Source: Humulus lupulus
Lineage: Eukaryota; Streptophyta; Magnoliopsida; Rosales; Cannabaceae
DNA: 64,000 nucleotides
Assembly (NCBI RefSeq): GCF_963169125.1
Contig: NC_084794.1
Span: 86,535,018-86,599,017 of the forward strand
Direction of reading: 5' to 3'
The first letter of the stretch is position 1; each line of letters starts with the position of its first letter. The position numbers and the translations under genes were made by a program. Under the pieces are notes generated by a model. It made no database searches. It was not told the DNA's origin and worked only from the letters and a program-made list of their open reading frames with translations. Shown in pieces: positions 1 through 64,000 of the stretch.

Positions 1-849
1 AGGGAGAGATCCAATAGACATTTCTCTTAAAGGATCATCCTTTACAAGCCTATTTATTCTGTCTAGACCAATATGGCCCAATCTCAAGTGCCACAGATAT
101 GTATCACTATCAGAATCAGTCTTTTGTCGTTTAATAGATCTAGGATTAGCTGTTTTAAATAATTCAGAATTATTAACAAATTTCTCTTGAGCTTGCAGTT
201 TATAAAGCCCATCAATAGATTTTTCATAACATATCTTAAAACCATATCTTGAAATAACAATCGAATTATTATTAAAATATATTTTAAAATTTTGTTCATG
301 CAACATAGAAATAGAAATTAAGTTTCTAGAAAATCCAGGAATATAATAAACGTTTTCTAAAACAAGAAATTTATTATTCTCAAATTCCAAACGGGCTATT
401 CCAACTGCTGGTACAGAGACAATCTGACCACTGCCTACCCTCATAGTCACCTCTCCATCAGCAAGCTTCCTCGTTGAGCTAAGAATCGGAAGAGAAAAGA
501 AGACATGGTTAGTGGCTCCTGAATCTACTATCCATGATGAGGAATTATCTTCCACTAAACAAGCTTCTAACACAAGTAAATCAAATTTACCTGTCTTTTT
601 CTCTTTGAGGTCAGCGAGATACTTTGGACAGTTTCTCTTCCAGTGACCATTTTCTCCACAATGAAAGCAAGTCCCTTTTGGGGTCTTCTTTTTGGAGGTT
701 TTAGTGTTCTTGTTCTCTTTGCTTTTCGATGACTTTTTAGGCTTCTCACATATTAATACAATGTTCAAATTTGATTTCCATTTCATGCAGTTTTCACCAG
801 TCAACTTTTCATTAGCAAGTAAAGAAGATACATGATTTGAGCTAGACAT
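1..849 (-). CDS. Copia-1 gag-protease-integrase ORF, partial, gag core deleted
   Basis: This is the start of a Ty1/copia polyprotein on the minus strand, open from an ATG at 849 to the left edge (283 codons, no stop). A short gag N-terminus is followed by a basic Lys/Ser-rich stretch. Next come a CCHC zinc knuckle (CFHCGENGHWKRNC, residues 61-74), the aspartic protease site (WIVDSGATNHV, D109) and the GAG-pre-integrase motif (HLRLGHIG, about residue 254). Copia gag normally has some 200 residues between its N-terminal motif and the knuckle. Here only about 60 remain, so the gag core has been lost in frame while the rest stays open. I chose the ATG at 849 because the MSSS..LLANEKLTGEN start is typical of this gag type. 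Integrase and reverse transcriptase lie beyond the window. Confidence 0.9.
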   Translation of the reverse strand, partial: MSSSNHVSSLLANEKLTGENCMKWKSNLNIVLICEKPKKSSKSKENKNTKTSKKKTPKGTCFHCGENGHWKRNCPKYLADLKEKKTGKFDLLVLEACLVEDNSSSWIVDSGATNHVFFSLPILSSTRKLADGEVTMRVGSGQIVSVPAVGIARLEFENNKFLVLENVYYIPGFSRNLISISMLHEQNFKIYFNNNSIVISRYGFKICYEKSIDGLYKLQAQEKFVNNSELFKTANPRSIKRQKTDSDSDTYLWHLRLGHIGLDRINRLVKDDPLREMSIGSLP

Positions 850-3800
850 AATTGCTGAAAATAAATAAATAAACAAAATGAATTTATGCATATAATAAAT
901 ATCAGTTATTTTCGGAATAGTAAACATGATGCATGAATGCAACAAAAAATACATAAAAAATAATTACTAATTCCACGATTAATTAATTTGAACCTTAATG
1001 GACCAACCTTAGGGTAGGTCAGACTAATTCCAAATTAATATTGAGACAAGTTCTCAAATTTATAAGTTAAAACTTAAATCAATATTTCTCTTTTGACTTA
1101 TAAACAACCGCTTGTTTGGTCAAGAATACACTAGTCCGCTCGAAAGCCTAATGTACCTTGTGAGTGTAACCCATTATTTTAGATCAATGACTTAACTCAA
1201 GAGTGTGCCTTAGGGTCAGTCAAACTTGAAATACATCATTAAATCCTATTCTTGAAAAAGAAGTTTGCCTTGAGAATAACACAGTCGGAAGCCTTCCTTA
1301 GGGGGACACAAGCAATGGTGTCGCGAGGCCCTCTCCATGTTACCTCGGTGCTAACTAATAATGGAGACCATGGGACTTATTGTCATAACTCCCTCTCCCA
1401 CTCACTATTTTAGAACATGTGTTTTCTCAAATCATCCTATTATGTTTAATTGGTTGTAAAAATAAAGTGATCTATTTTTACCAAATGATATTCTAATAAT
1501 TACTAATCAAATTAAGCAAAATTAAAATTATAGAACTATGCCCTAATTAGTTCAATTTTATTTTGCTATAATTACTAAGAATATCATTTATAATTTAATA
1601 AAACAATTTTATTAAATACTAGAAATTAAACATCTTTTAAAATCAATTTCCGCTCTTGAACTTGTTAAAAACTAGATTTATTATTATATGGACCAGTATA
1701 TAATCACATAGGACAATCTTAATGCGTGTTTCTACTCATATGAGATGCATGCACAATTTTAAATACCGTGTGGGTTATATGTATGGCATGTCAAAAAATG
1801 CATGATAAAGTATTAAACAATTTAATCACATTCAAACATTTAAATAAATAAATACTTGCCAAAAATAAATGCGGGCCGGGTATCTTGGGTATTTCTAGAA
1901 AAAATTACAACACTTGCAAAAATATACACAAAAATGTAAGAAACTAAATAAGACCTAAATAGATCTCTATCTATAACTTTGGGCCTTGACAAGTAGTCTT
2001 GATCCATTAAGCCACTTATCCATTTAATTTTGAATTAAAATAACTTTTAATTATCTTAAACAAATTTTAAGAATAATTAACTTGGGTTTGATGCCCGATA
2101 AGTTATTAGGCCCAGATTTTGAATTTGAGCTCATACAATTAATTCAAAATAAAACAATTTTAATTATGGGTTAACTTAATTAAGCCCATAATTTAAATGG
2201 ACAATTTTTTGATGCAAGCCCTATGGTTTAAAACCCTAGGGGCGGCTGCATATGGTCGCTCGACATGGGGCATGTTTAAACTACCTTTAAATATGCAGAT
2301 TCATTAATATACATACATTAATCATAAGCAAGTTAAGCCTATCAAGTGTCCTTGCTTTCTTTTCGTATTTAGAACGATCTTCGTATCCAAGTCGCTCCCA
2401 CGTACTCACACAAAGATCTTCCAAAGCATTCTCTACACCTCAAGAAGTGTGTGGGCACTTAGAGAATGAATGATAGTTTAGTTGTTATTCTACTTGATGT
2501 ACTCAACACATGAGAACAAGAGAATAGGCCTGAGAATTGGTTCTTTATTTTTCAGGGAGAGAAAACTATCGTTCTATTTTTCACAGAGCGAATATACTGA
2601 GCTGTCTCACTTATCTGAATATTTTTCTGATTAGTCATACTTAAAAGAAAATATTCAAATTTTAAAAAATAAATCTGTAACCATTTTACAATTTACTTTT
2701 TAATTAATTAATTATTATATTAATGAAAGAAATCCAAAAACCAATTTTTGAATTATCCATTAATTAATTAAATAAAAATGAAAATCATATCCTTGAAAAT
2801 TTCCCTACACGCCACTCACAGTCCACCACTCACAGTCCATGGACTATGTGCGCACGTGTAGCCTCCCTAATTTTAGAGATGTTGGTTTTTCAATTTTTAT
2901 TTAATTATCTATTCAAACTTCTTTGTCAGATAAGATCTAACAACCTAATAACTAATTCAAATTTAAATTAATTATCTTTTTAATTAATTATCAAATATAA
3001 TTAAATATTTGAATAAATATTAATCTTTTAAGTTCAAATTCAATTTGAACTTATCAGATTATTATCTCCCACTCAAATAAAGATATTTAATTAATTCTAC
3101 CAATTAATTAAATCCAATTTTTTTGAAAATAAATATTTAATTTATTATAATTTCGAAAATTATAATTAATTAATTATTTAATTAAATTTCGAAATTAATT
3201 TAATTATTTAATATAATTTCGAAAATTATACAATAATTAAATATTAATTAATTTTATTAACTACAACTAATTTGTAAGTAATTAATTAATTACTATTATC
3301 ATATAATTGCATATTTGGCATGAATAACAAATTTCTTCTTAAATATGTCTTTAAACTATTTTTCCCTTCATATCAACTCTTACCTTGAATAGTGTTGATA
3401 GAGCCGCTATGGGGACCTATGGACCTATAATTCCAAGCTCCAATAAATTTGAGAATATTAATTAAACTCTTTAATTAAATAATCTTAATTTATTAATCTC
3501 ATGATTATTCCACTATAAATATAAGATTGCACTCTTGTAATTATAGACATTTCATTTACTGAGTACTTTATAATCATAAATCGTCCATTGATATAATCAT
3601 TGCATACAACTTGACCCTCTAATAATGGTTCATAATTAATCGGGAATAAAATTACCGTTTTAACCTTTTAATTATCTCTTGTTTCCTTAAGTACCATTGA
3701 CTTTACAAGTGAAGGTTAATTCATAACTAAATTATGAATTTGATCTCAATAAGCTTTCAGTCCCAAAAGTCAACCCTTAATAGAACCATCATTCAATCTC

Positions 3801-4414
3801 TTGCGAGAAGGCATAGATTCCATATTTGTATATTATGTCCCCAGCCATCTACATTAATGAGTTCCCAAAATAAAAGTTTATAGCCTGATCATTCTGACAG
3901 ACCCTAACAAGTGAATCAAAGAACTCATATAACATAAATAGGAGTTCATAGTAACTTCAGGATTAAGATCTATTTGTATATGATCATCAATTGATATATT
4001 TAATTAATACTTCGGAACGGTATTTAACTAAGTATTAATAAACATATCTGGTCCAGTTCTATATATTCTCTAATATATAAAGCACCCCCACTAAAGTGTC
4101 TTACCACACTAGTGATCCGGATCTAGATCACATGTATTCATAATACTAGTGGACCGTACTTGTAGTAATTAATCTAAAGATTCCATAACTTTATTTTACT
4201 GCGAACTATTCAAGTTCATTTATCTCAAACACAATCCTCCCGTACCAATACGTGTTTGAGATCACATATATGAACTTAGGAATTTTCCTGATATTTACAT
4301 AATATTATCACAGAATAATATAGTCCATAAAATATATGCATAACAAATTCAATTTATTTATTTATTTCATAAAACAATGTCTACTACATATGCTTTTAGG
4401 GCACATTTCCAACA
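850..4414 (-). mobile_element. Copia-1 5' LTR and leader (reverse)
   Basis: This is the 5' end of Copia-1, read from 4414 leftward. The LTR begins TGTTGGAAATGTGCCC on the minus strand at 4414, and 3,565 bp separate this from the gag start. The same distance is 3,624 bp in Copia-4, which has a related layout, so the two belong to one lineage with a long LTR plus a long leader. The LTR/leader boundary is not clear: I saw no TGGTATCAGAGC primer-binding site. A GGCCTCGCGAC...GTCCCCCTAAGGAAGG stretch (minus, about 1290-1345) has a counterpart in the Copia-4 leader at about 51040-51080. The element sits in the gypsy LTR that resumes at 4415. The predicted 5-bp target duplication is GGTCT (4415-4419), and its partner is off the left edge. 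Confidence 0.75.
4211..4277. repeat. Long hairpin in Copia-1 U3
   Basis: Two inverted arms, TATCTCAAACAC at about 4221-4232 and GTGTTTGAGAT at about 4252-4262, flank a 19-nt loop. An outer pair (AAGTTCA and TGAACTT) extends the fold. It lies about 140 bp inside the LTR start, so it is in U3. It may be a protein-binding dyad or an RNA fold near the 3' end of the transcript. The function is unknown. Confidence 0.6.
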
Positions 4415-6437
4415 GGTCTTATATTATAAATTAGCAGTTTTGTCATAACGGGGGTCTTTTATTGGGATATGGAGTTATGAGAATGTTATTTGATGATAAA
4501 TTGGGAGTTATTGAGATCAGGAGGAAATTCTGGGAGTTTTGACTATAGTGTCCTCGGGGGTGTTTTTGGGACCCCGAGCATTAGGTTTTATTTGAGGTTA
4601 CTTAAGCTTGAAGTAGCTTGTCAGATAGAACCGTACGTTAGAAAACCTCTATTTCTATTCCCGTTAGTACGTTTTACCGTTCGAAGCATTTTCGGAGAAA
4701 TCTCGAGTTCTAGGAGTCAGAATCAAGCGAGGGTGGAGGCATAGCGATCCTAGGAAAGATTAGAAGCTTCTTGACCGAAGGATTTGATGAGAAATAACCC
4801 AATCAAAGGTAATCTAAGTTTTAAGTTTTGAGTTTTTAGAGTTTCTAAGCTTAGAATTGGCTTTTGTGAATCGTTGAGTTTTTGGTTCGTTTGAGCCTTG
4901 GGATTTGATGGTTTTGGATCATTGGGAAGCTTGGGAACTTTGATTTGATTATTTGGAAGTGTTTAGGTATGTTTTTGGAGGGTTTAGGATGAAGGAGAAC
5001 GAGTTTGGGGTTGGTTCTGGGTTAAGGGTCGCGGCCCTGTTCTTGGGCGCTGCGACCCTAGCTCGAAGAAGCAGGTGGAGCAAGTTTGGCCTTGCTGGGC
5101 ACCGCGGCCCTTGCTCCTGGGGTGGCTGGGGGTCGTGACCCAAGGTGTTAAGGCCGCAGCCCTTGGACAGGTTTGAGGCCGTTTGAGTGTTTTGGCCCCG
5201 GGAACTTGGTTTTGGGCCTCGGGATTGTTCCTACTACCCGGATTAGTGGGGATTGTTGTCCTGGAGGCTAGATCTTGGTTTGGGAACCCTTGTTTATCAT
5301 TTTATTGATGGTTTCCCATATTTGGTTATGACTAGGTGACCGCTAAAGGACCAAAAGTCAGATCGTTCTCAAGGGTCGTTCTTTTATTCATTCTCGCTCG
5401 AATCAGAGGTAAGAAAATTGCACCCTGTGTATATGACATCCATGACTGTTATTGAGGCATGTTGGTTGATAAATGTGGACATTTATTGCATATTAAATGC
5501 TAGAGGATGTTGTTTACTTGTGTATGGTACTGATTAGTCAGGGACGGCACTGGTCGCGTATTACTGACCTAAGATTCAGAAATGGCATAAGCGTCCTGAA
5601 CGCAGGGCCGAATGAAGATTAGATCTAATCAATATCAGCATTGAATGGCTCTAAAGTATTAATGTTGGACCGGCCCTAAGGTCGATGAAACTTATAAGCG
5701 CTTGGCTAGTCTAAGACTAGTTACTCAGAGCCAGGGCCAAAGGCCTAGGTGACTGCTTGTCACATGGCTAGGGAACAGAGTTCCATAGTTATGACTCTAG
5801 AGTCATGAGGAAGGTTATGTTGGTGACTAGTCATCATGCACCTATCTTGTTTAAGCTAGTGAAAGGTTCGTTTATCTGTTAAGCCCCGGTGACCTTATCG
5901 TCACATGGCTGAAGGGAGGTGTACCCACCTTAGTGACTTTTGCAACTGTCACTTACCTGTTTTGGATTGAAAGTCCTGAATGATTATTATGATCATTGTT
6001 GATATTATATCGTGCTATATTGTGTTTTCTTGCTGGGCCTTGGCTCATGGGTGTTATGTGGTGCAGGTAAAGGGAAAGAAAAGCTCACCTAGCCTTGAGT
6101 GGAGAGATTAGGTGGTGATGTGTACATATGCGGCCGCTTGACATGGCCAAGGAGTTCTCAGAGGAACTAGGGGGTTTACCCTATTTTTTCCGCTTAGGTC
6201 GGCGGGTTTGTAAATTTGAAACAGTAGTGACCATTTTGAGTTGTAAATAACTTGTAAATGTTTTTATGGGCCCATGAACAGTTTTATGTATTTAATAAAG
6301 CATATCCTTTCCTTTTTATTGGTTTTCCACCTTAGCATGTTAATAACACTTAGAAGCACGTTTTTAACCAAAGGACTCGGGTAGCAAGTCAAATTTTCAG
6401 TTCACCGTAACTGTTCTTGGGTAACCAGGGCATTACA
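4415..6437 (+). mobile_element. Family-L gypsy LTR, 5' part cut off by Copia-1
   Basis: This is a forward copy of the long LTR that also occurs in reverse at 7285-11846 and 52833-63562. The match covers the run from the ATAACGGGG region through the GC-rich block (about 5025-5160), the TGCTGGGCCTTGGCTCA motif (about 6033) and the terminal GGGCATTACA. The U5 end is at 6437. The U3 end is missing because Copia-1 inserted at 4414/4415, and the rest of the LTR should lie past the left edge. No primer-binding site follows 6437. Minisatellite sequence starts directly instead, so this is best read as a solo LTR in the array. Confidence 0.75.
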
Positions 6438-7284
6438 TTCCTTCTCCTGGGTTCCTAAAGGTCCTCTCGCCTGTAGGACCTCTCGCCCGAAGGACCTCTC
6501 GCCTGGAGGACCTCTTGCCCAGAGGACCTCTTGCCCAGAGAACCTCTCTCCTAGAGAACCTCTTGGCCGAAGGACCTCTTGGCCCCGGAGAACCTCTCGC
6601 CCGAAGGACCTCTTGTCCAGAGGATCTCTCACCCGGAGGACCTCTCGCTCTTGCCTGGAGGAAATCTCCCTCGGAGAACCTCTTGGCCCCGGAGGACCTC
6701 TCGCGCGGAGGACCTCTTGACCGGAGGGCCTCTTGCCTGGAAGTCCCCAGCCCCAAAGGACTTCTCGCTTGGAAGACCTCTTGCCAGAGGACCTCTCACC
6801 TGGAGGACCTATCGCTTGGAGGACTTCTCGAATGGAGGACCTCTCACCGGAGGACCTCTCGCTCGGAGAACCTCTCGGCCCTAGAGGACCTCTCACCCAA
6901 AGGACCTCTCACCCAGAGAACCTCTCGGCCCTAGAGGATCTCTCGCCCAAAGGACCTCTCGCTCTCGCCTGGAAGACCTTTCGCCCGGAGGACCTCTCGC
7001 CTAGAGGACCTCGGCTCCGGAGGACCTCTCACCCAGAGGACCTTTCGCCCGGAGTATCTCTCGCTTTCGCCTGGAGGACCTCAGCCCCAGAGGACCTCTC
7101 GTCTAGACCTCTCACATGGATGACCTCTTGCCTGGAGGACCTCTCAGCCCCAGAGTACCTCTCGCCCGGAGAACCTCTCGCCGAAGGACCTCTGGCTTGG
7201 AGGACCACCTCAGGCTTGAAGGAAAATCTCAAGCTTGGAGGATCACCTCAGGCTTGGAGGACAACCTCAGGCTTGGAGGACTAC
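6438..7284. repeat. Minisatellite array, 16-bp unit, part 1
   Basis: Roughly fifty degenerate head-to-tail copies of a 16-bp unit close to GGACCTCTCGCCCGGA. Three units make 48 nt and rarely contain a stop, so several frames stay open for 60-200 codons on both strands and give Gly/Pro/Arg/Ser-rich repeats. These are not genes. The unit becomes longer and looser (GGAGGACCACCTCAGGCTT) towards 7284. The array resumes at 11847 after the solo LTR inserted in it. Confidence 0.85.
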
Positions 7285-10200
7285 TGTCATGCCCAAACTT
7301 CCCCGGGACACGCGACAGTGATCGATGAACCGGAAATTTGACTCATTGCTTGAGTCCTTTGGTTAAAAACGTGCTTCTAGTGTCATTATTAGGTTAAGGA
7401 GAAAAATCAATAAAAAGGAAATGATATATTTTATTAAAAACTGTTCATGGGCCCACCAGAACATTTACAAGTTATTTACATCTCAAAATGCCCATTACTA
7501 TTCAAAATTTACAACCCGCCGACCTAAGCGGCAAAATTAGGGTAAACCCCCTAGTTCCTCTGAGAACTTCTTGGCCGTAGTGGTCAAGCGGCCGCATATG
7601 TACACAGCGTCGCCTCAGCTCTCCACTTAAGGCTGGGTGAGCTTTTCTTTCCCTTTACCTGCACCACATAGCACCCATGAGCCAAAGCCCAGCAAGAAAA
7701 CACATATTGTAAGTAAACAATATCATATGATGTAATTACATCACACAGAGCTTACAGCTCTAAGCTGATGAGTGACTGTTGGGTAAGTCTCTAGTCATCA
7801 GATGAACAGGTGACTAATGAGTCACACCTTGAACAGGTGACTGATGAGCCACACACTTTGGACAGGTGACTGATGAGCTACACACTTTGGACAAGCGACT
7901 GATGAGTCACACTCCGGTTAGGTGACTAATGAGCCACGCTCTGGAGGTCCCATACCCTCCTAGCCATGTGACCTGTGGGTCACCTTAGCCTTTTCCGGCT
8001 TTGGCTCTAGATTTCTAGCCTTGGGCAAAACAAGGGCGTATTAATATTCATCGAACTTGAGGTCAGTCCGGCATTAATGCTCATGTGAGTCATTCAATGC
8101 AGATGTCGATTAGATCTAATCTTTGTTGGCTTGCATTAGGCATGCAAAAACCATCCTTGACTTATGAGTCAATGCCCTGACTAATGAGTCAGTACCATTC
8201 ACAAGTAAGCAATGCTACCAAGCATATATCATAGGTCAAATATATAAACATGGGCATTCATCATGCTTACTTAACAGTTGCTAGCATAATAATGATCATG
8301 CACAAACACAGAGACTCAAGCTCTGAACAGTTTCATAGTGAGTATTCATGGCATGCCTTAATGATATCTTTCTACAAATGAGCAGGTGTAGAGTCCAAGA
8401 ACTTTACTTAGCTAGTTAGATAGTAGTAGTAATAGTAATAACTAGTAGTAGTTGTAGTATGTTTATGACTGTGGATTTTGGTTCAAGCCGGGACTTAGTT
8501 GGAAACTCCTAGCAATAGTTATGGATTTTATAAGTTTAACCTATAGTTTAAGAATATTACTTATAACATAAGGTTTGATTAATATTTCTAGTTATTAATA
8601 TGATAATTATTATAACCTAAGGTTTAGATAGAGCTAATAAGAATATGACACTTGTCATGAGCATGGTTATTCCTAAGGTTTAGATAGAGCCAATAGGATT
8701 ATGTCACTTGTCATATGCATGGTTATTAAGGAATTATTATTTTAATGATAAAATAAGGGAAATATAAGACTTGTCTTCACCAGAATATGTTAGGAGCATG
8801 ACATTTATCACAATTTTATTTATTTGTGTTATTTAGATAATTAAATAGATTTTTCGTAACTTTAGGGTACTGTAACTTCTGACCTATTTTTGACCCAGTT
8901 ATGTTATGAATTTTGAAAAATAGTATTTCTAGAACGTTGTAGATAATTTAATTACCTTTCTAACAGTATAAAGAGAGTCTAAATCAGAATCCTATAGCTC
9001 CAGATATGTTTATTTTACTGTAGAGGAGTTTAGAGTTACGAGATTTAGGGAGTTAGAAGTTAGGATTCTATTTGTTTTTATTATTTTTGTTTTAAAAATC
9101 AAGCTTTGAATCCTTAAATCTCTCTGAACAATTTGACCAATTCCTAAGCCTTTGGCTGAAGGATATTCAAATATTTTCAATTAAATTTATTATTTTTATT
9201 CAAAGCCAAAAAGAAGATTTTTATTCCTAGAACTCTATAAATAGGACTTAGCACCAAGCATTTTCATTCATTCTTCAAGCATTGATCAGAGCCTTCCAAG
9301 TGCTAGTGAGACTATAGAGTGATAAACACTTGGGTTGGGGTTATAATTTGAATCATTATAAGCTTAATAAATACTTGGGAAGTAAGGTTCATAGTGTGTA
9401 TTTTGGTTTCGAGGTGTAGTTCGATCATAGCAATTTCAAAGGTATTCCTATTCTTAGTTCCTTTCAGTATTGTTTCATTAGTTTTATAGTCCTAACTCAG
9501 TCTTATCTATTCTTGGTTAGGTATCTAAGTTCTTTGAACTTGAGGTTTCTTGTCGGTAAGAATATTCTCGGTGGTTTTTAGTTCATTCATCGATTTCTTT
9601 TAGAATACTCACCTCTATATTATGGTTTTTAGCAGTGTTCCAAAATCCCGACTTTGTTCTCATCATCCCGGTATATTGGTAAGGAAAATAGGATAGGATA
9701 TTATGTGTTATGCCATATGTTATCTTATGATTTATGTGTTATGTTAACTTATGATTTATGAGTTATGTATGTTTGTAGACTTGGGCATATGACCTGTACA
9801 CTAACAAGCCCCAATAAATCTATGGGCATATGACTTGCTTAGCTAGCAAGCCCCACAAATCTAATAGGCATATGACTTGTTTAGTTATGGGACCCCAAGT
9901 AATAATGGCCATTATAGTAGGTGTGGCATATGTTTATGATATGTTTTATTATATGTTACGTTATGAATTTTATGTTTATGAATTATGTGTTAGATTTTCC
10001 TTGCTGGGCATTAGGCTCACTCCTTTATGTTTATATGTGCAGGAAAATAGCTTTGGTGGCGGGAAAGGTTCTTGGTAGCTTAGGGATGTGTATTGAGGCG
10101 GGATGGAATCGATGGACCGAGCGTTCGATTCGAGGATGAAGTTTCTTTACTTATGGTTTTATGTGTATTTTTCCGCACTTTATTATGTAATCCCTTTTAA

Positions 10201-11846
10201 TTACAATTATGTTATGTTTTGATTTTAAAACAATGGGATCTCATATCCTACTTTAAATTTTAAGTAAGTTTAACATTTATTTTTACAAGCTTTTAATAAA
10301 GTTATGATCATTTCACTTGTAAGTTTTATTAAGGATTAGTGTCTATGGATAGTTTTCGTTAATGGTCCAAAGTTTAGAGTAGTTGGGTCATTACAGCAGG
10401 CTTTCAAAGCATTCAATATGCTATCCATGTCCACATTTAACCATCCAACACGCATCAAAAAGTATAACCATGCATGTCTCATTTGGGGGTGCAGTTTCTT
10501 ACATTGTTTTCTTACCTCAGATTCGAGCTAAAATGAGTAAGAGAATGACCCTTGAGAACGATCTGACTTTAAGTCCTTTAGTGGTCACCTAATCATAACC
10601 AAATAAGGAATACCATTAATAAAGTAAATCAATGAATGGTTCACAATCTAAACCACACTCCCGGGATCAATCCCTCACTCTCGGGACTCTCAAACTACTC
10701 AAAAGGGGCAAAGGAACCAACCCCCGAGCCTTAGAAACCATCCCGAGCCCTAAAAATAACTTTCCCTGAAACTGACCTAGCGCCTAGGCGCTGCCCACCA
10801 GCGCTGGGGCGCTGCCTCAGAAACAAAGAGGGTTGCTCTCAGCCCTGCATAGCGCTGGGGCGCCAGCTTCAGACCAGTAGCTACACAGATTTTCCCTCCT
10901 TGCGATTCCCCTTGAAACCAACTTTCCAAACCAATCCCAAACCTTACCAAAACATCCAATTCAACCCCTAAACTTCACCTACATCATCCCCTCATCAAAA
11001 CCCAATCAATCTTACACAAAAACTCCCATTGATTCCAACTATCCACATCAAAATCAAGAGCTGCAACTAACAACCAAAATAGAGCATACATGGAAACTAC
11101 TGGCTAAAGACTTACCTCAAGTTCAGGTTGTGGTGCTCTTCAATGGTGGATCACTCTCCCAAACTCCCAAGGCCTACTTTCCAAGCTTAAATCCTCAACA
11201 AAATCACCACAAATCACAAAGGAGATGGAGGAAGGAGAAGGTACAGGTAGCTTCACTAACTTGCTCTGTTTTCTCTTCAATTTTATAGCTGAACTCAATT
11301 TATATCTATCCTAGGGGTAAAAAGACCATTATACCCCTAGGTCAATTAAAGATTTCTAAAGGCTCCCAAGGGAAAATTTGACCTTTCCAACCTATCTCGT
11401 TAATCATAATTAACGCTCTCCAATTCTCGCTATTCTCGATAATCCCAAACACCAATAATTCATATCCCGTTACCCTTTTACTCCCGGCAACGTTCTAATC
11501 ATTAAAACATCCAGAGACTCACCCCGAGCCTCGAACTTAATCCCGTTATGACTAAACCGCTGCTTAATATTCAAAGATCATCTCATGCCAAATAGCTCGA
11601 ACAGATCCACATTATAATGTGGCATCAACAATATATCACCGACATGCATACAAATATACAATTACGCCCTCAACGGGCCAAATTGCCAAAACAATTCAAT
11701 TAACAAATGTGGACCCACATGCATGAATATAACATTATATTATGATATAATTCACATAATTATCTAATAGCATAATTAAACAAGTATGGCCCTCCAGGCC
11801 TACTAATCTTCCCATTAAACCACATCGGAGAATTCGGGGCATTACA
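7285..11846 (-). mobile_element. Family-L solo LTR (reverse) with nested family-S solo LTR
   Basis: On the plus strand the LTR runs from TGTCATGCCC (7285) to GGGGCATTACA (11846). The 5-bp target duplication is ACTAC at 7280-7284 and 11847-11851, a perfect match. There is no internal coding sequence or primer-binding site, so this is a solo LTR left by LTR-LTR recombination. Without the nested LTR at 8387-10395 and one TSD copy it is about 2.55 kb. It includes a GC-rich block with GCGC palindromes (about 10778-10875) and the inverted CTGGGC..TGAGCC motif near 7670-7700. Confidence 0.85.
8387..10395 (+). mobile_element. Family-S solo LTR inside family-L LTR
   Basis: A 2,009-bp LTR starting TGTAGAGTCCAAG and ending GGGTCATTACA, with a perfect GCAGG duplication (8382-8386 and 10396-10400). 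Its ends match the 3' LTR of Gypsy-6. A TATA box (CTCTATAAATAGG, about 9233-9245) marks the promoter. The TTGCTGGGCATTAGGCTCA motif is at about 10000. Unlike the other two full-length family-S LTRs in the window, it has no GGCGATATATCGCC block. It is probably an older or different subfamily. Confidence 0.88.
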
Positions 11847-12745
11847 ACTACCTCGGGCCTGGAGGTCCTTAGCTTGGAGGACCTCGAACAGCTCGGCCCT
11901 GGAGAACCTCAGAACCTTTGAGCATTCCTCTTGCTCGATTCCTTGAGATCCTCAAAACCTTGAGCATTCTTCTTACTTGGTTCCTAGAGGTCCTTGGAAC
12001 CTGGAGCATTCATCTTGCTCGGTTCTTAGAGAACCTCGAAACCTGGAGCATTCATTTGGCTTGGTTCCTAGAGGTCCTCAGAACCTGGAGCATTCTTCTT
12101 GCTTGGTTCATAGAGGTCCTTAGAACCTTGAGCATTCATTTTACTTGGTTCCTAGAGGTCCTCAGAACCTTTGAGCATTCATCTTGCTCGATTCCTAAAG
12201 AACCTAGGAACCTGGAGCATTCATCTTGCTCGGTTCCTAGAGAACCTTGAAACCTTTGAGCATTCATCTTGCTCGGTTCCTTAAGGCCTTCGGAACCTTG
12301 AGAATTCTTCTTGATTAGTTCCTAGAGGTGCTCGGAATCTTTGAGCATTCATCTTGTTCGATTCCTGGAGAACCTTGGAACCTGGAACATCCATCTTACT
12401 TGGTTCCTAGAGGTCCTTGGAACCTTTGAGCATTCATCTTGCTCGGTTCTTGGAGAACCTCGGAACCTGGAGCATTCATCTTGCTCGGTTCCTAGAGAAC
12501 CTCGGAACCTTTGAGCATTCATCTTGCTCGGTTCCTTAAGGTCCTCGGAACCTTGAGCATTCTTCTTTTTTGGTTCTTAGAGGCCCTCGGAACTTGGAGC
12601 ATTCATCTTGCTTGGTTCCTTGAGGTCCTCGGAACCTAAAGCATTCTTCTTGCTTGGTTCCTAGAGGTCCTCAGAACCTTGAGCATTCTTCTAGGAACCA
12701 CGTAAGAAGAATTTGTCTCCTTGAGTCACTTGGATATTCAAGCAT
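11847..12745. repeat. Minisatellite array, 42-43-bp unit, part 2
   Basis: The first about 70 bp continue the 16-bp type. From about 11918 the array becomes about eighteen copies of a 42-43-bp unit, close to GAGCATTCATCTTGCTCGG followed by TTCCTAGAGGTCCTCGGAACC. Each unit holds the inverted pair GGTTCC/GGAACC, so each copy can fold. An apparent 110-residue ORF here is a 14-residue repeat and not a protein gene. The array fades at about 12700-12745, where Gypsy-1 pol sequence begins. Confidence 0.85.
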
Positions 12746-13020
12746 AAGAATTGGCTAAGGTCTGCAAGCAGCTGGAACACAAATCCACCCTTGATACCGA
12801 AGCATACTAACCTCAGAAATAGAATAATCCTTAGCTACCCCAGCTAAGACATTCTCCCTAACTTCTTGTAAGTGCGCATCCACCAATTGACCCTCATTGA
12901 TCCGCTCTAGTAGGGTCAAATGCAAGGTAACATTGGCCAATCGACCCACCACCAGCTCTATCTTTGCCCTGGTCATCTCATCAGCCAATTCTCTGGAAAT
13001 CTGAACAGTACTGAATAACT
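12746..13020 (-). pseudogene. Gypsy-1 pol, RNase H to integrase linker, truncated
   Basis: Minus-strand sequence matching the linker between RNase H and integrase in Ty3/gypsy pol ([21 protein letters not shown], then LRYQGWICVP). It stops just where the HHCC zinc domain of integrase should begin, and minisatellite sequence follows. Integrase, chromodomain and 3' LTR of this element are absent. The truncation point lies between about 12745 and 12770. Confidence 0.75.
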
Positions 13021-14412
13021 GCCCCTAGCCCCTCCGGCTCAATGCATTTGCCACTACAGTGGCTTTCCATGGGTGGTAAAGAATGTCACAGTCATAATCC
13101 TTTACCAACTCCAGCCAACGCCTCTGCCTCATGTTCAGATCCTTCTGGGTGAAGAAATACTTCAAACTCTTGTGGTCAGTGTATATCTCGCACTTCTCCC
13201 CATACAAATAATGTTGCCACACCTTCAGTGCGAATACCACTACCGCCAGTTCCAGATCATGGGTAGGATACCGCTGCTCATACTTCTTCAGTTGTCATGA
13301 TGCATAAGCTATAACTTTCTCGTTCTGCATCATAACACAGCCTAAACCCAATCTTGATGCTTCACAATATACCACAAACTTTTCTTCCTCCGAAGGAAGA
13401 CTCAACACAGGTGCAGTAATAAGCCATCGCTTCAATTCTTGGAAACTGTTCTCACACTATTCTGACCAATGAACTTCTGATTCTTCCGTGTCAACTCTGT
13501 CATCGGTGTAGCAATCTTCGAGAACCCCTCCACAAAACGCCTGTAGTAACTCGCTAACCCGAGGAAACTCCGAACCTTCGAGGCATTCCTTGGCCTCAAC
13601 CAATCTCTCACTGCCTCCACCTTGGACGGATCCACCTTAATCCCCTCTGCGCCAACTATATGCCCAAGAAAAGTCACCTCTGGTAACCAAAACTCACACT
13701 TCTTAAACTTGGCATATAACCGATGCTCCCTTAATCTCTGCAAGACCTATCAAAGATGTTGCTCATGCTCTGCCTCTGAACTGGAGTACACTAAGATGTC
13801 GTCGATGAAGACAATGACGAATTGATCCAAGAAATCTTTAAACACTCTATTCATTAGATCCATAAAAGTTGTCGGGGCATTGGTCAAACCAAAAGACATG
13901 ACCAAAAACTCATAGGGCCCATACCGCGTTCAGAAGGCCGTCTTCAGTATGTCCTCATCCTTGATCCTCAGCTGGTGATAACCAGATCAAAGATCGATCT
14001 TTGAGAACACTGTCTTTCCCTGCAACTAATCAAACAAGTCATTGATCCTTGGTAGAGGGTACTTGTTCTTGATGGTCAACTTGTTCAACTCTCTGTAGTC
14101 TATACACATCCTCAGGGTCCCGTCCTTCTTCTTCACAAATAAAACTGGAGTGCCCGATGGAGAGTATCTGGGCCTGATGAATCCCAAATCGAGAAGTTCC
14201 TGTAACTGTATCTTCAATTCCTTCAACTCTGCTGGTGCCATCCTATATGGTGCTCTCGATACTGGTTCTGTCCCCGGTGCTAACTCAATAACAAACTGAA
14301 TCTCCCTACGCGGTGGAAATCCTGGTAGATCCTCAGGAAATACATCCAAGAACTCACACACCAATCTGGTCTCTCCCGGCCCCACTGGGAAAACCCTGGC
14401 AGTGTCCACCAC
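13021..14412 (-). pseudogene. Gypsy-1 reverse transcriptase and RNase H, decayed
   Basis: Ty3/gypsy RT and RNase H on the minus strand in broken frames. The RT N-terminus ([48 protein letters not shown]) is open from 14412 to 14026. After stops, the FIDD catalytic motif region is at about 13790-13815 and the [20 protein letters not shown] stretch at about 13500-13560. RNase H motifs ([22 protein letters not shown]) fall at about 13060-13190. Several stops and at least one frame change separate these blocks, so no functional polyprotein can be made. Gypsy-5 (37856-45311) is the same family type in better condition. Confidence 0.85.
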
Positions 14413-15259
14413 ACTAGCCAGAAAACCTATACATCCTCCCTATAACAAGTCTCTGGCTCTCAATGCTGATATCATGGGTACGCAGGGTCCACATACTGCA
14501 CCCACGAAAATGAAAGGATCCTCGCCTTCAGGCTCAAAAGTTACCATCTTCTTCCTGCAGTCGATAGTAGCCCCATATCTAACCAGCCAATCCATCCCTA
14601 TAATCATATCAAAATCCTCCATGTCTAACTCAATTAAGTCTACTGAAAGCTCCCTACTATCAACCATCACTGGCAGTGATCTAATCCACCTCCTAGAAAC
14701 TACCAGTTCCCCAGTAGGCAATAAGGTCCCAAACCCCGCAGTACGATACTCACTAGGTCTACACATTCTATCAATCACCTTACTAGAAACAAATGAATGT
14801 GTAGCACAAAAGTCAATCAATATAGTAAAAAGAGAGCCAGCGCTAGAAAGCTGACCTGTCACCACCGAGGGACTAGCCTCGGCCTCTGCCTTTGTCAAGG
14901 TGAACACTCGAGCTGGAGTTAAGCTATCCACCTTTCCTGCTTCCCCTTTCTTCACTGTTGGGTAATCTTTCTTGAGGTGCCCCTACTCCGCACACATAGC
15001 AGGCCTTGGCCCGACACTCGCCCTGATGGCGTCTTTTGCACCTTGGGCACTCCGAATAACTCCTCCATGCCTCACCGCCTCCCTGATGGCCACCTTGAAC
15101 ACCCCGACCCCTCCTATCTAGACCAGCAGCGGTCGAAGTGTCAGAGGTCTTTCTCTTAAAATCACTGGGGCCTCCACCCTTACTAGATCCAGAATAAGGA
15201 GGCACTACTCTGCGACCTTCACGCCTCACTGCACTTTCTTTCCAAATATTGTTCTCTGC
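14413..15259 (-). pseudogene. Gypsy-1 zinc knuckle and protease, decayed
   Basis: The region holds the Cys-rich gag C-terminus (CPRCKRRHQGECRAKACYVCG, about 14985-15060) and then the aspartic protease (SPSVVTGQLSSAG, then LIDFCATHSFVSSKVID, then MIIGMDWLVRYGATIDC). The expected active site is DSGA. Here it reads DFCA, so the protease is inactive even where the frame is open (14955-14440). A frame change separates the knuckle from the protease near 14950. Confidence 0.85.
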
Positions 15260-16003
15260 TTCCTCAGCGGTAAGAGCTTTCTCAACAGCCTAGGCATAGG
15301 TCGTTCCCCAAGGTACTGTTGTAATCCTCACATCCCGAGCTATCATAGCATTAAGCCCTCTAATAAATCTGTCCTGCCTAGCAGCATCTGTAGGCACAAG
15401 ATCCGATGCAAATTTTGCAAGTCTATAAAACTTTAGAGCATACTCAGTCACTGTCATGTTGCCTTGTACCAACCCCACAAACTCATTAACCTTTGATGCC
15501 CTGATGGCAACATTGTAGTATTTCTGACTGAACAGATCCTTGAATCTATCCCAACTCAAAGTAGTGATGTCCCTGGTCTATGATGCCACTTCCTACCAGA
15601 TGCGGGCATCCTCTCTCAGCATATATATGGCACAGGCCACTCTGTCATAACCTCTTATCCTCATGAAGTCTAGGATAGTAGTGATCATAGTCATCCACTG
15701 TTCAGCCTTCAGTGGATCAAGTCTGAATAACTTCTGATACAATGGCTCCCACCTGTTCCCCACTTCTACTGGCTGAATAACTGGTGCCACTACAGGCGGC
15801 ACAATAGGTGCAACACTCCCTGATGGAGCCTGCTGTCGTAGAAAACGAATATGTTCATCTTGACTTTGAAGCCGCGCTTGCATCTCTGCCATAATCTGCT
15901 GCCAGTTCTCAGGGACTGGCTGAGGAATCTGGCCCTGGTCATCACCTCCGGTCCCAGACCTAGTGTCGGCTAGTCGCGTAGATTTCCTTGGACGCATAGC
16001 CAT
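15260..16003 (-). pseudogene. Gypsy-1 gag, two premature stops
   Basis: The gag of Gypsy-1 starts at an ATG at 16003 (MAMRPRKSTRLADTRSG) or the in-frame ATG at 15997. It matches the gags at 22xxx-23084 and 40232-40957: ENWQQIMAEMQARLQ, LDPLKAEQWM, CAIYMLREDARIW, EFVGLVQGNMTVTEYALKF, FIRGLNAMIARDVRITT. Two in-frame stops lie near 15560-15595. One replaces a residue just after the RIW motif and the other looks like CAG to TAG. The short ATG-initiated extension upstream to 16102 is leader sequence. Confidence 0.8.
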
Positions 16004-16482
16004 CCAAGTTAATCTGCAATCAACGAGTTGGTAATCAGACCATGATGACAAGGTAAAAGCTTTTCCAGAATCCACTAATGGAACATAATCAATCACAAGC
16101 AATCAAGAGATAGGCATTAATCCACATGCACTAGCATTGCTAATAAGCATGCCCCAACATCACCACTCAACGGTTAAGATATAGACATCCATCCATACAT
16201 TCACCCATAAATATGTGATATGCAATTAATCATTCAGTTATTCATTTACATGCACAACAATGATAATAAGCACGCCTCAATATTATCACACAGTAGTCAA
16301 GGGCCAGGCCCTATCATTATCTCATGCTTCCTATTAATCCAACAGATAACAACAATCATATTTCTTTCCAAGCACATAAGCATACAAACACATATACACC
16401 TTTACCAAACCCTAAATCGAGCTTGTCTCTAGCAGGGAATGTACATGTCCAGCCGGTCTTTAGGAACCCTTAAACCTGGGAC
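16004..16482 (-). other. Gypsy-1 leader, no coding sequence seen
   Basis: Untranslated leader between the primer-binding site and gag on the minus strand. It has no convincing ORF. Short runs resemble the Gypsy-2 leader at 23085-23455 (for example GTACATGTCCAGCC and AGGAACCCTTAAACC near the primer-binding site), which supports a family relationship. Confidence 0.6.
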
Positions 16483-16494
16483 GCTCTGATACCA
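16483..16494 (-). other. Gypsy-1 primer-binding site (tRNA-Met)
   Basis: On the minus strand this reads TGGTATCAGAGC, the complement of the 3' end of initiator tRNA-Met, used to prime minus-strand DNA synthesis. It lies three bases from the LTR end at 16498. This fixes the orientation of the LTR family: the GGGCGTTACA end is U5. Confidence 0.9.
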
Positions 16495-16497
16495 AGT

Positions 16498-17037
16498 TGT
16501 AACGCCCTGGGTAGCCAAGACCGTTACACCGTGTATTTATAAAGGTGCAGGACTTGCTAATCAAGTCTTTTAGTTGAAAACGTGTCACTAAAACATTAAT
16601 GAACTAGGGTTAAAAAGGTTTTGGTCATAAAAGATACATTTCATATATTTAAACGTTTTGTACAAGGGATCCCAAAAGAAACAACGTTTGAAAGTTAGTT
16701 TACAAAATTTCAAGGAACAAACAACCACTAGCCACTCTAAGGGCAAAACAGACATTTACGGTCCTCCTCTTCCTGTCCATCCCTCAACTGTGGCAGCCGA
16801 GGAGCTAGACATGTACATTCCGCTTTGAGAGCTCTCCGAATAAAGGCTAATCAAGCTTACCCTTGTCTTTATCTGCACCATGTAGCACCTGTGAGACAAG
16901 GCCCAGCAAGAAAACATAACCTCAAGCACAAACATTGATAATAATCATATAACTCTTAAAACATATTCACACATTTAGTAATCCATAATAATCACATAAC
17001 TCACAGATATAACCAGGAACCACAAATTATTACTCAG
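16498..17037 (-). mobile_element. Gypsy-1 5' LTR, U3 side lost
   Basis: Only the 3'-most about 540 bp of the Gypsy-1 5' LTR remain, from TGTAACGCCC at 16498 to about 17037. It is about 95% identical by eye to the start of the solo LTR at 17095. At 17037/17038 it changes abruptly into Gypsy-2 pol sequence, so the promoter half of the LTR was lost in a deletion or recombination joining the two elements. Confidence 0.75.
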
Positions 17038-17094
17038 TTAACAAACTAGATCTCCCTGTGCGGCGACAGCCTCGACAAATTCTCAGGGAACACA
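17038..17094 (-). pseudogene. Gypsy-2 pol remnant beside solo LTR
   Basis: These 57 bp translate on the minus strand as FPENLSRLSPHREI, matching the RT N-terminal PEDLPGLPPHREI of related elements, followed by a stop. They directly continue the pol sequence that breaks off at 19469 when the solo LTR (17095-19468) and one copy of its duplication are removed. This short piece shows that Gypsy-2 extends left of the solo LTR. Confidence 0.8.
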
Positions 17095-19468
17095 TGTAAC
17101 GCCCTGGGTAGCCAAGACCGTTACACTGTGTATTTATAAAGGTGCATGACTTGCTAATCAAGTCTTTTAGTTGAAAACGTGTCACTAAAACATTAATGAA
17201 CTAGGGTTAAAAAGGTTTTGGTCATAAAAGATACATTTCATATATTTAAACATTTTGTGCAAGGGATCCCAAAAGAAACAACGTTTGAAAGTTAGTTTAC
17301 AAAATTTCAAGGTACAAACAACCACTAGCCACTCTAAGGACAAAATAGACATTTACGGTCCTCCTCTTCGTGCCCATCCCTCAACCATGGTGCCCGAGCA
17401 GCTAGACATGTACATTCCGCTTTCAGAGCTCTCTGAATCAGGGCTAATCAAGCTTACCCTTGCCTTTACATGCACCACGTAGCACCCGTGAGCCAAGGCC
17501 CAGTAAGAAAACATAACCTCAAGCACAAACATTGATAATAATCATATAACTCTTAAAGCATATTCACACATTTAGTAATCCATATTAATCACATAACTCA
17601 CAGACATAACCAGGAACCACAAATTATTACTCAGCTATTCAGCATGTCATATTCAACAGTTAACAAAGATAATCAGATCACACAATAATCAGGGTCAATG
17701 CCCTTAGGTCGCACCCTCTATTTACCCCACTAACTCCAGTCCGCTTAAACCGAGCTCAGTGAATATTAAGCTGTCCTCAGCTATCGGTGGTTGAGCCGTG
17801 CCCTATGCGCCAGTGTAAACTCCGGCACTCTTAGGCCGTTGATTTAATATTCTCATGGTATAATACCAACTTTCATAATGCATACAAAAATAGGGAACCC
17901 TTAGTCCCATCATAAATTCATAACTGGGTGCAGTTCTCTTACCTATGTTCCGAGCTTCTTGAGCACCGAAATCCCGAGCGCGGTCCTCTAGCCCGTGCCT
18001 CACCGAAAACCTAGTCACAACACATACATAACACTTTCATTACTAACCAATTCATAATCATCTCGCGGAACCAATCCCGTGCTCTCGGGACCTCCCGTTT
18101 CCCCACACAAGGTATCGAAAGCGTCCCCCGAGCCCCCTGAGCCAAAACCCTAAAAACCCAAATTTCCCTTTCCTGAAATTAGCCTAGCGCCGTGGCACAA
18201 CCCTATAGTGGCCGCAGCGCCCAGAATGGTCCCCATCTCCTGATTCAACCTAGTGCCGCGACACGGAAGAACAGGGCGGCGGCGCTCATACGCGAATACA
18301 GAAAACTGGGTTTTTCCCAACATTTTTCCCGAGCCAAAACTCTTCCAAATCAACCCCAAGGTACACCCAAGTCCCAATTCAACCTTAAACTCCAGATAAA
18401 CAGTATGGAAACTCATAAACCATAGCAACAAACCCAAACACACAATCAAACCCAAGAATCACCTAATGGCTCAAAATTCCCAAAACTTAAACCACCCTTC
18501 AGAATATTTAAACCACACAAGAAATTAAACTTTAGAGATGCATGAAACTCTTACCTCAAGTAGAATTTCAACCTTGAGCTGCTTCCCAATCAAATTCCAA
18601 ACTTAATTCTCTTGATTCCCAAGCTGAACCTCACCAAATCTTCATTCCAATGACCCACAAGATAAAACAAAACTCAACTCACTAATTAAACACTTCCAGC
18701 AAGAATTCATCAAGATTTGAATTAAAACTTACCTTTGATCCTAGCTAAGCCCTTTATGCTCCTGAGTTTCTGCTTTAAAATCCTCCAAAACCAACACCTT
18801 AGAGAGGGAGAGGGAAAACCGATTGGGAGAGGAAGAGAGAAAAATTGAAAGTTTCCTTTTGGTTATTTCCTTATAATTCTCTTCTACATGCCCCTAGAAT
18901 CAGTTGCCTTATTGATCAAAATCCCCTTCTATACAAAAGGTCCAAAATACCCTTGAACTTATTTAAATCCTTAGGTGCCTCCAAGGGCAATTTAGTCATT
19001 TCACTCAAATCCTGCTAAGTCCTCAAGTATTCTTGAAAATCCCCAACATGTCTAAACCATTACTAAATTACTAACTGCTACTCAATAATTCCCAAACACA
19101 TTATAATATTCCCAAAATACCCCTAAGCTCCTCCCGAGCCAGGTATTTGACCCTGTTGTGACTTTCTAACTAAAGGACTCCTTAGGACCGTCTCGGGTCG
19201 TGCATCACAATCATATCACCACTCACACATGATATCAATCACAGTATATACAAATATCACATTTATGCCTTCAACAGGCTAAAATTACAAATATGCCCCT
19301 AGCAACCAAATGGGGCCCACATGCATATTTCATATATTCATATAATCATTCAAGCATGCTAGACACAGAATTATGCATTAAACTACTTAATTCACACATA
19401 AACCAATCGTGCCCTCCTAGCACACTAACAAGGCCTTTACGCCTTATTAGTGATTTTGGGTCGTTACA
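17095..19468 (-). mobile_element. Gypsy solo LTR (Gypsy-1 family) in Gypsy-2 pol
   Basis: A complete LTR of about 2.37 kb. On the plus strand it runs from TGTAACGCCC to GGGTCGTTACA, with a perfect ACACA duplication at 17090-17094 and 19469-19473. It interrupts the LDVFPE motif of Gypsy-2 pol. It carries the inverted CTGGGC..GAGCC motif (about 17470-17505) and a GC-rich block with GCGCC/GGCGC palindromes (about 18183-18295). Confidence 0.85.
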
Positions 19469-20034
19469 ACACATCTAAGAACTCGCGTACCAATCTGGTC
19501 TCTCCCGGTCTTACTGGTATAACTTTGGTGGTATCCACCACATTGGCTAGAAAACCTATACAACCTCCTTGCAATAGGTCCCTAGCCCTTAATGCTGATA
19601 TTATGGGTATGAGGGGTCCATGCACAACACACACAAAAACAAAGGAATCCTACCCCTCAGGCTCAAAAGTCACCATATTTTTCCTGCAGTCTATAGTAGC
19701 CCCATATCTGACCAGCCAATCCATCTCCAAGATCATATCAAAATCATCCATACCCAACTTGATCAAGTCTATTGATAGTTCCCTACTATCTACCATCACT
19801 GGTAGTGCTCTAATCCATCTCCTAGAAACTACTAGTTCCCCTGTAGGCAATATAGTCCCAAACCCCACAGTATAATACTCACTAGGTCTAAACAATATAT
19901 CAATTACCTTACTAGAAACAAACGAATGTGTAGCACCAGAGTCAATCAATACTGTATAAGAAGAGCCAGCGCTAGAAAGCTGACCTGTCACTACCGAGGG
20001 ACTAGCCTCAGCCTCTGCCTACATCAAGGTGAAC
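19469..20034 (-). pseudogene. Gypsy-2 protease and start of RT
   Basis: Aspartic protease of the reverse element Gypsy-2. VVTGQLSSAGSSYTVLIDSG with an intact DSGATHSFVSS active site is at about 19920-19960, and EMDWLVRYGATIDC at about 19700. The frame is open from 19991 to 19650, but a TAG lies just upstream (about 20020) and the glycine-rich flap region has changes (LEMDWL for LGMDWL). It is split from its gag by the solo LTR at 20035-21959 and from the rest of pol by the one at 17095-19468. Confidence 0.85.
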
Positions 20035-21959
20035 TGTAGAGTCCAAGAACTTTACTTAGCTAGTTAAATAGTAGTATTATAGTATTTATAGTATTATCTT
20101 TATGACTGTGGATTTTTGGTTCAGACCGGGAATTATTTGGACACTCATAGTAGTACTTGTAGATTTTCTAAGTTTAACCTATAGTTTAAGAATATTAATG
20201 TTAACCTAAGGTTTGATTAATATGGCTGATATTAAGGTTAATATTTATTATACTATAAGGTTTAGATAAGAACCAATAGGATTTTAAGCACATGTTATGA
20301 ATGGGTGATTAAGGATTAAGTATTTTGAGGATTAAATTTAGTAAGGGTAAAGTTTGAATGCTCTAAGGTCAGTCAACAGCTTTGAATACGTTTAAGGGCT
20401 TAGTCAAGGCTGTTTACTCAATTTGAATTAAGCTAAAAATGTGTAATTTCGTGTTTAAATAATCAGCGAATGCCAATATATCGCAGCTATGGGGGGCGAT
20501 ATATCGCAGCACGTAGATACGGAAAACACGAAACGATGCACGGCAGCCTCGGGCATACTGGCCCAGGCGATATATCGCCTACAGGGGGCGATATATCGCC
20601 TCCTTCAGCTTATTTTGAAAGTTTTTGAATTTGTTTTCCATTCAGCCATTCAACCTTTTGATAAGTCCAGCACCTTTTTGAACGAGTCTTCAGCCTCTGC
20701 TGAACGATGATTCAAATTATTTTCACCTAAAAAGCCATTATTTTTATTCAAGTTAAATTAAGATCCTTTCATTCCTAAACTCTATAAATAGAACCTAGTA
20801 CCCAGCCATTATTCACCTTTTACTCTAAGTTCAGAGGCTGCAAGTTGCTAGGTGAGTGTGAGAGTGTAAACACTTGGGTGGGGAAATCATAAGCTTGATC
20901 ATCATAAGCTTATCAAACACTTGGGGAAGTAAGGTTTCATAGTATTTCGGTTCAAGGTTTAGATTGGTCTACAAGTCTTCAAGGTATTTCTACACCTTAG
21001 TTCATTGGTATTATTTTATTTTAAGTTCTCATAGTCTTCTACTCAGCCTCTAACCTAAATCTTTATTTTGGTTTGGAAATCTAAGTTCTTGAGCAAAAAG
21101 GTTTTGGTAAGAATTTTTCTCAATGGTTTAGTCCTTCCATTTCCTTTCATTTCTCTTCTTCTCTATACTCACTCTTTTTCAAATGATTCTTAGGAGTGTT
21201 CCAAAGTCCCACCTCTGTCCTCTTATCCCGGTAATTTTGGTAAGGAAAATAGGATAGAAATTCATATGTTATATGTTTTATATGTTATCTTATATTTCTT
21301 ATGTTATGATAAGTGTTATGATATGTATGTTTGTAGGCTTGGGCATATGACCCATATGACTAACAAGACCCCAAATAGATTATGGGCATATGACCTACTT
21401 AGCTAGCAGGACCCCACTAATCTCATGGGCATATGACTTGTTTAGTCTATGGGACCCCAAGTAATAATGGCCATTATAGTATGTGTATGATATAAGTGTA
21501 ATGTATGTTATGTTATGTTTTTTTATGTTTCTTATGAAATTTATGTATATGAACTATGTGGTAGATTTTCCTTGCTGGGCATTAGGCTCATTCCTTTTTG
21601 TTTATATGTGCAGGAAAATAGCTATAGTGGCGGTAAGATTCGCGGATGCTTGGGGAATGTGTATCGGTGATGAATGGATTCAAGGAGTCGAGAGTTCGAT
21701 TTTCGAGGATGTAGTCTTGTTTTTATGGTTTTACATGTATTTTCCGCACTTGTTATGTAACTCCTTTTTATTTTAAATTATGTTTTGTTTTTAAAGACAA
21801 TGGGATCCCATATCCTACTTGACAAATTATGTAAATAACTCTTATTTTTACAAGTTTCCTAATAAAGTTATGGTATTTTCACAATGTAAGTTTTATTAAG
21901 GATTAGTATGTTTAGTTTTCGTTAATGGTCCAAAAGTCTAGAGTAGTTGGGTCATTACA
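20035..21959 (+). mobile_element. Family-S solo LTR in Gypsy-2
   Basis: A 1,925-bp LTR from TGTAGAGTCC to GGGTCATTACA with a perfect TGAAC duplication (20030-20034 and 21960-21964). It closely resembles the Gypsy-6 3' LTR, including the TATA box (CTCTATAAATAG, about 20780-20791) and the TTGCTGGGCATTAGGCTCA motif (about 21571). It has a block holding two copies of the perfect palindrome GGCGATATATCGCC (about 20569-20602). It has no internal region, so it is a solo LTR. Confidence 0.9.
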
Positions 21960-23084
21960 TGAACACTCGAGCTAGAGTCAAGCTATCCACCTTTCTTGAT
22001 TCCTCCTTCTTCGGTGTTGGGCAGTCTTTCCTGAGGTTTCCCACAACCCCGTACAAATAGCAAGCCTTTGCCCGACATTCGCCTAGATGGCGCTTTCTGA
22101 CCTCGTACGTTCAGGGTAACTCCTCCATGTCTCAACGCCACTCCGGCGGCCACCCTTAGCACCCCAACCCCTCATATCAGGACCAGCAGTGGTTGAAGTG
22201 TCAGGGGTCTTCCTCTTCAGATCACTGGGGCCTCCGCCCCTACCGAACCCTATGGATGGAGGCACTGCCCTGGGAACCTCCTGTCTTCCAGCGTTCTCCC
22301 TCCAGATCTTTTTTTCTGCCTCTTCAGCGGCAAGAGCCTTCTCAACAGCCTGAGCATAAGTCGTTTGCCCAGGTACCGATGTAATCCTCACATCCTGGGC
22401 TATCATAGCATTAAGCCCTCGAATAAACCTGTCCTGTCTGGCTGCATCTGTAGGCACCAAGTCTGATGCAAACTTCACCAGCCTATCAAATTTCAGGGCA
22501 TACTCTGTAACTGTCATGTTGCCTTGTACCAGCCATGTGAATTCATTTACCTTCGCGGCCATGATGGCAACATTGTAATAGTTCTGGTTGAATAGATCTC
22601 TGAACCCATTCCAACTCAAAGTAGAAATATCTCTGGTCTGTGATGCCACCTCCAACCAAATACGGGCATCCTCTCTAAGCATGTGGATGGCACAAGCCAC
22701 CCTGTCATTTCCTTCCACCCTCATAAAATCCAAGATAGAAGTGATCATACTCATCCATTGTTCAACCTTCAGTGGATCTAGTCCTCCTTCAAAAGTTGGA
22801 GGATGTTGCCTCCTGAACTGCTCATACAGTTGCTCCCTCCTGCTCCCAACCTCAAGTGTCTGAACTATTGGTACCACAACAAGTGGCAAAATTGGTGCTG
22901 CACTCCCTGACGGAGCATGTTGTCTCAAGAGGAGAATCTGCTCTTCATGACTCTGTATCTAAGTTCGCATGTCTGCAAGTATCTGCTGCCAGTTCTCAGG
23001 AACTGGCGGAGGGTTCTTGCCCTGCTCATCATCTCTAGCCCCAGACCTTGTGCCGACTAGTTGTATAGATCGCCTTGGACACAT
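21960..23084 (-). pseudogene. Gypsy-2 gag with zinc knuckle region
   Basis: The gag starts at an ATG at 23084 (MCPRRSIQLVGTRSG). A TAG near 22962 interrupts it, and the frame is then open from 22928 to 22083. Recognisable gag stretches are RREQLYEQFRRQHPPTFEGG, LDPLKVEQWMSMITSILDF, HMLREDARIW, FNQNYYNVAIMAAKVNEF, MTVTEYALKFDRL and FIRGLNAMIAQDVRITSV. The Cys-rich end is at about 22000-22090. It is better preserved than the Gypsy-1 gag. The left end is the insertion site of the solo LTR at 20035-21959. Confidence 0.85.
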
Positions 23085-23467
23085 AGCTATCCAAGTTTAT
23101 CTACAATCAATGACTCGACGGTCAAGCAATGATGGTAGGTTAACAATCTTTCCATAGTTCACTAGTGAAACTCAAACCACATAAGCAATCAAGATTCAAA
23201 CAATCATTCAAATATCCATTCACATACAATAGCAATGCTAATAAGCACACCTCATTATAATCATACAACAGTCAAGGGCCAGACCCTATTAGTATCCCAT
23301 GCCCCTATTAATCACACACATTAAAACATTTATATTTCATTTAAACATTTAAACATATAATCACATATACACAATTACCAAACCCTGAGTCGAGCTTCTC
23401 TTTAGCGGTGAATGTACATGTCCAGCCAATCTTCAGGAACCCTTAAACCTAGTCTACTCTGATACCA
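23085..23467 (-). other. Gypsy-2 leader and primer-binding site
   Basis: Non-coding leader between gag and LTR. The primer-binding site at 23456-23467 reads TGGTATCAGAGT on the minus strand, one base different from the tRNA-Met complement TGGTATCAGAGC. The last-base change is C to T on that strand, as expected from decay of methylated cytosine. Confidence 0.8.
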
Positions 23468-24512
23468 AGTTGTAACTCCCTGGATAACCAAGACCATTAC
23501 ACTGTGTATTTGAAATAATGCAGGACTTGCTAATCCAGTCATTTGAGTAAAAATGCGATCCTAAAGTCAATATTCAGGTTATGGTTAAAATTTTTTATTG
23601 TAAATAGTTAATTTTCATTAAAATAGATGTTTGGTACATGGGACCCCAAAAGCAAGGTTTTAAAAGACAAATTTACAATTTTCAAAAGTTATATACAACT
23701 AGTGCCCACTCTAATGGCAAAATACAAAGTTTCTGGCTTCTTTCCCTGTACTTCTCCTCGGCCATGGCAATCGAGCGGCTGACTATGTACACTCCGCCCC
23801 TAGAGCTCTCCAACTCATGGTTAATCCATTTTTCCTTTACCTTTACCTGCACCACATAGCACCCATGGGCCAAGGGCCAGCAAGAAAACCAAGAACAACA
23901 AACACATGTAGCAATAAGAATATTCAATCAAGCTTATCTCATTTAAACATAAAACAGGGTATGAATATTCAATTATTCAATGATAAGCACATAATTCCAA
24001 GTTCTCAAATAATCAGGGTTGACACACTTAGGCCGAGCCCCTGTTGATCTAGCTGGCTCTGGCTCGCTTAGGCCGAGCCACACTCAATACATTTACCGTT
24101 AACCCCGGCTCCCTTAGGCCGGTCATTCTTGAAAATCATATCAATTTTACAAACACGGAGTGCAAGCAATTAATAATTATGAATCTCAGTCCCATTCACA
24201 ACCACACAAGGGTGCAGTTTTCTTACCTTGAATTCCGAGCGGAGGATACCGAATGGTCCTGAGCATGATCCTCGGTCCTGAGCCTTGGTGATAAACATAA
24301 TCACAGTGGCTAATAGGTAATCATCAATTTTGAATCCAAATAAATACTTAGGAGAGAAAAACTAGCCTTCGGGACCTCGATTTCTACTAAACTGGGAAGT
24401 AGAAATTGTCTCGAGCGCCTAGGTTCGAACCCCTGAGCCTTACGAAACCTAGAAACCAAACCAAGGCAAAAACCCCTAGGTGGGCCGCGACTTGTCCCTA
24501 AGGGTAGCGGCG

Positions 24513-24532
24513 CCCCCCCCCCCCCCCCCCCC
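24513..24532. repeat. Poly(C) run of 20
   Basis: Twenty consecutive C residues in the GC-rich block of the Gypsy-2 LTR, just after GCGGCG. On the transcribed (minus) strand this is a G run able to form a quadruplex. The exact length may be unreliable in the assembly. Confidence 0.9.
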
Positions 24533-25106
24533 AAGTCAGAGACTAAAAAGCACAAGCCTTAGGGGAGGCGGGCCACGAATTGCCCCCTAGGTCCGCGGCG
24601 CGCCCCCAGGTCAGAGAGCATTCCCAAGCGTTCTGGGCACACAGTCCGTGGCACACTCAAGCTGGGTCGTGACGCACCCCCTTGTGCCCAGAATTTTCTG
24701 GGTATCTACAACATCCCAGCTAATTTTCTCAGAACTTCCCCTTAACAAACCTCCCAATTAAACTAAGTTATCTATGAATTTAACACCTTAACTCACATAT
24801 TTTAGGCACAATATAACCCACCAAACTCTACTGAAATTGCTTACGATTCATCACTTAGAAAACTCAATCAACCAATTTTATATACCTAAATTCAATCAAA
24901 ACCCAGAATTCTACACATGTTCAAAGCTTCACAACTACTCAGCTCAACTTGGTGAATAAAAGTTGGAATCTTACCTGAATTGGTGATCTAAACTCCCCAG
25001 AAACCTTTGATTGTCTTTAACTTAGCTTTTCCTTAGCTTGAACCAGCCCAAATCAAACTTAATCCTAAGCCTTTTCCCTTCACTTCTTTCAGCTGCCCAA
25101 ACTTCA

Positions 25107-25112
<6 letters not shown>

Positions 25113-25168
<56 letters not shown>
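25113..25168. repeat. (AG)28 microsatellite
   Basis: An uninterrupted AG dinucleotide repeat of 56 bp inside the Gypsy-2 LTR. It gives a false Arg/Glu repeat ORF. It is likely length-polymorphic. Confidence 0.95.
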
Positions 25169-25171
<3 letters not shown>

Positions 25172-25809
25172 GAGAATCATGAGATGGAGAGAGAGTGAGG
25201 ATGAGAGTCTTCCAAAGCCTTCTAGTTATTCCTTAAGATGTTACTGAATTTATCCCTTATTTAACGAAAGACCAAAATGTCCTCCCTTAAGCTACTTAGC
25301 CCCTTAATACTCTAGGGTGAAATGGTCTTTTCTCCTCTGTTTCCGCTAATCCCTCAAGTATTCCTACTATTTACCCATTAATCCCGTCATTCCAAATAAT
25401 TACCAATTATTCACTGAATATCTATTAATTCCCAGAATATTCTCTTAATTCCCAAAAAAATTCCCTTAGGCTCCCTCCGAGCTAGGTATTAAACCATGTT
25501 GTGACTATTTCGCTAATCCACTCACTAGGACCATCTCAAGCCATATATTGCAAATGTATCCACATAATAATATGGTCTCAACAATTTATCACATATAATC
25601 ACGCCCTTAACAAGCCAAAATTATAAATATGCCATTATAAGCTATAACGAGCCCACATGCATATCTAATACTCATAAACATGCATATCACATTCTCATAT
25701 AATCATATTAATCATGCATGCCACATAATCATGTACATATAAACCAATTATGTCCTCTCGGCACACTAATCAAGGCTTTAGGCCCTATTAGCAATTTTGG
25801 GCCGTTACA

Positions 25810-26277
25810 ATTATATTGCCGCAAACTTGAGCATCGACTTCTAATCACCGTTTATGGACCTACAACACTTGAACTTCCTTCAATGTTGTGGTTATTAAAT
25901 AAATATAAACCCAAAGTAACTTGGTACAAAAAATATTTTTGAGATTTAGTCTAAAAAGGTTAAGGTTTATAGAAACCTACACTAAGAAAAGCATAAATGT
26001 ATAGTAAAAAAAATAATCAGTAAAAACTACAAATTGAATTACAAGTATAATCTTATAATTAGGGTGAAATGATAAATTCCTTTTTGTTTTTTACAAAACA
26101 CAAATTTCTAACACTAAACTAGAAAAAAAATTAATAAATATAATGTGGCTTTATTTCAACAAAAAAAAAAGGAATTTTTTTAAGCCATAAAAAAGAAAAA
26201 TCTTAAAATTTTCATATTTATAAAAAGAAAGCAAAAAACTATATATCTCACATAATTTTCTCTCTAAATATATAGGG
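25810..26277. other. Intergenic sequence, possible old exon remnant
   Basis: AT-rich sequence just outside the Gypsy-2 LTR. The first about 130 bp on the plus strand read as LEHRLLITVYGPTTLELPSM and then a KYKP..TWYKKYF end before a TGA at 25940. It is open in one frame and looks more like coding sequence than its surroundings. I do not recognise it, and it could be the last exon of a gene or chance. The rest has poly(A) and poly(T) runs and no signal I can support. Confidence 0.3.
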
Positions 26278-26957
26278 AAATTCTCTAATACACACTTTAT
26301 TTTTGGGTGTACCGGTACAACGTCTCATATTTTCGGTACTCAGATGATTTTCAACACAATTGTTTTCTTATTTTACTTTTTATATTTTTATGATAAGATG
26401 TATTGTAGTTAATTAAATCATCTTACAATTTTTTTAGAAATTCTGAATAATTTGAAATGCGGAAAACGAGATTTAAATAGTTTGTTGCAATGATAATTTT
26501 TTTTTATACTTGTGGAAAGTAACATGTTTAAACTTTGTTTTTGACACTTTAAATTATTTATAATTTCCTAAATGAAAATCATTCAGGTACCGAAAACAGG
26601 AGGGGTTCCACCGAAGAAGCACCCCATATATATATAATTTAGGGGCTTCTTCGGTGCACCCCCTCTTGTTTTTGGTATATGATGATTTTCGACATAATTT
26701 TTTTTACCATGTACATTATAGCTATTTAACACATCTTACAAATTTTCAAGAAATTCTAAATAATTTACCGTGTTGAAAAATAGGGTTCAACATGCTATTT
26801 TCCATGCTCATAAAAAAAAATTCAAGCATCCCAACAAACTATTTGAACTCAATTTTCAGTATTGTAAATAATTATAATATACACGATTATAAAAAATACC
26901 AAAAATTAAGGAATGTGTACTGGTGCATCCAGAAATGAGTGCACACCAAAGAAAATC
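26278..26957. mobile_element. Composite MITE-like element with outer and inner inverted repeats
   Basis: About 680 bp, very AT-rich. The outer ends are imperfect inverted repeats of about 45 bp: the left end has ACACTTTATTTTTGGGTGTACCGG (26293 on), and its counterpart in reverse complement lies at 26905-26957 (GTGTACTGGTGCATCC... TGAGTGCACACC). In the centre a second inverted pair at about 26602-26664 (ACCGAAGAAGC and GCTTCTTCGGT) forms a hairpin around an AT loop. The left and right halves share body motifs (GATGATTTTC, ACATCTTACAA, AGAAATTCT), so two related units lie side by side. No transposase is present. The superfamily is not determined. Confidence 0.6.
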
Positions 26958-27340
26958 TCTATACTTTACAAATATGTACATAATTATTACAACAAATGAA
27001 GAATCCAAAAATTGAACCCTTCACCTCATAGGTACCAAGCCATCACCTCATAGGTACCAAGCCATGAAGGTGTAGTAGTAATTTAGTTTTTATTTCTAAT
27101 CTCTATCCAAATGAAAATTGTCATCTCCATTTTTTAAAAATAAATTACGTGAAAAAGAAGTAGGTACTTGTGTCAATCATTTTATTCTTCACAATTATCG
27201 GGAAATAACATTAACTACAGAGCACTACTGAAAATTATAAGAAACCCCCAAAAAAGCTGAGACAAAATTCTGTTCCTCTCCATTTATTTTTCTAACACAG
27301 CAGAGTACCCAACCCAACCCAACCGCCAACTCTTCTAGGC
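26958..27340 (+). promoter_or_regulatory. PDF1B upstream region with a short direct duplication
   Basis: This is the sequence between the MITE-like element and the PDF1B start codon. A 22-bp stretch (CACCTCATAGGTACCAAGCC) occurs twice in tandem at about 27024-27064. A TACGTG motif (about 27146) could be an ACGT-core site. No clear TATA box is seen, as is common for plant housekeeping genes. A pyrimidine-rich stretch (TTCCTCTCCATTTATTTTTC, about 27272-27292) may mark the transcript start. Confidence 0.35.
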
Positions 27341-29696
27341 ATGGCTTGTCCGGCTCGGCTCCAGCTGGTTTTCTACTCGTTCTCCTCCTACGGAAGTTGC
27401 CGGTCGAATATTCCCGCCATCTTCCAAAGGTTCACCGGGTTATCCTCAACCCGCCAGTTCGGCCGGATTTCCGCCATGAACCGATTGAAACCTCCAGTTG
27501 CTCCGGTCATTGCCCAGGCCAAACGAAGCTCTTCTCCCAAAGAATACAAAGTTGCTACTCGTAAGCTTGAATAGTTTAGATGCACAGTTTATTGTATGTT
27601 ATTATTTTGTTTTACGTTTGGTTTATTCATTTCTCTATATATTACTTCAAATTTTATATTTGAGTTAAAGCAAAGTTTAGTTTTTGGTTAAATGTTTTAG
27701 CTGCTGATATTCAATTTGAGGCACCACTTAGAATCGTGGAATATCCAGACCCCATACTGAGAGCGAAGAACAAGCGGATAGAAACCTTTGACGATAATTT
27801 GAAGACTTTAGTTAGTGAAATGTTCGACGTAATGTACAAGTGAGTTTTTGTTAACTCGTGAGCAAGAGTTTTGTTGGTTTAGGGTGGTTATGAGATTAAT
27901 GACTGAGCAGAGTACGGACAATTGGAATTTGGAGGTTATAGTTTTGCAGAATTAAATATGCTTGAAATTCATGAATGTTTTAAATGGATTTAATTGATTT
28001 TAAGTAGATTTTATATTTTTTTTATCCATATGGGCCTTTTAGGATCAAATTGGCAAGAGGATCTGCAACATTAGTTTCTGATGTTGTTATGCTGCGACCC
28101 ATCTGAAGAGTCAAGCTCAGAGTTTTTTCTTTTTAATTTTTAGTTACAACTTATAGAGAATCATTGCAATGTACAGGAGTGTGAACAATTCTTGTTGGCT
28201 TCCTTTTCCACAGAACTGATGGTATTGGGCTCTCAGCTCCCCAAGTTGGAATGAATATTCAGCTTATGGTGTTTAATCCCGTGGGTGAACGTGGTGAAGG
28301 AGAAGAAATTGTTCTTGTAAATCCCAGAGTTAACAAATATTCAAAGAAAATGGTTCTTTTTAATGAAGGTTGCTTGTCCTTCCCAGGAATTTATGCCGAT
28401 GTTAGGGTATGCATAGATACTAATACTATCTTCATTCTTTATACTTTTAATACGGCCATTTATCCAAAGTGAGCTGCAGAGTGTTTTCATTTCAAATGTT
28501 TGTTCGTTTTCTTGCATATTTAGTAACCCTTCTATGCATTTGTCTTCCTATGGATCATAAGATAAGTCGTTGTTAATTTTCTTCTGGACAGCTCAATACG
28601 TGACAAAAACTAAAATGTTTAGTTGCATAATATGTTTTATAAGTTCCTAGTTTCTTTTGTTTATTCTTTACCTGGCAAAGTATTGTGCCATCTAAGTCTG
28701 TTTTACTTTGCTGGCTACTCTGGCTGTGCTTTAATTTTTTAGACTATTTTACAATGTATATTCGTCTTTTTGCAGAGGCCTGAATCTGTAAAGATTGATG
28801 CACGGGACATTAATGGTGCAAGATTTATAGTCAATCTGTCAGGTCTTCCTGCAAGGGTTTTCCAACATGAATACGACCATTTAGAGGTTTTTGCCCAGCT
28901 TCTGTTTCTTTTCTTTATGAAGATTTAGTCTTTTAATTTCATGATCGGTGTAAATTATAGAATTGACAGGAAAGTATAGATATGTTCTTAAGTCGGGTCT
29001 GACATTTCATTTCTAGAGTTGAAGAAACTGGTTCCTGACCACATATTAGAGAGAACTCTGTTATTTAAAATTGTCAGAGATGTTTAAAGAAGCCTTTCTA
29101 TGTGTTCAAAATGTTTTAACTAACGTTCTCTTTTCCCCTCAAGATAGCAACATCACATGAGTCACGTATTTTTAAAAATAAAGATCATGCTTGGAATATG
29201 CAATTGTTTGAGTATTTATTTAGATCTTCTAAGGTCAGTTTTATGGTCTTACATGATTCTATGTTCTCTTATAGCTACCAACTTCTTGCAGGGTGTACTC
29301 TTCTTTGATAGAATGACTGAAGAAGTTCTTAGCAGTATAAGTACACAATTGAAGGTGAGTAGATGTGCTTACGGATGTCGAGTTTTTTATCAGCACAATT
29401 TTTTTTTTGGCTTGGCCACATCTGTGGATGGGGTGAATCCATCTTTGTAGTTACTTCTCGATACTAATTGCACATTGAGGCCATTGATTTTCGTTTGGAT
29501 GCTGTCAAAATGAATTATTAGAAGATTTCTTCATCTATAATCTAAAACTCCAAATGATATATTCTGTTTGCTTACTTGTCAATGGTGACAGGCCTTAGAA
29601 AAAAAGTATGAGGATAGAACAGGATTGCCAAGTCCTGAAAAGGTTGAACCCCGTCAAATCAGGAAGGCTGCTGTTGGCTTTGGAAAATTATCATGA
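27341..29696 (+). CDS. PDF1B: Peptide deformylase 1B, organellar (six exons)
   Basis: This enzyme removes the formyl group from the N-terminal methionine of proteins made in plastids and mitochondria. The exons are 27341-27560, 27701-27839, 28214-28406, 28776-28886, 29292-29354 and 29592-29696. All five introns are GT-AG and the joins keep frame, giving 276 residues, close to the roughly 270 of plant PDF1B. Residues 1 to about 70 are Ser/Arg-rich with few acids, which fits a transit peptide. The three family motifs are intact: GIGLSAPQVG (123-132), EGCLSFPG (171-178, metal ligand C173) and QHEYDHLEG (214-222, ligands H215 and H219, catalytic E216). The C-terminal EKKYEDRTGLPSPE tail is the 1B type rather than 1A. 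I chose the start because it is the first ATG after an upstream stop and gives a plausible transit peptide. There is no sign of damage, so this is a functional host gene. Confidence 0.96.
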
Positions 29697-30373
29697 TTTC
29701 TTTGAGACGTGAGGTAAAATTGCTGGTTCTCAATTACTAGTTTTTCTCATCACTTTTTTGTTAACATAGTTATGGGTGCTCCTTTATTTTTGTAGGCATT
29801 CACTTTTCTTTTTTGTAGGGTTTAATGTGTTCTAGCTTCTAGGCCCTGGAATTGTTCTGGGACAGATGATGCACAATAACTGTAGCGAATCACATTTTTC
29901 CCCATAATGATAGAGGTGAGTGCAACTTCACATGTCTTTTGGAAGAGTAATACTACAAATGTCATAGGCCGATTACAACGAACTATCTGAGCAGTCAAGA
30001 GGTTTGATATTGAGAAGAACTTCTTGAGGAGCAAGATTTGTACTTTTTCTTGACACATTTTTAGTGCACCATGTCCTAATCATTCTATGGATTGTAGAAA
30101 AGTAAAACTTTATATCATATGTAGACATTATTTATTAAAAGTTCCTATGCATGTTTACTTTCACTTGATCCCTTCTCATGTGCATCCATTAGTTGGAAAA
30201 AGGAGGCTGTATTTTTTTTTTAAAAACCTTTATATATATCCATTAGTTTGCCAGAGGTACAGTGGCAGTCTCAGGTACTCCATATGCCTTCCAACAGAAA
30301 GGACCAGATAAGTGTTGACCTTGATGGACTAGTTTCAGCTGTAAGGTGTTAAAAAACACTCCAGTGCAAACTA
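29697..30373 (+). other. PDF1B 3' flank, nothing further recognised
   Basis: The 3' untranslated region and flank of the deformylase gene. GAGGTAAAAT (29708) and TTTTTGTAG (about 29789 and 29811) could bound an intron in the 3' UTR, but that is only a pattern. No gene, LTR or repeat is seen before the copia fragment begins. Confidence 0.35.
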
Positions 30374-32019
30374 TCATTGCAAGCAAAATGAACTAGTTCT
30401 TTTGTGTATGCCTCTAGTACTTTGACGATCATTAGGATTGGAGGCCCAATCCGCATTTATAAATGCAGTGAGATGAAAATGAAGAGTTGCAGTAAGTGTA
30501 ATGCCTTGAGTTTTTGTGCCATTGAGATGCCGAAGAATTCTTTTGACAACTAAAAGGTGAGCATTAGTTGGATGTTGCATAAATTGGCAGACCCTATTAA
30601 CAACAAAGGCTATGTCATTGTCACATATTGAAGGGATCCAACAATTCGTCTATACTTGAATGGATCATCAAGAAGCTTGCCTTCATTTTTGGATAATGGT
30701 TTGCCAACGGTTCCAGGTGTAGGGGCAAGTTTAGAGTCAAGCATCTCAGTCATTGCAAGGATATCATTGATATATTTTTGTTGGCATAAGTGGAGCTGAC
30801 CTTCAGAATGAGAAACCTCTATACTGAGGAAGTAATGTAGCTGACCAAGATCGCTGATGGCAAAAGTTTGGTGCAGTAGCTGAACAATGTGATTGACTTG
30901 CTGATTTGAGCTTCCTGTGAGTATAATATTGTCAACATACACTATTAGAAACACTTGGTAAGCCTGGCAATGAAGAGTGAAGAGAGATGAGTCAGCCTTT
31001 GAACAAATGAAACCCCATGAAAGCAGAGCAGTACTTAGCTTTGAGAACCATGCTCTAGGTGCTTGTTTAAGACCATATAGTGCCTTAGATAACTTGCACA
31101 CATGCATGGGGTGAGCTGAGTTTATGAAGCCGGGGGGTTGGGACATGTAAACATGCTTAGAGAGATCTCCACTGAGAAAGACATTGTGAATATCAACCTA
31201 CCTTAGAGACCAACCTCTTGATAGAGCTAAAGTTAGAAGAACCCGAATTGTGGTAGGTTTGACAACTGGAGAGAAAATGTCGAAATAATAAACACCTAGT
31301 ATTTGAGTGAACCTACGGGCTACCAGCCTTGCTTTGTGCCTGTCAACAGATCCACCAGGCTTGTATTTAAGTTTGAAGAGCCACTTACAGTCAATCACAT
31401 TTACATTTGGAGGTTGAGGGACCAAAGTCCAAGTCGAGTTTCGAGTTAAGGCTTCTAGCTCTTGTTCCATAGGAGTACGCCATGAAGGAGATTGAAGAGC
31501 CTATTTGTATGATTTTGGAGGCAACTTAGATGGAGGAACTCAATTTGCAATGAAAGTGTTAAACTTATGAATGCCACTTTTGGCCCTTGTTACCATAGGG
31601 TGAGCATTAACACTTGGTGGTACTTGCACAAAATTGTCAAGAGTGATATTAAACTACTCAATAGGGTGCAATGGAGGTGAGTTAGAAGTGGAGGAAGGTG
31701 TTTGTGAGTGGGAAGAAATTGTTGTAGAGGGTAAGGGTGAGGTATGAGATGGTGAAGAAACATGTATTGTGGGAGTAGAAGAAGAAGTTGTAGGAGGAAT
31801 GCAGTGATGAGGAGGGGGAGTTGAGTGGAGGGAAAAGATAATATTGCTGGAGTAAGAGGACGAGTAGCAGAAGATGAGTGAGAAGGACTTATAGAGAAGT
31901 GACAAGAAAAGACACTTTCATCAAATACTACATGCTGAGTAGTATAAATCCTATGAGAGGCTATGAGAGGTGGGATCTAAACACAAGTAGCCTTTGTGGC
32001 TTGTGCTATACCCAAGGAA
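30374..32019 (-). pseudogene. Copia-2 pol fragment (integrase end, RT, RNase H)
   Basis: A decayed Ty1/copia pol fragment on the minus strand with no LTRs. From right to left it has the integrase C-terminus (FLGYSTSHKGYLCL, then HVVFDESVF, about 31910-32019), a Ser/Pro/Thr-rich linker (31654-31850) and RT. RT carries MEQELEALTRNSTWTLVPQP, WLFKLKYKPGGSVDRHKARL, KALYGLKQAPRAWF and the catalytic stretch YVDNIILTGSS, where the second Asp of YVDD is Asn. RNase H follows (QFMQHPTNAHLLVVKRILRHL) and breaks off in the SGYC region near 30374. Stops lie at about 31195, 31150, 31500 and 30605. At 32019/32020 it abuts a truncated gypsy LTR. It is antisense to PDF1B, about 0.7 kb downstream. Confidence 0.88.
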
Positions 32020-33147
32020 GTTTAGAAATCGCAACTGCGATCTCTGAAAAAGACCGAGCGCAACTGCGCCCAGCCCTGGCGCAATCGCGTTACTCGTCTA
32101 GTTTGGCCTGGCGCTCTGTGAGCGCGACCGTGCCCAGGCACTAGCACAACCGCGCTACTTGCCCAGAAGTGTGATTTTGAGGACTTTTTGTCTACTTTTT
32201 AGATATAAGTTTGTAATTGTTGGGACTTTATGCAGAGGAGTTTTAAGACATTCTCAAGGATAATATGGTGATGAATTATTTTTAAAAAGAGTATTAGTGG
32301 GTTTAATTATGGTTTTTCTTGGTTGAGGGTTGTTAAAGCCTTGATGTTATATGTTGTGTTTAGGCTCGCTGAGGATACTTGAAGAGACACGTTAGGGTGT
32401 GTGGTTCGCTGCTGCATTTGAGGTAAGAAGAGTGGACACCTACACGTAGGGTGTACGCTTGACGTACTCTATGGTAGAAACTATTTACGTGATATGCTTA
32501 TTTTATGCATGATATCATTGGTGAATGTTTATGTTTGATGAGCTTATATGAAATTATGGTTGTGTGTTGAGTATGCGTATGTGATAAGTGTTTGGCATGC
32601 TTACGTTTAAAATGCATGTCTACGTTACGAAAATGCATGCTTATGTTATACAATACTTGTCCAACTCAACTTGGACTACGTTTTCTTTTCATGAGTTTTG
32701 ATTTATGTTATATTATTATTATTGTTATTGATTTAAATTCTCGGTTAAGGTTATGGGGTTGTGTGCTACACATTTCTTCTTACTGGACTTTGGCTCATGG
32801 GTACTCCGTGCTGCAGGTAAAGGCAAAGATGTGGTTACTACGCAATAAGTTGGAGAGCTTTGGCGGAGGGCGTACATGTCAAGGATTTAACAATCATAGG
32901 GGATTGGGCCTACATTGGAAATTTATTAAGTATTTTTTTTAGAATGATGTTTTAGTTTTATGGATTGGATTTTAAGTTGTTTATTTTATTTTATTTTATT
33001 TATGAAAACTACGAAACTCCAGAGTTTCATTCTTTTTAACGTTTGAGTGGTGTTTATGAACGTTTTTATAAATAAAATAGTTTTTTTTATTTTAAACCTT
33101 AATTATGGTAATTTTCAAATTAATGCTCAAGAAATCGGGGCGTTACA
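32020..33147 (+). mobile_element. Gypsy-3 5' LTR, U3 truncated
   Basis: The 3' part of a forward gypsy LTR ending ATCGGGGCGTTACA at 33147. It contains a GC-rich block (GCGCAACTGCGCCC, GGCGCTCTGTGAGCGC, 32028-32155), the TTTGGCTCATGGG...CTGCAGGTAAAGG motif (about 32780-32825) and several TTTTATTTTATTT runs. Its left side is cut at the junction with Copia-2 at about 32020, so no U3 start is visible. Confidence 0.75.
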
Positions 33148-33149
33148 GT

Positions 33150-33161
33150 TGTAATCAGAGC
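33150..33161 (+). other. Gypsy-3 primer-binding site, degenerate
   Basis: Reads TGTAATCAGAGC, two mismatches from the tRNA-Met complement TGGTATCAGAGC, and lies three bases past the LTR end. It confirms that 32020-33147 is a 5' LTR in forward orientation. Confidence 0.75.
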
Positions 33162-33318
33162 AATGATTTGGTTTCATGTAGACTATCTTGACATGTACTC
33201 TCGTCGCTGAAGACAAGCTCGACTTATTATACTGTAAGCTTTATTTAAGTTGTTTTTGTTATGTGACTATTTGCCTTACGTGTTTTAATGCCTTATCTGC
33301 ATGTATAGAGCATATAGC

Positions 33319-33670
33319 ATGGTTTGTGTGCTTAGAGTTCCTAAGGGCCATTTGAACAAGACTCAACGAAGGAAGCTAGCAAGATGGATAAGAAAGGTGC
33401 GAAGGATAAGGATGCAAAGTTTTGCAGAATGGAGTATCAAAAAGTTTGTGGACCATTGTGTGAAGGTCAATAAGCGCATTCAAGACGTGGTCTGGGAAGG
33501 AGGACTGTTAAGTTTCAAGAAGAAGTACAAAGTATTCAAAGATATGATTTCCTCAAGTAGGATGCTGGAAGAACTTCAGGTGATGTGGAAGCACGTACAA
33601 GACAGAGCTCGGGAAGGTGCTAAGTACAAGTGTATGCTTAAGGCCTTTGTAAGACAACAAGGGTTCACAA
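33319..33670 (+). CDS. Gypsy-3 pre-gag ORF, 3' end lost
   Basis: An open frame downstream of the Gypsy-3 primer-binding site, where gag would normally begin, but it is not gag. From the ATG at about 33319 it is a basic, helical sequence (TQRRKLARWIRKVRRIRMQS, then YKVFKDMISSSRMLEELQVMW, then KYKCMLKAFVRQQGFTMP). The arrangement and the FKD...LEE....Y...L..F spacing resemble the pre-gag ORF of Gypsy-6 (54538-55005). The similarity is weak and judged by eye. The frame seems open through 33738, but from about 33670 the sequence is antisense to the Gypsy-4 ORF, so the true end has been lost. Function unknown. Confidence 0.5.
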
Positions 33671-36229
33671 TGCCCAGCAATGGTATAACATCTCCTCCAT
33701 GGATGATGAAGACGCTACCTTTTCCTCCTTGGCTTTAGCTTCGGCCTCGAGTAATTTTGCCTTGAGCTCACCAATCTCGACCTGAAGACGTTCGATGAGA
33801 TGATTTGCCTCGGCGATTTGAGCTTGGGAGGCAGATAGCACGGTCTTCGCGGCCTGCTCGCTTTCCTGGGAAGAGGTGAGAGCAGCCTGGGCAGCTTGCT
33901 CATTCTTCTGAGCATTTGTCAGGGCAGCTTTGGCGGCCTGGTCACCTTCCTTGGCAGTATCTAGCTTGGCCCGGAGCTCTTCATTTCTAGCCCTAGCACG
34001 AGCTATGATGCCGTATTGGGCCAGGACGAACTACAAAATAACAGAACAAATAAAAAATATAAGGCGATCACAGTAAAAAAAAAACAAAACAATTTCACCA
34101 CCAAGTATGGGAAAGGAACTCACGGTGAGATTCATCCCCATGGCGGACTCAAGGACATTCTCGGGACTGCGCTCTTCAATGGTCCTCAGGTCCCTCGCAC
34201 TGGCTTTATAAGCATGACCCACCATACGAGTCGCGGTCTCATATATGATACCCTGAAAAGCTTCAGGGATCTTTTCCAGGTCCTAAGGATTGACTGGTAT
34301 TCTAACGGTGAGGGCCTCGGTTTGTATTACTTGAGGAGGCATGAATCGAGGTTGGGGAGGGGGAACCTGCTCAACAGTGACAGAAGTCAACGGAGCTGGT
34401 TCCCGAGCTGAGCCCGTGTCCTTACCCTTGGCGGGGAATTTTGAGGTATTCCCTGTTGAAGGGGTGGCCTTCTTTGCCACCCGGGGCCTCTTCACAACGG
34501 GGCCAGTGCCAGTTTTCTTGGCTTGAAAGGCAATCCGCAGGTCGGGAGCTCCTGGTTGCTCCATCTCTTCACTTATAAAGAACAAAAGGAGTTAGTTCAC
34601 AAAAAGTTGTGTCAAAAACATTTATAAAGAAAGAGAAAACAAAGATCCTACCCTCCGGGCTGGGGGAGGAGTCTATTATCACCAAATCGGGTGTTTTGAC
34701 CTGGATAGGCACGACCTCTGGCCCTCGATTTAATGGAGGAGAAGGGGAGTCTAAAGTTAATATTTTTGGGATCCTAGGGGGTTCGGGTCCTTCCTCGGGG
34801 CTGGATTCGTCTACATATTGTCTGAACCCAGGGGCAAATGCACCGTGGAGCAAAGAAGGCCAGGTCCTACGGTTTGTCTCATATTCCTCAAAAATTGCGG
34901 ATCTAAAGTTTAAGGTGTTATCAACTACTATTGTGCCCCTAGGGTAGCTATTGCCGTAGTGTACCACTAGGTGGTCTACGCATTAGAGAAGGGTTACATT
35001 TAGATCTGGATTAGAAGGATGTCGGCTAACAAGCTGATTCAGGTTATAACGAATTAACCTAAAGTCGGCAACATCCCGATCTAATTCCCTAAAAGGTATG
35101 GGTTACCTTGGTCGGAAGGGCCGGCTGCTGCCCCAGAAGTAGCTCGGACAGGATCAGGTCTCTGGTCTGCTTCGGGCCCCACCTTTTTCGCACGAGAGGC
35201 ACCTCATCCTCTTCCTCCTTGTCGTCCTCAATGGCTGGCAAGGCCTCTTGAGAGGAGGATAGCTCGGGGATCACTGAAAGAGGAGCCTGGGTCCTCAAGG
35301 CCAGTGTTTGACCATCGTCAGTCAACTTACAGGCCATCATCGTGACGTCATTCACGACCTGACGATAGTCCTTTTCACTAGGAGGAAGTCTGGACAGCTT
35401 CTCATACTAACCCCCGAGGGTCACAAACTTTTCTTTCCTTGCAAATATGGTTGCATGAGAAACAAATTCAATTAAGACATGTACAGAAAAAAGACATATT
35501 TTAAGGGAACAAATATTCACGAGCTGGATTTACAAGGATGGAAGACTTACGAGGACTATTGAAGTACCGATGTTCGCAGTTCTTGAAGCCATTCGACATA
35601 AAGAATAGATCTTTATAGTCGTTTGGATGACAGGGACGTTCAATGACGTGGGCGGAGTTGGGAAACCGCGTGAGGTAATAAAATTCGTCACCTCGCCCTC
35701 TCTGATCAGGGCTAGCCTTGAGGCAGAGGAAGTATAGTATGTCTGCCAGGGTGGGGACCTCCCACTCGTGTTTCAAGAACAGATACTTTAGCCCCGCCAT
35801 AAGCCTGTAGGAGTTTGGGGGGAGCTGTAATGGAGCCAATTTCAATTAGTTCAAGAAGTCCGCGAAATACTGTACCAAAGGAAGGAATGCGCCGACCTTC
35901 ATATGCTCATCACTCTAGGCTGCGTAATCATCCTGGAAAGGGGCACTGCTCCGTTCCCCCTCAAACGCAGGTCAAACGAGAAGACTGCCAAATCCTACTT
36001 TTATGTTGTGACTCAACAGGATTTTGTTGACCTTCCATTGAGTTGTGATTTTCGAGACTATACGCTCAGCCTCGAAATAAGCATTGGGGTCAATAACGAG
36101 CTCCTTCTCCACCACTGGACCAAAGTGCGGGATGGGAGAATCGGAGGCGACATGCTTCCCCTTGTTCTTGTGTTGAGAGGATGAGCTTGAGGCGTTTTTC
36201 TTCGAAGCATTCTTCTTTGGAGGAGCCAT
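33671..36229 (-). pseudogene. Gypsy-4 antisense ORF, plant transposon protein of the Transposase_28/PF04195 type
   Basis: An antisense gene of a Tat-like gypsy element, split into pieces. The start at 36229 gives MAPPKKNASKKNAS and a Ser/Lys-rich N-terminus, then AYFEAERIVSKITTQ. After three in-frame stops (about 35820-35995) comes LKLAPLQLPPNSYRLMAGLK, YLFLKHEWEVPTLADILYFL and the EFYYLTRFP..HVIERP..NDYKDLFFMSNGF region (35501-35845), which resembles the family named putative gypsy-type transposon. Later pieces are acidic (35089-35355) and Pro-rich (34283-34967). The C-terminus is an Ala/Glu/Gln coiled coil (ARARNEELRAKLDTAKEGDQ, then AQIAEANHLIERLQVEIGELK, 33720-34013) followed by MEEMLYHCWAL. 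The gaps at about 35356-35500 and 34014-34280 are probably introns. The function of this family is not established. Confidence 0.7.
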
Positions 36230-37224
36230 CAGATCGCCTGATTACAAAGCGACCTAGTTTAGTAGGCGACCTAAGATGATCTATAACCATGACGCGAGAG
36301 TGCAGAAGACGAAAATGGTTTATTTTGGTTAAATGAGCTAAAGTTAGCCTTAGCCGCATCGCGTGATGCCACACGATATCCTAAGCTACACGCCTCGGTT
36401 TCCCAACAGTCCCTTGATATTTAGGGAACCGTGTGTCAGAAATGCCAGACCCCTACTTTCCTTGGGGAGCGGTTTAGTGCAAAACCACCCAAGAAAATGT
36501 AACCCCTAAGTTATCTGGTTTTAAACCTGAAAGCCCTTTAGTTTCTTTACCCCGAATATGTATTCTTTAAATCAATTAACCATTAGGGTTACCTTTTATG
36601 TGTCTTATTTCTAAAACATATTTGGGCTCGCCCATTGATCCTAAATCGAAACCTATTCCCTATGAACATTTAGAAATAGCCTAATAGTAACTACAATGTG
36701 TGTTGTGGATGAACATAGTTAAGAACATAAACTCCATTGAAAAAAAAAGGAAAAACTTTTCAAACCAAGGGATGAGATACTTATAGGAAAATACATTCGT
36801 TGATTAGAGGGAGTATGCTCGGCAATGGGAAGCTCTTAGAAAGCTTCTGAATGTCTGGGCACGATGAACCATTTTGGGGATTCTGGGAAAGAAGGGAATC
36901 TTGGAAGTTCAGAAAAGGAAAATTTTTAAATGCAAATGTGGTGAGGTTTGAAATTTGGCCATCCCATTTATACATAAATTATGGAAATTAATCTGGGCCA
37001 TCCAATTGGGTTAGTTCAAAATCCAAGGGCCAAGATTAAGTAGACCAATGGTGGCAAAAAGTTGACAAGACAATTATTGCAGTTCTCAAAACCCGAACAG
37101 ACGCCAATTGTGGTACACCATGTGTCCAGTACTCGAGTAGTAGGCAGACATGCTTTTATGTAATAGAAGTCTAAAAGCCCCTACTGTGTAGGTCTGAAAG
37201 TGACGACATCGTACACGAGCAGGA
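36230..37224. other. Gypsy-4 region between antisense ORF and 3' LTR
   Basis: Non-coding sequence of the Tat-like element, transcribed leftward as the 5' leader of the antisense ORF. I see no further ORF. It contains the minus-strand TATA box listed separately and ends at the polypurine tract. Confidence 0.6.
36965..36976 (-). promoter_or_regulatory. TATA box for the Gypsy-4 antisense ORF
   Basis: On the minus strand this reads TGTATAAATGGG, a strong plant TATA box, followed about 30 bp on by CA-rich start-site-like sequence (CTCACCACATTTGC). It lies about 740 bp upstream of the antisense start codon, and that interval may contain an intron. It suggests that the antisense gene has, or had, its own promoter independent of the LTR. 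Confidence 0.55.
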
Positions 37225-37237
37225 GCTTGGGGGGAAA
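37225..37237 (+). other. Gypsy-4 polypurine tract
   Basis: GCTTGGGGGGAAA lies directly before the LTR start TGTTGTACCC. It is the primer for plus-strand DNA synthesis. It shows that the LTR at 37238 is the 3' LTR of a forward element, so the ORF at 33671-36229 runs antisense to it. Confidence 0.8.
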
Positions 37238-37855
37238 TGTTGTACCCTGATTTTAGCACGAGTTCATTCACTCAACTCGGGTACAATTGGCAGATAAATA
37301 CAAGGAGAAATAACTAATGGGAATAATATATGCTTATTATCCATGTGAGCAATTCGAGATTCATAGTGGTCATACGTGGTGTTATGCATCCTGAGTTTAT
37401 CCCGAACTAAGGATACGATGGCTGTGAAGCGTGAGCTCGGATTATTAAATAGCTGTCGAAGCACGAGCTTGGAGGAGATATCCAGCTCGTGGTAATTCTA
37501 GTATATTGCATACTCAGGGATCCCTAGAGGCTTAGGAACCCCTTTATATGTTTATTTATGACCAGGCTGTCGTATTTATTATCCGAGATAACAGGAATAT
37601 GTTATCTTGTTATCAAATCATATCCCAATATAAATGAGAATTATTTGTATTAAATGTAGACATGATGTAAATGCGTGATTGACTCACGCGGTTACCCAAA
37701 CCTGTCCATGGAATCCCTTTATAAATACTGGGAATATTTGACAAAAAAATGGGACCATTATTTTGTAATACCAAAACTCTGCCAAAATAGAGAGAAAAAC
37801 AACAATAATATTGACTCGTGGACTAGGTGGATTTTAACCACTGACCCACGTAAAA
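37238..37855 (+). mobile_element. Gypsy-4 3' LTR, interrupted by Gypsy-5
   Basis: The LTR starts TGTTGTACCCTGATTTTAGC at 37238. A TATA box (CCCTTTATAAATACTGGG, about 37716-37733) and an R-like region (ACTCGTGGACTAGG, about 37813) follow. Gypsy-5 inserts at 37856, so the end of this LTR is not in the window. The start and the polypurine tract resemble the Tat lineage of Ty3/gypsy elements. Confidence 0.75.
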
Positions 37856-39905
37856 TGTAATGACCCAAATTCACTAATAAGGCTTAGGGCCTTGATTAGC
37901 GTGCCTGGAGGGCAATAAGTGATTTACTGTTATAATATGTGAACTTGTGTGAATATGTGATTAGTGATGCATGTTTAGGTGAATTAAATATGCATGTGGG
38001 CCCCATCTAGTTATTAGGGGCATGATTGTAATTTCAGCTCGTGGAGAGCATAAATGTGAATAATTGTGATATATTTGTGATATATCTGTGTTGTACGATC
38101 CGAGACAGTCCTAGGGAGCGGTTAGCTGGAAAGTCACAACAGGGTCGAAAATCTGACTCGGGGTGAGTCGAGGGGTATTTTTGGTATTAGACATTTTATG
38201 GGGTTATCGGGTTATGGAAATAAATATTTGGAGATATATTTGAAGATAGAATGTTTAGGAGGGAATATCGGGGAAATTTACCATTTTGCCATCGGGGACG
38301 TTTTTGGTACCCCGAGCCTTGAGGTAACCTTAGAGGCTAAGTAAATAAAACAAAAACCAAAGGAGTACTCAGAAACTTGTAGAAATCGACCCAAAGACAC
38401 TCTTCTCTCTCTTTATTTTCTCTAAGTCTTAGCAAGGGAAATTGTGGTGGAAACTAATCAAAACTAAGGAATTGGGCTGGGAATCTTGGGAGCTAGAAGC
38501 TTGAAGCTTAAGGACCTAATTCAGAGACTCAACTCAGCTCAAGGTAAGCTTTAATCTTAGTGAATTATACTAGTTTTTAAGCTGAAATTCTGGAGTATTG
38601 CATGTGTGTTGAGTGAAGAATTGACTTTGAGTTTGATGAGGATTTTAGCTTGAATTCTTGTTGGGTTTTGTTGCTGAATCCATAGTATAACTTCTGGGAT
38701 GATTAGCTTGAGTTGTTGGGTTGATTTTGGGGTTAATTGGGTTGGTTTTCGTGGTGAAAATGGTGAGTTTTTCTGGGCTCGAGGGGTCGGGCCGCATCGC
38801 TGTTCTTGCTGAGCCGCAGCCCCTTAGAACATAGGTTCTTAGGGCCGTGACGCTTAGTGCACTTTTGGGCTTTTAAGAGGTTTTAGGCTTGGGAATTCAA
38901 TAGTTAAGGTTTGGGATGGATTTTGTCACCCAGATTGATAGAAATCAATGTCCCGGAGACTAGAATTATGACCCAAAGTTATATAATAGATTAGAACTTG
39001 ATGGATAGATATTGTTGGTGTGTTGTGACTAGGGTTTCTGCGAAGCTCAGACTAGGGGACTGTGCTCGGGACATCGGTCTTTGGAAAGCTCGGGAGACAA
39101 GTAAGAAAACTACTGTTCCCATAGATCTTGAGTTGTAGGGCACGACTCTATATGATTGAGTTACAAGGCTCGGCCCTATATGACTGTGTTGTAGGGTGTA
39201 GCCCTTTGATTGAATTTATGTGTTTAAGTATCTGTTTAGCTATATTATATGCACATATAAATGAATGAATGACGACAGTCGGGAACGGCGAAGGCCGAGA
39301 ACGGCAAGGGGCCGGGAGCAGCGTTTAGCACGCGGAGTGCGAGTTGCCAGGGCGAGACCCTAAGGGATACCTGGGATATCCTTATGGTGTGGACTGCGAA
39401 CCCAGGACCTGGTAAAGCGCCTGGGATGACATGGCCGTATGTATTTAGCCTGGTGGTGGCTTGTTTATATGTTAATTGTTTAATATACATATGTTATCTT
39501 CTTGTGCGAGTTTTCTTGTTGGGCTTCGGCTCACGGGTGCTCTATGGTGCAGGTAAGGGCAAGGGAAAAGTTGACCAACCATGAGTACGGAGAGCATGAA
39601 GCGGCGCGTACATGTTTGGCTTGCCTGGCTGCCACGGCCAGGGGTATTTTTGGGAGATGATTGTACTAAACCTGAATTTTGTTGTTTAGCGGACTCTGGT
39701 TATATTTTTGAGTTGTAAATATTTCCAAACAGCATTTTGGGATCCCAAAGGTTAAATGCTTTATAATTTTCAGTAAATGGTTATTTTCAAAGTTTATGAC
39801 TCTGATTATGGTTTAATCACACTTTTGTCTTAAAACCTCGATTAGCGAGTTAAATGCACGTTTAAAACTCACTTAGTAACGAATCTAAGGCAGTAGGGCG
39901 TTATA
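37856..39905 (+). mobile_element. Gypsy-5 5' LTR
   Basis: A 2,050-bp LTR from TGTAATGACCC to GGGCGTTATA (the final CA has become TA). It carries a small GC-rich block (GGGCCGCATCGC, GAGCCGCAGCCCC, about 38789-38852) and the TTGGGCTTCGGCTCACGGG...GTGCAGGTAAGGG motif (about 39517-39560). Over the about 510 bp still present in the 3' LTR, about 25 differences are visible by eye (about 5%). That makes the element moderately old. Confidence 0.88.
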
Positions 39906-39908
39906 ATT

Positions 39909-39920
39909 TGCTATCAGAGC
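39909..39920 (+). other. Gypsy-5 primer-binding site
   Basis: TGCTATCAGAGC, one mismatch from the tRNA-Met complement, three bases after the LTR end. It sets the start of the internal region. Confidence 0.85.
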
Positions 39921-40231
39921 GAGCCAAGGTTTATGGTTTTTGGAGAATGACCGAACATGTACGCTCGTTGTCAGTGACAAGCTCGACTCAGGGTTGGTTG
40001 GTAATAATTGACTTATATGTTGAAATATGTGCTTAAATGCCCTATTTGCCTATTTATTTCATATAGAGCATGATGAATGAATTAACATATGCATGATGTC
40101 AGGGCAAGACCCGTTGAGTGTTATATACTATTTGTATGTTATATGGATTGTTGTTTGTGGTTGGGAGGTGGTTTGGATGTTGTTATTATGCCTGAAGTGG
40201 GGTGTTGTTGATTGCAGGCATATTTGTTAAG

Positions 40232-41545
40232 ATGCCTCGACAATCATCGAGACTCCGTGACAGTAGGGCCGAGGATGACAACCAGGGACATGACCCTCCA
40301 CCTGCCCCACAGAATTGGCAACAGATGTTTGCCGAAATGGAAGCAAGATTGCAACGAACAGAGGAGGAACTTCGACAGTTGAGGCAACAGGCCCCTCCAC
40401 AGGTCCCTGGGTTGCCAATTCAGCAAGTTGTGGCGCCAGTGCCGGTTCAACCTATTGTGGAGAACAGGTGGGAACCTTTATATGAGAGGTTTAGAAAGCA
40501 GCATCCTCCCACCTTTGAGGGTGGACCAGACCCACTGCGAGCAGAGCAGTGGATGGACATGATCTCCTATATTCTAGATTTTATGAGGGTTGAGGGGAAC
40601 AAGAGGGTAGCTTGTGCAAGCTACGTGTTTAGAGAGGATGCCCGCATCTGGTGGGATGTAGTAGTTCAGAGGAGGAATGTGACAGTGATGACTTGGGAAG
40701 AGTTCAGGAATATCTTTAATGAGAAATATTACAACATTGCAGTCCAAGCTGCGAAGGTTGACAAGTTTATCAACCTAACTCAGAATCGGTTGACCGTGAC
40801 AGAGTATGCTCTGAAATTTGACCGATTGGCGAAGTTTGCACCAGATCTAGTGCCGACAGATGCGGCAAGCAGAGACAGATTTGTACGGGGGTTGAATGTT
40901 ATGATCGCTCGTGATGTAAATATCACCTTAGACCCAGAGACTACTACCTATGCTTAGGTTGTGGACAAGGCCCTTACCGCTGAGGGGGCCGAGGACCAGA
41001 TTTGGAGAGAGAGCGCTGTTAGGCGTGATGCCAGGAGGACGGTGCCTCCTTTTATTGGATCCAGTCGGGGTAGTGGCTTCAGCGAGCAGAAGAGAAAGGC
41101 CCCAGATTCTTTTGTTCCTCCTAGCTCGGATAAGAGGGCACGGGGTGCTTCTAGTGGCCGTTAGGGCGGTAGTGACAACTGGAGGAGTTTTCCAGTGTGT
41201 CCCCGGTGCAGACGAAGACATCGGGGTGAGTGCAGGATTAGGGCCTGCTTTGTCTGTGGGAGTGCCAATCATCTGAAGAATGACTGCCCACAAGTCAGGA
41301 AGGAGGAGCCGAAACAGGGCGACAGTCTCGCTCCTGCCAGGGTGTTCACTTTGACTCAGACTGAGGTGGAGGCTAGCCCCTCGGTTGTGACAGGTCAGAT
41401 TTCTAGTGTCGGTTTTTCTTATACTATGTTGATTGATTCGGGAGCTACCCATTCATTTGTATCTCTTACAGTGATAAATCAGTTGTGTAGACCTAGTGCT
41501 TTGTATGCTAGGGGTTTTTCAGACTTTGTTGTCGACTGGGGAGCT
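40232..41545 (+). pseudogene. Gypsy-5 gag and protease, nonsense mutations
   Basis: The gag starts at the ATG at 40232 (MPRQSSRLRDSRAEDDN). It has WEPLYERFRKQHPPTFEGG, YVFREDARIWWDVV, LTVTEYALKFDRLAKFAPDL and FVRGLNVMIARDVNIT. A TAG at 40955-40957 replaces a Gln (CAG to TAG), and a second TAG at 41162-41164 follows in the same frame. Downstream are a Cys-rich gag tail (CPRCRRRHRGECRIRACFVCG, then NHLKNDCP) and an intact protease site, LIDSGATHSFVSL (about 41431-41470). A frameshift near 41519 ends the frame at 41557. These breaks prevent a full polyprotein, although each domain is easily recognised. Confidence 0.9.
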
Positions 41546-44500
41546 AGTAGTGTCTAGGAGATGGGTTAGAGCTTTACCAGTAAAGATAGATTGTAGGAGT
41601 TGTCTGTTGATCTGATTAAGCTAGTGATGGATGACTTCGATATGATCCTAGGGATGGATTGGCTATCGAAGTATGGGGCGATGATTGACTGCAAGCGCAG
41701 GATGATGACTTTTGAACCTAAAGGGGAGGTACCCTTTGTATTTGTGGGAACAACTAGTGGACCGCGAGTACCTATGATTTCAGCACTGAAGGCTAGAGAC
41801 CTGATGCAGGGAGGTTGCATAGGATTCCTAGCGAATGTTGTGGATACCTCTAAGGTTGTGTCGGTTGGACCGGGGGAGACCAGATTGGTATGTGAGTTTC
41901 TAGATTTATTCCCAACAGACCTGCCAGGGCTGCCGTCGCAGCGAGAGATTGATTTTATTATAGAGTTTGTACCAGGGGCGGAGCCAGTATCTATGACACC
42001 TTACAGAATGGCTCCGACGGAGTTGAATGAATTTAAGATTCAATTGCAGGAGTTACTGGATTTGGGGTTCATCAGACTGAGTTTCTCGCCATGGGGTGCT
42101 CCAGTGTTGTTTGTCCAGAAGAAGGACAGATCTCTTAGGATGCGTATTGACTACAGGGAGCTGAACAAGTTGACTATTAAGAATAAGTATCCCCTGCCTA
42201 GGATCGACGATTTGTTTGACCAGCTACAGGGAAGGACAGTGTTTTCCAAGATTGATCTCCGGTCAGATTACCATCAGTTAAGGACTAAAGAAGAGGACAT
42301 ACTAAAGACCGCTTTCTGAACGAGGTATGGACACTATGAATTCCTGGTTATGTCCTTTGGATTAACCAATGCCCCAGCAGCTTTTATGGACATGATGAAT
42401 AGAGTTTTCAAGGATGATTTAGACAAGTTCGTGATTGTATTCATCGACGACATTCTGGTGTACTCTCAGTCAGAGACAGAGCATGAGCAACATCTACATT
42501 TGGTGTTGCAGCGGTTAAGGGAGCATAGGTTATATGCTAAGTTCAGCAAGTGCGAGTTCTGGTTACCGCAAGTTACATTTCTGGGCCATATCGTCAGTAA
42601 GGAGGGGATTTTGGTTGACCCAAGTAAGATTGAGGTAGTGAGAGACTGGCCTACACCGAACAGTGTCTCTGAAGTGAGGAGTTTTCTGGGATTGGCAGGG
42701 TATTATTAGTGGTTTGTTGAGGAGTTCTCCAGGATAGCTATACCATTGACAGAATTGAAAAAGAAGAAGACAAAGTATGTTAGGACAGACAGATGCGAAA
42801 ACAATTTCAAAGAGTTGAAGCGGCGACTAGTCACCGCACCAGTGTTGAGTTTGCCGACAGATAATAAGAATTTCGTGGTTTATTGTGATGCTTTCAGACA
42901 GGGTTTAGGGTGTGTGCTAATGCAAGCTGGGAAGGTGATAGCCTACGCATCGAGACAGTTAAAGGAGTATGAACAGAGATATCCCACGCATGATCTAGAG
43001 TTGGCAGCGCTGATATTCGCACTTAAGATTTGGAGACATTATTTATATGGTGAAAAGTGCGAGATATACATCAACCATAAGAGTTTGAAGTACATCTTTA
43101 CTTAGAAGGATCTGAATATGCGCCAAAGGCGATGGCTAGAGTTGGTTAATGATTATGATTGTGACATCCTATACCATCATGGGAAGGCTAATGTAGTTAT
43201 TGATGCATTGAGCCGGAAGGGCCCAGGACAGCTGTTCAGTTCGAGGCAGATATCTGATAAGCTAGCTGAGGAGATGACTAGAGCGGATATAGAGTTGGTG
43301 GTTGGTCGGTTAGCCAACATCACTCTTCAGTCTATGCTCCTTTAGAGGATCAAGGAAGCGCAAGAGAATGATTTCCAGTTGAAGGGTCATAGGGAGAATG
43401 TCTTAGTCAGAGCGACTAAGGACTTCTCTATCTTGGAGATGGGGTTACTGAGGTGCAAGGGTCGGATCTGTGTTCCGATGGATTCTGATATTCGACGAGA
43501 GATCTTAGACGAATTGCATACCACTCCCTATTCCTTACATCCAGGTACGGCGAAGATGTACCAGGATATGAGAGTCTTGTATTGGTGATCGAGCATGAAA
43601 AGGGATGTGGTTGATTATGTGGCCAAGTGCTTAACTTGTCAGCAGGTCAATGCTGAACATCAGATGTCAGCAGGGTTGCTGCAGCCTCTAGGGATTCCAG
43701 AGTGGAAGTGGGAAGATATCACCATGAAATTCGTGGTTGGTTTGCCGAAGACCGTTGGACAGCATGACTCGGTGTGGGTGATTGTGGATAGGTATACCAA
43801 GTCCGCCCACTTTTTACCGGTCAGGACGATTTATATCGTGGAGCAGTATGCTGAGTTATATGCGAAGGAAATCGTTCGACTTCATGGGGCTCCGAGGTCG
43901 ATGGTATCCGACAAGGACCCCACCTTCACCTCCATGTTTTGGGAGAGTCTGCAGAAGGCTTTAGGTACACAGTTACAGTTTAGTACTGTTATCATCCTCA
44001 GACAGATGGATAGTCTGAGAGGACGATTCAGATACTGGAAGACATGCTTTGAGCCTATGTGCTAGATTTTGGGGGATCTTGGAGTAAATATCTCCCTTTG
44101 ATTGAGTTCTTATACAACAACAGTTATCAGGCAACTATCGGGGTGGCTCCGTATAAGATGCTTTATGGGAGGAAGTGCAGGTCACCTATCCATTGGGATG
44201 AAATAGGTGAGAGAAGGAACTTATGTCCTGAAATGGTTCAGAGGACCAATGAGGCCATTGAGAAGATTAGAGCTAGAATGCTCGCCTCCCAAAGTCACCA
44301 GAGGTGTTACTCAGACTTGAAATGTAGGAGCATAGAATTTCAGGTTGGTGACCATGTGTTCCTTAGGGTTTCACCTTTGAGGGGAGTGAAACGATTGGGT
44401 GTTTGGGGCAAGCTGGGCCCTAGGTTTGTTGGCCCCTTTAAGATTCTGGAGCGGATTGGAGAGGTAGCTTACAGATTGGCGATGCCTCCAGCCTTATCAG

Positions 44501-44763
44501 GGGTTCATGATGTGTTTCACGTGTCCATGCTCCAGAAGTATGTGTGTGATCCAGCGCATATACTGAGTTATGAGAATTTGGAGCTGGACCAGGATTTGTC
44601 ATATGAAGAGAGGCCGGTTCAGATTCGTGACCGGAAGGACAAAGTCTTGCGAAGCAAGACCATCACTTTGGTGGAAGTGCTGTGGAGGAACAGTAAGGTC
44701 GAGGAGGCGACGTGGGAACTTGAATTAGAGATGCGGGAGCGGTATCTTGAGTTGTTCAGGTAA
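41546..44763 (+). pseudogene. Gypsy-5 pol: protease end, RT, RNase H, integrase, chromodomain
   Basis: The full pol domain order is present in broken frames. RT runs from [16 protein letters not shown] through [18 protein letters not shown] to FIDDILVYS (about 42437-42465). RNase H has VVYCDAF (about 42876) and HKSLKYIFT. Integrase has the HHCC region (HTTPYSLHPG...CLTCQQ, about 43518-43632) and the core (MKFVVGLPKT, where the first catalytic Asp is Lys; VSDKDPTF). A frameshift at about 43990 falls where the catalytic Glu would be. A GPF stretch (PRFVGPFKI) and a chromodomain-like tail (EATWELELEMRERYLELF) end at 44763. Stops at 42317, 42707, 43103, 43343 and 43586 break the frame. Confidence 0.9.
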
Positions 44764-44784
44764 TTTAGAGGACGGAATTTTTGC

Positions 44785-44798
44785 AAGGAGGGAATAGT
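44785..44798 (+). other. Gypsy-5 polypurine tract
   Basis: AAGGAGGGAATAGT immediately before the 3' LTR start (TGTAATGACCC at 44799). It primes plus-strand synthesis. Confidence 0.8.
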
Positions 44799-45311
44799 TG
44801 TAATGACCCAAATTTGCTAATAAGGCTTGGGGCCTTGATTAGTGTGCCTGGAGGGCAATAAGTGATTTGATGTTATAATATGTGAACTTGTGTGAATATG
44901 TGATTAGTGATGCATGTTTAGGTGAATTAAATATGCATGTGGGTCTCATCTAGTTATTAGGGGCATGATAGTAATTTCAGCTCACGGAGAGCATAAATGT
45001 GATAAATGTGATATATTTGTGATATATCTGTGTTGCACGATCCGAAACAGTCCTAGGGAGCAGTTAGCTGGAAAGTCACAACTGGGTCGAAAATCTGACT
45101 CGGGGTGAGTCGAGGGGTATTTCGGGTATTAGACATTTTATGGGGTTATTAGGTTATGGAAATAAATATTTGGAGATATATTTGAAGATAGAATGTTTAG
45201 GGGGGAGTATCGGGGAAATTTACCATTTTGCCCTCGGGGATGTTTTTGGTACCCTGAGCCTTGAGGTAACCTTAGAGGCTAAGTAAATAAAACAAAAACC
45301 AAAGGAGTACT
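44799..45311 (+). mobile_element. Gypsy-5 3' LTR, cut by Copia-3
   Basis: The first 513 bp of the 3' LTR match the 5' LTR at 37856-38371 up to AAAGGAGTACT. Copia-3 inserts at 45312. The 5' LTR continues there with CAGAAACTTG, so the rest of this LTR should follow Copia-3 beyond the right edge, preceded by a second copy of GTACT. Confidence 0.88.
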
Positions 45312-46543
45312 TGTTAAGAAAAATTAGATTACCCCAATGGAAATAGGTAAGAATATTACAACTCTATGCAATAATATTACAAATAAATAATGATTAATTA
45401 AAAAGAGTGTTACAACTCTATAACTGAAAATACAAATAAATATAGAGAAAGAAGAAGAAGAAGATTGAAATAGAAAATACAACTTTTGACAAAACGATAC
45501 AAATAAACTTGAGGTAGTAAAAAGAAAGATGTAGATGAGATTATAACTCTTAAGCAAAGATACAAGTAAATATAATAAGAATGATAAGAAGAAAAACAAT
45601 AGAAGAAAACAAAAACAAGAACAAAATAATAAGATACTCTCACTCACACAACCAAAGTGAAGAGTGTTGGGGATCACCAACTTGAACAAGGTTTGAAACC
45701 TTTGTCCAAAAGTTTATTTCCCCCTAACTCAAACACTAAGGGATCTCTCTCAGATTTTGGAAATGTTTTCTGGAATTATCAAGCCTCAAGGTGTTTCTTG
45801 CCAAGTGCTCTAATGGATAGAAATGTTGTGTCTTTCAAGTGAGCTATAGGCTCCTATTTATAGAGTTTAGAGACACCCTTTGAATTTTAAATTCCACCAA
45901 CCCCATGGCTGTTACCAATGTTTAATTGGATTAATATAGAATTAAAAATGATATTTGAGAGTTATTTGGGCTTTTTGAGCTGTTCAACAAAGATTGAAAA
46001 AACTGGAAAAAAAATTAGTCAATTTTGGCCTGTGGCCGCGGCCAGAGACATTAGTTGTCGCGGCCACTACTCTCTGTCCCACTAGCTGCGACCACTGACC
46101 ATTTTCAACACTTAAAAATGTGCTGTTTTTCCAAACGGTTCCAAACCCTATCAAATGATTTTGTAACTCCCAAAACACATTATTGGGGTTAAAATCATAT
46201 CTCTAACAGCCATTTCACATATGACTTTATGAAATTCATCTCAATATTGTATAATACCAAATTTACACAATAAATGGTAATATTTGGAAGTTAGAAATTT
46301 GTAACACCAAATATGTTACATTATTTGGATATATATCATATATCTAAATATTGTAACTCTATATTATATGTTACAATATGTGACACTCTTTGTCACACTT
46401 ATTTAATCTAAAACAATATATTATAATATAATATAATATAATATTACATTATATTATAAAATAATATAATATTCCCCCACTAGATTAAATAGTTATATAT
46501 TGTAACATTTATTTAATCAATCATTATATTTTAAAATATAACA
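45312..46543 (-). mobile_element. Copia-3 3' LTR (reverse)
   Basis: The minus-strand LTR begins TGTTATATTTTA at 46543, directly after a polypurine tract (AGTGGGGGATA), and ends TTTCTTAACA at 45312, so it has TGTTA/TAACA termini. The predicted duplication is GTACT (45307-45311). It holds a GC-rich block (TGGCCGCGGCCA, GTCGCGGCCAC, about 46027-46068) inside very AT-rich sequence. A less likely LTR start is TGTTAGAG at about 46210. Confidence 0.65.
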
Positions 46544-47085
46544 TATCCCCCACTATATTAAATAAGAACTCTATCTTATAGGAGTCATTGCATTAGTGCA
46601 TAAAGCAAAGCAAAGTGTTTTTCAACTTGAGCTTTACTATAGTGTAATTATCACAAAATTTGTCAAAAATTTGGTTGCACTAGGCATTGAACCATCTTTT
46701 CATAATAACAAATCGGTGATAACACACACACCTTTGCGATGTTCACTTGAGACCTCTATGTCTCGCTTTGCATCGTTAATGGCCATGTGCACTTTCCATT
46801 CATTGACGTTCTTGAGAATACTCCCAATTCTCATGAGAGGCGGCACCACCCCTAGGTCCATATAGGTAGAATTCTTACAATATTTTGTTACCCAAAACTA
46901 CTTGTCTTTACAAGACTGAATTCTATTAAAAAACCTTTCGGTTTTAACCCTCAACTTGGTAACACACAAGTACTCAATATCTCAGATGGGACTTATTTGA
47001 GTACAACTAATATTCACTTGATTGACTTGTTGTTACCTATTGAACCTAACACTAGTTGAATAACTAGTGTTAAGATATGTTACCA
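46544..47085 (-). other. Copia-3 3' untranslated region
   Basis: About 540 bp between the end of the Copia-3 polyprotein and its LTR, with no ORF on the element's strand that I can support. It is long for a copia 3' UTR. It ends with a G-rich polypurine tract at about 46544-46553. Confidence 0.6.
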
Positions 47086-47896
47086 TCAATCGTGAATCTC
47101 TTTAGGGAGTTTAAGTCCCATCCTTCGAGATGATGCAGCTACTAAATCCCTGGTTAGTGGCTTAGTGAAAGGATCCGCCAGATTTTCACTTGTTCTCACA
47201 TAGGATATTGAGATGACTCATCTTTGAATCAATTCTCTTACATATCCATGTCTTCGACTAATATGTCTAGACTTCCCATTATACACTTCGCTGTATGCTC
47301 TAGCCAATGTCGCTTGGCTATCACAATGTATCGATATAGTAGATACATTCTCTTTGATTAGGGGAATCTCTATCAACATATCCCTTAACCATTCGGCCTC
47401 TTTGCCGGTAGCAGCTAGAGCTCTGAACTCTGCTTCCATAGTGGAATGAGATATACATGTTTGTTTCTTGGAACCCCAAGAAATTGCACCTCCACCAAGT
47501 GTAAATACCCAACCAGTTGCGGACAAATTGTCCCCAAGATTGGATATCCAACTTGCATCTGTATATCCTTCTAAAATTGAAGGAAATTTGGAGTAGTGAA
47601 GGCTTAGTCCTTTGGTTTTCTTGAGATAACCTAGGACTCTTCCAATTGCCTTCCAGTGATCCACACTTGGATTACTTGTAAACCTACTAAGTTTACTTAC
47701 AGCAAATGTTATATCAGGTCTAGTACATTGGGTAGCGTACATTAGACTCCCTATAGCACTAGCGTACTCCAATTGAGCCACAGCTCTTCCTTCATTCTTC
47801 TCTACTTTTACACTATGATCGAATGGAGTATTGGCATCTTTAACCTTGAGATGGTTAAATTTGTTCAATACTTTCTCAACATAGTGGGCAAGCCCT
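47086..47896 (-). pseudogene. Copia-3 RNase H, cut by Copia-4
   Basis: The C-terminal end of a Ty1/copia polyprotein on the minus strand. [20 protein letters not shown] starts at the break (47896), then [67 protein letters not shown] and [15 protein letters not shown] at 47215-47217 interrupts it after RELIQR (CGA to TGA or similar). Reading on in frame gives ENLADPFTKPLTRDLV and a natural stop at 47086-47088. Copia-4 begins at 47897, so the rest of this element should lie past 64000. The predicted duplication at that site is GCCCT (47892-47896). Confidence 0.85.
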
Positions 47897-50800
47897 TGTT
47901 GGGGTTTTATGCCCTAATTAAAACCTAAATTCTTTGTAATCTCATTTTATTATCAATAAAAGAATAGAAATCATATTTTGACTTGGTTAATCACTTTTCT
48001 CACATGTTTTATTTTCATGATTATTTGTTTAATATAAACTTCTATTAAATCTCGAGCATATAGCTAATCTTATTTATAGTGACGTAATCACAGTGGAATA
48101 TAAATATGATTATATGTTCAAAATAAGTTAGTCCTAAGATTAGTCAGTGCATAGGATTTACACTGACTTGTCAATCTACGATATGATCTACTTGCACATT
48201 ACAGTGTTATGTTCTTTCCAAAACATTAGCAAAGTAGATAAGATCGGATGTATTTGTTACATCGGACAGGACCGATATTGACAGTTGATAAGATAAGTAA
48301 ACATACCGTTATTATATATTATAGTCATATCATATAGTTGACCATAGGTCAATTCAATCTCAATTATGAGTGGTTAGTATTCTAACAGATTGTATTATTT
48401 GAGTTCTTTGACTTGTTCGTTACCAGCTTACCCTACGGACTAGTCCATACTTACATCTTGTGAACTCGGTAGTATAATTGAGTGGGAGTGTTAGTCATAG
48501 ATATAAACATCTATAGCTTCTGATGAAGAAGTGAAACGATGGTTTCCTTTTAGTTTGGTTCAAGGTGTTAAATGATAGAGATCTCATTTCAGTAATTAAA
48601 TTAGTTTACTGAAATATCATTTACAAAGAACTAAGTGTTTTAAGGATACAATACAATGATGGGTAAAACGGTATTTTAGTCCTATCTCATTGTAGATCGT
48701 CCATAGAGGATTGAGTGACAATTATGGTTTGTAACAATGGATAATTAATAGCTTATCTATATTTGTTATAGAGCGTTCTATGAATTCAAGAGTGCAATTC
48801 TAAGTCTATAGTGGAGTCAGGATGAATTAATAAGTTAGTAAATTTATTTGTTAGATTTATGATAACTTATAAGAGCTTGATTTCATAGGTCTATGGTCCC
48901 CATTGTACCTTGGATAAAATCATCTAGATAGTCTCAATTAATTGATTTAATCATCAATTAGAATTATCAAAGTTGACCAGATCAATTTTGGATAGTTTCA
49001 CAGAGTGTGTAATTTTGAGAAGAAAAGAGAAATTATGGCAGATTTATTAATTAAGATAAATTGGTATCTAAATTAATAAATAAATTTAAATCAAGGTTCA
49101 AATTATAAATAATTAATTTGATAAAGGATTTAAATAATTATTTAATTAATAAAATCAATAGAAAATAATACAGGCCTTGATTTTAAGTCCAAAGGGCTTA
49201 TAATCAAATGAGATATTTCATGGGCCTATAGCCCATGATAATTTCGACCTAGGGCTTCAAAATGACTATTATTTTATTGATTTTTTAATTAAATTAAATG
49301 ACCTAATTGAGTCTATAAAATGAGTGCTTAGAGAGAAGTCAAAACATAAGTCATAAGTCAGATTTTCTGATAGTTTTAAATTCTCTCTAAATAGAAGTCA
49401 TTTTCTAAGCCTCTTTGTTATTTTCTCTTCTTCTCTCTATATCTATCTCATGTGTTGAGAATTGCCCACACTAGTCTAGGTGGTTCTAAGGATACATTGG
49501 AAGATAGTGAAGAAAATAGAAGACCGGTTCAGTTTCTTGATAATACTCTACGACAGAGAAGATACAAGAGTAAGAAAAACTGAAGGAAGGACTGTTTCAT
49601 TCCGCTGCGTATACTGTAAGTATTCTATTATTTGTTTATCTTTGAATTCAATTTTAGAAATATGTTTTAGACTATCTCGTATTAATTTGTTTAATATTAG
49701 ATATACATGAAAATAAATAAAAATCATGTATAAGCTAATCTAATATTAGAATTATGATATAGATATTTAAGATATTTTCATTTAAATTCTTGATTTTTTT
49801 TAAATCTTTATTTGAAAATATAAATATCTTTTTATTCTATAGTTTTTAATATTTAAATTATTTAAAATTTGAATATTGTTAGTTAGATATTTTTATGAAT
49901 ATTTGAATTTGTTTAACTATTTTGAGATATTTTAGGGTTGTTATAACTATATATATATATATTTTAAATGGTTAAAATATTAGCTAATAGTTGTAACAAC
50001 ACAATATATTTTTGGAAAATAGTTAAGATATTGATATTAAAATTTAAAATTGGTTAAATTTTGAAAAATATCATTTTTTCAGCCAATTAATAAAATATTT
50101 TTTTAATAAATGGGATTTAAATTAACTTTGGTTAATTGTTGATAAATCCTATTTAAATTAAATTAATATTTTTTTCTTTCAAATTAACCTAAAACCAAGT
50201 TGATTGTTGATAAATGAAATTTAGATTGACTTATTTTTTGTACAAATTTAATTAATTTGAATTTTTTGATAAATTCTAGATAATTACTTGTGGTATTTTT
50301 ACAAATGAAATAAATTATGGTATTTTTGCATAAATTCATAGAATTGCTCATATAGTAATATGATTAGACTCATCCAATTATAACATGTTTGTTTGCACTA
50401 TATGTGATATTTTTGCAATTGGGCATAGATGCATATAGTGGCCCATATGTTTGTTAGATATATGGTATTTTGCCAAATAAAATATTCATAAAATGATAGG
50501 TTTTATTTGAGCCCATTAGAAAATGTAAAGTTTAAATTTCTCTCTTGTGGGTGATTCCACTTGTGAATGCCCATTTGCTTTGCATGACTATAGTTGGCCT
50601 AATCAATTAATAAACATTAATAAAACAAAGGTTTAAATTCCTGTCTTTTGGACCTTGTATGGAAGATATGAGGCATTTGTAGTGGGAACGACATACTGGA
50701 CCCAACCCTCCTCCATACAAGCCCAATTGTTAAGGCCCATTTACTTGAGTTGGACTTAATTGTATAGGTTCATTATATTAGTTAAACCTAAATATTGATT

Positions 50801-51520
50801 AGCAACAAATTAATTCTAAATTAATTGAATTTGTTTCAATGTGACACTTTAGAATTAATAAGAAATTATAGGACTTTGGTTTTAAAAATTTAACCTGTTT
50901 ATTTTTTTTTTGGAAAACCATAGTCATTAATTTTATAAAAATAAATAATAAAAATACTATTTTTAATTTTATAATGAGCTTATTTTAAGGATTTTATTCG
51001 ATCTCCACCGTTGGTTTAACATAGTCAATAGCTTAATGGGGCCTCGAGGCGCTTTGATTCGTCCCCCTACGAAAGGTGTTCATTAGTTATTTTGACAATG
51101 TTAGATCTCGAAAGATAGATAATTATAGGTCAAATTCTACTAGACTCATCCCTACGGTGACTATTAGGACTAAATCTATGATTATCGAATCCGTGGGTCT
51201 AGCTCATAAAATAAGAGATTTTGTTTTCTTATTTTGATCGAATAGTAGGTTGTTAATAGTGATGTCCATTATTAAATGAGTTTACAACTCTATTTAACTA
51301 GTAGTATTTTTTGATTCTCGCCAACCGGGACAAGGATATCATAGATTAGTAAAAAACCTAAAGAAATAGAGATATGATTATTTTTGGTATTTTTTTCTCA
51401 TATCTTATATATTTTTGGTATATGTTGTGCTATTTCTTGAAATATGTGTGAATATAAGTTTTATTGAGAAAATGTGATTGATTTCTATTTTATTGGTAAT
51501 TTGTAGTTTTAAGTTAAGTA
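47897..51520 (+). mobile_element. Copia-4 5' LTR and leader
   Basis: A forward copia LTR starting TGTTGGGGTTTTATGCCC. A TATA box (GTCTATAAAATGAG, about 49310-49324) gives a transcript start near 49345. CATTCCGCTGCGTATACTG at about 49600 resembles the U5 end of many plant copia LTRs. From there to gag lies a long AT-rich leader of about 1.9 kb. No TGGTATCAGAGC primer-binding site is seen, so the LTR end is uncertain. The leader has a hairpin module at 50654-50721 and a CGAGGCGC...GTCCCCCTACGAAAGG stretch that resembles the Copia-1 leader. Confidence 0.75.
50654..50721 (+). other. Structured leader module in Copia-4
   Basis: A perfect 10-bp stem (CTTGTATGGA at 50654-50663, TCCATACAAG at 50712-50721) encloses a 48-nt loop. 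The loop has GTAGTGGGAACGA (50679-50691) and later ACTGGACCCAACCCTCC. A similar module with the same 13-mer and a changed but mostly pairable stem is in the leader of Gypsy-6 (55201-55269). It is probably an RNA structure acting in packaging, dimerisation or translation. The role is inferred only from position and conservation. Confidence 0.6.
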
Positions 51521-52678
51521 GTGTCTGTGTCTACTCCTATCCTTTCTCAACTTTCGATGGAGAAACTCACTGGACAAAACTTCCTTAATTGGAAGCAGAA
51601 TATCAACATAGAGTTGATTGGTGACAACTCTGAATTCTTCATGATTGAGGAATCCCCAGAACGAGCACCGTGTCCGCACATTAGTGATGGCATCGTCAAT
51701 GCTCGTGATGGTACTGTAAATGCTTGGATAGCACCGTCTCTGCACGTTCGTGATGGCACCGTAAATTCTCGGATGGCATCGTGTCTGCACGTTCGTGCTC
51801 AACTCAACTATGGTCTGACGCAGCTCATGAACAAGCTTCAGATTATTGAACCTGTCATGGGTGGACCTAGTAAAGGAGGTGAAAATAAGACTACTGATGT
51901 TGCTGCTGATCTAGCTAAGGTTGAAGCTCATCCAGCTTCATCTTCGAAAGCCAGAAACAAGAGGAAAGGTGGACAAAACAACAACCCCAAGCCTACAAAG
52001 GCAGCAAAGACGAATGCACAACCACGTGCACAGACGCCTAAGGGGAAGAACATGAAAAACAAGAAAGGTAAAGATAAATGTTTTCACTGCAAAGAGAAGA
52101 GGCATTGGAAACGAGATTGCCCCAAGTTTCTAGCAGCTAAAAACAAAGGTAATGATTATAGTTCATTTATCTTGGAAACATGTGTTTTAGAGAATGATAA
52201 ATCCGTTTGGATTATTGATTATGGATCTACCAATCATGTTTGTAACTCTTTACAGCTTCTTGAATCGTGGGAGGAAGTGGACGAAGGCGGCTTAAAGCTT
52301 AGAGTTGGGAATGGAACGTTCGTTAAGGTCCAAGCTAGAGGAATAGCTCGTCTGAAGTTCGGAAATAAATACTTAATTTTAAAAGATGTATTTTTTATCC
52401 GAGATTTTAGTAGAAATTTAATTTCAATTTCCATGTTGCAATTAGAACGATTTGTTAGGACTTTCACAAGTTTTAATATACCTATTTCTTTCAATGGATC
52501 ACAATTGTGTATTGCATGTTTGGAAAACGGGCTTTATATTCTGCGACCTAACAAACCCCTCGCTCTTAATAATGATTTATTCAAAGTAGCTAAACCTAGG
52601 ACCAATAAGTGTCAAAAGACCGATAACGATAATATGACGTATTTTATGGCACTTGAGACTAGGTCACATTGGCTATAA
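51521..52678 (+). pseudogene. Copia-4 gag and protease, altered
   Basis: An open frame of 386 codons whose expected first codon is GTG (51521), with the next ATG at 51557 (MEKLTGQNFLNWKQNINIEL). The gag core is missing. In its place is an in-frame tandem repeat of about 45 nt (51660-51800, HVRDGTVNSRMA type). A basic region, a CCHC knuckle (CFHCKEKRHWKRDC, about 52078-52120) and a protease follow. The protease site reads IIDYGSTNHV, so the DSG triad is DYG and is likely inactive. Near 52645 a one-base shift ends the frame at 52678. The correct frame continues as HLRLGHIGYNRI. Confidence 0.82.
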
Positions 52679-52832
52679 TAGGATTCAAAAACTTACAAAA
52701 GACGAACCTTTGAGGGAACTCACCTTAGGTGAATTACCTTTCTGTGAATCTTGTCTAGAAGGCAAACTGACCAAGCGTCCATTCTCTGGAAAGGGTGATA
52801 GGGCCAAAGAACCACTTGGTCTTGTGCATTCA
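52643..52832 (+). pseudogene. Copia-4 integrase N-terminus, left of insertion
   Basis: The GAG-pre-integrase and integrase zinc region in the shifted frame: HLRLGHIGYNRIQKL, LTLGELPFCESCLEGKLTKR, then AKEPLGLVHS at the edge. The frame stops at the solo LTR inserted at 52833 and resumes at 63568 when one copy of the ATTCA duplication is removed. Confidence 0.88.
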
Positions 52833-54083
52833 TGCAACGCCCTAAACTCCAGGGACCGTTACGGTGTGCCTTCTAAATAGTGCTAAACCAGCTAATCGAG
52901 TCATTTGGCCAAAATTATGTAACTAAGTATGATTAGTGGTTTAGGGATTAAATTTTTTGGATAAGATATAACGTTTCATTAGAACGTTTAATATATATAT
53001 TGGGATCCCAAAATTGTAATTTCAGAGTTCACTAAAAGAAAATATTTACAACAGGCCGATCTAAGCAACAAAATAGGGTTCAACCCTAGTTCCTCTTCAA
53101 ACCTCGGTCGTGGTGGACGAGCAGCTGCTTATGTACACATCATCACCTAAGCTCTCCAACTCAAGGATGGTTCAGCTTTCTTTTGCCTTTACCTGCACCA
53201 CATAGCACCCGTGAGCCGAAGCCCAGCAAGAAAACTTAATATGCTTATGAACAATTATAACATGTCATCAAATCATCAGACACACGCCTAGCAGATATAA
53301 CCTTAACCAAGCAGGCAAACTGATTCACACATAATGATGGGTATCCAGGATAAAGAATCCTACCCTCCTGAGTGGACGACTATCAAGTCAATCTCAATCA
53401 GATAAGTGATTTATCACTGGTGGTTCCGGTAACCATACCGGGCTGATAGCCTTCAATAGAGTAGTGACAGTGGTACAAGTCACTAAGGTGGGTTCCGCTC
53501 CCTTTATAAATAAGTGATCCTTTCACTAGTTTAAACAGGATAGGTGCATGATGATTAGCACCAACATAACCTTCCTCATGACCCTAGAGTCATAACTATG
53601 GAACACTGTTCCCTAGCCATGTGACAAGCAGTCACCTCGGCCTTAGGCCCTGGCTCTGAGTAACTAGTCCTAGACTAGCCAAGCGTTTATAATTTTCATC
53701 GACCTTCAGGTCGGTCCAACATTAATACTCCATACGAGTCATTCAACGCTGATATAAATTAGATCTAATCTTCATTCGGCCCTGTGTCCTCGACACTTAA
53801 GCTGTTTCTGACTCTCAGGTCAGTGAAACACGACCAGTGCTCAACCCGTTGTGAACTTGACTAATAAGTCACAGCTTCACAGACGGTTCTGACACCATTG
53901 CCGATTCTGACTAATAAGTCAGTGCCACACACAAGCAAGCAATGTTACCAAACATATATCATATGTCAATTATCCGAATATAAGGTATTCCGCATGCTTA
54001 CTTAACCATTATCGGCATAATTAGGACCATGCATAAACACAGAGGCTCAAGCTCTGACCAATCTCATATTCGATATTCACGGC

Positions 54084-54377
54084 TGTAATGACCCACTAAT
54101 CTAGACTAATTGGACCATTATCGAAACTATACATAAAAACTTACATTTTACGAAAATACCATAATTTATTGAGTAACTTGAAAATAAGAGTTATTTACAA
54201 AGAAACAGAATACTAAGAAGGATTTTGGGATCCCATAATCCTTCTTAGTATTCTGTTTCTTTGTAAATAACTCTTATTTTCAAGTTACTCAATAAATTAT
54301 GGTATTTTCGTAAAATGTAAGTTTTTATGTATAGTTTCGATAATGGTCCAATTAGTCTAGATTAGTGGGTCATTACA
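54084..54377. repeat. 294-bp palindrome replacing the Gypsy-6 5' LTR
   Basis: Two 147-bp arms (54084-54230 and 54231-54377) are exact reverse complements except for one visible mismatch at 54236. Each arm is the last 147 bp of the LTR, so both outer ends carry the U5 terminus (GGGTCATTACA and its complement). The centre is GGGATCCC, a palindrome that is also present at this point in the 3' LTR (about 61976-61983). The left end abuts the target duplication exactly and the right end abuts the primer-binding site. Confidence 0.95.
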
Positions 54378-54379
54378 GT

Positions 54380-54391
54380 TGGTATCAGAGC
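54380..54391 (+). other. Gypsy-6 primer-binding site (tRNA-Met)
   Basis: TGGTATCAGAGC, a perfect tRNA-Met complement, two bases after the LTR end at 54377. Confidence 0.95.
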
Positions 54392-54537
54392 AAACGGTTC
54401 CTTCGCATGAAGTTCTCCTCGATACACATGCTCAAAGCTCCGAATCGGACCGCCAAGTAAGTGTTTAAGTTACAAGTTACAAGTTACTTTGTCTATGTGT
54501 ATAGCTAACAACTTTAGTGTTTATGTTTCAGTTAAAA

Positions 54538-55005
54538 ATGAATGGAACTTTAACCTACCAAGATATCCGAGCCATTAAGGCCTTAAAAAGAATAAGGGAG
54601 CCAAGAAACACCGTAGGAGCCTTAGAAAGGATTACACGAAGGTTGCTTTTGTTTCACCAAGCAATAGGTGGCCTTCAAGAGGCTAAACAAATAATGCTAA
54701 GATCAACGGAACAATATGTATTAGTGATTAGGTTGTTTAAAGATTTCCATCCTGTAATAGCAGCCTTAGAAGAAATATGGGAAGAAATGAATGATGAGGA
54801 TGAATCACCATTAGCAATGAGATACTATTTCCTCTTAGTTAGGTTCACCGCAAAATTTGAATTTCAATTCACCAAGGAGCAAAAGAATAGGATTCTCACA
54901 AACCTTCCTAGAGGGCATTTTGATGCTCATGATAATGATGACTATGAGGCTATAGATGATGATATGTTAGATGACGGATCGGATGTAGAAGATCCCGATT
55001 TTTAG
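54538..55005 (+). CDS. Gypsy-6 pre-gag ORF (ORF0), 155 residues, unknown function
   Basis: A complete ORF between the primer-binding site and gag, in a place where chromoviruses normally have only leader. From the ATG at 54538 (MNGTLTYQDIRAIKALKRI) it encodes a helical protein with a basic first half (ALERITRRLLLFHQAIGGLQ), then EQYVLVIRLFKDFHPVIAAL, EEIWEEMNDEDES, YYFLLVRFTAKFEFQF and a very acidic tail (DNDDYEAIDDDMLDDGSDVE). An in-frame ATG at 54523 or earlier would add a few residues. I prefer 54538 because its context follows a short leader. About 60 bp downstream AATGAATAAA could be a poly(A) signal. I recognise no domain. The Gypsy-3 ORF at 33319 occupies the same place. Confidence 0.65.
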   Translation: MNGTLTYQDIRAIKALKRIREPRNTVGALERITRRLLLFHQAIGGLQEAKQIMLRSTEQYVLVIRLFKDFHPVIAALEEIWEEMNDEDESPLAMRYYFLLVRFTAKFEFQFTKEQKNRILTNLPRGHFDAHDNDDYEAIDDDMLDDGSDVEDPDF

Positions 55006-55530
55006 ATTAGTAGTTTTTATTTGTTTTATTTACTTTTATGTTATGATTGTAATAAGTGAAATTGTTTTCCAAATGAATAAACATGCTATTTGAATATCAT
55101 GTGTGAGTTTGAAATTTTTTTCACAATCATAATAAATACTAAATAAAATGAATAATGACTGAGTTCGGTGAGGGTGGATACGAATCAATGAACCTGGTTT
55201 CCTTGTTGAGAGTTAGGGGGCCTTAGTAGTGGGAACGATTTTACTGATCCCAGCCCTCCCTCAATATGGTTAACTTTGGAACAAAGATAAGTTTCGAGCC
55301 TGAGAATTAAGTCATATAGGATGATTAGAAACACACTTAGAAAATAAATATGACTTGTTTTTCTAAGTATAGAAACCCACTCTAATAATAAATAAAGACC
55401 TATATAATTTTTCATAAAAAGTCATAATAAATAGGTCCGAGATATGTTTGTTTTAGAATAAGTTTTTGCCTTAGAGCCTATTAGGAAAAATTTCTAACAT
55501 GTTTCTTTTAACTGTTAGAACTCTGCTACG
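55006..55530 (+). other. Gypsy-6 leader between pre-gag ORF and gag
   Basis: About 525 bp with no ORF. It contains the structured module at 55201-55269 and an AT-rich stretch up to the gag start codon. TTTTCTTTTAACTGTTAG just before gag looks like a 3' splice site. If used, splicing could bring gag near the cap and skip the pre-gag ORF. Confidence 0.5.
55201..55269 (+). other. Structured leader module in Gypsy-6
   Basis: CCTTGTTGAG (55201-55210) can pair with CTCAATATGG (55260-55269) in nine of ten positions counting one G-U, around a 49-nt loop. The loop holds GTAGTGGGAACGA (55226-55238) and ACTGATCCCAGCCCTCC. The loop matches the Copia-4 module at 50654-50721 while the stem bases differ, which suggests selection on the fold. 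Confidence 0.55.
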
Positions 55531-57219
55531 ATGTCTCTCCGAAGATCTGCTCGCACCAACGGGAACGCTTCCAACGATGTTCCAGCGACCAATGCGGTCC
55601 CTACCGTTCGCCGAAGGAGAGTACGTGTTACTGCTCGCCGCAACGCACCGGCACAGCCAGCTGACAACACTGCAGAGATTGCCAGACTACGACAGCAAGT
55701 CGAGGAACTTCTGCAGCAACAACGCCAACAGGCTCAATCTCAGCCTCAGCCTCCGCCACAGCCGCAGCCGCAGCCACAGCCAATGGCCCCAGCACCCCAA
55801 CAAGTTGGTCCGTATGGGGGATGGCCTATGACGAACTACGCTCCTTATCCTGTTCAGCACATGGAGCCAGTGTACGAGAGGTTCCGCAAGCAGCACGCTC
55901 CGAACTTCGAAGGGACTACGGACCCCTTTGAAGCAGAAGAATGGCTAAGGAATGTGGAGCCGATCCTAGCCCACATGAACCTTAGTAATGCAGACCGCAT
56001 ATCCTGCGTCTCATCTTTGCTCAAGAAAGATGCCAGGATATGGTGGGACTTGGTCCAGCAATCCCACGATGCTGCCACCATGACGTGGACCCGATTTGTG
56101 GAGCTCTTCCACAAGAAGTACTACAATTCAGCAGTGCTTGCTACGAGAGTTGAGGAGTTCACCAATCTGAAGCAAGGGAATTTAACAGTGGCGGAATATG
56201 CTCGTCAGTTCGATCGCTTAGCGAAGTTCGCAGCAGAGTTGGTTCCAACCGACTATCTAAGGGTGAACAAGTTTGTTAGAGGACTTCGCCCGAAGATCGA
56301 GATGGGGGTTAAACTAGCAAACCCGGGAAACACTTCATATGCCGACGTTCTTGAGACGGCAATTGAAGTAGAAAGGTTGCAAGCCAACGTGAGCAAAGAA
56401 GAAGCCAGCAAGCCGGAACCTAGGCAGCAGAGCCAACCTCAGGCCAGTCGGAACAACAATCAGTCCAGCAACAGTCAGTCCAACAACAACGGTAACGGAC
56501 AGAAGAGAAGGCATCCTGACAACAAGCAAGCCGACAACAATAAAAGGGCACGACCAAGTAATGGGGGAAATAGGTCGGGCTACGTGGAATACCCGCCATG
56601 TGCCAAATGTCAGAAGAAGCACCCCGGAGAATGCCGTGCCAACACCAAGGAGTGTTTCAACTGTGGTCAAGAAGGGCATCGTAAAAGAGACTGTCCTCAG
56701 CAAAAGCCGGAAGGAAAGAAGGACGAAAAGATGGTTCCTGCTCGGGTTTTTGCCTTAACCCAAGGAGAGGCGGATGCTAGCAACAAGGTGGTCACAGGTC
56801 AGGTTTCCATCCTCAATAAATTATGTCATGTATTATTTGATTCGGGAGCCACCCATTCGTATATTTCGTTAGGAATGATAGATAAACTAGACAAACCTAG
56901 TGAAAGATTTAGAACTAGGTTTGCAACCGAGTTGCCTTCGGGCAAAGTAGTTCTATCATCACGAATTGTACGAGGCGTACCAATCAAGATTGAGGACAAG
57001 GAACTAGAAGGAGACCTGATAGAGCTGGTGATCAAAGACTTCGACGTCATACTAGGCATGGATTGGCTAGCACGGCATGGCGCAACGATCGACTGCAGAC
57101 GCAAGAAGGTGACATTCGATACTCCTGACGGCCAGAAACTGTGCTTCATGGGACAAGCTTCAGGACTACGCACACCGTTAGTATCATCTCTCAAAGCTCA
57201 GAGAATGATGGAGAAATGA
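55531..57219 (+). CDS. Gypsy-6 gag-protease
   Basis: A 562-residue product that assembles the particle and contains the protease. The N-terminus is Arg-rich, then a Gln/Pro-rich stretch (residues 55-92). The gag capsid region follows (YERFRKQHAPNFEGTTDPFE, 114-133; DARIWWDLV, 167-175; LTVAEYARQFDRLAKFAAEL, 218-237; KFVRGLRPKIEMG, 247-259). The CCHC knuckle is CFNCGQEGHRKRDC (375-388) and the aspartic protease has an intact LFDSGATHSYISL (D437) and VILGMDWLARHGATIDC. The frame ends at a TGA (57217-57219), where relatives have a Gly codon, and the following pol is in the same frame. So gag-pol was probably one ORF, broken by a GGA to TGA change, unless the stop is read through. The start is the first ATG of the frame. 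Confidence 0.95.
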   Translation: MSLRRSARTNGNASNDVPATNAVPTVRRRRVRVTARRNAPAQPADNTAEIARLRQQVEELLQQQRQQAQSQPQPPPQPQPQPQPMAPAPQQVGPYGGWPMTNYAPYPVQHMEPVYERFRKQHAPNFEGTTDPFEAEEWLRNVEPILAHMNLSNADRISCVSSLLKKDARIWWDLVQQSHDAATMTWTRFVELFHKKYYNSAVLATRVEEFTNLKQGNLTVAEYARQFDRLAKFAAELVPTDYLRVNKFVRGLRPKIEMGVKLANPGNTSYADVLETAIEVERLQANVSKEEASKPEPRQQSQPQASRNNNQSSNSQSNNNGNGQKRRHPDNKQADNNKRARPSNGGNRSGYVEYPPCAKCQKKHPGECRANTKECFNCGQEGHRKRDCPQQKPEGKKDEKMVPARVFALTQGEADASNKVVTGQVSILNKLCHVLFDSGATHSYISLGMIDKLDKPSERFRTRFATELPSGKVVLSSRIVRGVPIKIEDKELEGDLIELVIKDFDVILGMDWLARHGATIDCRRKKVTFDTPDGQKLCFMGQASGLRTPLVSSLKAQRMMEK

Positions 57220-60171
57220 TGTCAAGCATTCTTAGCCAACATCACGAATGTGGAGAAGGAGACATCACTCAAAGTTGGAGATGTTCGAGTTATACAAGAA
57301 TTTCCAGAAGTTTTCCCCGATGACTTGCCAGGATTGCCGCCAACTAGAGAAATAGACTTCACGATAGAATTAGTACCCGACACCGAGCCTATCTCTAAGG
57401 CACCATACCGGATGGCACCTACGGAACTCAAGGAGTTAAAGACACAGCTACAAGAACTCCTAGACTTGGGTTTCATTAGGCCAAGCCATTCACCATGGGG
57501 AGCTCCGGTACTATTCGTGAAGAAGAAGGACGGAAGTATGCGCATGTGCATAGACTACCGAGAGCTGAATAAAGTAACAATTAAGAACAAATACCCGCTA
57601 CCTCGGATTGATGATTTGTTTGATCAACTCCGAGGCGCAACTGTATTTTCTAAGATCGATCTACGGTCCGGGTATCATCAGCTCAAGGTAAAGGGAGGAG
57701 ATATCCCTAAGACAGCCTTTAGGACTCGTTATGGACATTACGAGTTCTTGGTAATGTCTTTTGGTCTTACTAACGCGCCAGCCGCGTTTATGGACTTAAT
57801 GAATAGGGTCTTCAAGGACTACTTGGATAAATTCATCGTTGTGTTCATCGACGACATTTTAATTTACTCCAAGGATGAAGTGGAGCACGAGGAACACTTG
57901 AGGATAATTTTGACGCGATTGAAGGAGCACCAACTCTACGCGAAGTTCAAGAAATGCGAGTTTTGGCTCTCACAAGTGGCGTTCCTCGGGCACATCATAT
58001 CGAAAGACGGAGTTGCAGTAGATCCATCGAAGGTAGAGGCCGTGAAAGATTGGCCTAGACCAAAGAACGCGTCGGAAGTAAGAAGCTTCTTAGGGCTAGC
58101 AGGTTACTATAGAAAGTTTGTAGAGGGCTTTTCTAAAATAGCCACTCCACTCACCAACCTGACCCGGAAGCAACAAAAGTTTAACTGGAATGATAAGTGT
58201 GAGGAAAGCTTCCAGTTGCTTAAGGATAAGCTTTGCTCAACACCAGTACTTAGTGTCCCAACACCCAACGACAAGTTCGTTGTCTACTGTGATGCATCAA
58301 AGTTAGGATTGGGATGCGTACTGATGCAGAATGACAAGGTGATAGCCTACGCCTCACGTCAGTTAAAGGAGTATGAACAACGCTATCCAACTCACGATAT
58401 GGAGTTGGCAGCGGTGGTCTTTGCGTTAAAAATCTGGCGCCATTATCTTTACGGAGAACAGTGCGAGATTTATACGGACCACAAAAGTTTAAAATACTTC
58501 TTTACTCAGAAGGAGCTTAACATGAGGCAGAGCAGGTGGTTAGAATTAGTAAAGGATTACGACTGCGAAATCCTATACCACCCGGGGAAGGCAAACGTAG
58601 TTGCCGATGCACTTAGCCGAAAAAGTTATGGGAACTTAGCAGCCTTATCCGGAATAGAAAAGCCACTACAGCAGGAGCTTATCAGTGCCGGAATAGAAGT
58701 GGTTGTAGGCAAGTTGGCTAACTTGTCTATCCAATCGAATATGCTAGAAGACATACGGAATGGTCAGAGACATGATGATTCACTAGCAACGCACATGGAT
58801 GCAGTCAGAGAAGGCAAGACTACAGATTTCTCAATATCCAGTCAAGGTTTATTGAGATATAAGGATCGGGTATGCGTGCCAGACGATCAAAGTATTAAGA
58901 AGACGATCCTAGAAGAAGCGCACAACACCCCATACTCGATTCATCCAGGGTCTACCAAGATGACTCATGACATCAAGGCAGTCTATTGGTGGCCAGGGAT
59001 GAAGAAGGACATAGCGGAATATGTATCTAAGTGTCTGGTATGCCAGCAAGTGAAGGCGGAGCATCAGCGGCCTGCAGGATTATTGCAACCGCTTAGCATA
59101 CCGGAGTGGAAGTGGGACGATATAGCCATGGACTTCGTGACGGGTCTGCCAAAGACAAATAAGCAGCATGATTCTGCTTGGATAGTCATAGATAGACTAA
59201 CCAAGTCGGCTCATTTTCTGCCTGTTAAGACTTCTTATACGGCAGACCAATATGCAGACATCTACATCCAAGAGATTGTACGATTGCATGGAATCCCCAA
59301 GACGATAGTATCAGATAGAGGATCAGTGTTTACGTCAAGATTTTGGAGAAGCTTACAGAAAGCCATGGGTACTAAGTTAAGTCTTAGTACAGCTTTCCAT
59401 CCTCAGACAGATGGGCAGTCAGAGCGTACGATTCAGATTTTAGAGGATATGCTACGCGCATGTGTACTTGACTTCGGAGGATCGTGGAACAAGTACTTAC
59501 CGCTGATCGAGTTCTCGTACAACAATAGCTACCAGTCGACGATCGAGATGGCACCTTATGAGTTGCTATATGGAAGAAGGTGCCGATCACCGTTGCACTG
59601 GGACGAGGTAGGAGAAAGGCAGCTTCTAGGGCCCGAAGCTGTTAGGCAAGCTCAAGAAGCAGTAACGCTTATTAGACAGCGTATGCTTGCTGCTCAAAGC
59701 CGACAGAAAAGCTATGCAGATACCAAGAGACGCGATGTGGAGTTCCAAGTTGGAGATCAAGTCTTCCTGAAGATATCTCCTATGAAGGGTGTCAAGCGGT
59801 TCGGGAAGAAAGGCAAGCTCAGTCCCCGATTCTTAGGTCCTTTTGAGATATTGGACAAAGTGGGACCAGTTGCGTATAGACTAGCCCTACCGCCAGCACT
59901 AGCCGATAGTCACAACGTCTTCCACATCTCGATGTTACGCAAGTATGTGTCAGACCCATCTCACGTCCTCAAGTACGATACCATAGCACTCCAGAAAGAC
60001 TTAAGTTACGAGGAACGACCGGTTAGCATCCTAGATAGGGGGATGAAGCAGTTACGGTCCAAGAGCTTTCCTATAGTTAAAGTCCTATGGAGCAATAGTT
60101 CTGAACGCGAGGCAACGTGGGAGTTGGAAGAGGACATGCAGAGCCGGTATCCGGAGTTATTTGGTAAGTAA
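57220..60171 (+). CDS. Gypsy-6 pol: RT, RNase H, integrase, chromodomain
   Basis: Continuous with gag-protease except for the TGA at 57217. The first in-frame Met of this part is at 57250 (973 residues; positions below count from it). The RT has [20 protein letters not shown] (101-120), [15 protein letters not shown] and the catalytic FIDD (199-202). RNase H has VVYCDAS (D348) and [11 protein letters not shown] (D410). Integrase has the HHCC zinc domain (H558-C599) and the DDE triad D628, D689, E725 with 35 residues between the last two. Then come PRFLGPFEI and a chromodomain-like C-terminus ([20 protein letters not shown]). All catalytic residues are present and there are no stops, so this is the best-preserved enzyme set in the window. 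The domain order and tail place it among plant chromoviruses, probably the Tekay/Del group. Confidence 0.96.
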
Positions 60172-60193
60172 ATTTCGAGGACGAAATTCTTTT

Positions 60194-60207
60194 TAGTAGG
60201 GGAGAAT
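60194..60207 (+). other. Gypsy-6 polypurine tract
   Basis: AGTAGGGGAGAAT lies directly before the 3' LTR start TGTAGAGTCC and follows the FEDEIL-like tail (TTTCGAGGACGAAATTC), a usual arrangement in this group. Confidence 0.85.
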
Positions 60208-62125
60208 TGTAGAGTCCAAGAACTTTACTTAGCTAATTGTTTAGTAGTATTATAGTATGTTTAGTGTTATCATTGTTACTTTGGATTTTTGGTTCAGACC
60301 GGGAGTTATTTGGACACTCATAGTAGTACTTATAGATTTTCTAAGTTTAACCTATAGTTTAAGAATATTAAGTATAACCTAAGGTTTGATTAATGTGTCT
60401 GATATTAAGGAATATATTATTATATTATAAGGTTTAGACATCAACCAATAGGATTTTAAGCACATGTTTTGAATGGTAATTAAGGATTTAGTATTTTTGA
60501 GGATTAAATTAAATAAGGGTAAAAGTTTGAATGTATAGGGTCAGTCAGCAGCTTTGAGCACGTTGAGGGCTTAGTCAAGGCTGTTTACTCCATTCAAACT
60601 CAGCTAAAAATGTGTAAATTCGTGTTTAAATATTCAGCGTATGCCGATATATCGCAGCTATAGGGGGCGATATGAGGCAGCACGTAGATACGGAAAACAC
60701 GAATCGATGCACGGTCGCCTCGGGAACAAAGGTCCAGGCGATATATCGCCTATAGGGGGCGATATATCGCCTCCACCAGCATGAATTCAAATACATTTGA
60801 ATTCTTTTCCCTTCAGCCATTCAAACTCCTTCAACAGTCCAGCATCTTCTGAACGAGTCTTCAGCCTCTGCTGAACGATTATTCAAATGATTTTCACCTA
60901 AAAAGCCATTATTTTTATTCAAGTAAAATCAAGATATTTTCATTCCCAAACTCTATAAATAGGACCTAGTACCCAGCCATTATTCACCATTTGCTCTAAG
61001 TTCAGAGGCTGCTAGTGTTAAGTGAGTGAGAGAGTGTAAACACTTGGTTTGGGGAAAAACTATAAGCTTAAACATCATAAGCTTATCAAACACTTGGGAA
61101 GTAAGTGAGTGCTATAGTATTTCGGTAGATGTTAGATTGATCTTGCAATCTTTGAGGTAAACCCAAAACTCTAGTCCTTTCTGTATTCTATGTTATTTCT
61201 TTTCTCAAAACCTTCTACTCAGTCCCCTAACCTTATTCTTATTTTTGGTTAGGGAATCCAAGTTCTTAAGCACTTAAGTGGTGGTAAGCATATTTTCGTT
61301 TAATGGTTTAGTCTTCCTATTCTCTTTCATTTCATCTCCTTTCTTTAGACTCACCCTTGTTCATTGTGGTTTTAGGAGTGTTCCAAAAGTCCTAACTCAG
61401 TCCATTTTATCCCGGTAACTTTGGTAAGGAAAATAGGCTAGAATTAATATGTTATGTGCTTATGTTATCTATATGTTTATGTTATTAAAAGTGTTATGAT
61501 ATGTATATGTGTATGTAGGCTTGGGCATATGACCCATATGACTAACAAGACCCCAAATGGGTTATGGGCATATGACCTACTTAGCTAGTAGGACCCCATT
61601 AACCCCATGGGCATATGCTTGTTTAGTCTATGGGACCCCAAGTAATAATGGCCATTATAATAAGTGTATGTTATATGTATTATGTTAAGTCTTTATGTTT
61701 TCTTATGAAATTGTGTATATGACTATGTGTTAGGTTTTTCCTTGCTGGGCATTAGGCTCACTCCTTTCTGTTTATGTGCAGGAAAATAAGCTTAGAGGCG
61801 GTAAGATTCGTGATGCTTGGGAGGATGTGTATCGATGATGAATGGAGTCAAGGGGCCGAGCGTTATCGATTCGAGGATGTAGTCTCCTTTTATGTTTTTT
61901 ATGGTTTTACATGTATTTTCCGCATTATTATGTAATGTCTTTTATTTTAAATCTTATTTTGTTTTAAAGACAATGGGATCCCAAAATCCTTCTTAGTATT
62001 CTGTTTCTTTGTAAATAACTCTTATTTTCAAGTTACTCAATAAATTATGGTATTTTCGTAAAATGTAAGTTTTTATGTATAGTTTCGATAATGGTCCAAT
62101 TAGTCTAGATTAGTGGGTCATTACA
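60208..62125 (+). mobile_element. Gypsy-6 3' LTR, complete family-S LTR
   Basis: 1,918 bp from TGTAGAGTCCAAG to GGGTCATTACA. A block at about 60640-60775 has two GGCGATATATCGCC palindromes and partial copies. The TATA box (CTCTATAAATAGG) is at about 60951-60963, and the TTGCTGGGCATTAGGCTCA motif at about 61741-61759. It is the only complete promoter-bearing LTR of this element, so transcription from it would read out into the flanking DNA. Confidence 0.94.
60951..60963 (+). promoter_or_regulatory. TATA box in Gypsy-6 3' LTR
   Basis: CTCTATAAATAGG, a consensus plant TATA box, also found at the matching place in the family-S solo LTRs (about 9233 and 20780). The transcript start is expected about 30 bp downstream, near the ATTATTCACC stretch. 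Confidence 0.8.
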
Positions 62126-63562
62126 ACGGCATGCCCTAATCATATATTTCTCGTGCATAATATGCATCATATTCAACCACTTGACATGCCTTAACAATAA
62201 TCATGCATGCCACATTTAATAATCCAACATGCATCAAGAATAACCATGCATGTCACATATACACAGGGTGCAGTTTCCTTACCTCAGATTCGAGCTAGAA
62301 TCAATATACGAACGACCTTTGAGAACGATCAACCTTTAATCCCTTAGCAGTCACCTAGTCAATAACCAAATATGGGACACCACCAATAAAAATGACCAAC
62401 ATAAGTTCCCAAACCAATATCTAGCCTCCGGGACATAAATCCAAACTAACCCAAGTAGTAGGAACCATCCCGAGGCCTAAAACTATGTTCCCGGGGATAA
62501 AACACACAAACGGGCTCTACCCTGCTCAAGAGTCGCGGCCCTGGCACCTTGTGCGGCCCCCAGCAAAACCTGAAGCAAGCGTTGCGGCGCCCAACACCAA
62601 GGGCCGCGGCGCCCAGCAAGAACAAAACTGGGGCACTTGCTTCTTCGAGCTAGGGTCGCGGCGCCCAAGAACAGGGCCGTGGCCCCCAACCCTGGGCTAT
62701 CCCCAAACACGATTTTCAACTTCCCAAATCCTCCAAAAACATGCCTAAACATTCCCAAATCATCAAATCAAAGTTCCTAAGCTTCCCAATGGTCCAAAAC
62801 CATCAAAACCCTAGGCTCAATTGAACCAAAAACTCAACGATTCACAAAAGCCAATTCTAAGCTTAAAACTTTAAAAACTTAAAACTTAAACTTAGATTAC
62901 CTTTGATTGGGTTGTTTTCTGTCGAATCCTTCGGTTAAGAAGCTTCTAATTTTTCCTAGGATCGCTATGCCTCGACCCTTGCATGATTCCGACTCCTAGA
63001 ACTCAAGATTTCCTCAAAAAGGCTTCGCACGGTAAAATGAGCTAACAAAGGAGAGAGGAAATGTTTTCTAACGTACGTTCTATCTGACAAGCTACTTCAA
63101 GCTTAAGTAACCTCAAATAAAACCTAGTGCTCGGGGTCCCGAAAACAACCCCAGGGACATTATAGTCAAAACTTCCAGAATTTCCTCATAACCTCAAATA
63201 CTCCCAATTTATCATCAAATAAACATTCTTATTACCCGATAATCGACCCCGTTATGACAAAACCGCTAATCAATAATCTAAGATCGTCTCATGCCGAATA
63301 GCTCAAATATATCTCCATAATAATGAAATCTCATTCACAAATTACAATATGCACCCAATTTACAAATATGCCATCAACATGCCAATTTACCAAAATGCCC
63401 TTATAATTATAAATACCCCCATATGCATGCATTTACCATCATATAATAATATAATTCACTTTAACATGCATATAGTCATTTAATACCATAATAAATCCAT
63501 TATGGCCCTCCCGACCACCTAATCAAGGTCCTAACCCTTATTAGGAAATTCGGGGCATTACA

Positions 63563-64000
63563 ATTCAGATGTTTGTGGACATTTGAATGTACAAGCCAGG
63601 GGTGGTTTTGAGTATTTCGTCACTTTCATTGACGATTACTCTAGATACTCATGTCTTTACCTAATGCATAGGAAATCAGAAACATTTTCAAAGTTTCAGG
63701 AATTCCTAGCAATGGCTTAGAACCAATTAGGTAAAACGTTAAAGATCTTGCGATCTGATAGGGGTGGTGAATATTTGGATATGCAGTTCCAAGATCATTT
63801 AACTGAACTTGGGATTTTATCACAACTTACTGCCCCAGGTACTCCGCAACAAAATGGTGTAGCGGAACGCCGGAACAAAACTTTATTGAAAATGGTTAGA
63901 TGCATGCTTAGTTACTTAACTCTACCAACTTCGTTCTGGGGACATGTAATTGAAACCACGAATGACATTCTCAATGTCGTGCCGTCAAAATCAATCCCCA
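63563..64000 (+). pseudogene. Copia-4 integrase core, right of insertion, runs off edge
   Basis: The Copia-4 frame resumes as DVCGHLNVQARGGFEYF, with the catalytic core FIDDYSRYSCLYL (first Asp), LRSDRGGEYLD (second Asp) and GTPQQNGVAERRN (Glu), then the LPTSFWGHVIET region. A TAG at about 63718 interrupts it (FLAMA*NQLGKT). All three integrase catalytic residues are intact. The frame is open to the window edge, and RT and RNase H should follow beyond it. Confidence 0.9.

What the first reader, a model, noticed from the sequence alone, without database searches (positions are those of the whole stretch)
54084..54377. 5' LTR replaced by a near-perfect palindrome of the U5 end, with an intact target duplication
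Seen: two 147-bp inverted arms, each equal to the last 147 bp of the LTR, centred on GGGATCCC, which is itself a native palindrome at that point in the 3' LTR. The left tip abuts ACGGC and the right end of the element abuts ACGGC. So both termini of the integrated DNA are U5 ends. Normal integration joins a U3 end on the left. Inference: cDNA folded back on itself at GGGATCCC during reverse transcription, and integrase then accepted a U5-U5 molecule. If real, this shows that a plant gypsy integrase can process two U5 ends, and it gives an element that is born without a promoter. Alternatives are a post-insertion inverted duplication or an assembly error.
Basis: partly seen in the sequence, partly recalled or inferred. 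Interest (0 to 1): 0.88.

Follow-up and report, generated by a model that had tools for sequence, protein, structure and literature searches.

The report
Retrotransposon inserted with two U5 ends
An apparently young plant retrotransposon sits in the genome assembly with its tail-type (U5) end at both tips and an intact 5-bp target duplication; this likely arose because two copies of that end were joined at a short palindrome while the element was being copied, and it suggests that the integrase can use two U5 ends.

Summary
Two 147-bp arms (54084-54230, 54231-54377; one mismatch) replace the 5' LTR. The left tip is the reverse complement of the LTR's U5 end; ACGGC flanks both tips, and a paralogous host copy shows the site without the insert. 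The palindromic centre occurs once in the 2.48-Gb genome. The 39 best other LTR matches come from 23 insertions: 22 are canonical (U3 left, U5 right, matching 5-bp repeats), one was not resolved at its left end. So the U5-U5 structure most likely formed before integration, and integrase would have joined two U5 ends.

The joint has no loop, so two U5 strands probably met at TGGGATCCCA. The one mismatch, T54236, is the base the left-arm strand carries just past the palindrome; 42 of 42 close LTRs read A there. That polarity suggests a minus-strand U5 DNA (5' end = U5 tip) primed on a second minus-sense U5 strand and stood in for plus-strand strong-stop DNA. This rests on one insertion; reads were unavailable and cDNA end joining is not excluded. 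GGGATCCC is also conserved near several LTR ends in the window. New variant of a known kind, not a new system.

The parts
54079..54083 (.). left copy of target duplication ACGGC
   Evidence: single copy (ATGGC) in paralogous host sequence
54084..54230 (-). left arm: reverse complement of the last 147 bp of the LTR (U5 end outward)
54226..54235 (.). joint: TGGGATCCCA, a 10-bp palindrome native to the LTR
54236..54236 (+). T, the only base of the right arm that differs from the 3' LTR; equals the left-arm strand's own continuation (61973 read on the other strand); 42 of 42 close family LTRs read A at the matching place
54231..54377 (+). right arm: last 147 bp of the LTR, running into the primer binding site
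54380..54391 (+). primer binding site TGGTATCAGAGC (initiator-tRNA-Met type, name recalled), 2 nt after the LTR end
55531..57219 (+). gag-protease reading frame
   Evidence: Retrotrans_gag, zf-CCHC, RVP_2
57250..60171 (+). pol reading frame: reverse transcriptase, RNase H, integrase, weak chromodomain
60195..60207 (+). purine-rich tract just before the 3' LTR (plus-strand primer site by position, inferred)
   Evidence: sequence
60208..62125 (+). complete 3' LTR, 1918 bp, TGTAGAG...ATTACA
   Evidence: 97.4-99.7% identical to 20 LTRs of 10 relatives
60954..60963 (+). TATA box TATAAATAGG in the LTR; TATAAATAG shared by the 3 family LTRs in the window; absent from the left end of this element
61974..61983 (+). 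native TGGGATCCCA in the 3' LTR
62126..62130 (.). right copy of target duplication ACGGC
8250..8386 (+). paralogous host sequence that crosses the insertion point without an insert there (empty-site evidence)

Best explanation
This is an apparently young Ty3/gypsy retrotransposon with a U5 end at both termini; it was likely made when a short minus-strand U5 DNA primed on a second minus-sense U5 strand at their shared palindrome TGGGATCCCA during reverse transcription, and integrase then likely inserted this U5-U5 DNA in the usual way. Shown: U5 tips on both sides, a zero-loop joint, an intact 5-bp duplication, an empty paralogous site, and canonical ends in 22 of 23 other insertions examined (the 23rd not resolved at its left end). 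Inferred: (1) tRNA-primed minus DNA starts exactly at the U5 tip, was about 153 nt long here, and ended ...TGGGATCCCAT just past the palindrome. (2) Its 3' end paired with the same palindrome on another minus-sense U5 strand (a second strong-stop DNA, or the 3' end of the long minus strand) and was extended over a T-T mismatch, giving a strand U5'-U5 whose 3' end is the U5 end. (3) That 3' end is what plus-strand strong-stop DNA has in the Ty3 model, so the strand could pair with the U5 complement on the minus strand, be extended through the PBS, and be copied to give a blunt second U5 end. (4) Integrase processed both U5 ends and joined them 5 bp apart.
For: Left tip at the exact U5 end with ACGGC on both sides. 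Host flanks are continuous in a paralog with one copy of the 5-mer; the alignment scores 93.5 with one copy and 89.5 with two. The left arm equals the 3' LTR over 153 nt, 2 nt beyond GGGATCCC; the only change in the right arm is T54236, the base expected as carry-over from the left-arm strand. None of the 39 other LTR matches scored in the genome (40 of 1548 candidates scored) has it, nor do 42 of 42 LTRs read base by base, which are those 39 and 3 partners. A random substitution in the palindrome would mimic carry-over of either polarity with chance 0.0023. The centre pattern is unique in the genome. The family is young: 4 of 10 relatives have identical LTR pairs. In the Ty3 model plus-strand strong-stop DNA ends at the end of U5 and pairs with R/U5 complement at the 3' end of minus DNA (PMC5371799, section 6 read). 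Self-priming of minus strong-stop DNA is known for HIV-1 (PMC4668388, passages).
Against: Single case. T54236 is the sixth base from the palindrome centre, where replication or assembly errors are also likely, so it may be an ordinary change. Three divergent family LTRs have a T after CCCA or CTCA in a one-base-shorter context (CATATCC): the solo LTRs ending at 10395 and 21959 and one LTR in L005, so T may have existed in older family members. The conserved TATA box implies a transcript start about 1 kb upstream of the joint (start assumed some 30 nt after TATA, recalled rule), so a 153-nt minus DNA would be a paused product or come from a shortened RNA, not normal strong-stop DNA. RNA folding gave no sign that the palindrome sits in exposed loops (mean unpaired 0.35-0.65 against 0.50 for random places). 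The second host copy tried (4900-5900, reversed) does not align across the insertion point and so gives no support. No read-level check of the assembly.
Confidence: 0.55

Rival explanations
1. The minus strand's own 3' end, copying U5 after the PBS, switched at the palindrome onto the minus strand's 5' end and ran to the U5 tip; integrase then joined two U5 ends.
For: Gives the same arms and the exact tip, and the left arm is identical to the 3' LTR.
Against: It predicts any carry-over base in the left arm (54225), not in the right arm where the only mismatch is. It needs a separate origin for T54236 (an unrelated change, or a second RNA carrying T).
Confidence: 0.2
2. Two broken cDNAs (or a cDNA and a U5 fragment) were joined by microhomology end joining at TGGGATCCCA before integration.
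For: A 10-bp palindromic microhomology; an end-joining polymerase could also leave the T mismatch.
Against: Needs two breaks near the same LTR position. No inserted or lost bases are seen at the joint.
Confidence: 0.12
3. Rearrangement after a normal insertion: the 5' LTR was replaced by an inverted copy of the U5 end.
Against: It would have to end exactly at the TSD/LTR boundary, keep TG...CA tips and ACGGC, and remove the rest of the LTR. Apart from T54236 the three U5 copies do not differ over the 147 bp.
Confidence: 0.06
4. Assembly or cloning artefact: a fold-back read, or a chimera at the BamHI-type site GGATCC in the joint.
For: The joint contains GGATCC; palindromes are prone to artefact (recalled); no reads were available.
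Against: A fold-back read would run on past the U5 tip into mirrored PBS or mirrored right-flank sequence. Instead the left arm meets the true left host flank, shown by the paralog, and a 5-bp repeat of the right flank.
Confidence: 0.07

Closest known systems
Canonical Ty3/gypsy chromovirus insertion (Tekay-like; clade name recalled)
   Same: PBS, gag-pol domains with weak chromodomain, complete 3' LTR, 5-bp TSD, TG...CA tips
   Different: left terminus is an inverted U5 end; the rest of the 5' LTR (U3 and, by the TATA position, most of R) is missing
Self-primed minus-strand strong-stop DNA of HIV-1 (PMC4668388, passages)
   Same: 3' end of minus-strand strong-stop DNA acts as a primer
   Different: here the zero-loop joint implies two strands, and the product became part of an integrated element; HIV-1 self-priming is described as giving heterogeneous aberrant cDNA
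Ty3 plus-strand transfer with recycled PPT primer (PMC5371799, section 6)
   Same: a strand ending at the end of U5 pairs with the minus DNA 3' end
   Different: here the 5' part of that strand would be inverted U5 instead of U3-R
Aberrant retroviral integrations (PMC5041404 and PMC2857682, passages)
   Same: an abnormal viral DNA end is integrated
   Different: those passages describe large host duplications, deletions or inversions when one end is a poor substrate; here the 5-bp TSD is intact, so both ends were probably joined by integrase

Membership tests
Ty3/gypsy LTR retrotransposon | gag, protease, RT, RNase H, integrase in that order | tested here: met
   (one in-frame stop between protease and RT frames)
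Ty3/gypsy LTR retrotransposon | PBS after the 5' LTR end and purine tract before the 3' LTR | tested here: met
Canonical two-LTR insertion | two direct full LTRs, U3 outward left and U5 outward right | tested here: not met
   5' LTR replaced by U5 palindrome here; 15 of 15 two-LTR relatives read have both
Chromovirus | chromodomain at the integrase C terminus | tested here: inconclusive
   Pfam Chromo E=3.3e-4, 21 bits, under the 25.1-bit cut-off
Integrase-mediated insertion | short target duplication and empty related site | tested here: met
   ACGGC twice; paralog has one copy, ATGGC
Integrase-mediated insertion with U5 at both ends | both termini are U5 sequence | tested here: met
Self-primed minus strong-stop product | single-strand fold-back with loop at the joint | tested here: not met
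   zero-loop joint
Self-primed minus strong-stop product | cDNA intermediate present in virus-like particles | not testable with these tools
   needs particle DNA

The most novel reading that the evidence does not exclude
A minus-strand U5 DNA dimer, joined at a palindrome conserved across LTR families, can replace plus-strand strong-stop DNA in reverse transcription of a plant Ty3/gypsy element, and its integrase readily pairs two U5 ends. The palindrome would be a conserved contact point between cDNA (or genomic RNA) copies, and promoterless U5-U5 elements would be a recurrent by-product.
Probability: 0.25. Interest if true: 0.75.

Novelty: new variant of a known kind. Interest (0 to 1): 0.55.

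Why it matters
Integrase use of two U5 ends is usually studied with model DNA (recalled); this would be a natural case in a plant genome with a correct target duplication. If the mismatch is carry-over, the joint preserves which strand primed which, so further genome copies could test a strand-transfer error in plant retrotransposons. The element also has no promoter-bearing LTR at its left end, so it is predicted to be unable to make its own full-length RNA from birth.

Tried and rejected
BamHI-type chimera and fold-back read: rejected as main reading because the left arm meets the proper left host flank and the 5-mer, but not excluded without reads. Single-strand snap-back at GGGATCCC: rejected because no loop bases are missing at the joint. 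Palindrome as an RNA kissing loop: local folds of 8 LTR sites gave core unpaired fractions 0.35-0.65 against a mean of 0.50 for 200 random places, so no support. T54236 as a family variant: suggested by three divergent LTRs, not supported by the close relatives. A second host copy (4900-5900, reversed) as empty site: it does not align across the point. Viral contigs scanned for a U5 26-mer: nothing found, and the tool warns that records of this genome may be left out.

Papers: ten searches; I saw no title or abstract start that reports an integrated U5-U5 LTR element. The lists were capped (for instance 20 of 135, 10 of 32), and I read only passages of PMC5041404, PMC4668388, PMC2615046, PMC11054761, PMC2857682, PMC12789967, PMC4974528 and PMC5371799 and section 6 of the last. 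The library lacks most subscription journals, so this is no proof of absence.

Not obtained: a genome-wide count of the T variant, a scan of all PBS junctions for other U5-U5 elements, and a genome search with the empty site, because the genome search answered only. So other U5-U5 elements with a different joint were not searched for.

Full report
Observation. The palindrome is present in the assembly: 147-bp arms at 54084-54230 and 54231-54377 with one mismatch pair (54225/54236), centred on GGGATCCC. The left tip reads TGTAATGACCCAC, the reverse complement of the LTR's end; the normal U3 start is TGTAGAGTCC at 60208. The right arm runs into the PBS at 54380. ACGGC lies directly before the left tip and directly after the right LTR end. 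In a scan of the window for near-palindromes the next longest arms are 24 nt.

Element. The body has gag, zinc knuckle, protease, RT, RNase H and integrase and a weak chromodomain match under Pfam's cut-off. The best protein matches to gag-pro are from Cannabis and Humulus at 43-55% identity among the top ten of 68 hits. The genome is 2.48 Gb with 121 contigs; its first contig (312.50 Mb) is close in length to a contig listed for a Humulus lupulus protein (312.51 Mb), so the host is probably hop (inferred, not named by a call). The 3' LTR is complete, with a TATA box at LTR position 747 that the other two family LTRs in the window share; this part of the LTR is not present to the left of the PBS.

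Target site. A paralogous host copy at 8250-8386 crosses the insertion point; the joined flanks with a single 5-mer align to it (TATTCACGGCATGCC against TATTCATGGCATGCC) and score better than with two copies, 93.5 against 89.5. So host flanks are continuous and the 5-mer was duplicated on insertion. A second host copy (4900-5900, reversed) does not align across the point and is uninformative.

Controls from the genome. One search with the 294-bp palindrome gave 1548 candidates, of which 40 were scored: the window itself and 39 other LTR copies; each of the 39 matches the left arm over 153 nt at 100% and the right arm over 152 nt at 99%. A pattern for the palindromic centre, without mismatches, occurs at one place, this one. 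I read all 39 LTRs and three missing partners. They make 15 two-LTR elements, 2 tandem arrays of three LTRs, and 6 single LTRs. Of these 23 insertions, 22 have a U3 left end, a U5 right end and a matching 5-bp repeat; one (L039) was not resolved at its left end. The 39 were chosen by similarity to this element's U5, so this is not a random sample of the family. Ten element pairs compared show 0-5 mismatches between their LTRs, four pairs being identical, so the family was active recently.

The joint. The left arm's identity to the LTR goes 2 nt beyond GGGATCCC, to 61973. The right arm differs from the LTR at one base, T54236, which is what the left-arm strand carries there. All 42 of the 42 close LTRs read base by base have A. 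Against this, three divergent LTRs have a T there in a one-base-shorter context, CATATCC: the two solo LTRs of the window and one in L005. A random substitution would mimic carry-over of either polarity with chance 0.0023. If it is carry-over, the strand that runs from the left tip across the joint was the primer. Its 5' end is the U5 tip, as in tRNA-primed minus-strand DNA. The rival, the minus strand's 3' end switching, predicts the mismatch in the left arm. One base is thin evidence, and palindrome centres are places where other errors happen.

Mechanism (inferred). The zero-loop joint means two U5 strands probably paired at TGGGATCCCA; one strand would be expected to lose loop bases on folding there. 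In Ty3, plus-strand strong-stop DNA ends at the end of U5 and pairs with R/U5 complement at the 3' end of the minus DNA (PMC5371799, section 6). A U5'-U5 strand has the same 3' end and could take its place, which would yield the observed element after completion of both strands. Integrase would then see two U5 ends. U3 and U5 tips share 7 of their last 10 bases. A review notes a proposal that RSV integrase is more stringent at U5 than at U3 (PMC12789967, passage), which makes two U5 ends plausible by analogy. A weakness: the TATA box predicts transcription about 1 kb upstream of the joint, so the 153-nt DNA would be a paused or shortened product.

Conserved palindrome. GGGATCCC occurs 8 times in the window against 0.74 expected, with none of 100 shuffles reaching 8. 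Two of the 8 are this element's joint and its 3' LTR, and two lie in one duplicated LTR end. In an alignment of 8 LTR ends from the window (three of this family, a duplicated pair, three others; one of them, at 53002, assigned by similarity alone) the TGGGATCCC block is by eye the best-conserved stretch of the last 200 nt, with one-base variants in two. One close relative's LTR (L050) has a change inside it. Local RNA folds do not place it in loops. It may serve strand contact, but this is untested.

Verdict. The insertion is likely a genuine natural U5-U5 integration with a fold-like but two-strand origin. It is single and informative, but an accident of a known system rather than a new system.

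Noticed in passing
16666, 17263, 21802, 39739, 53002, 61975 (and variants 10235, 23640): GGGATCCC is conserved near the 3' end of LTRs of several families (8 window hits in all, 0.74 expected; the other two are 37517 and the joint 54227), where surrounding sequence has diverged; function unknown.
   Followed up: partly
8387-10395 and 54084-62125: A solo LTR of the same family (TSD GCAGG) sits about 34 bp from the paralogous position of this insertion in another copy of the same host repeat.
   Followed up: partly
20035-21959: Second solo LTR of the family, TSD TGAAC, inside another repeat.
   Followed up: yes
L029-L031 (C2:7298131-7313803) and L035-L037 (C1:173611975-173627603): Tandem arrays of three LTRs at 7738-7760 bp spacing, each bounded by one 5-bp duplication (TCCAG; ATGGT), as if integrated as multimers or made by later unequal exchange.
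   Followed up: partly
57217-57219: One in-frame stop separates the gag-protease frame from the pol frame.
   Followed up: no
54517-55005: A 162-codon reading frame in the leader between PBS and gag, without a Pfam match of note (best E=0.18 for 54535-55005).
   Followed up: partly
11856-12734: Array of 42-43-bp tandem repeats with an 85-bp higher unit.
   Followed up: no
16498-17040 and 17095-17637: A partial LTR end duplicated in tandem (94% identical, 597 bp apart), only the first followed by a PBS.
   Followed up: no
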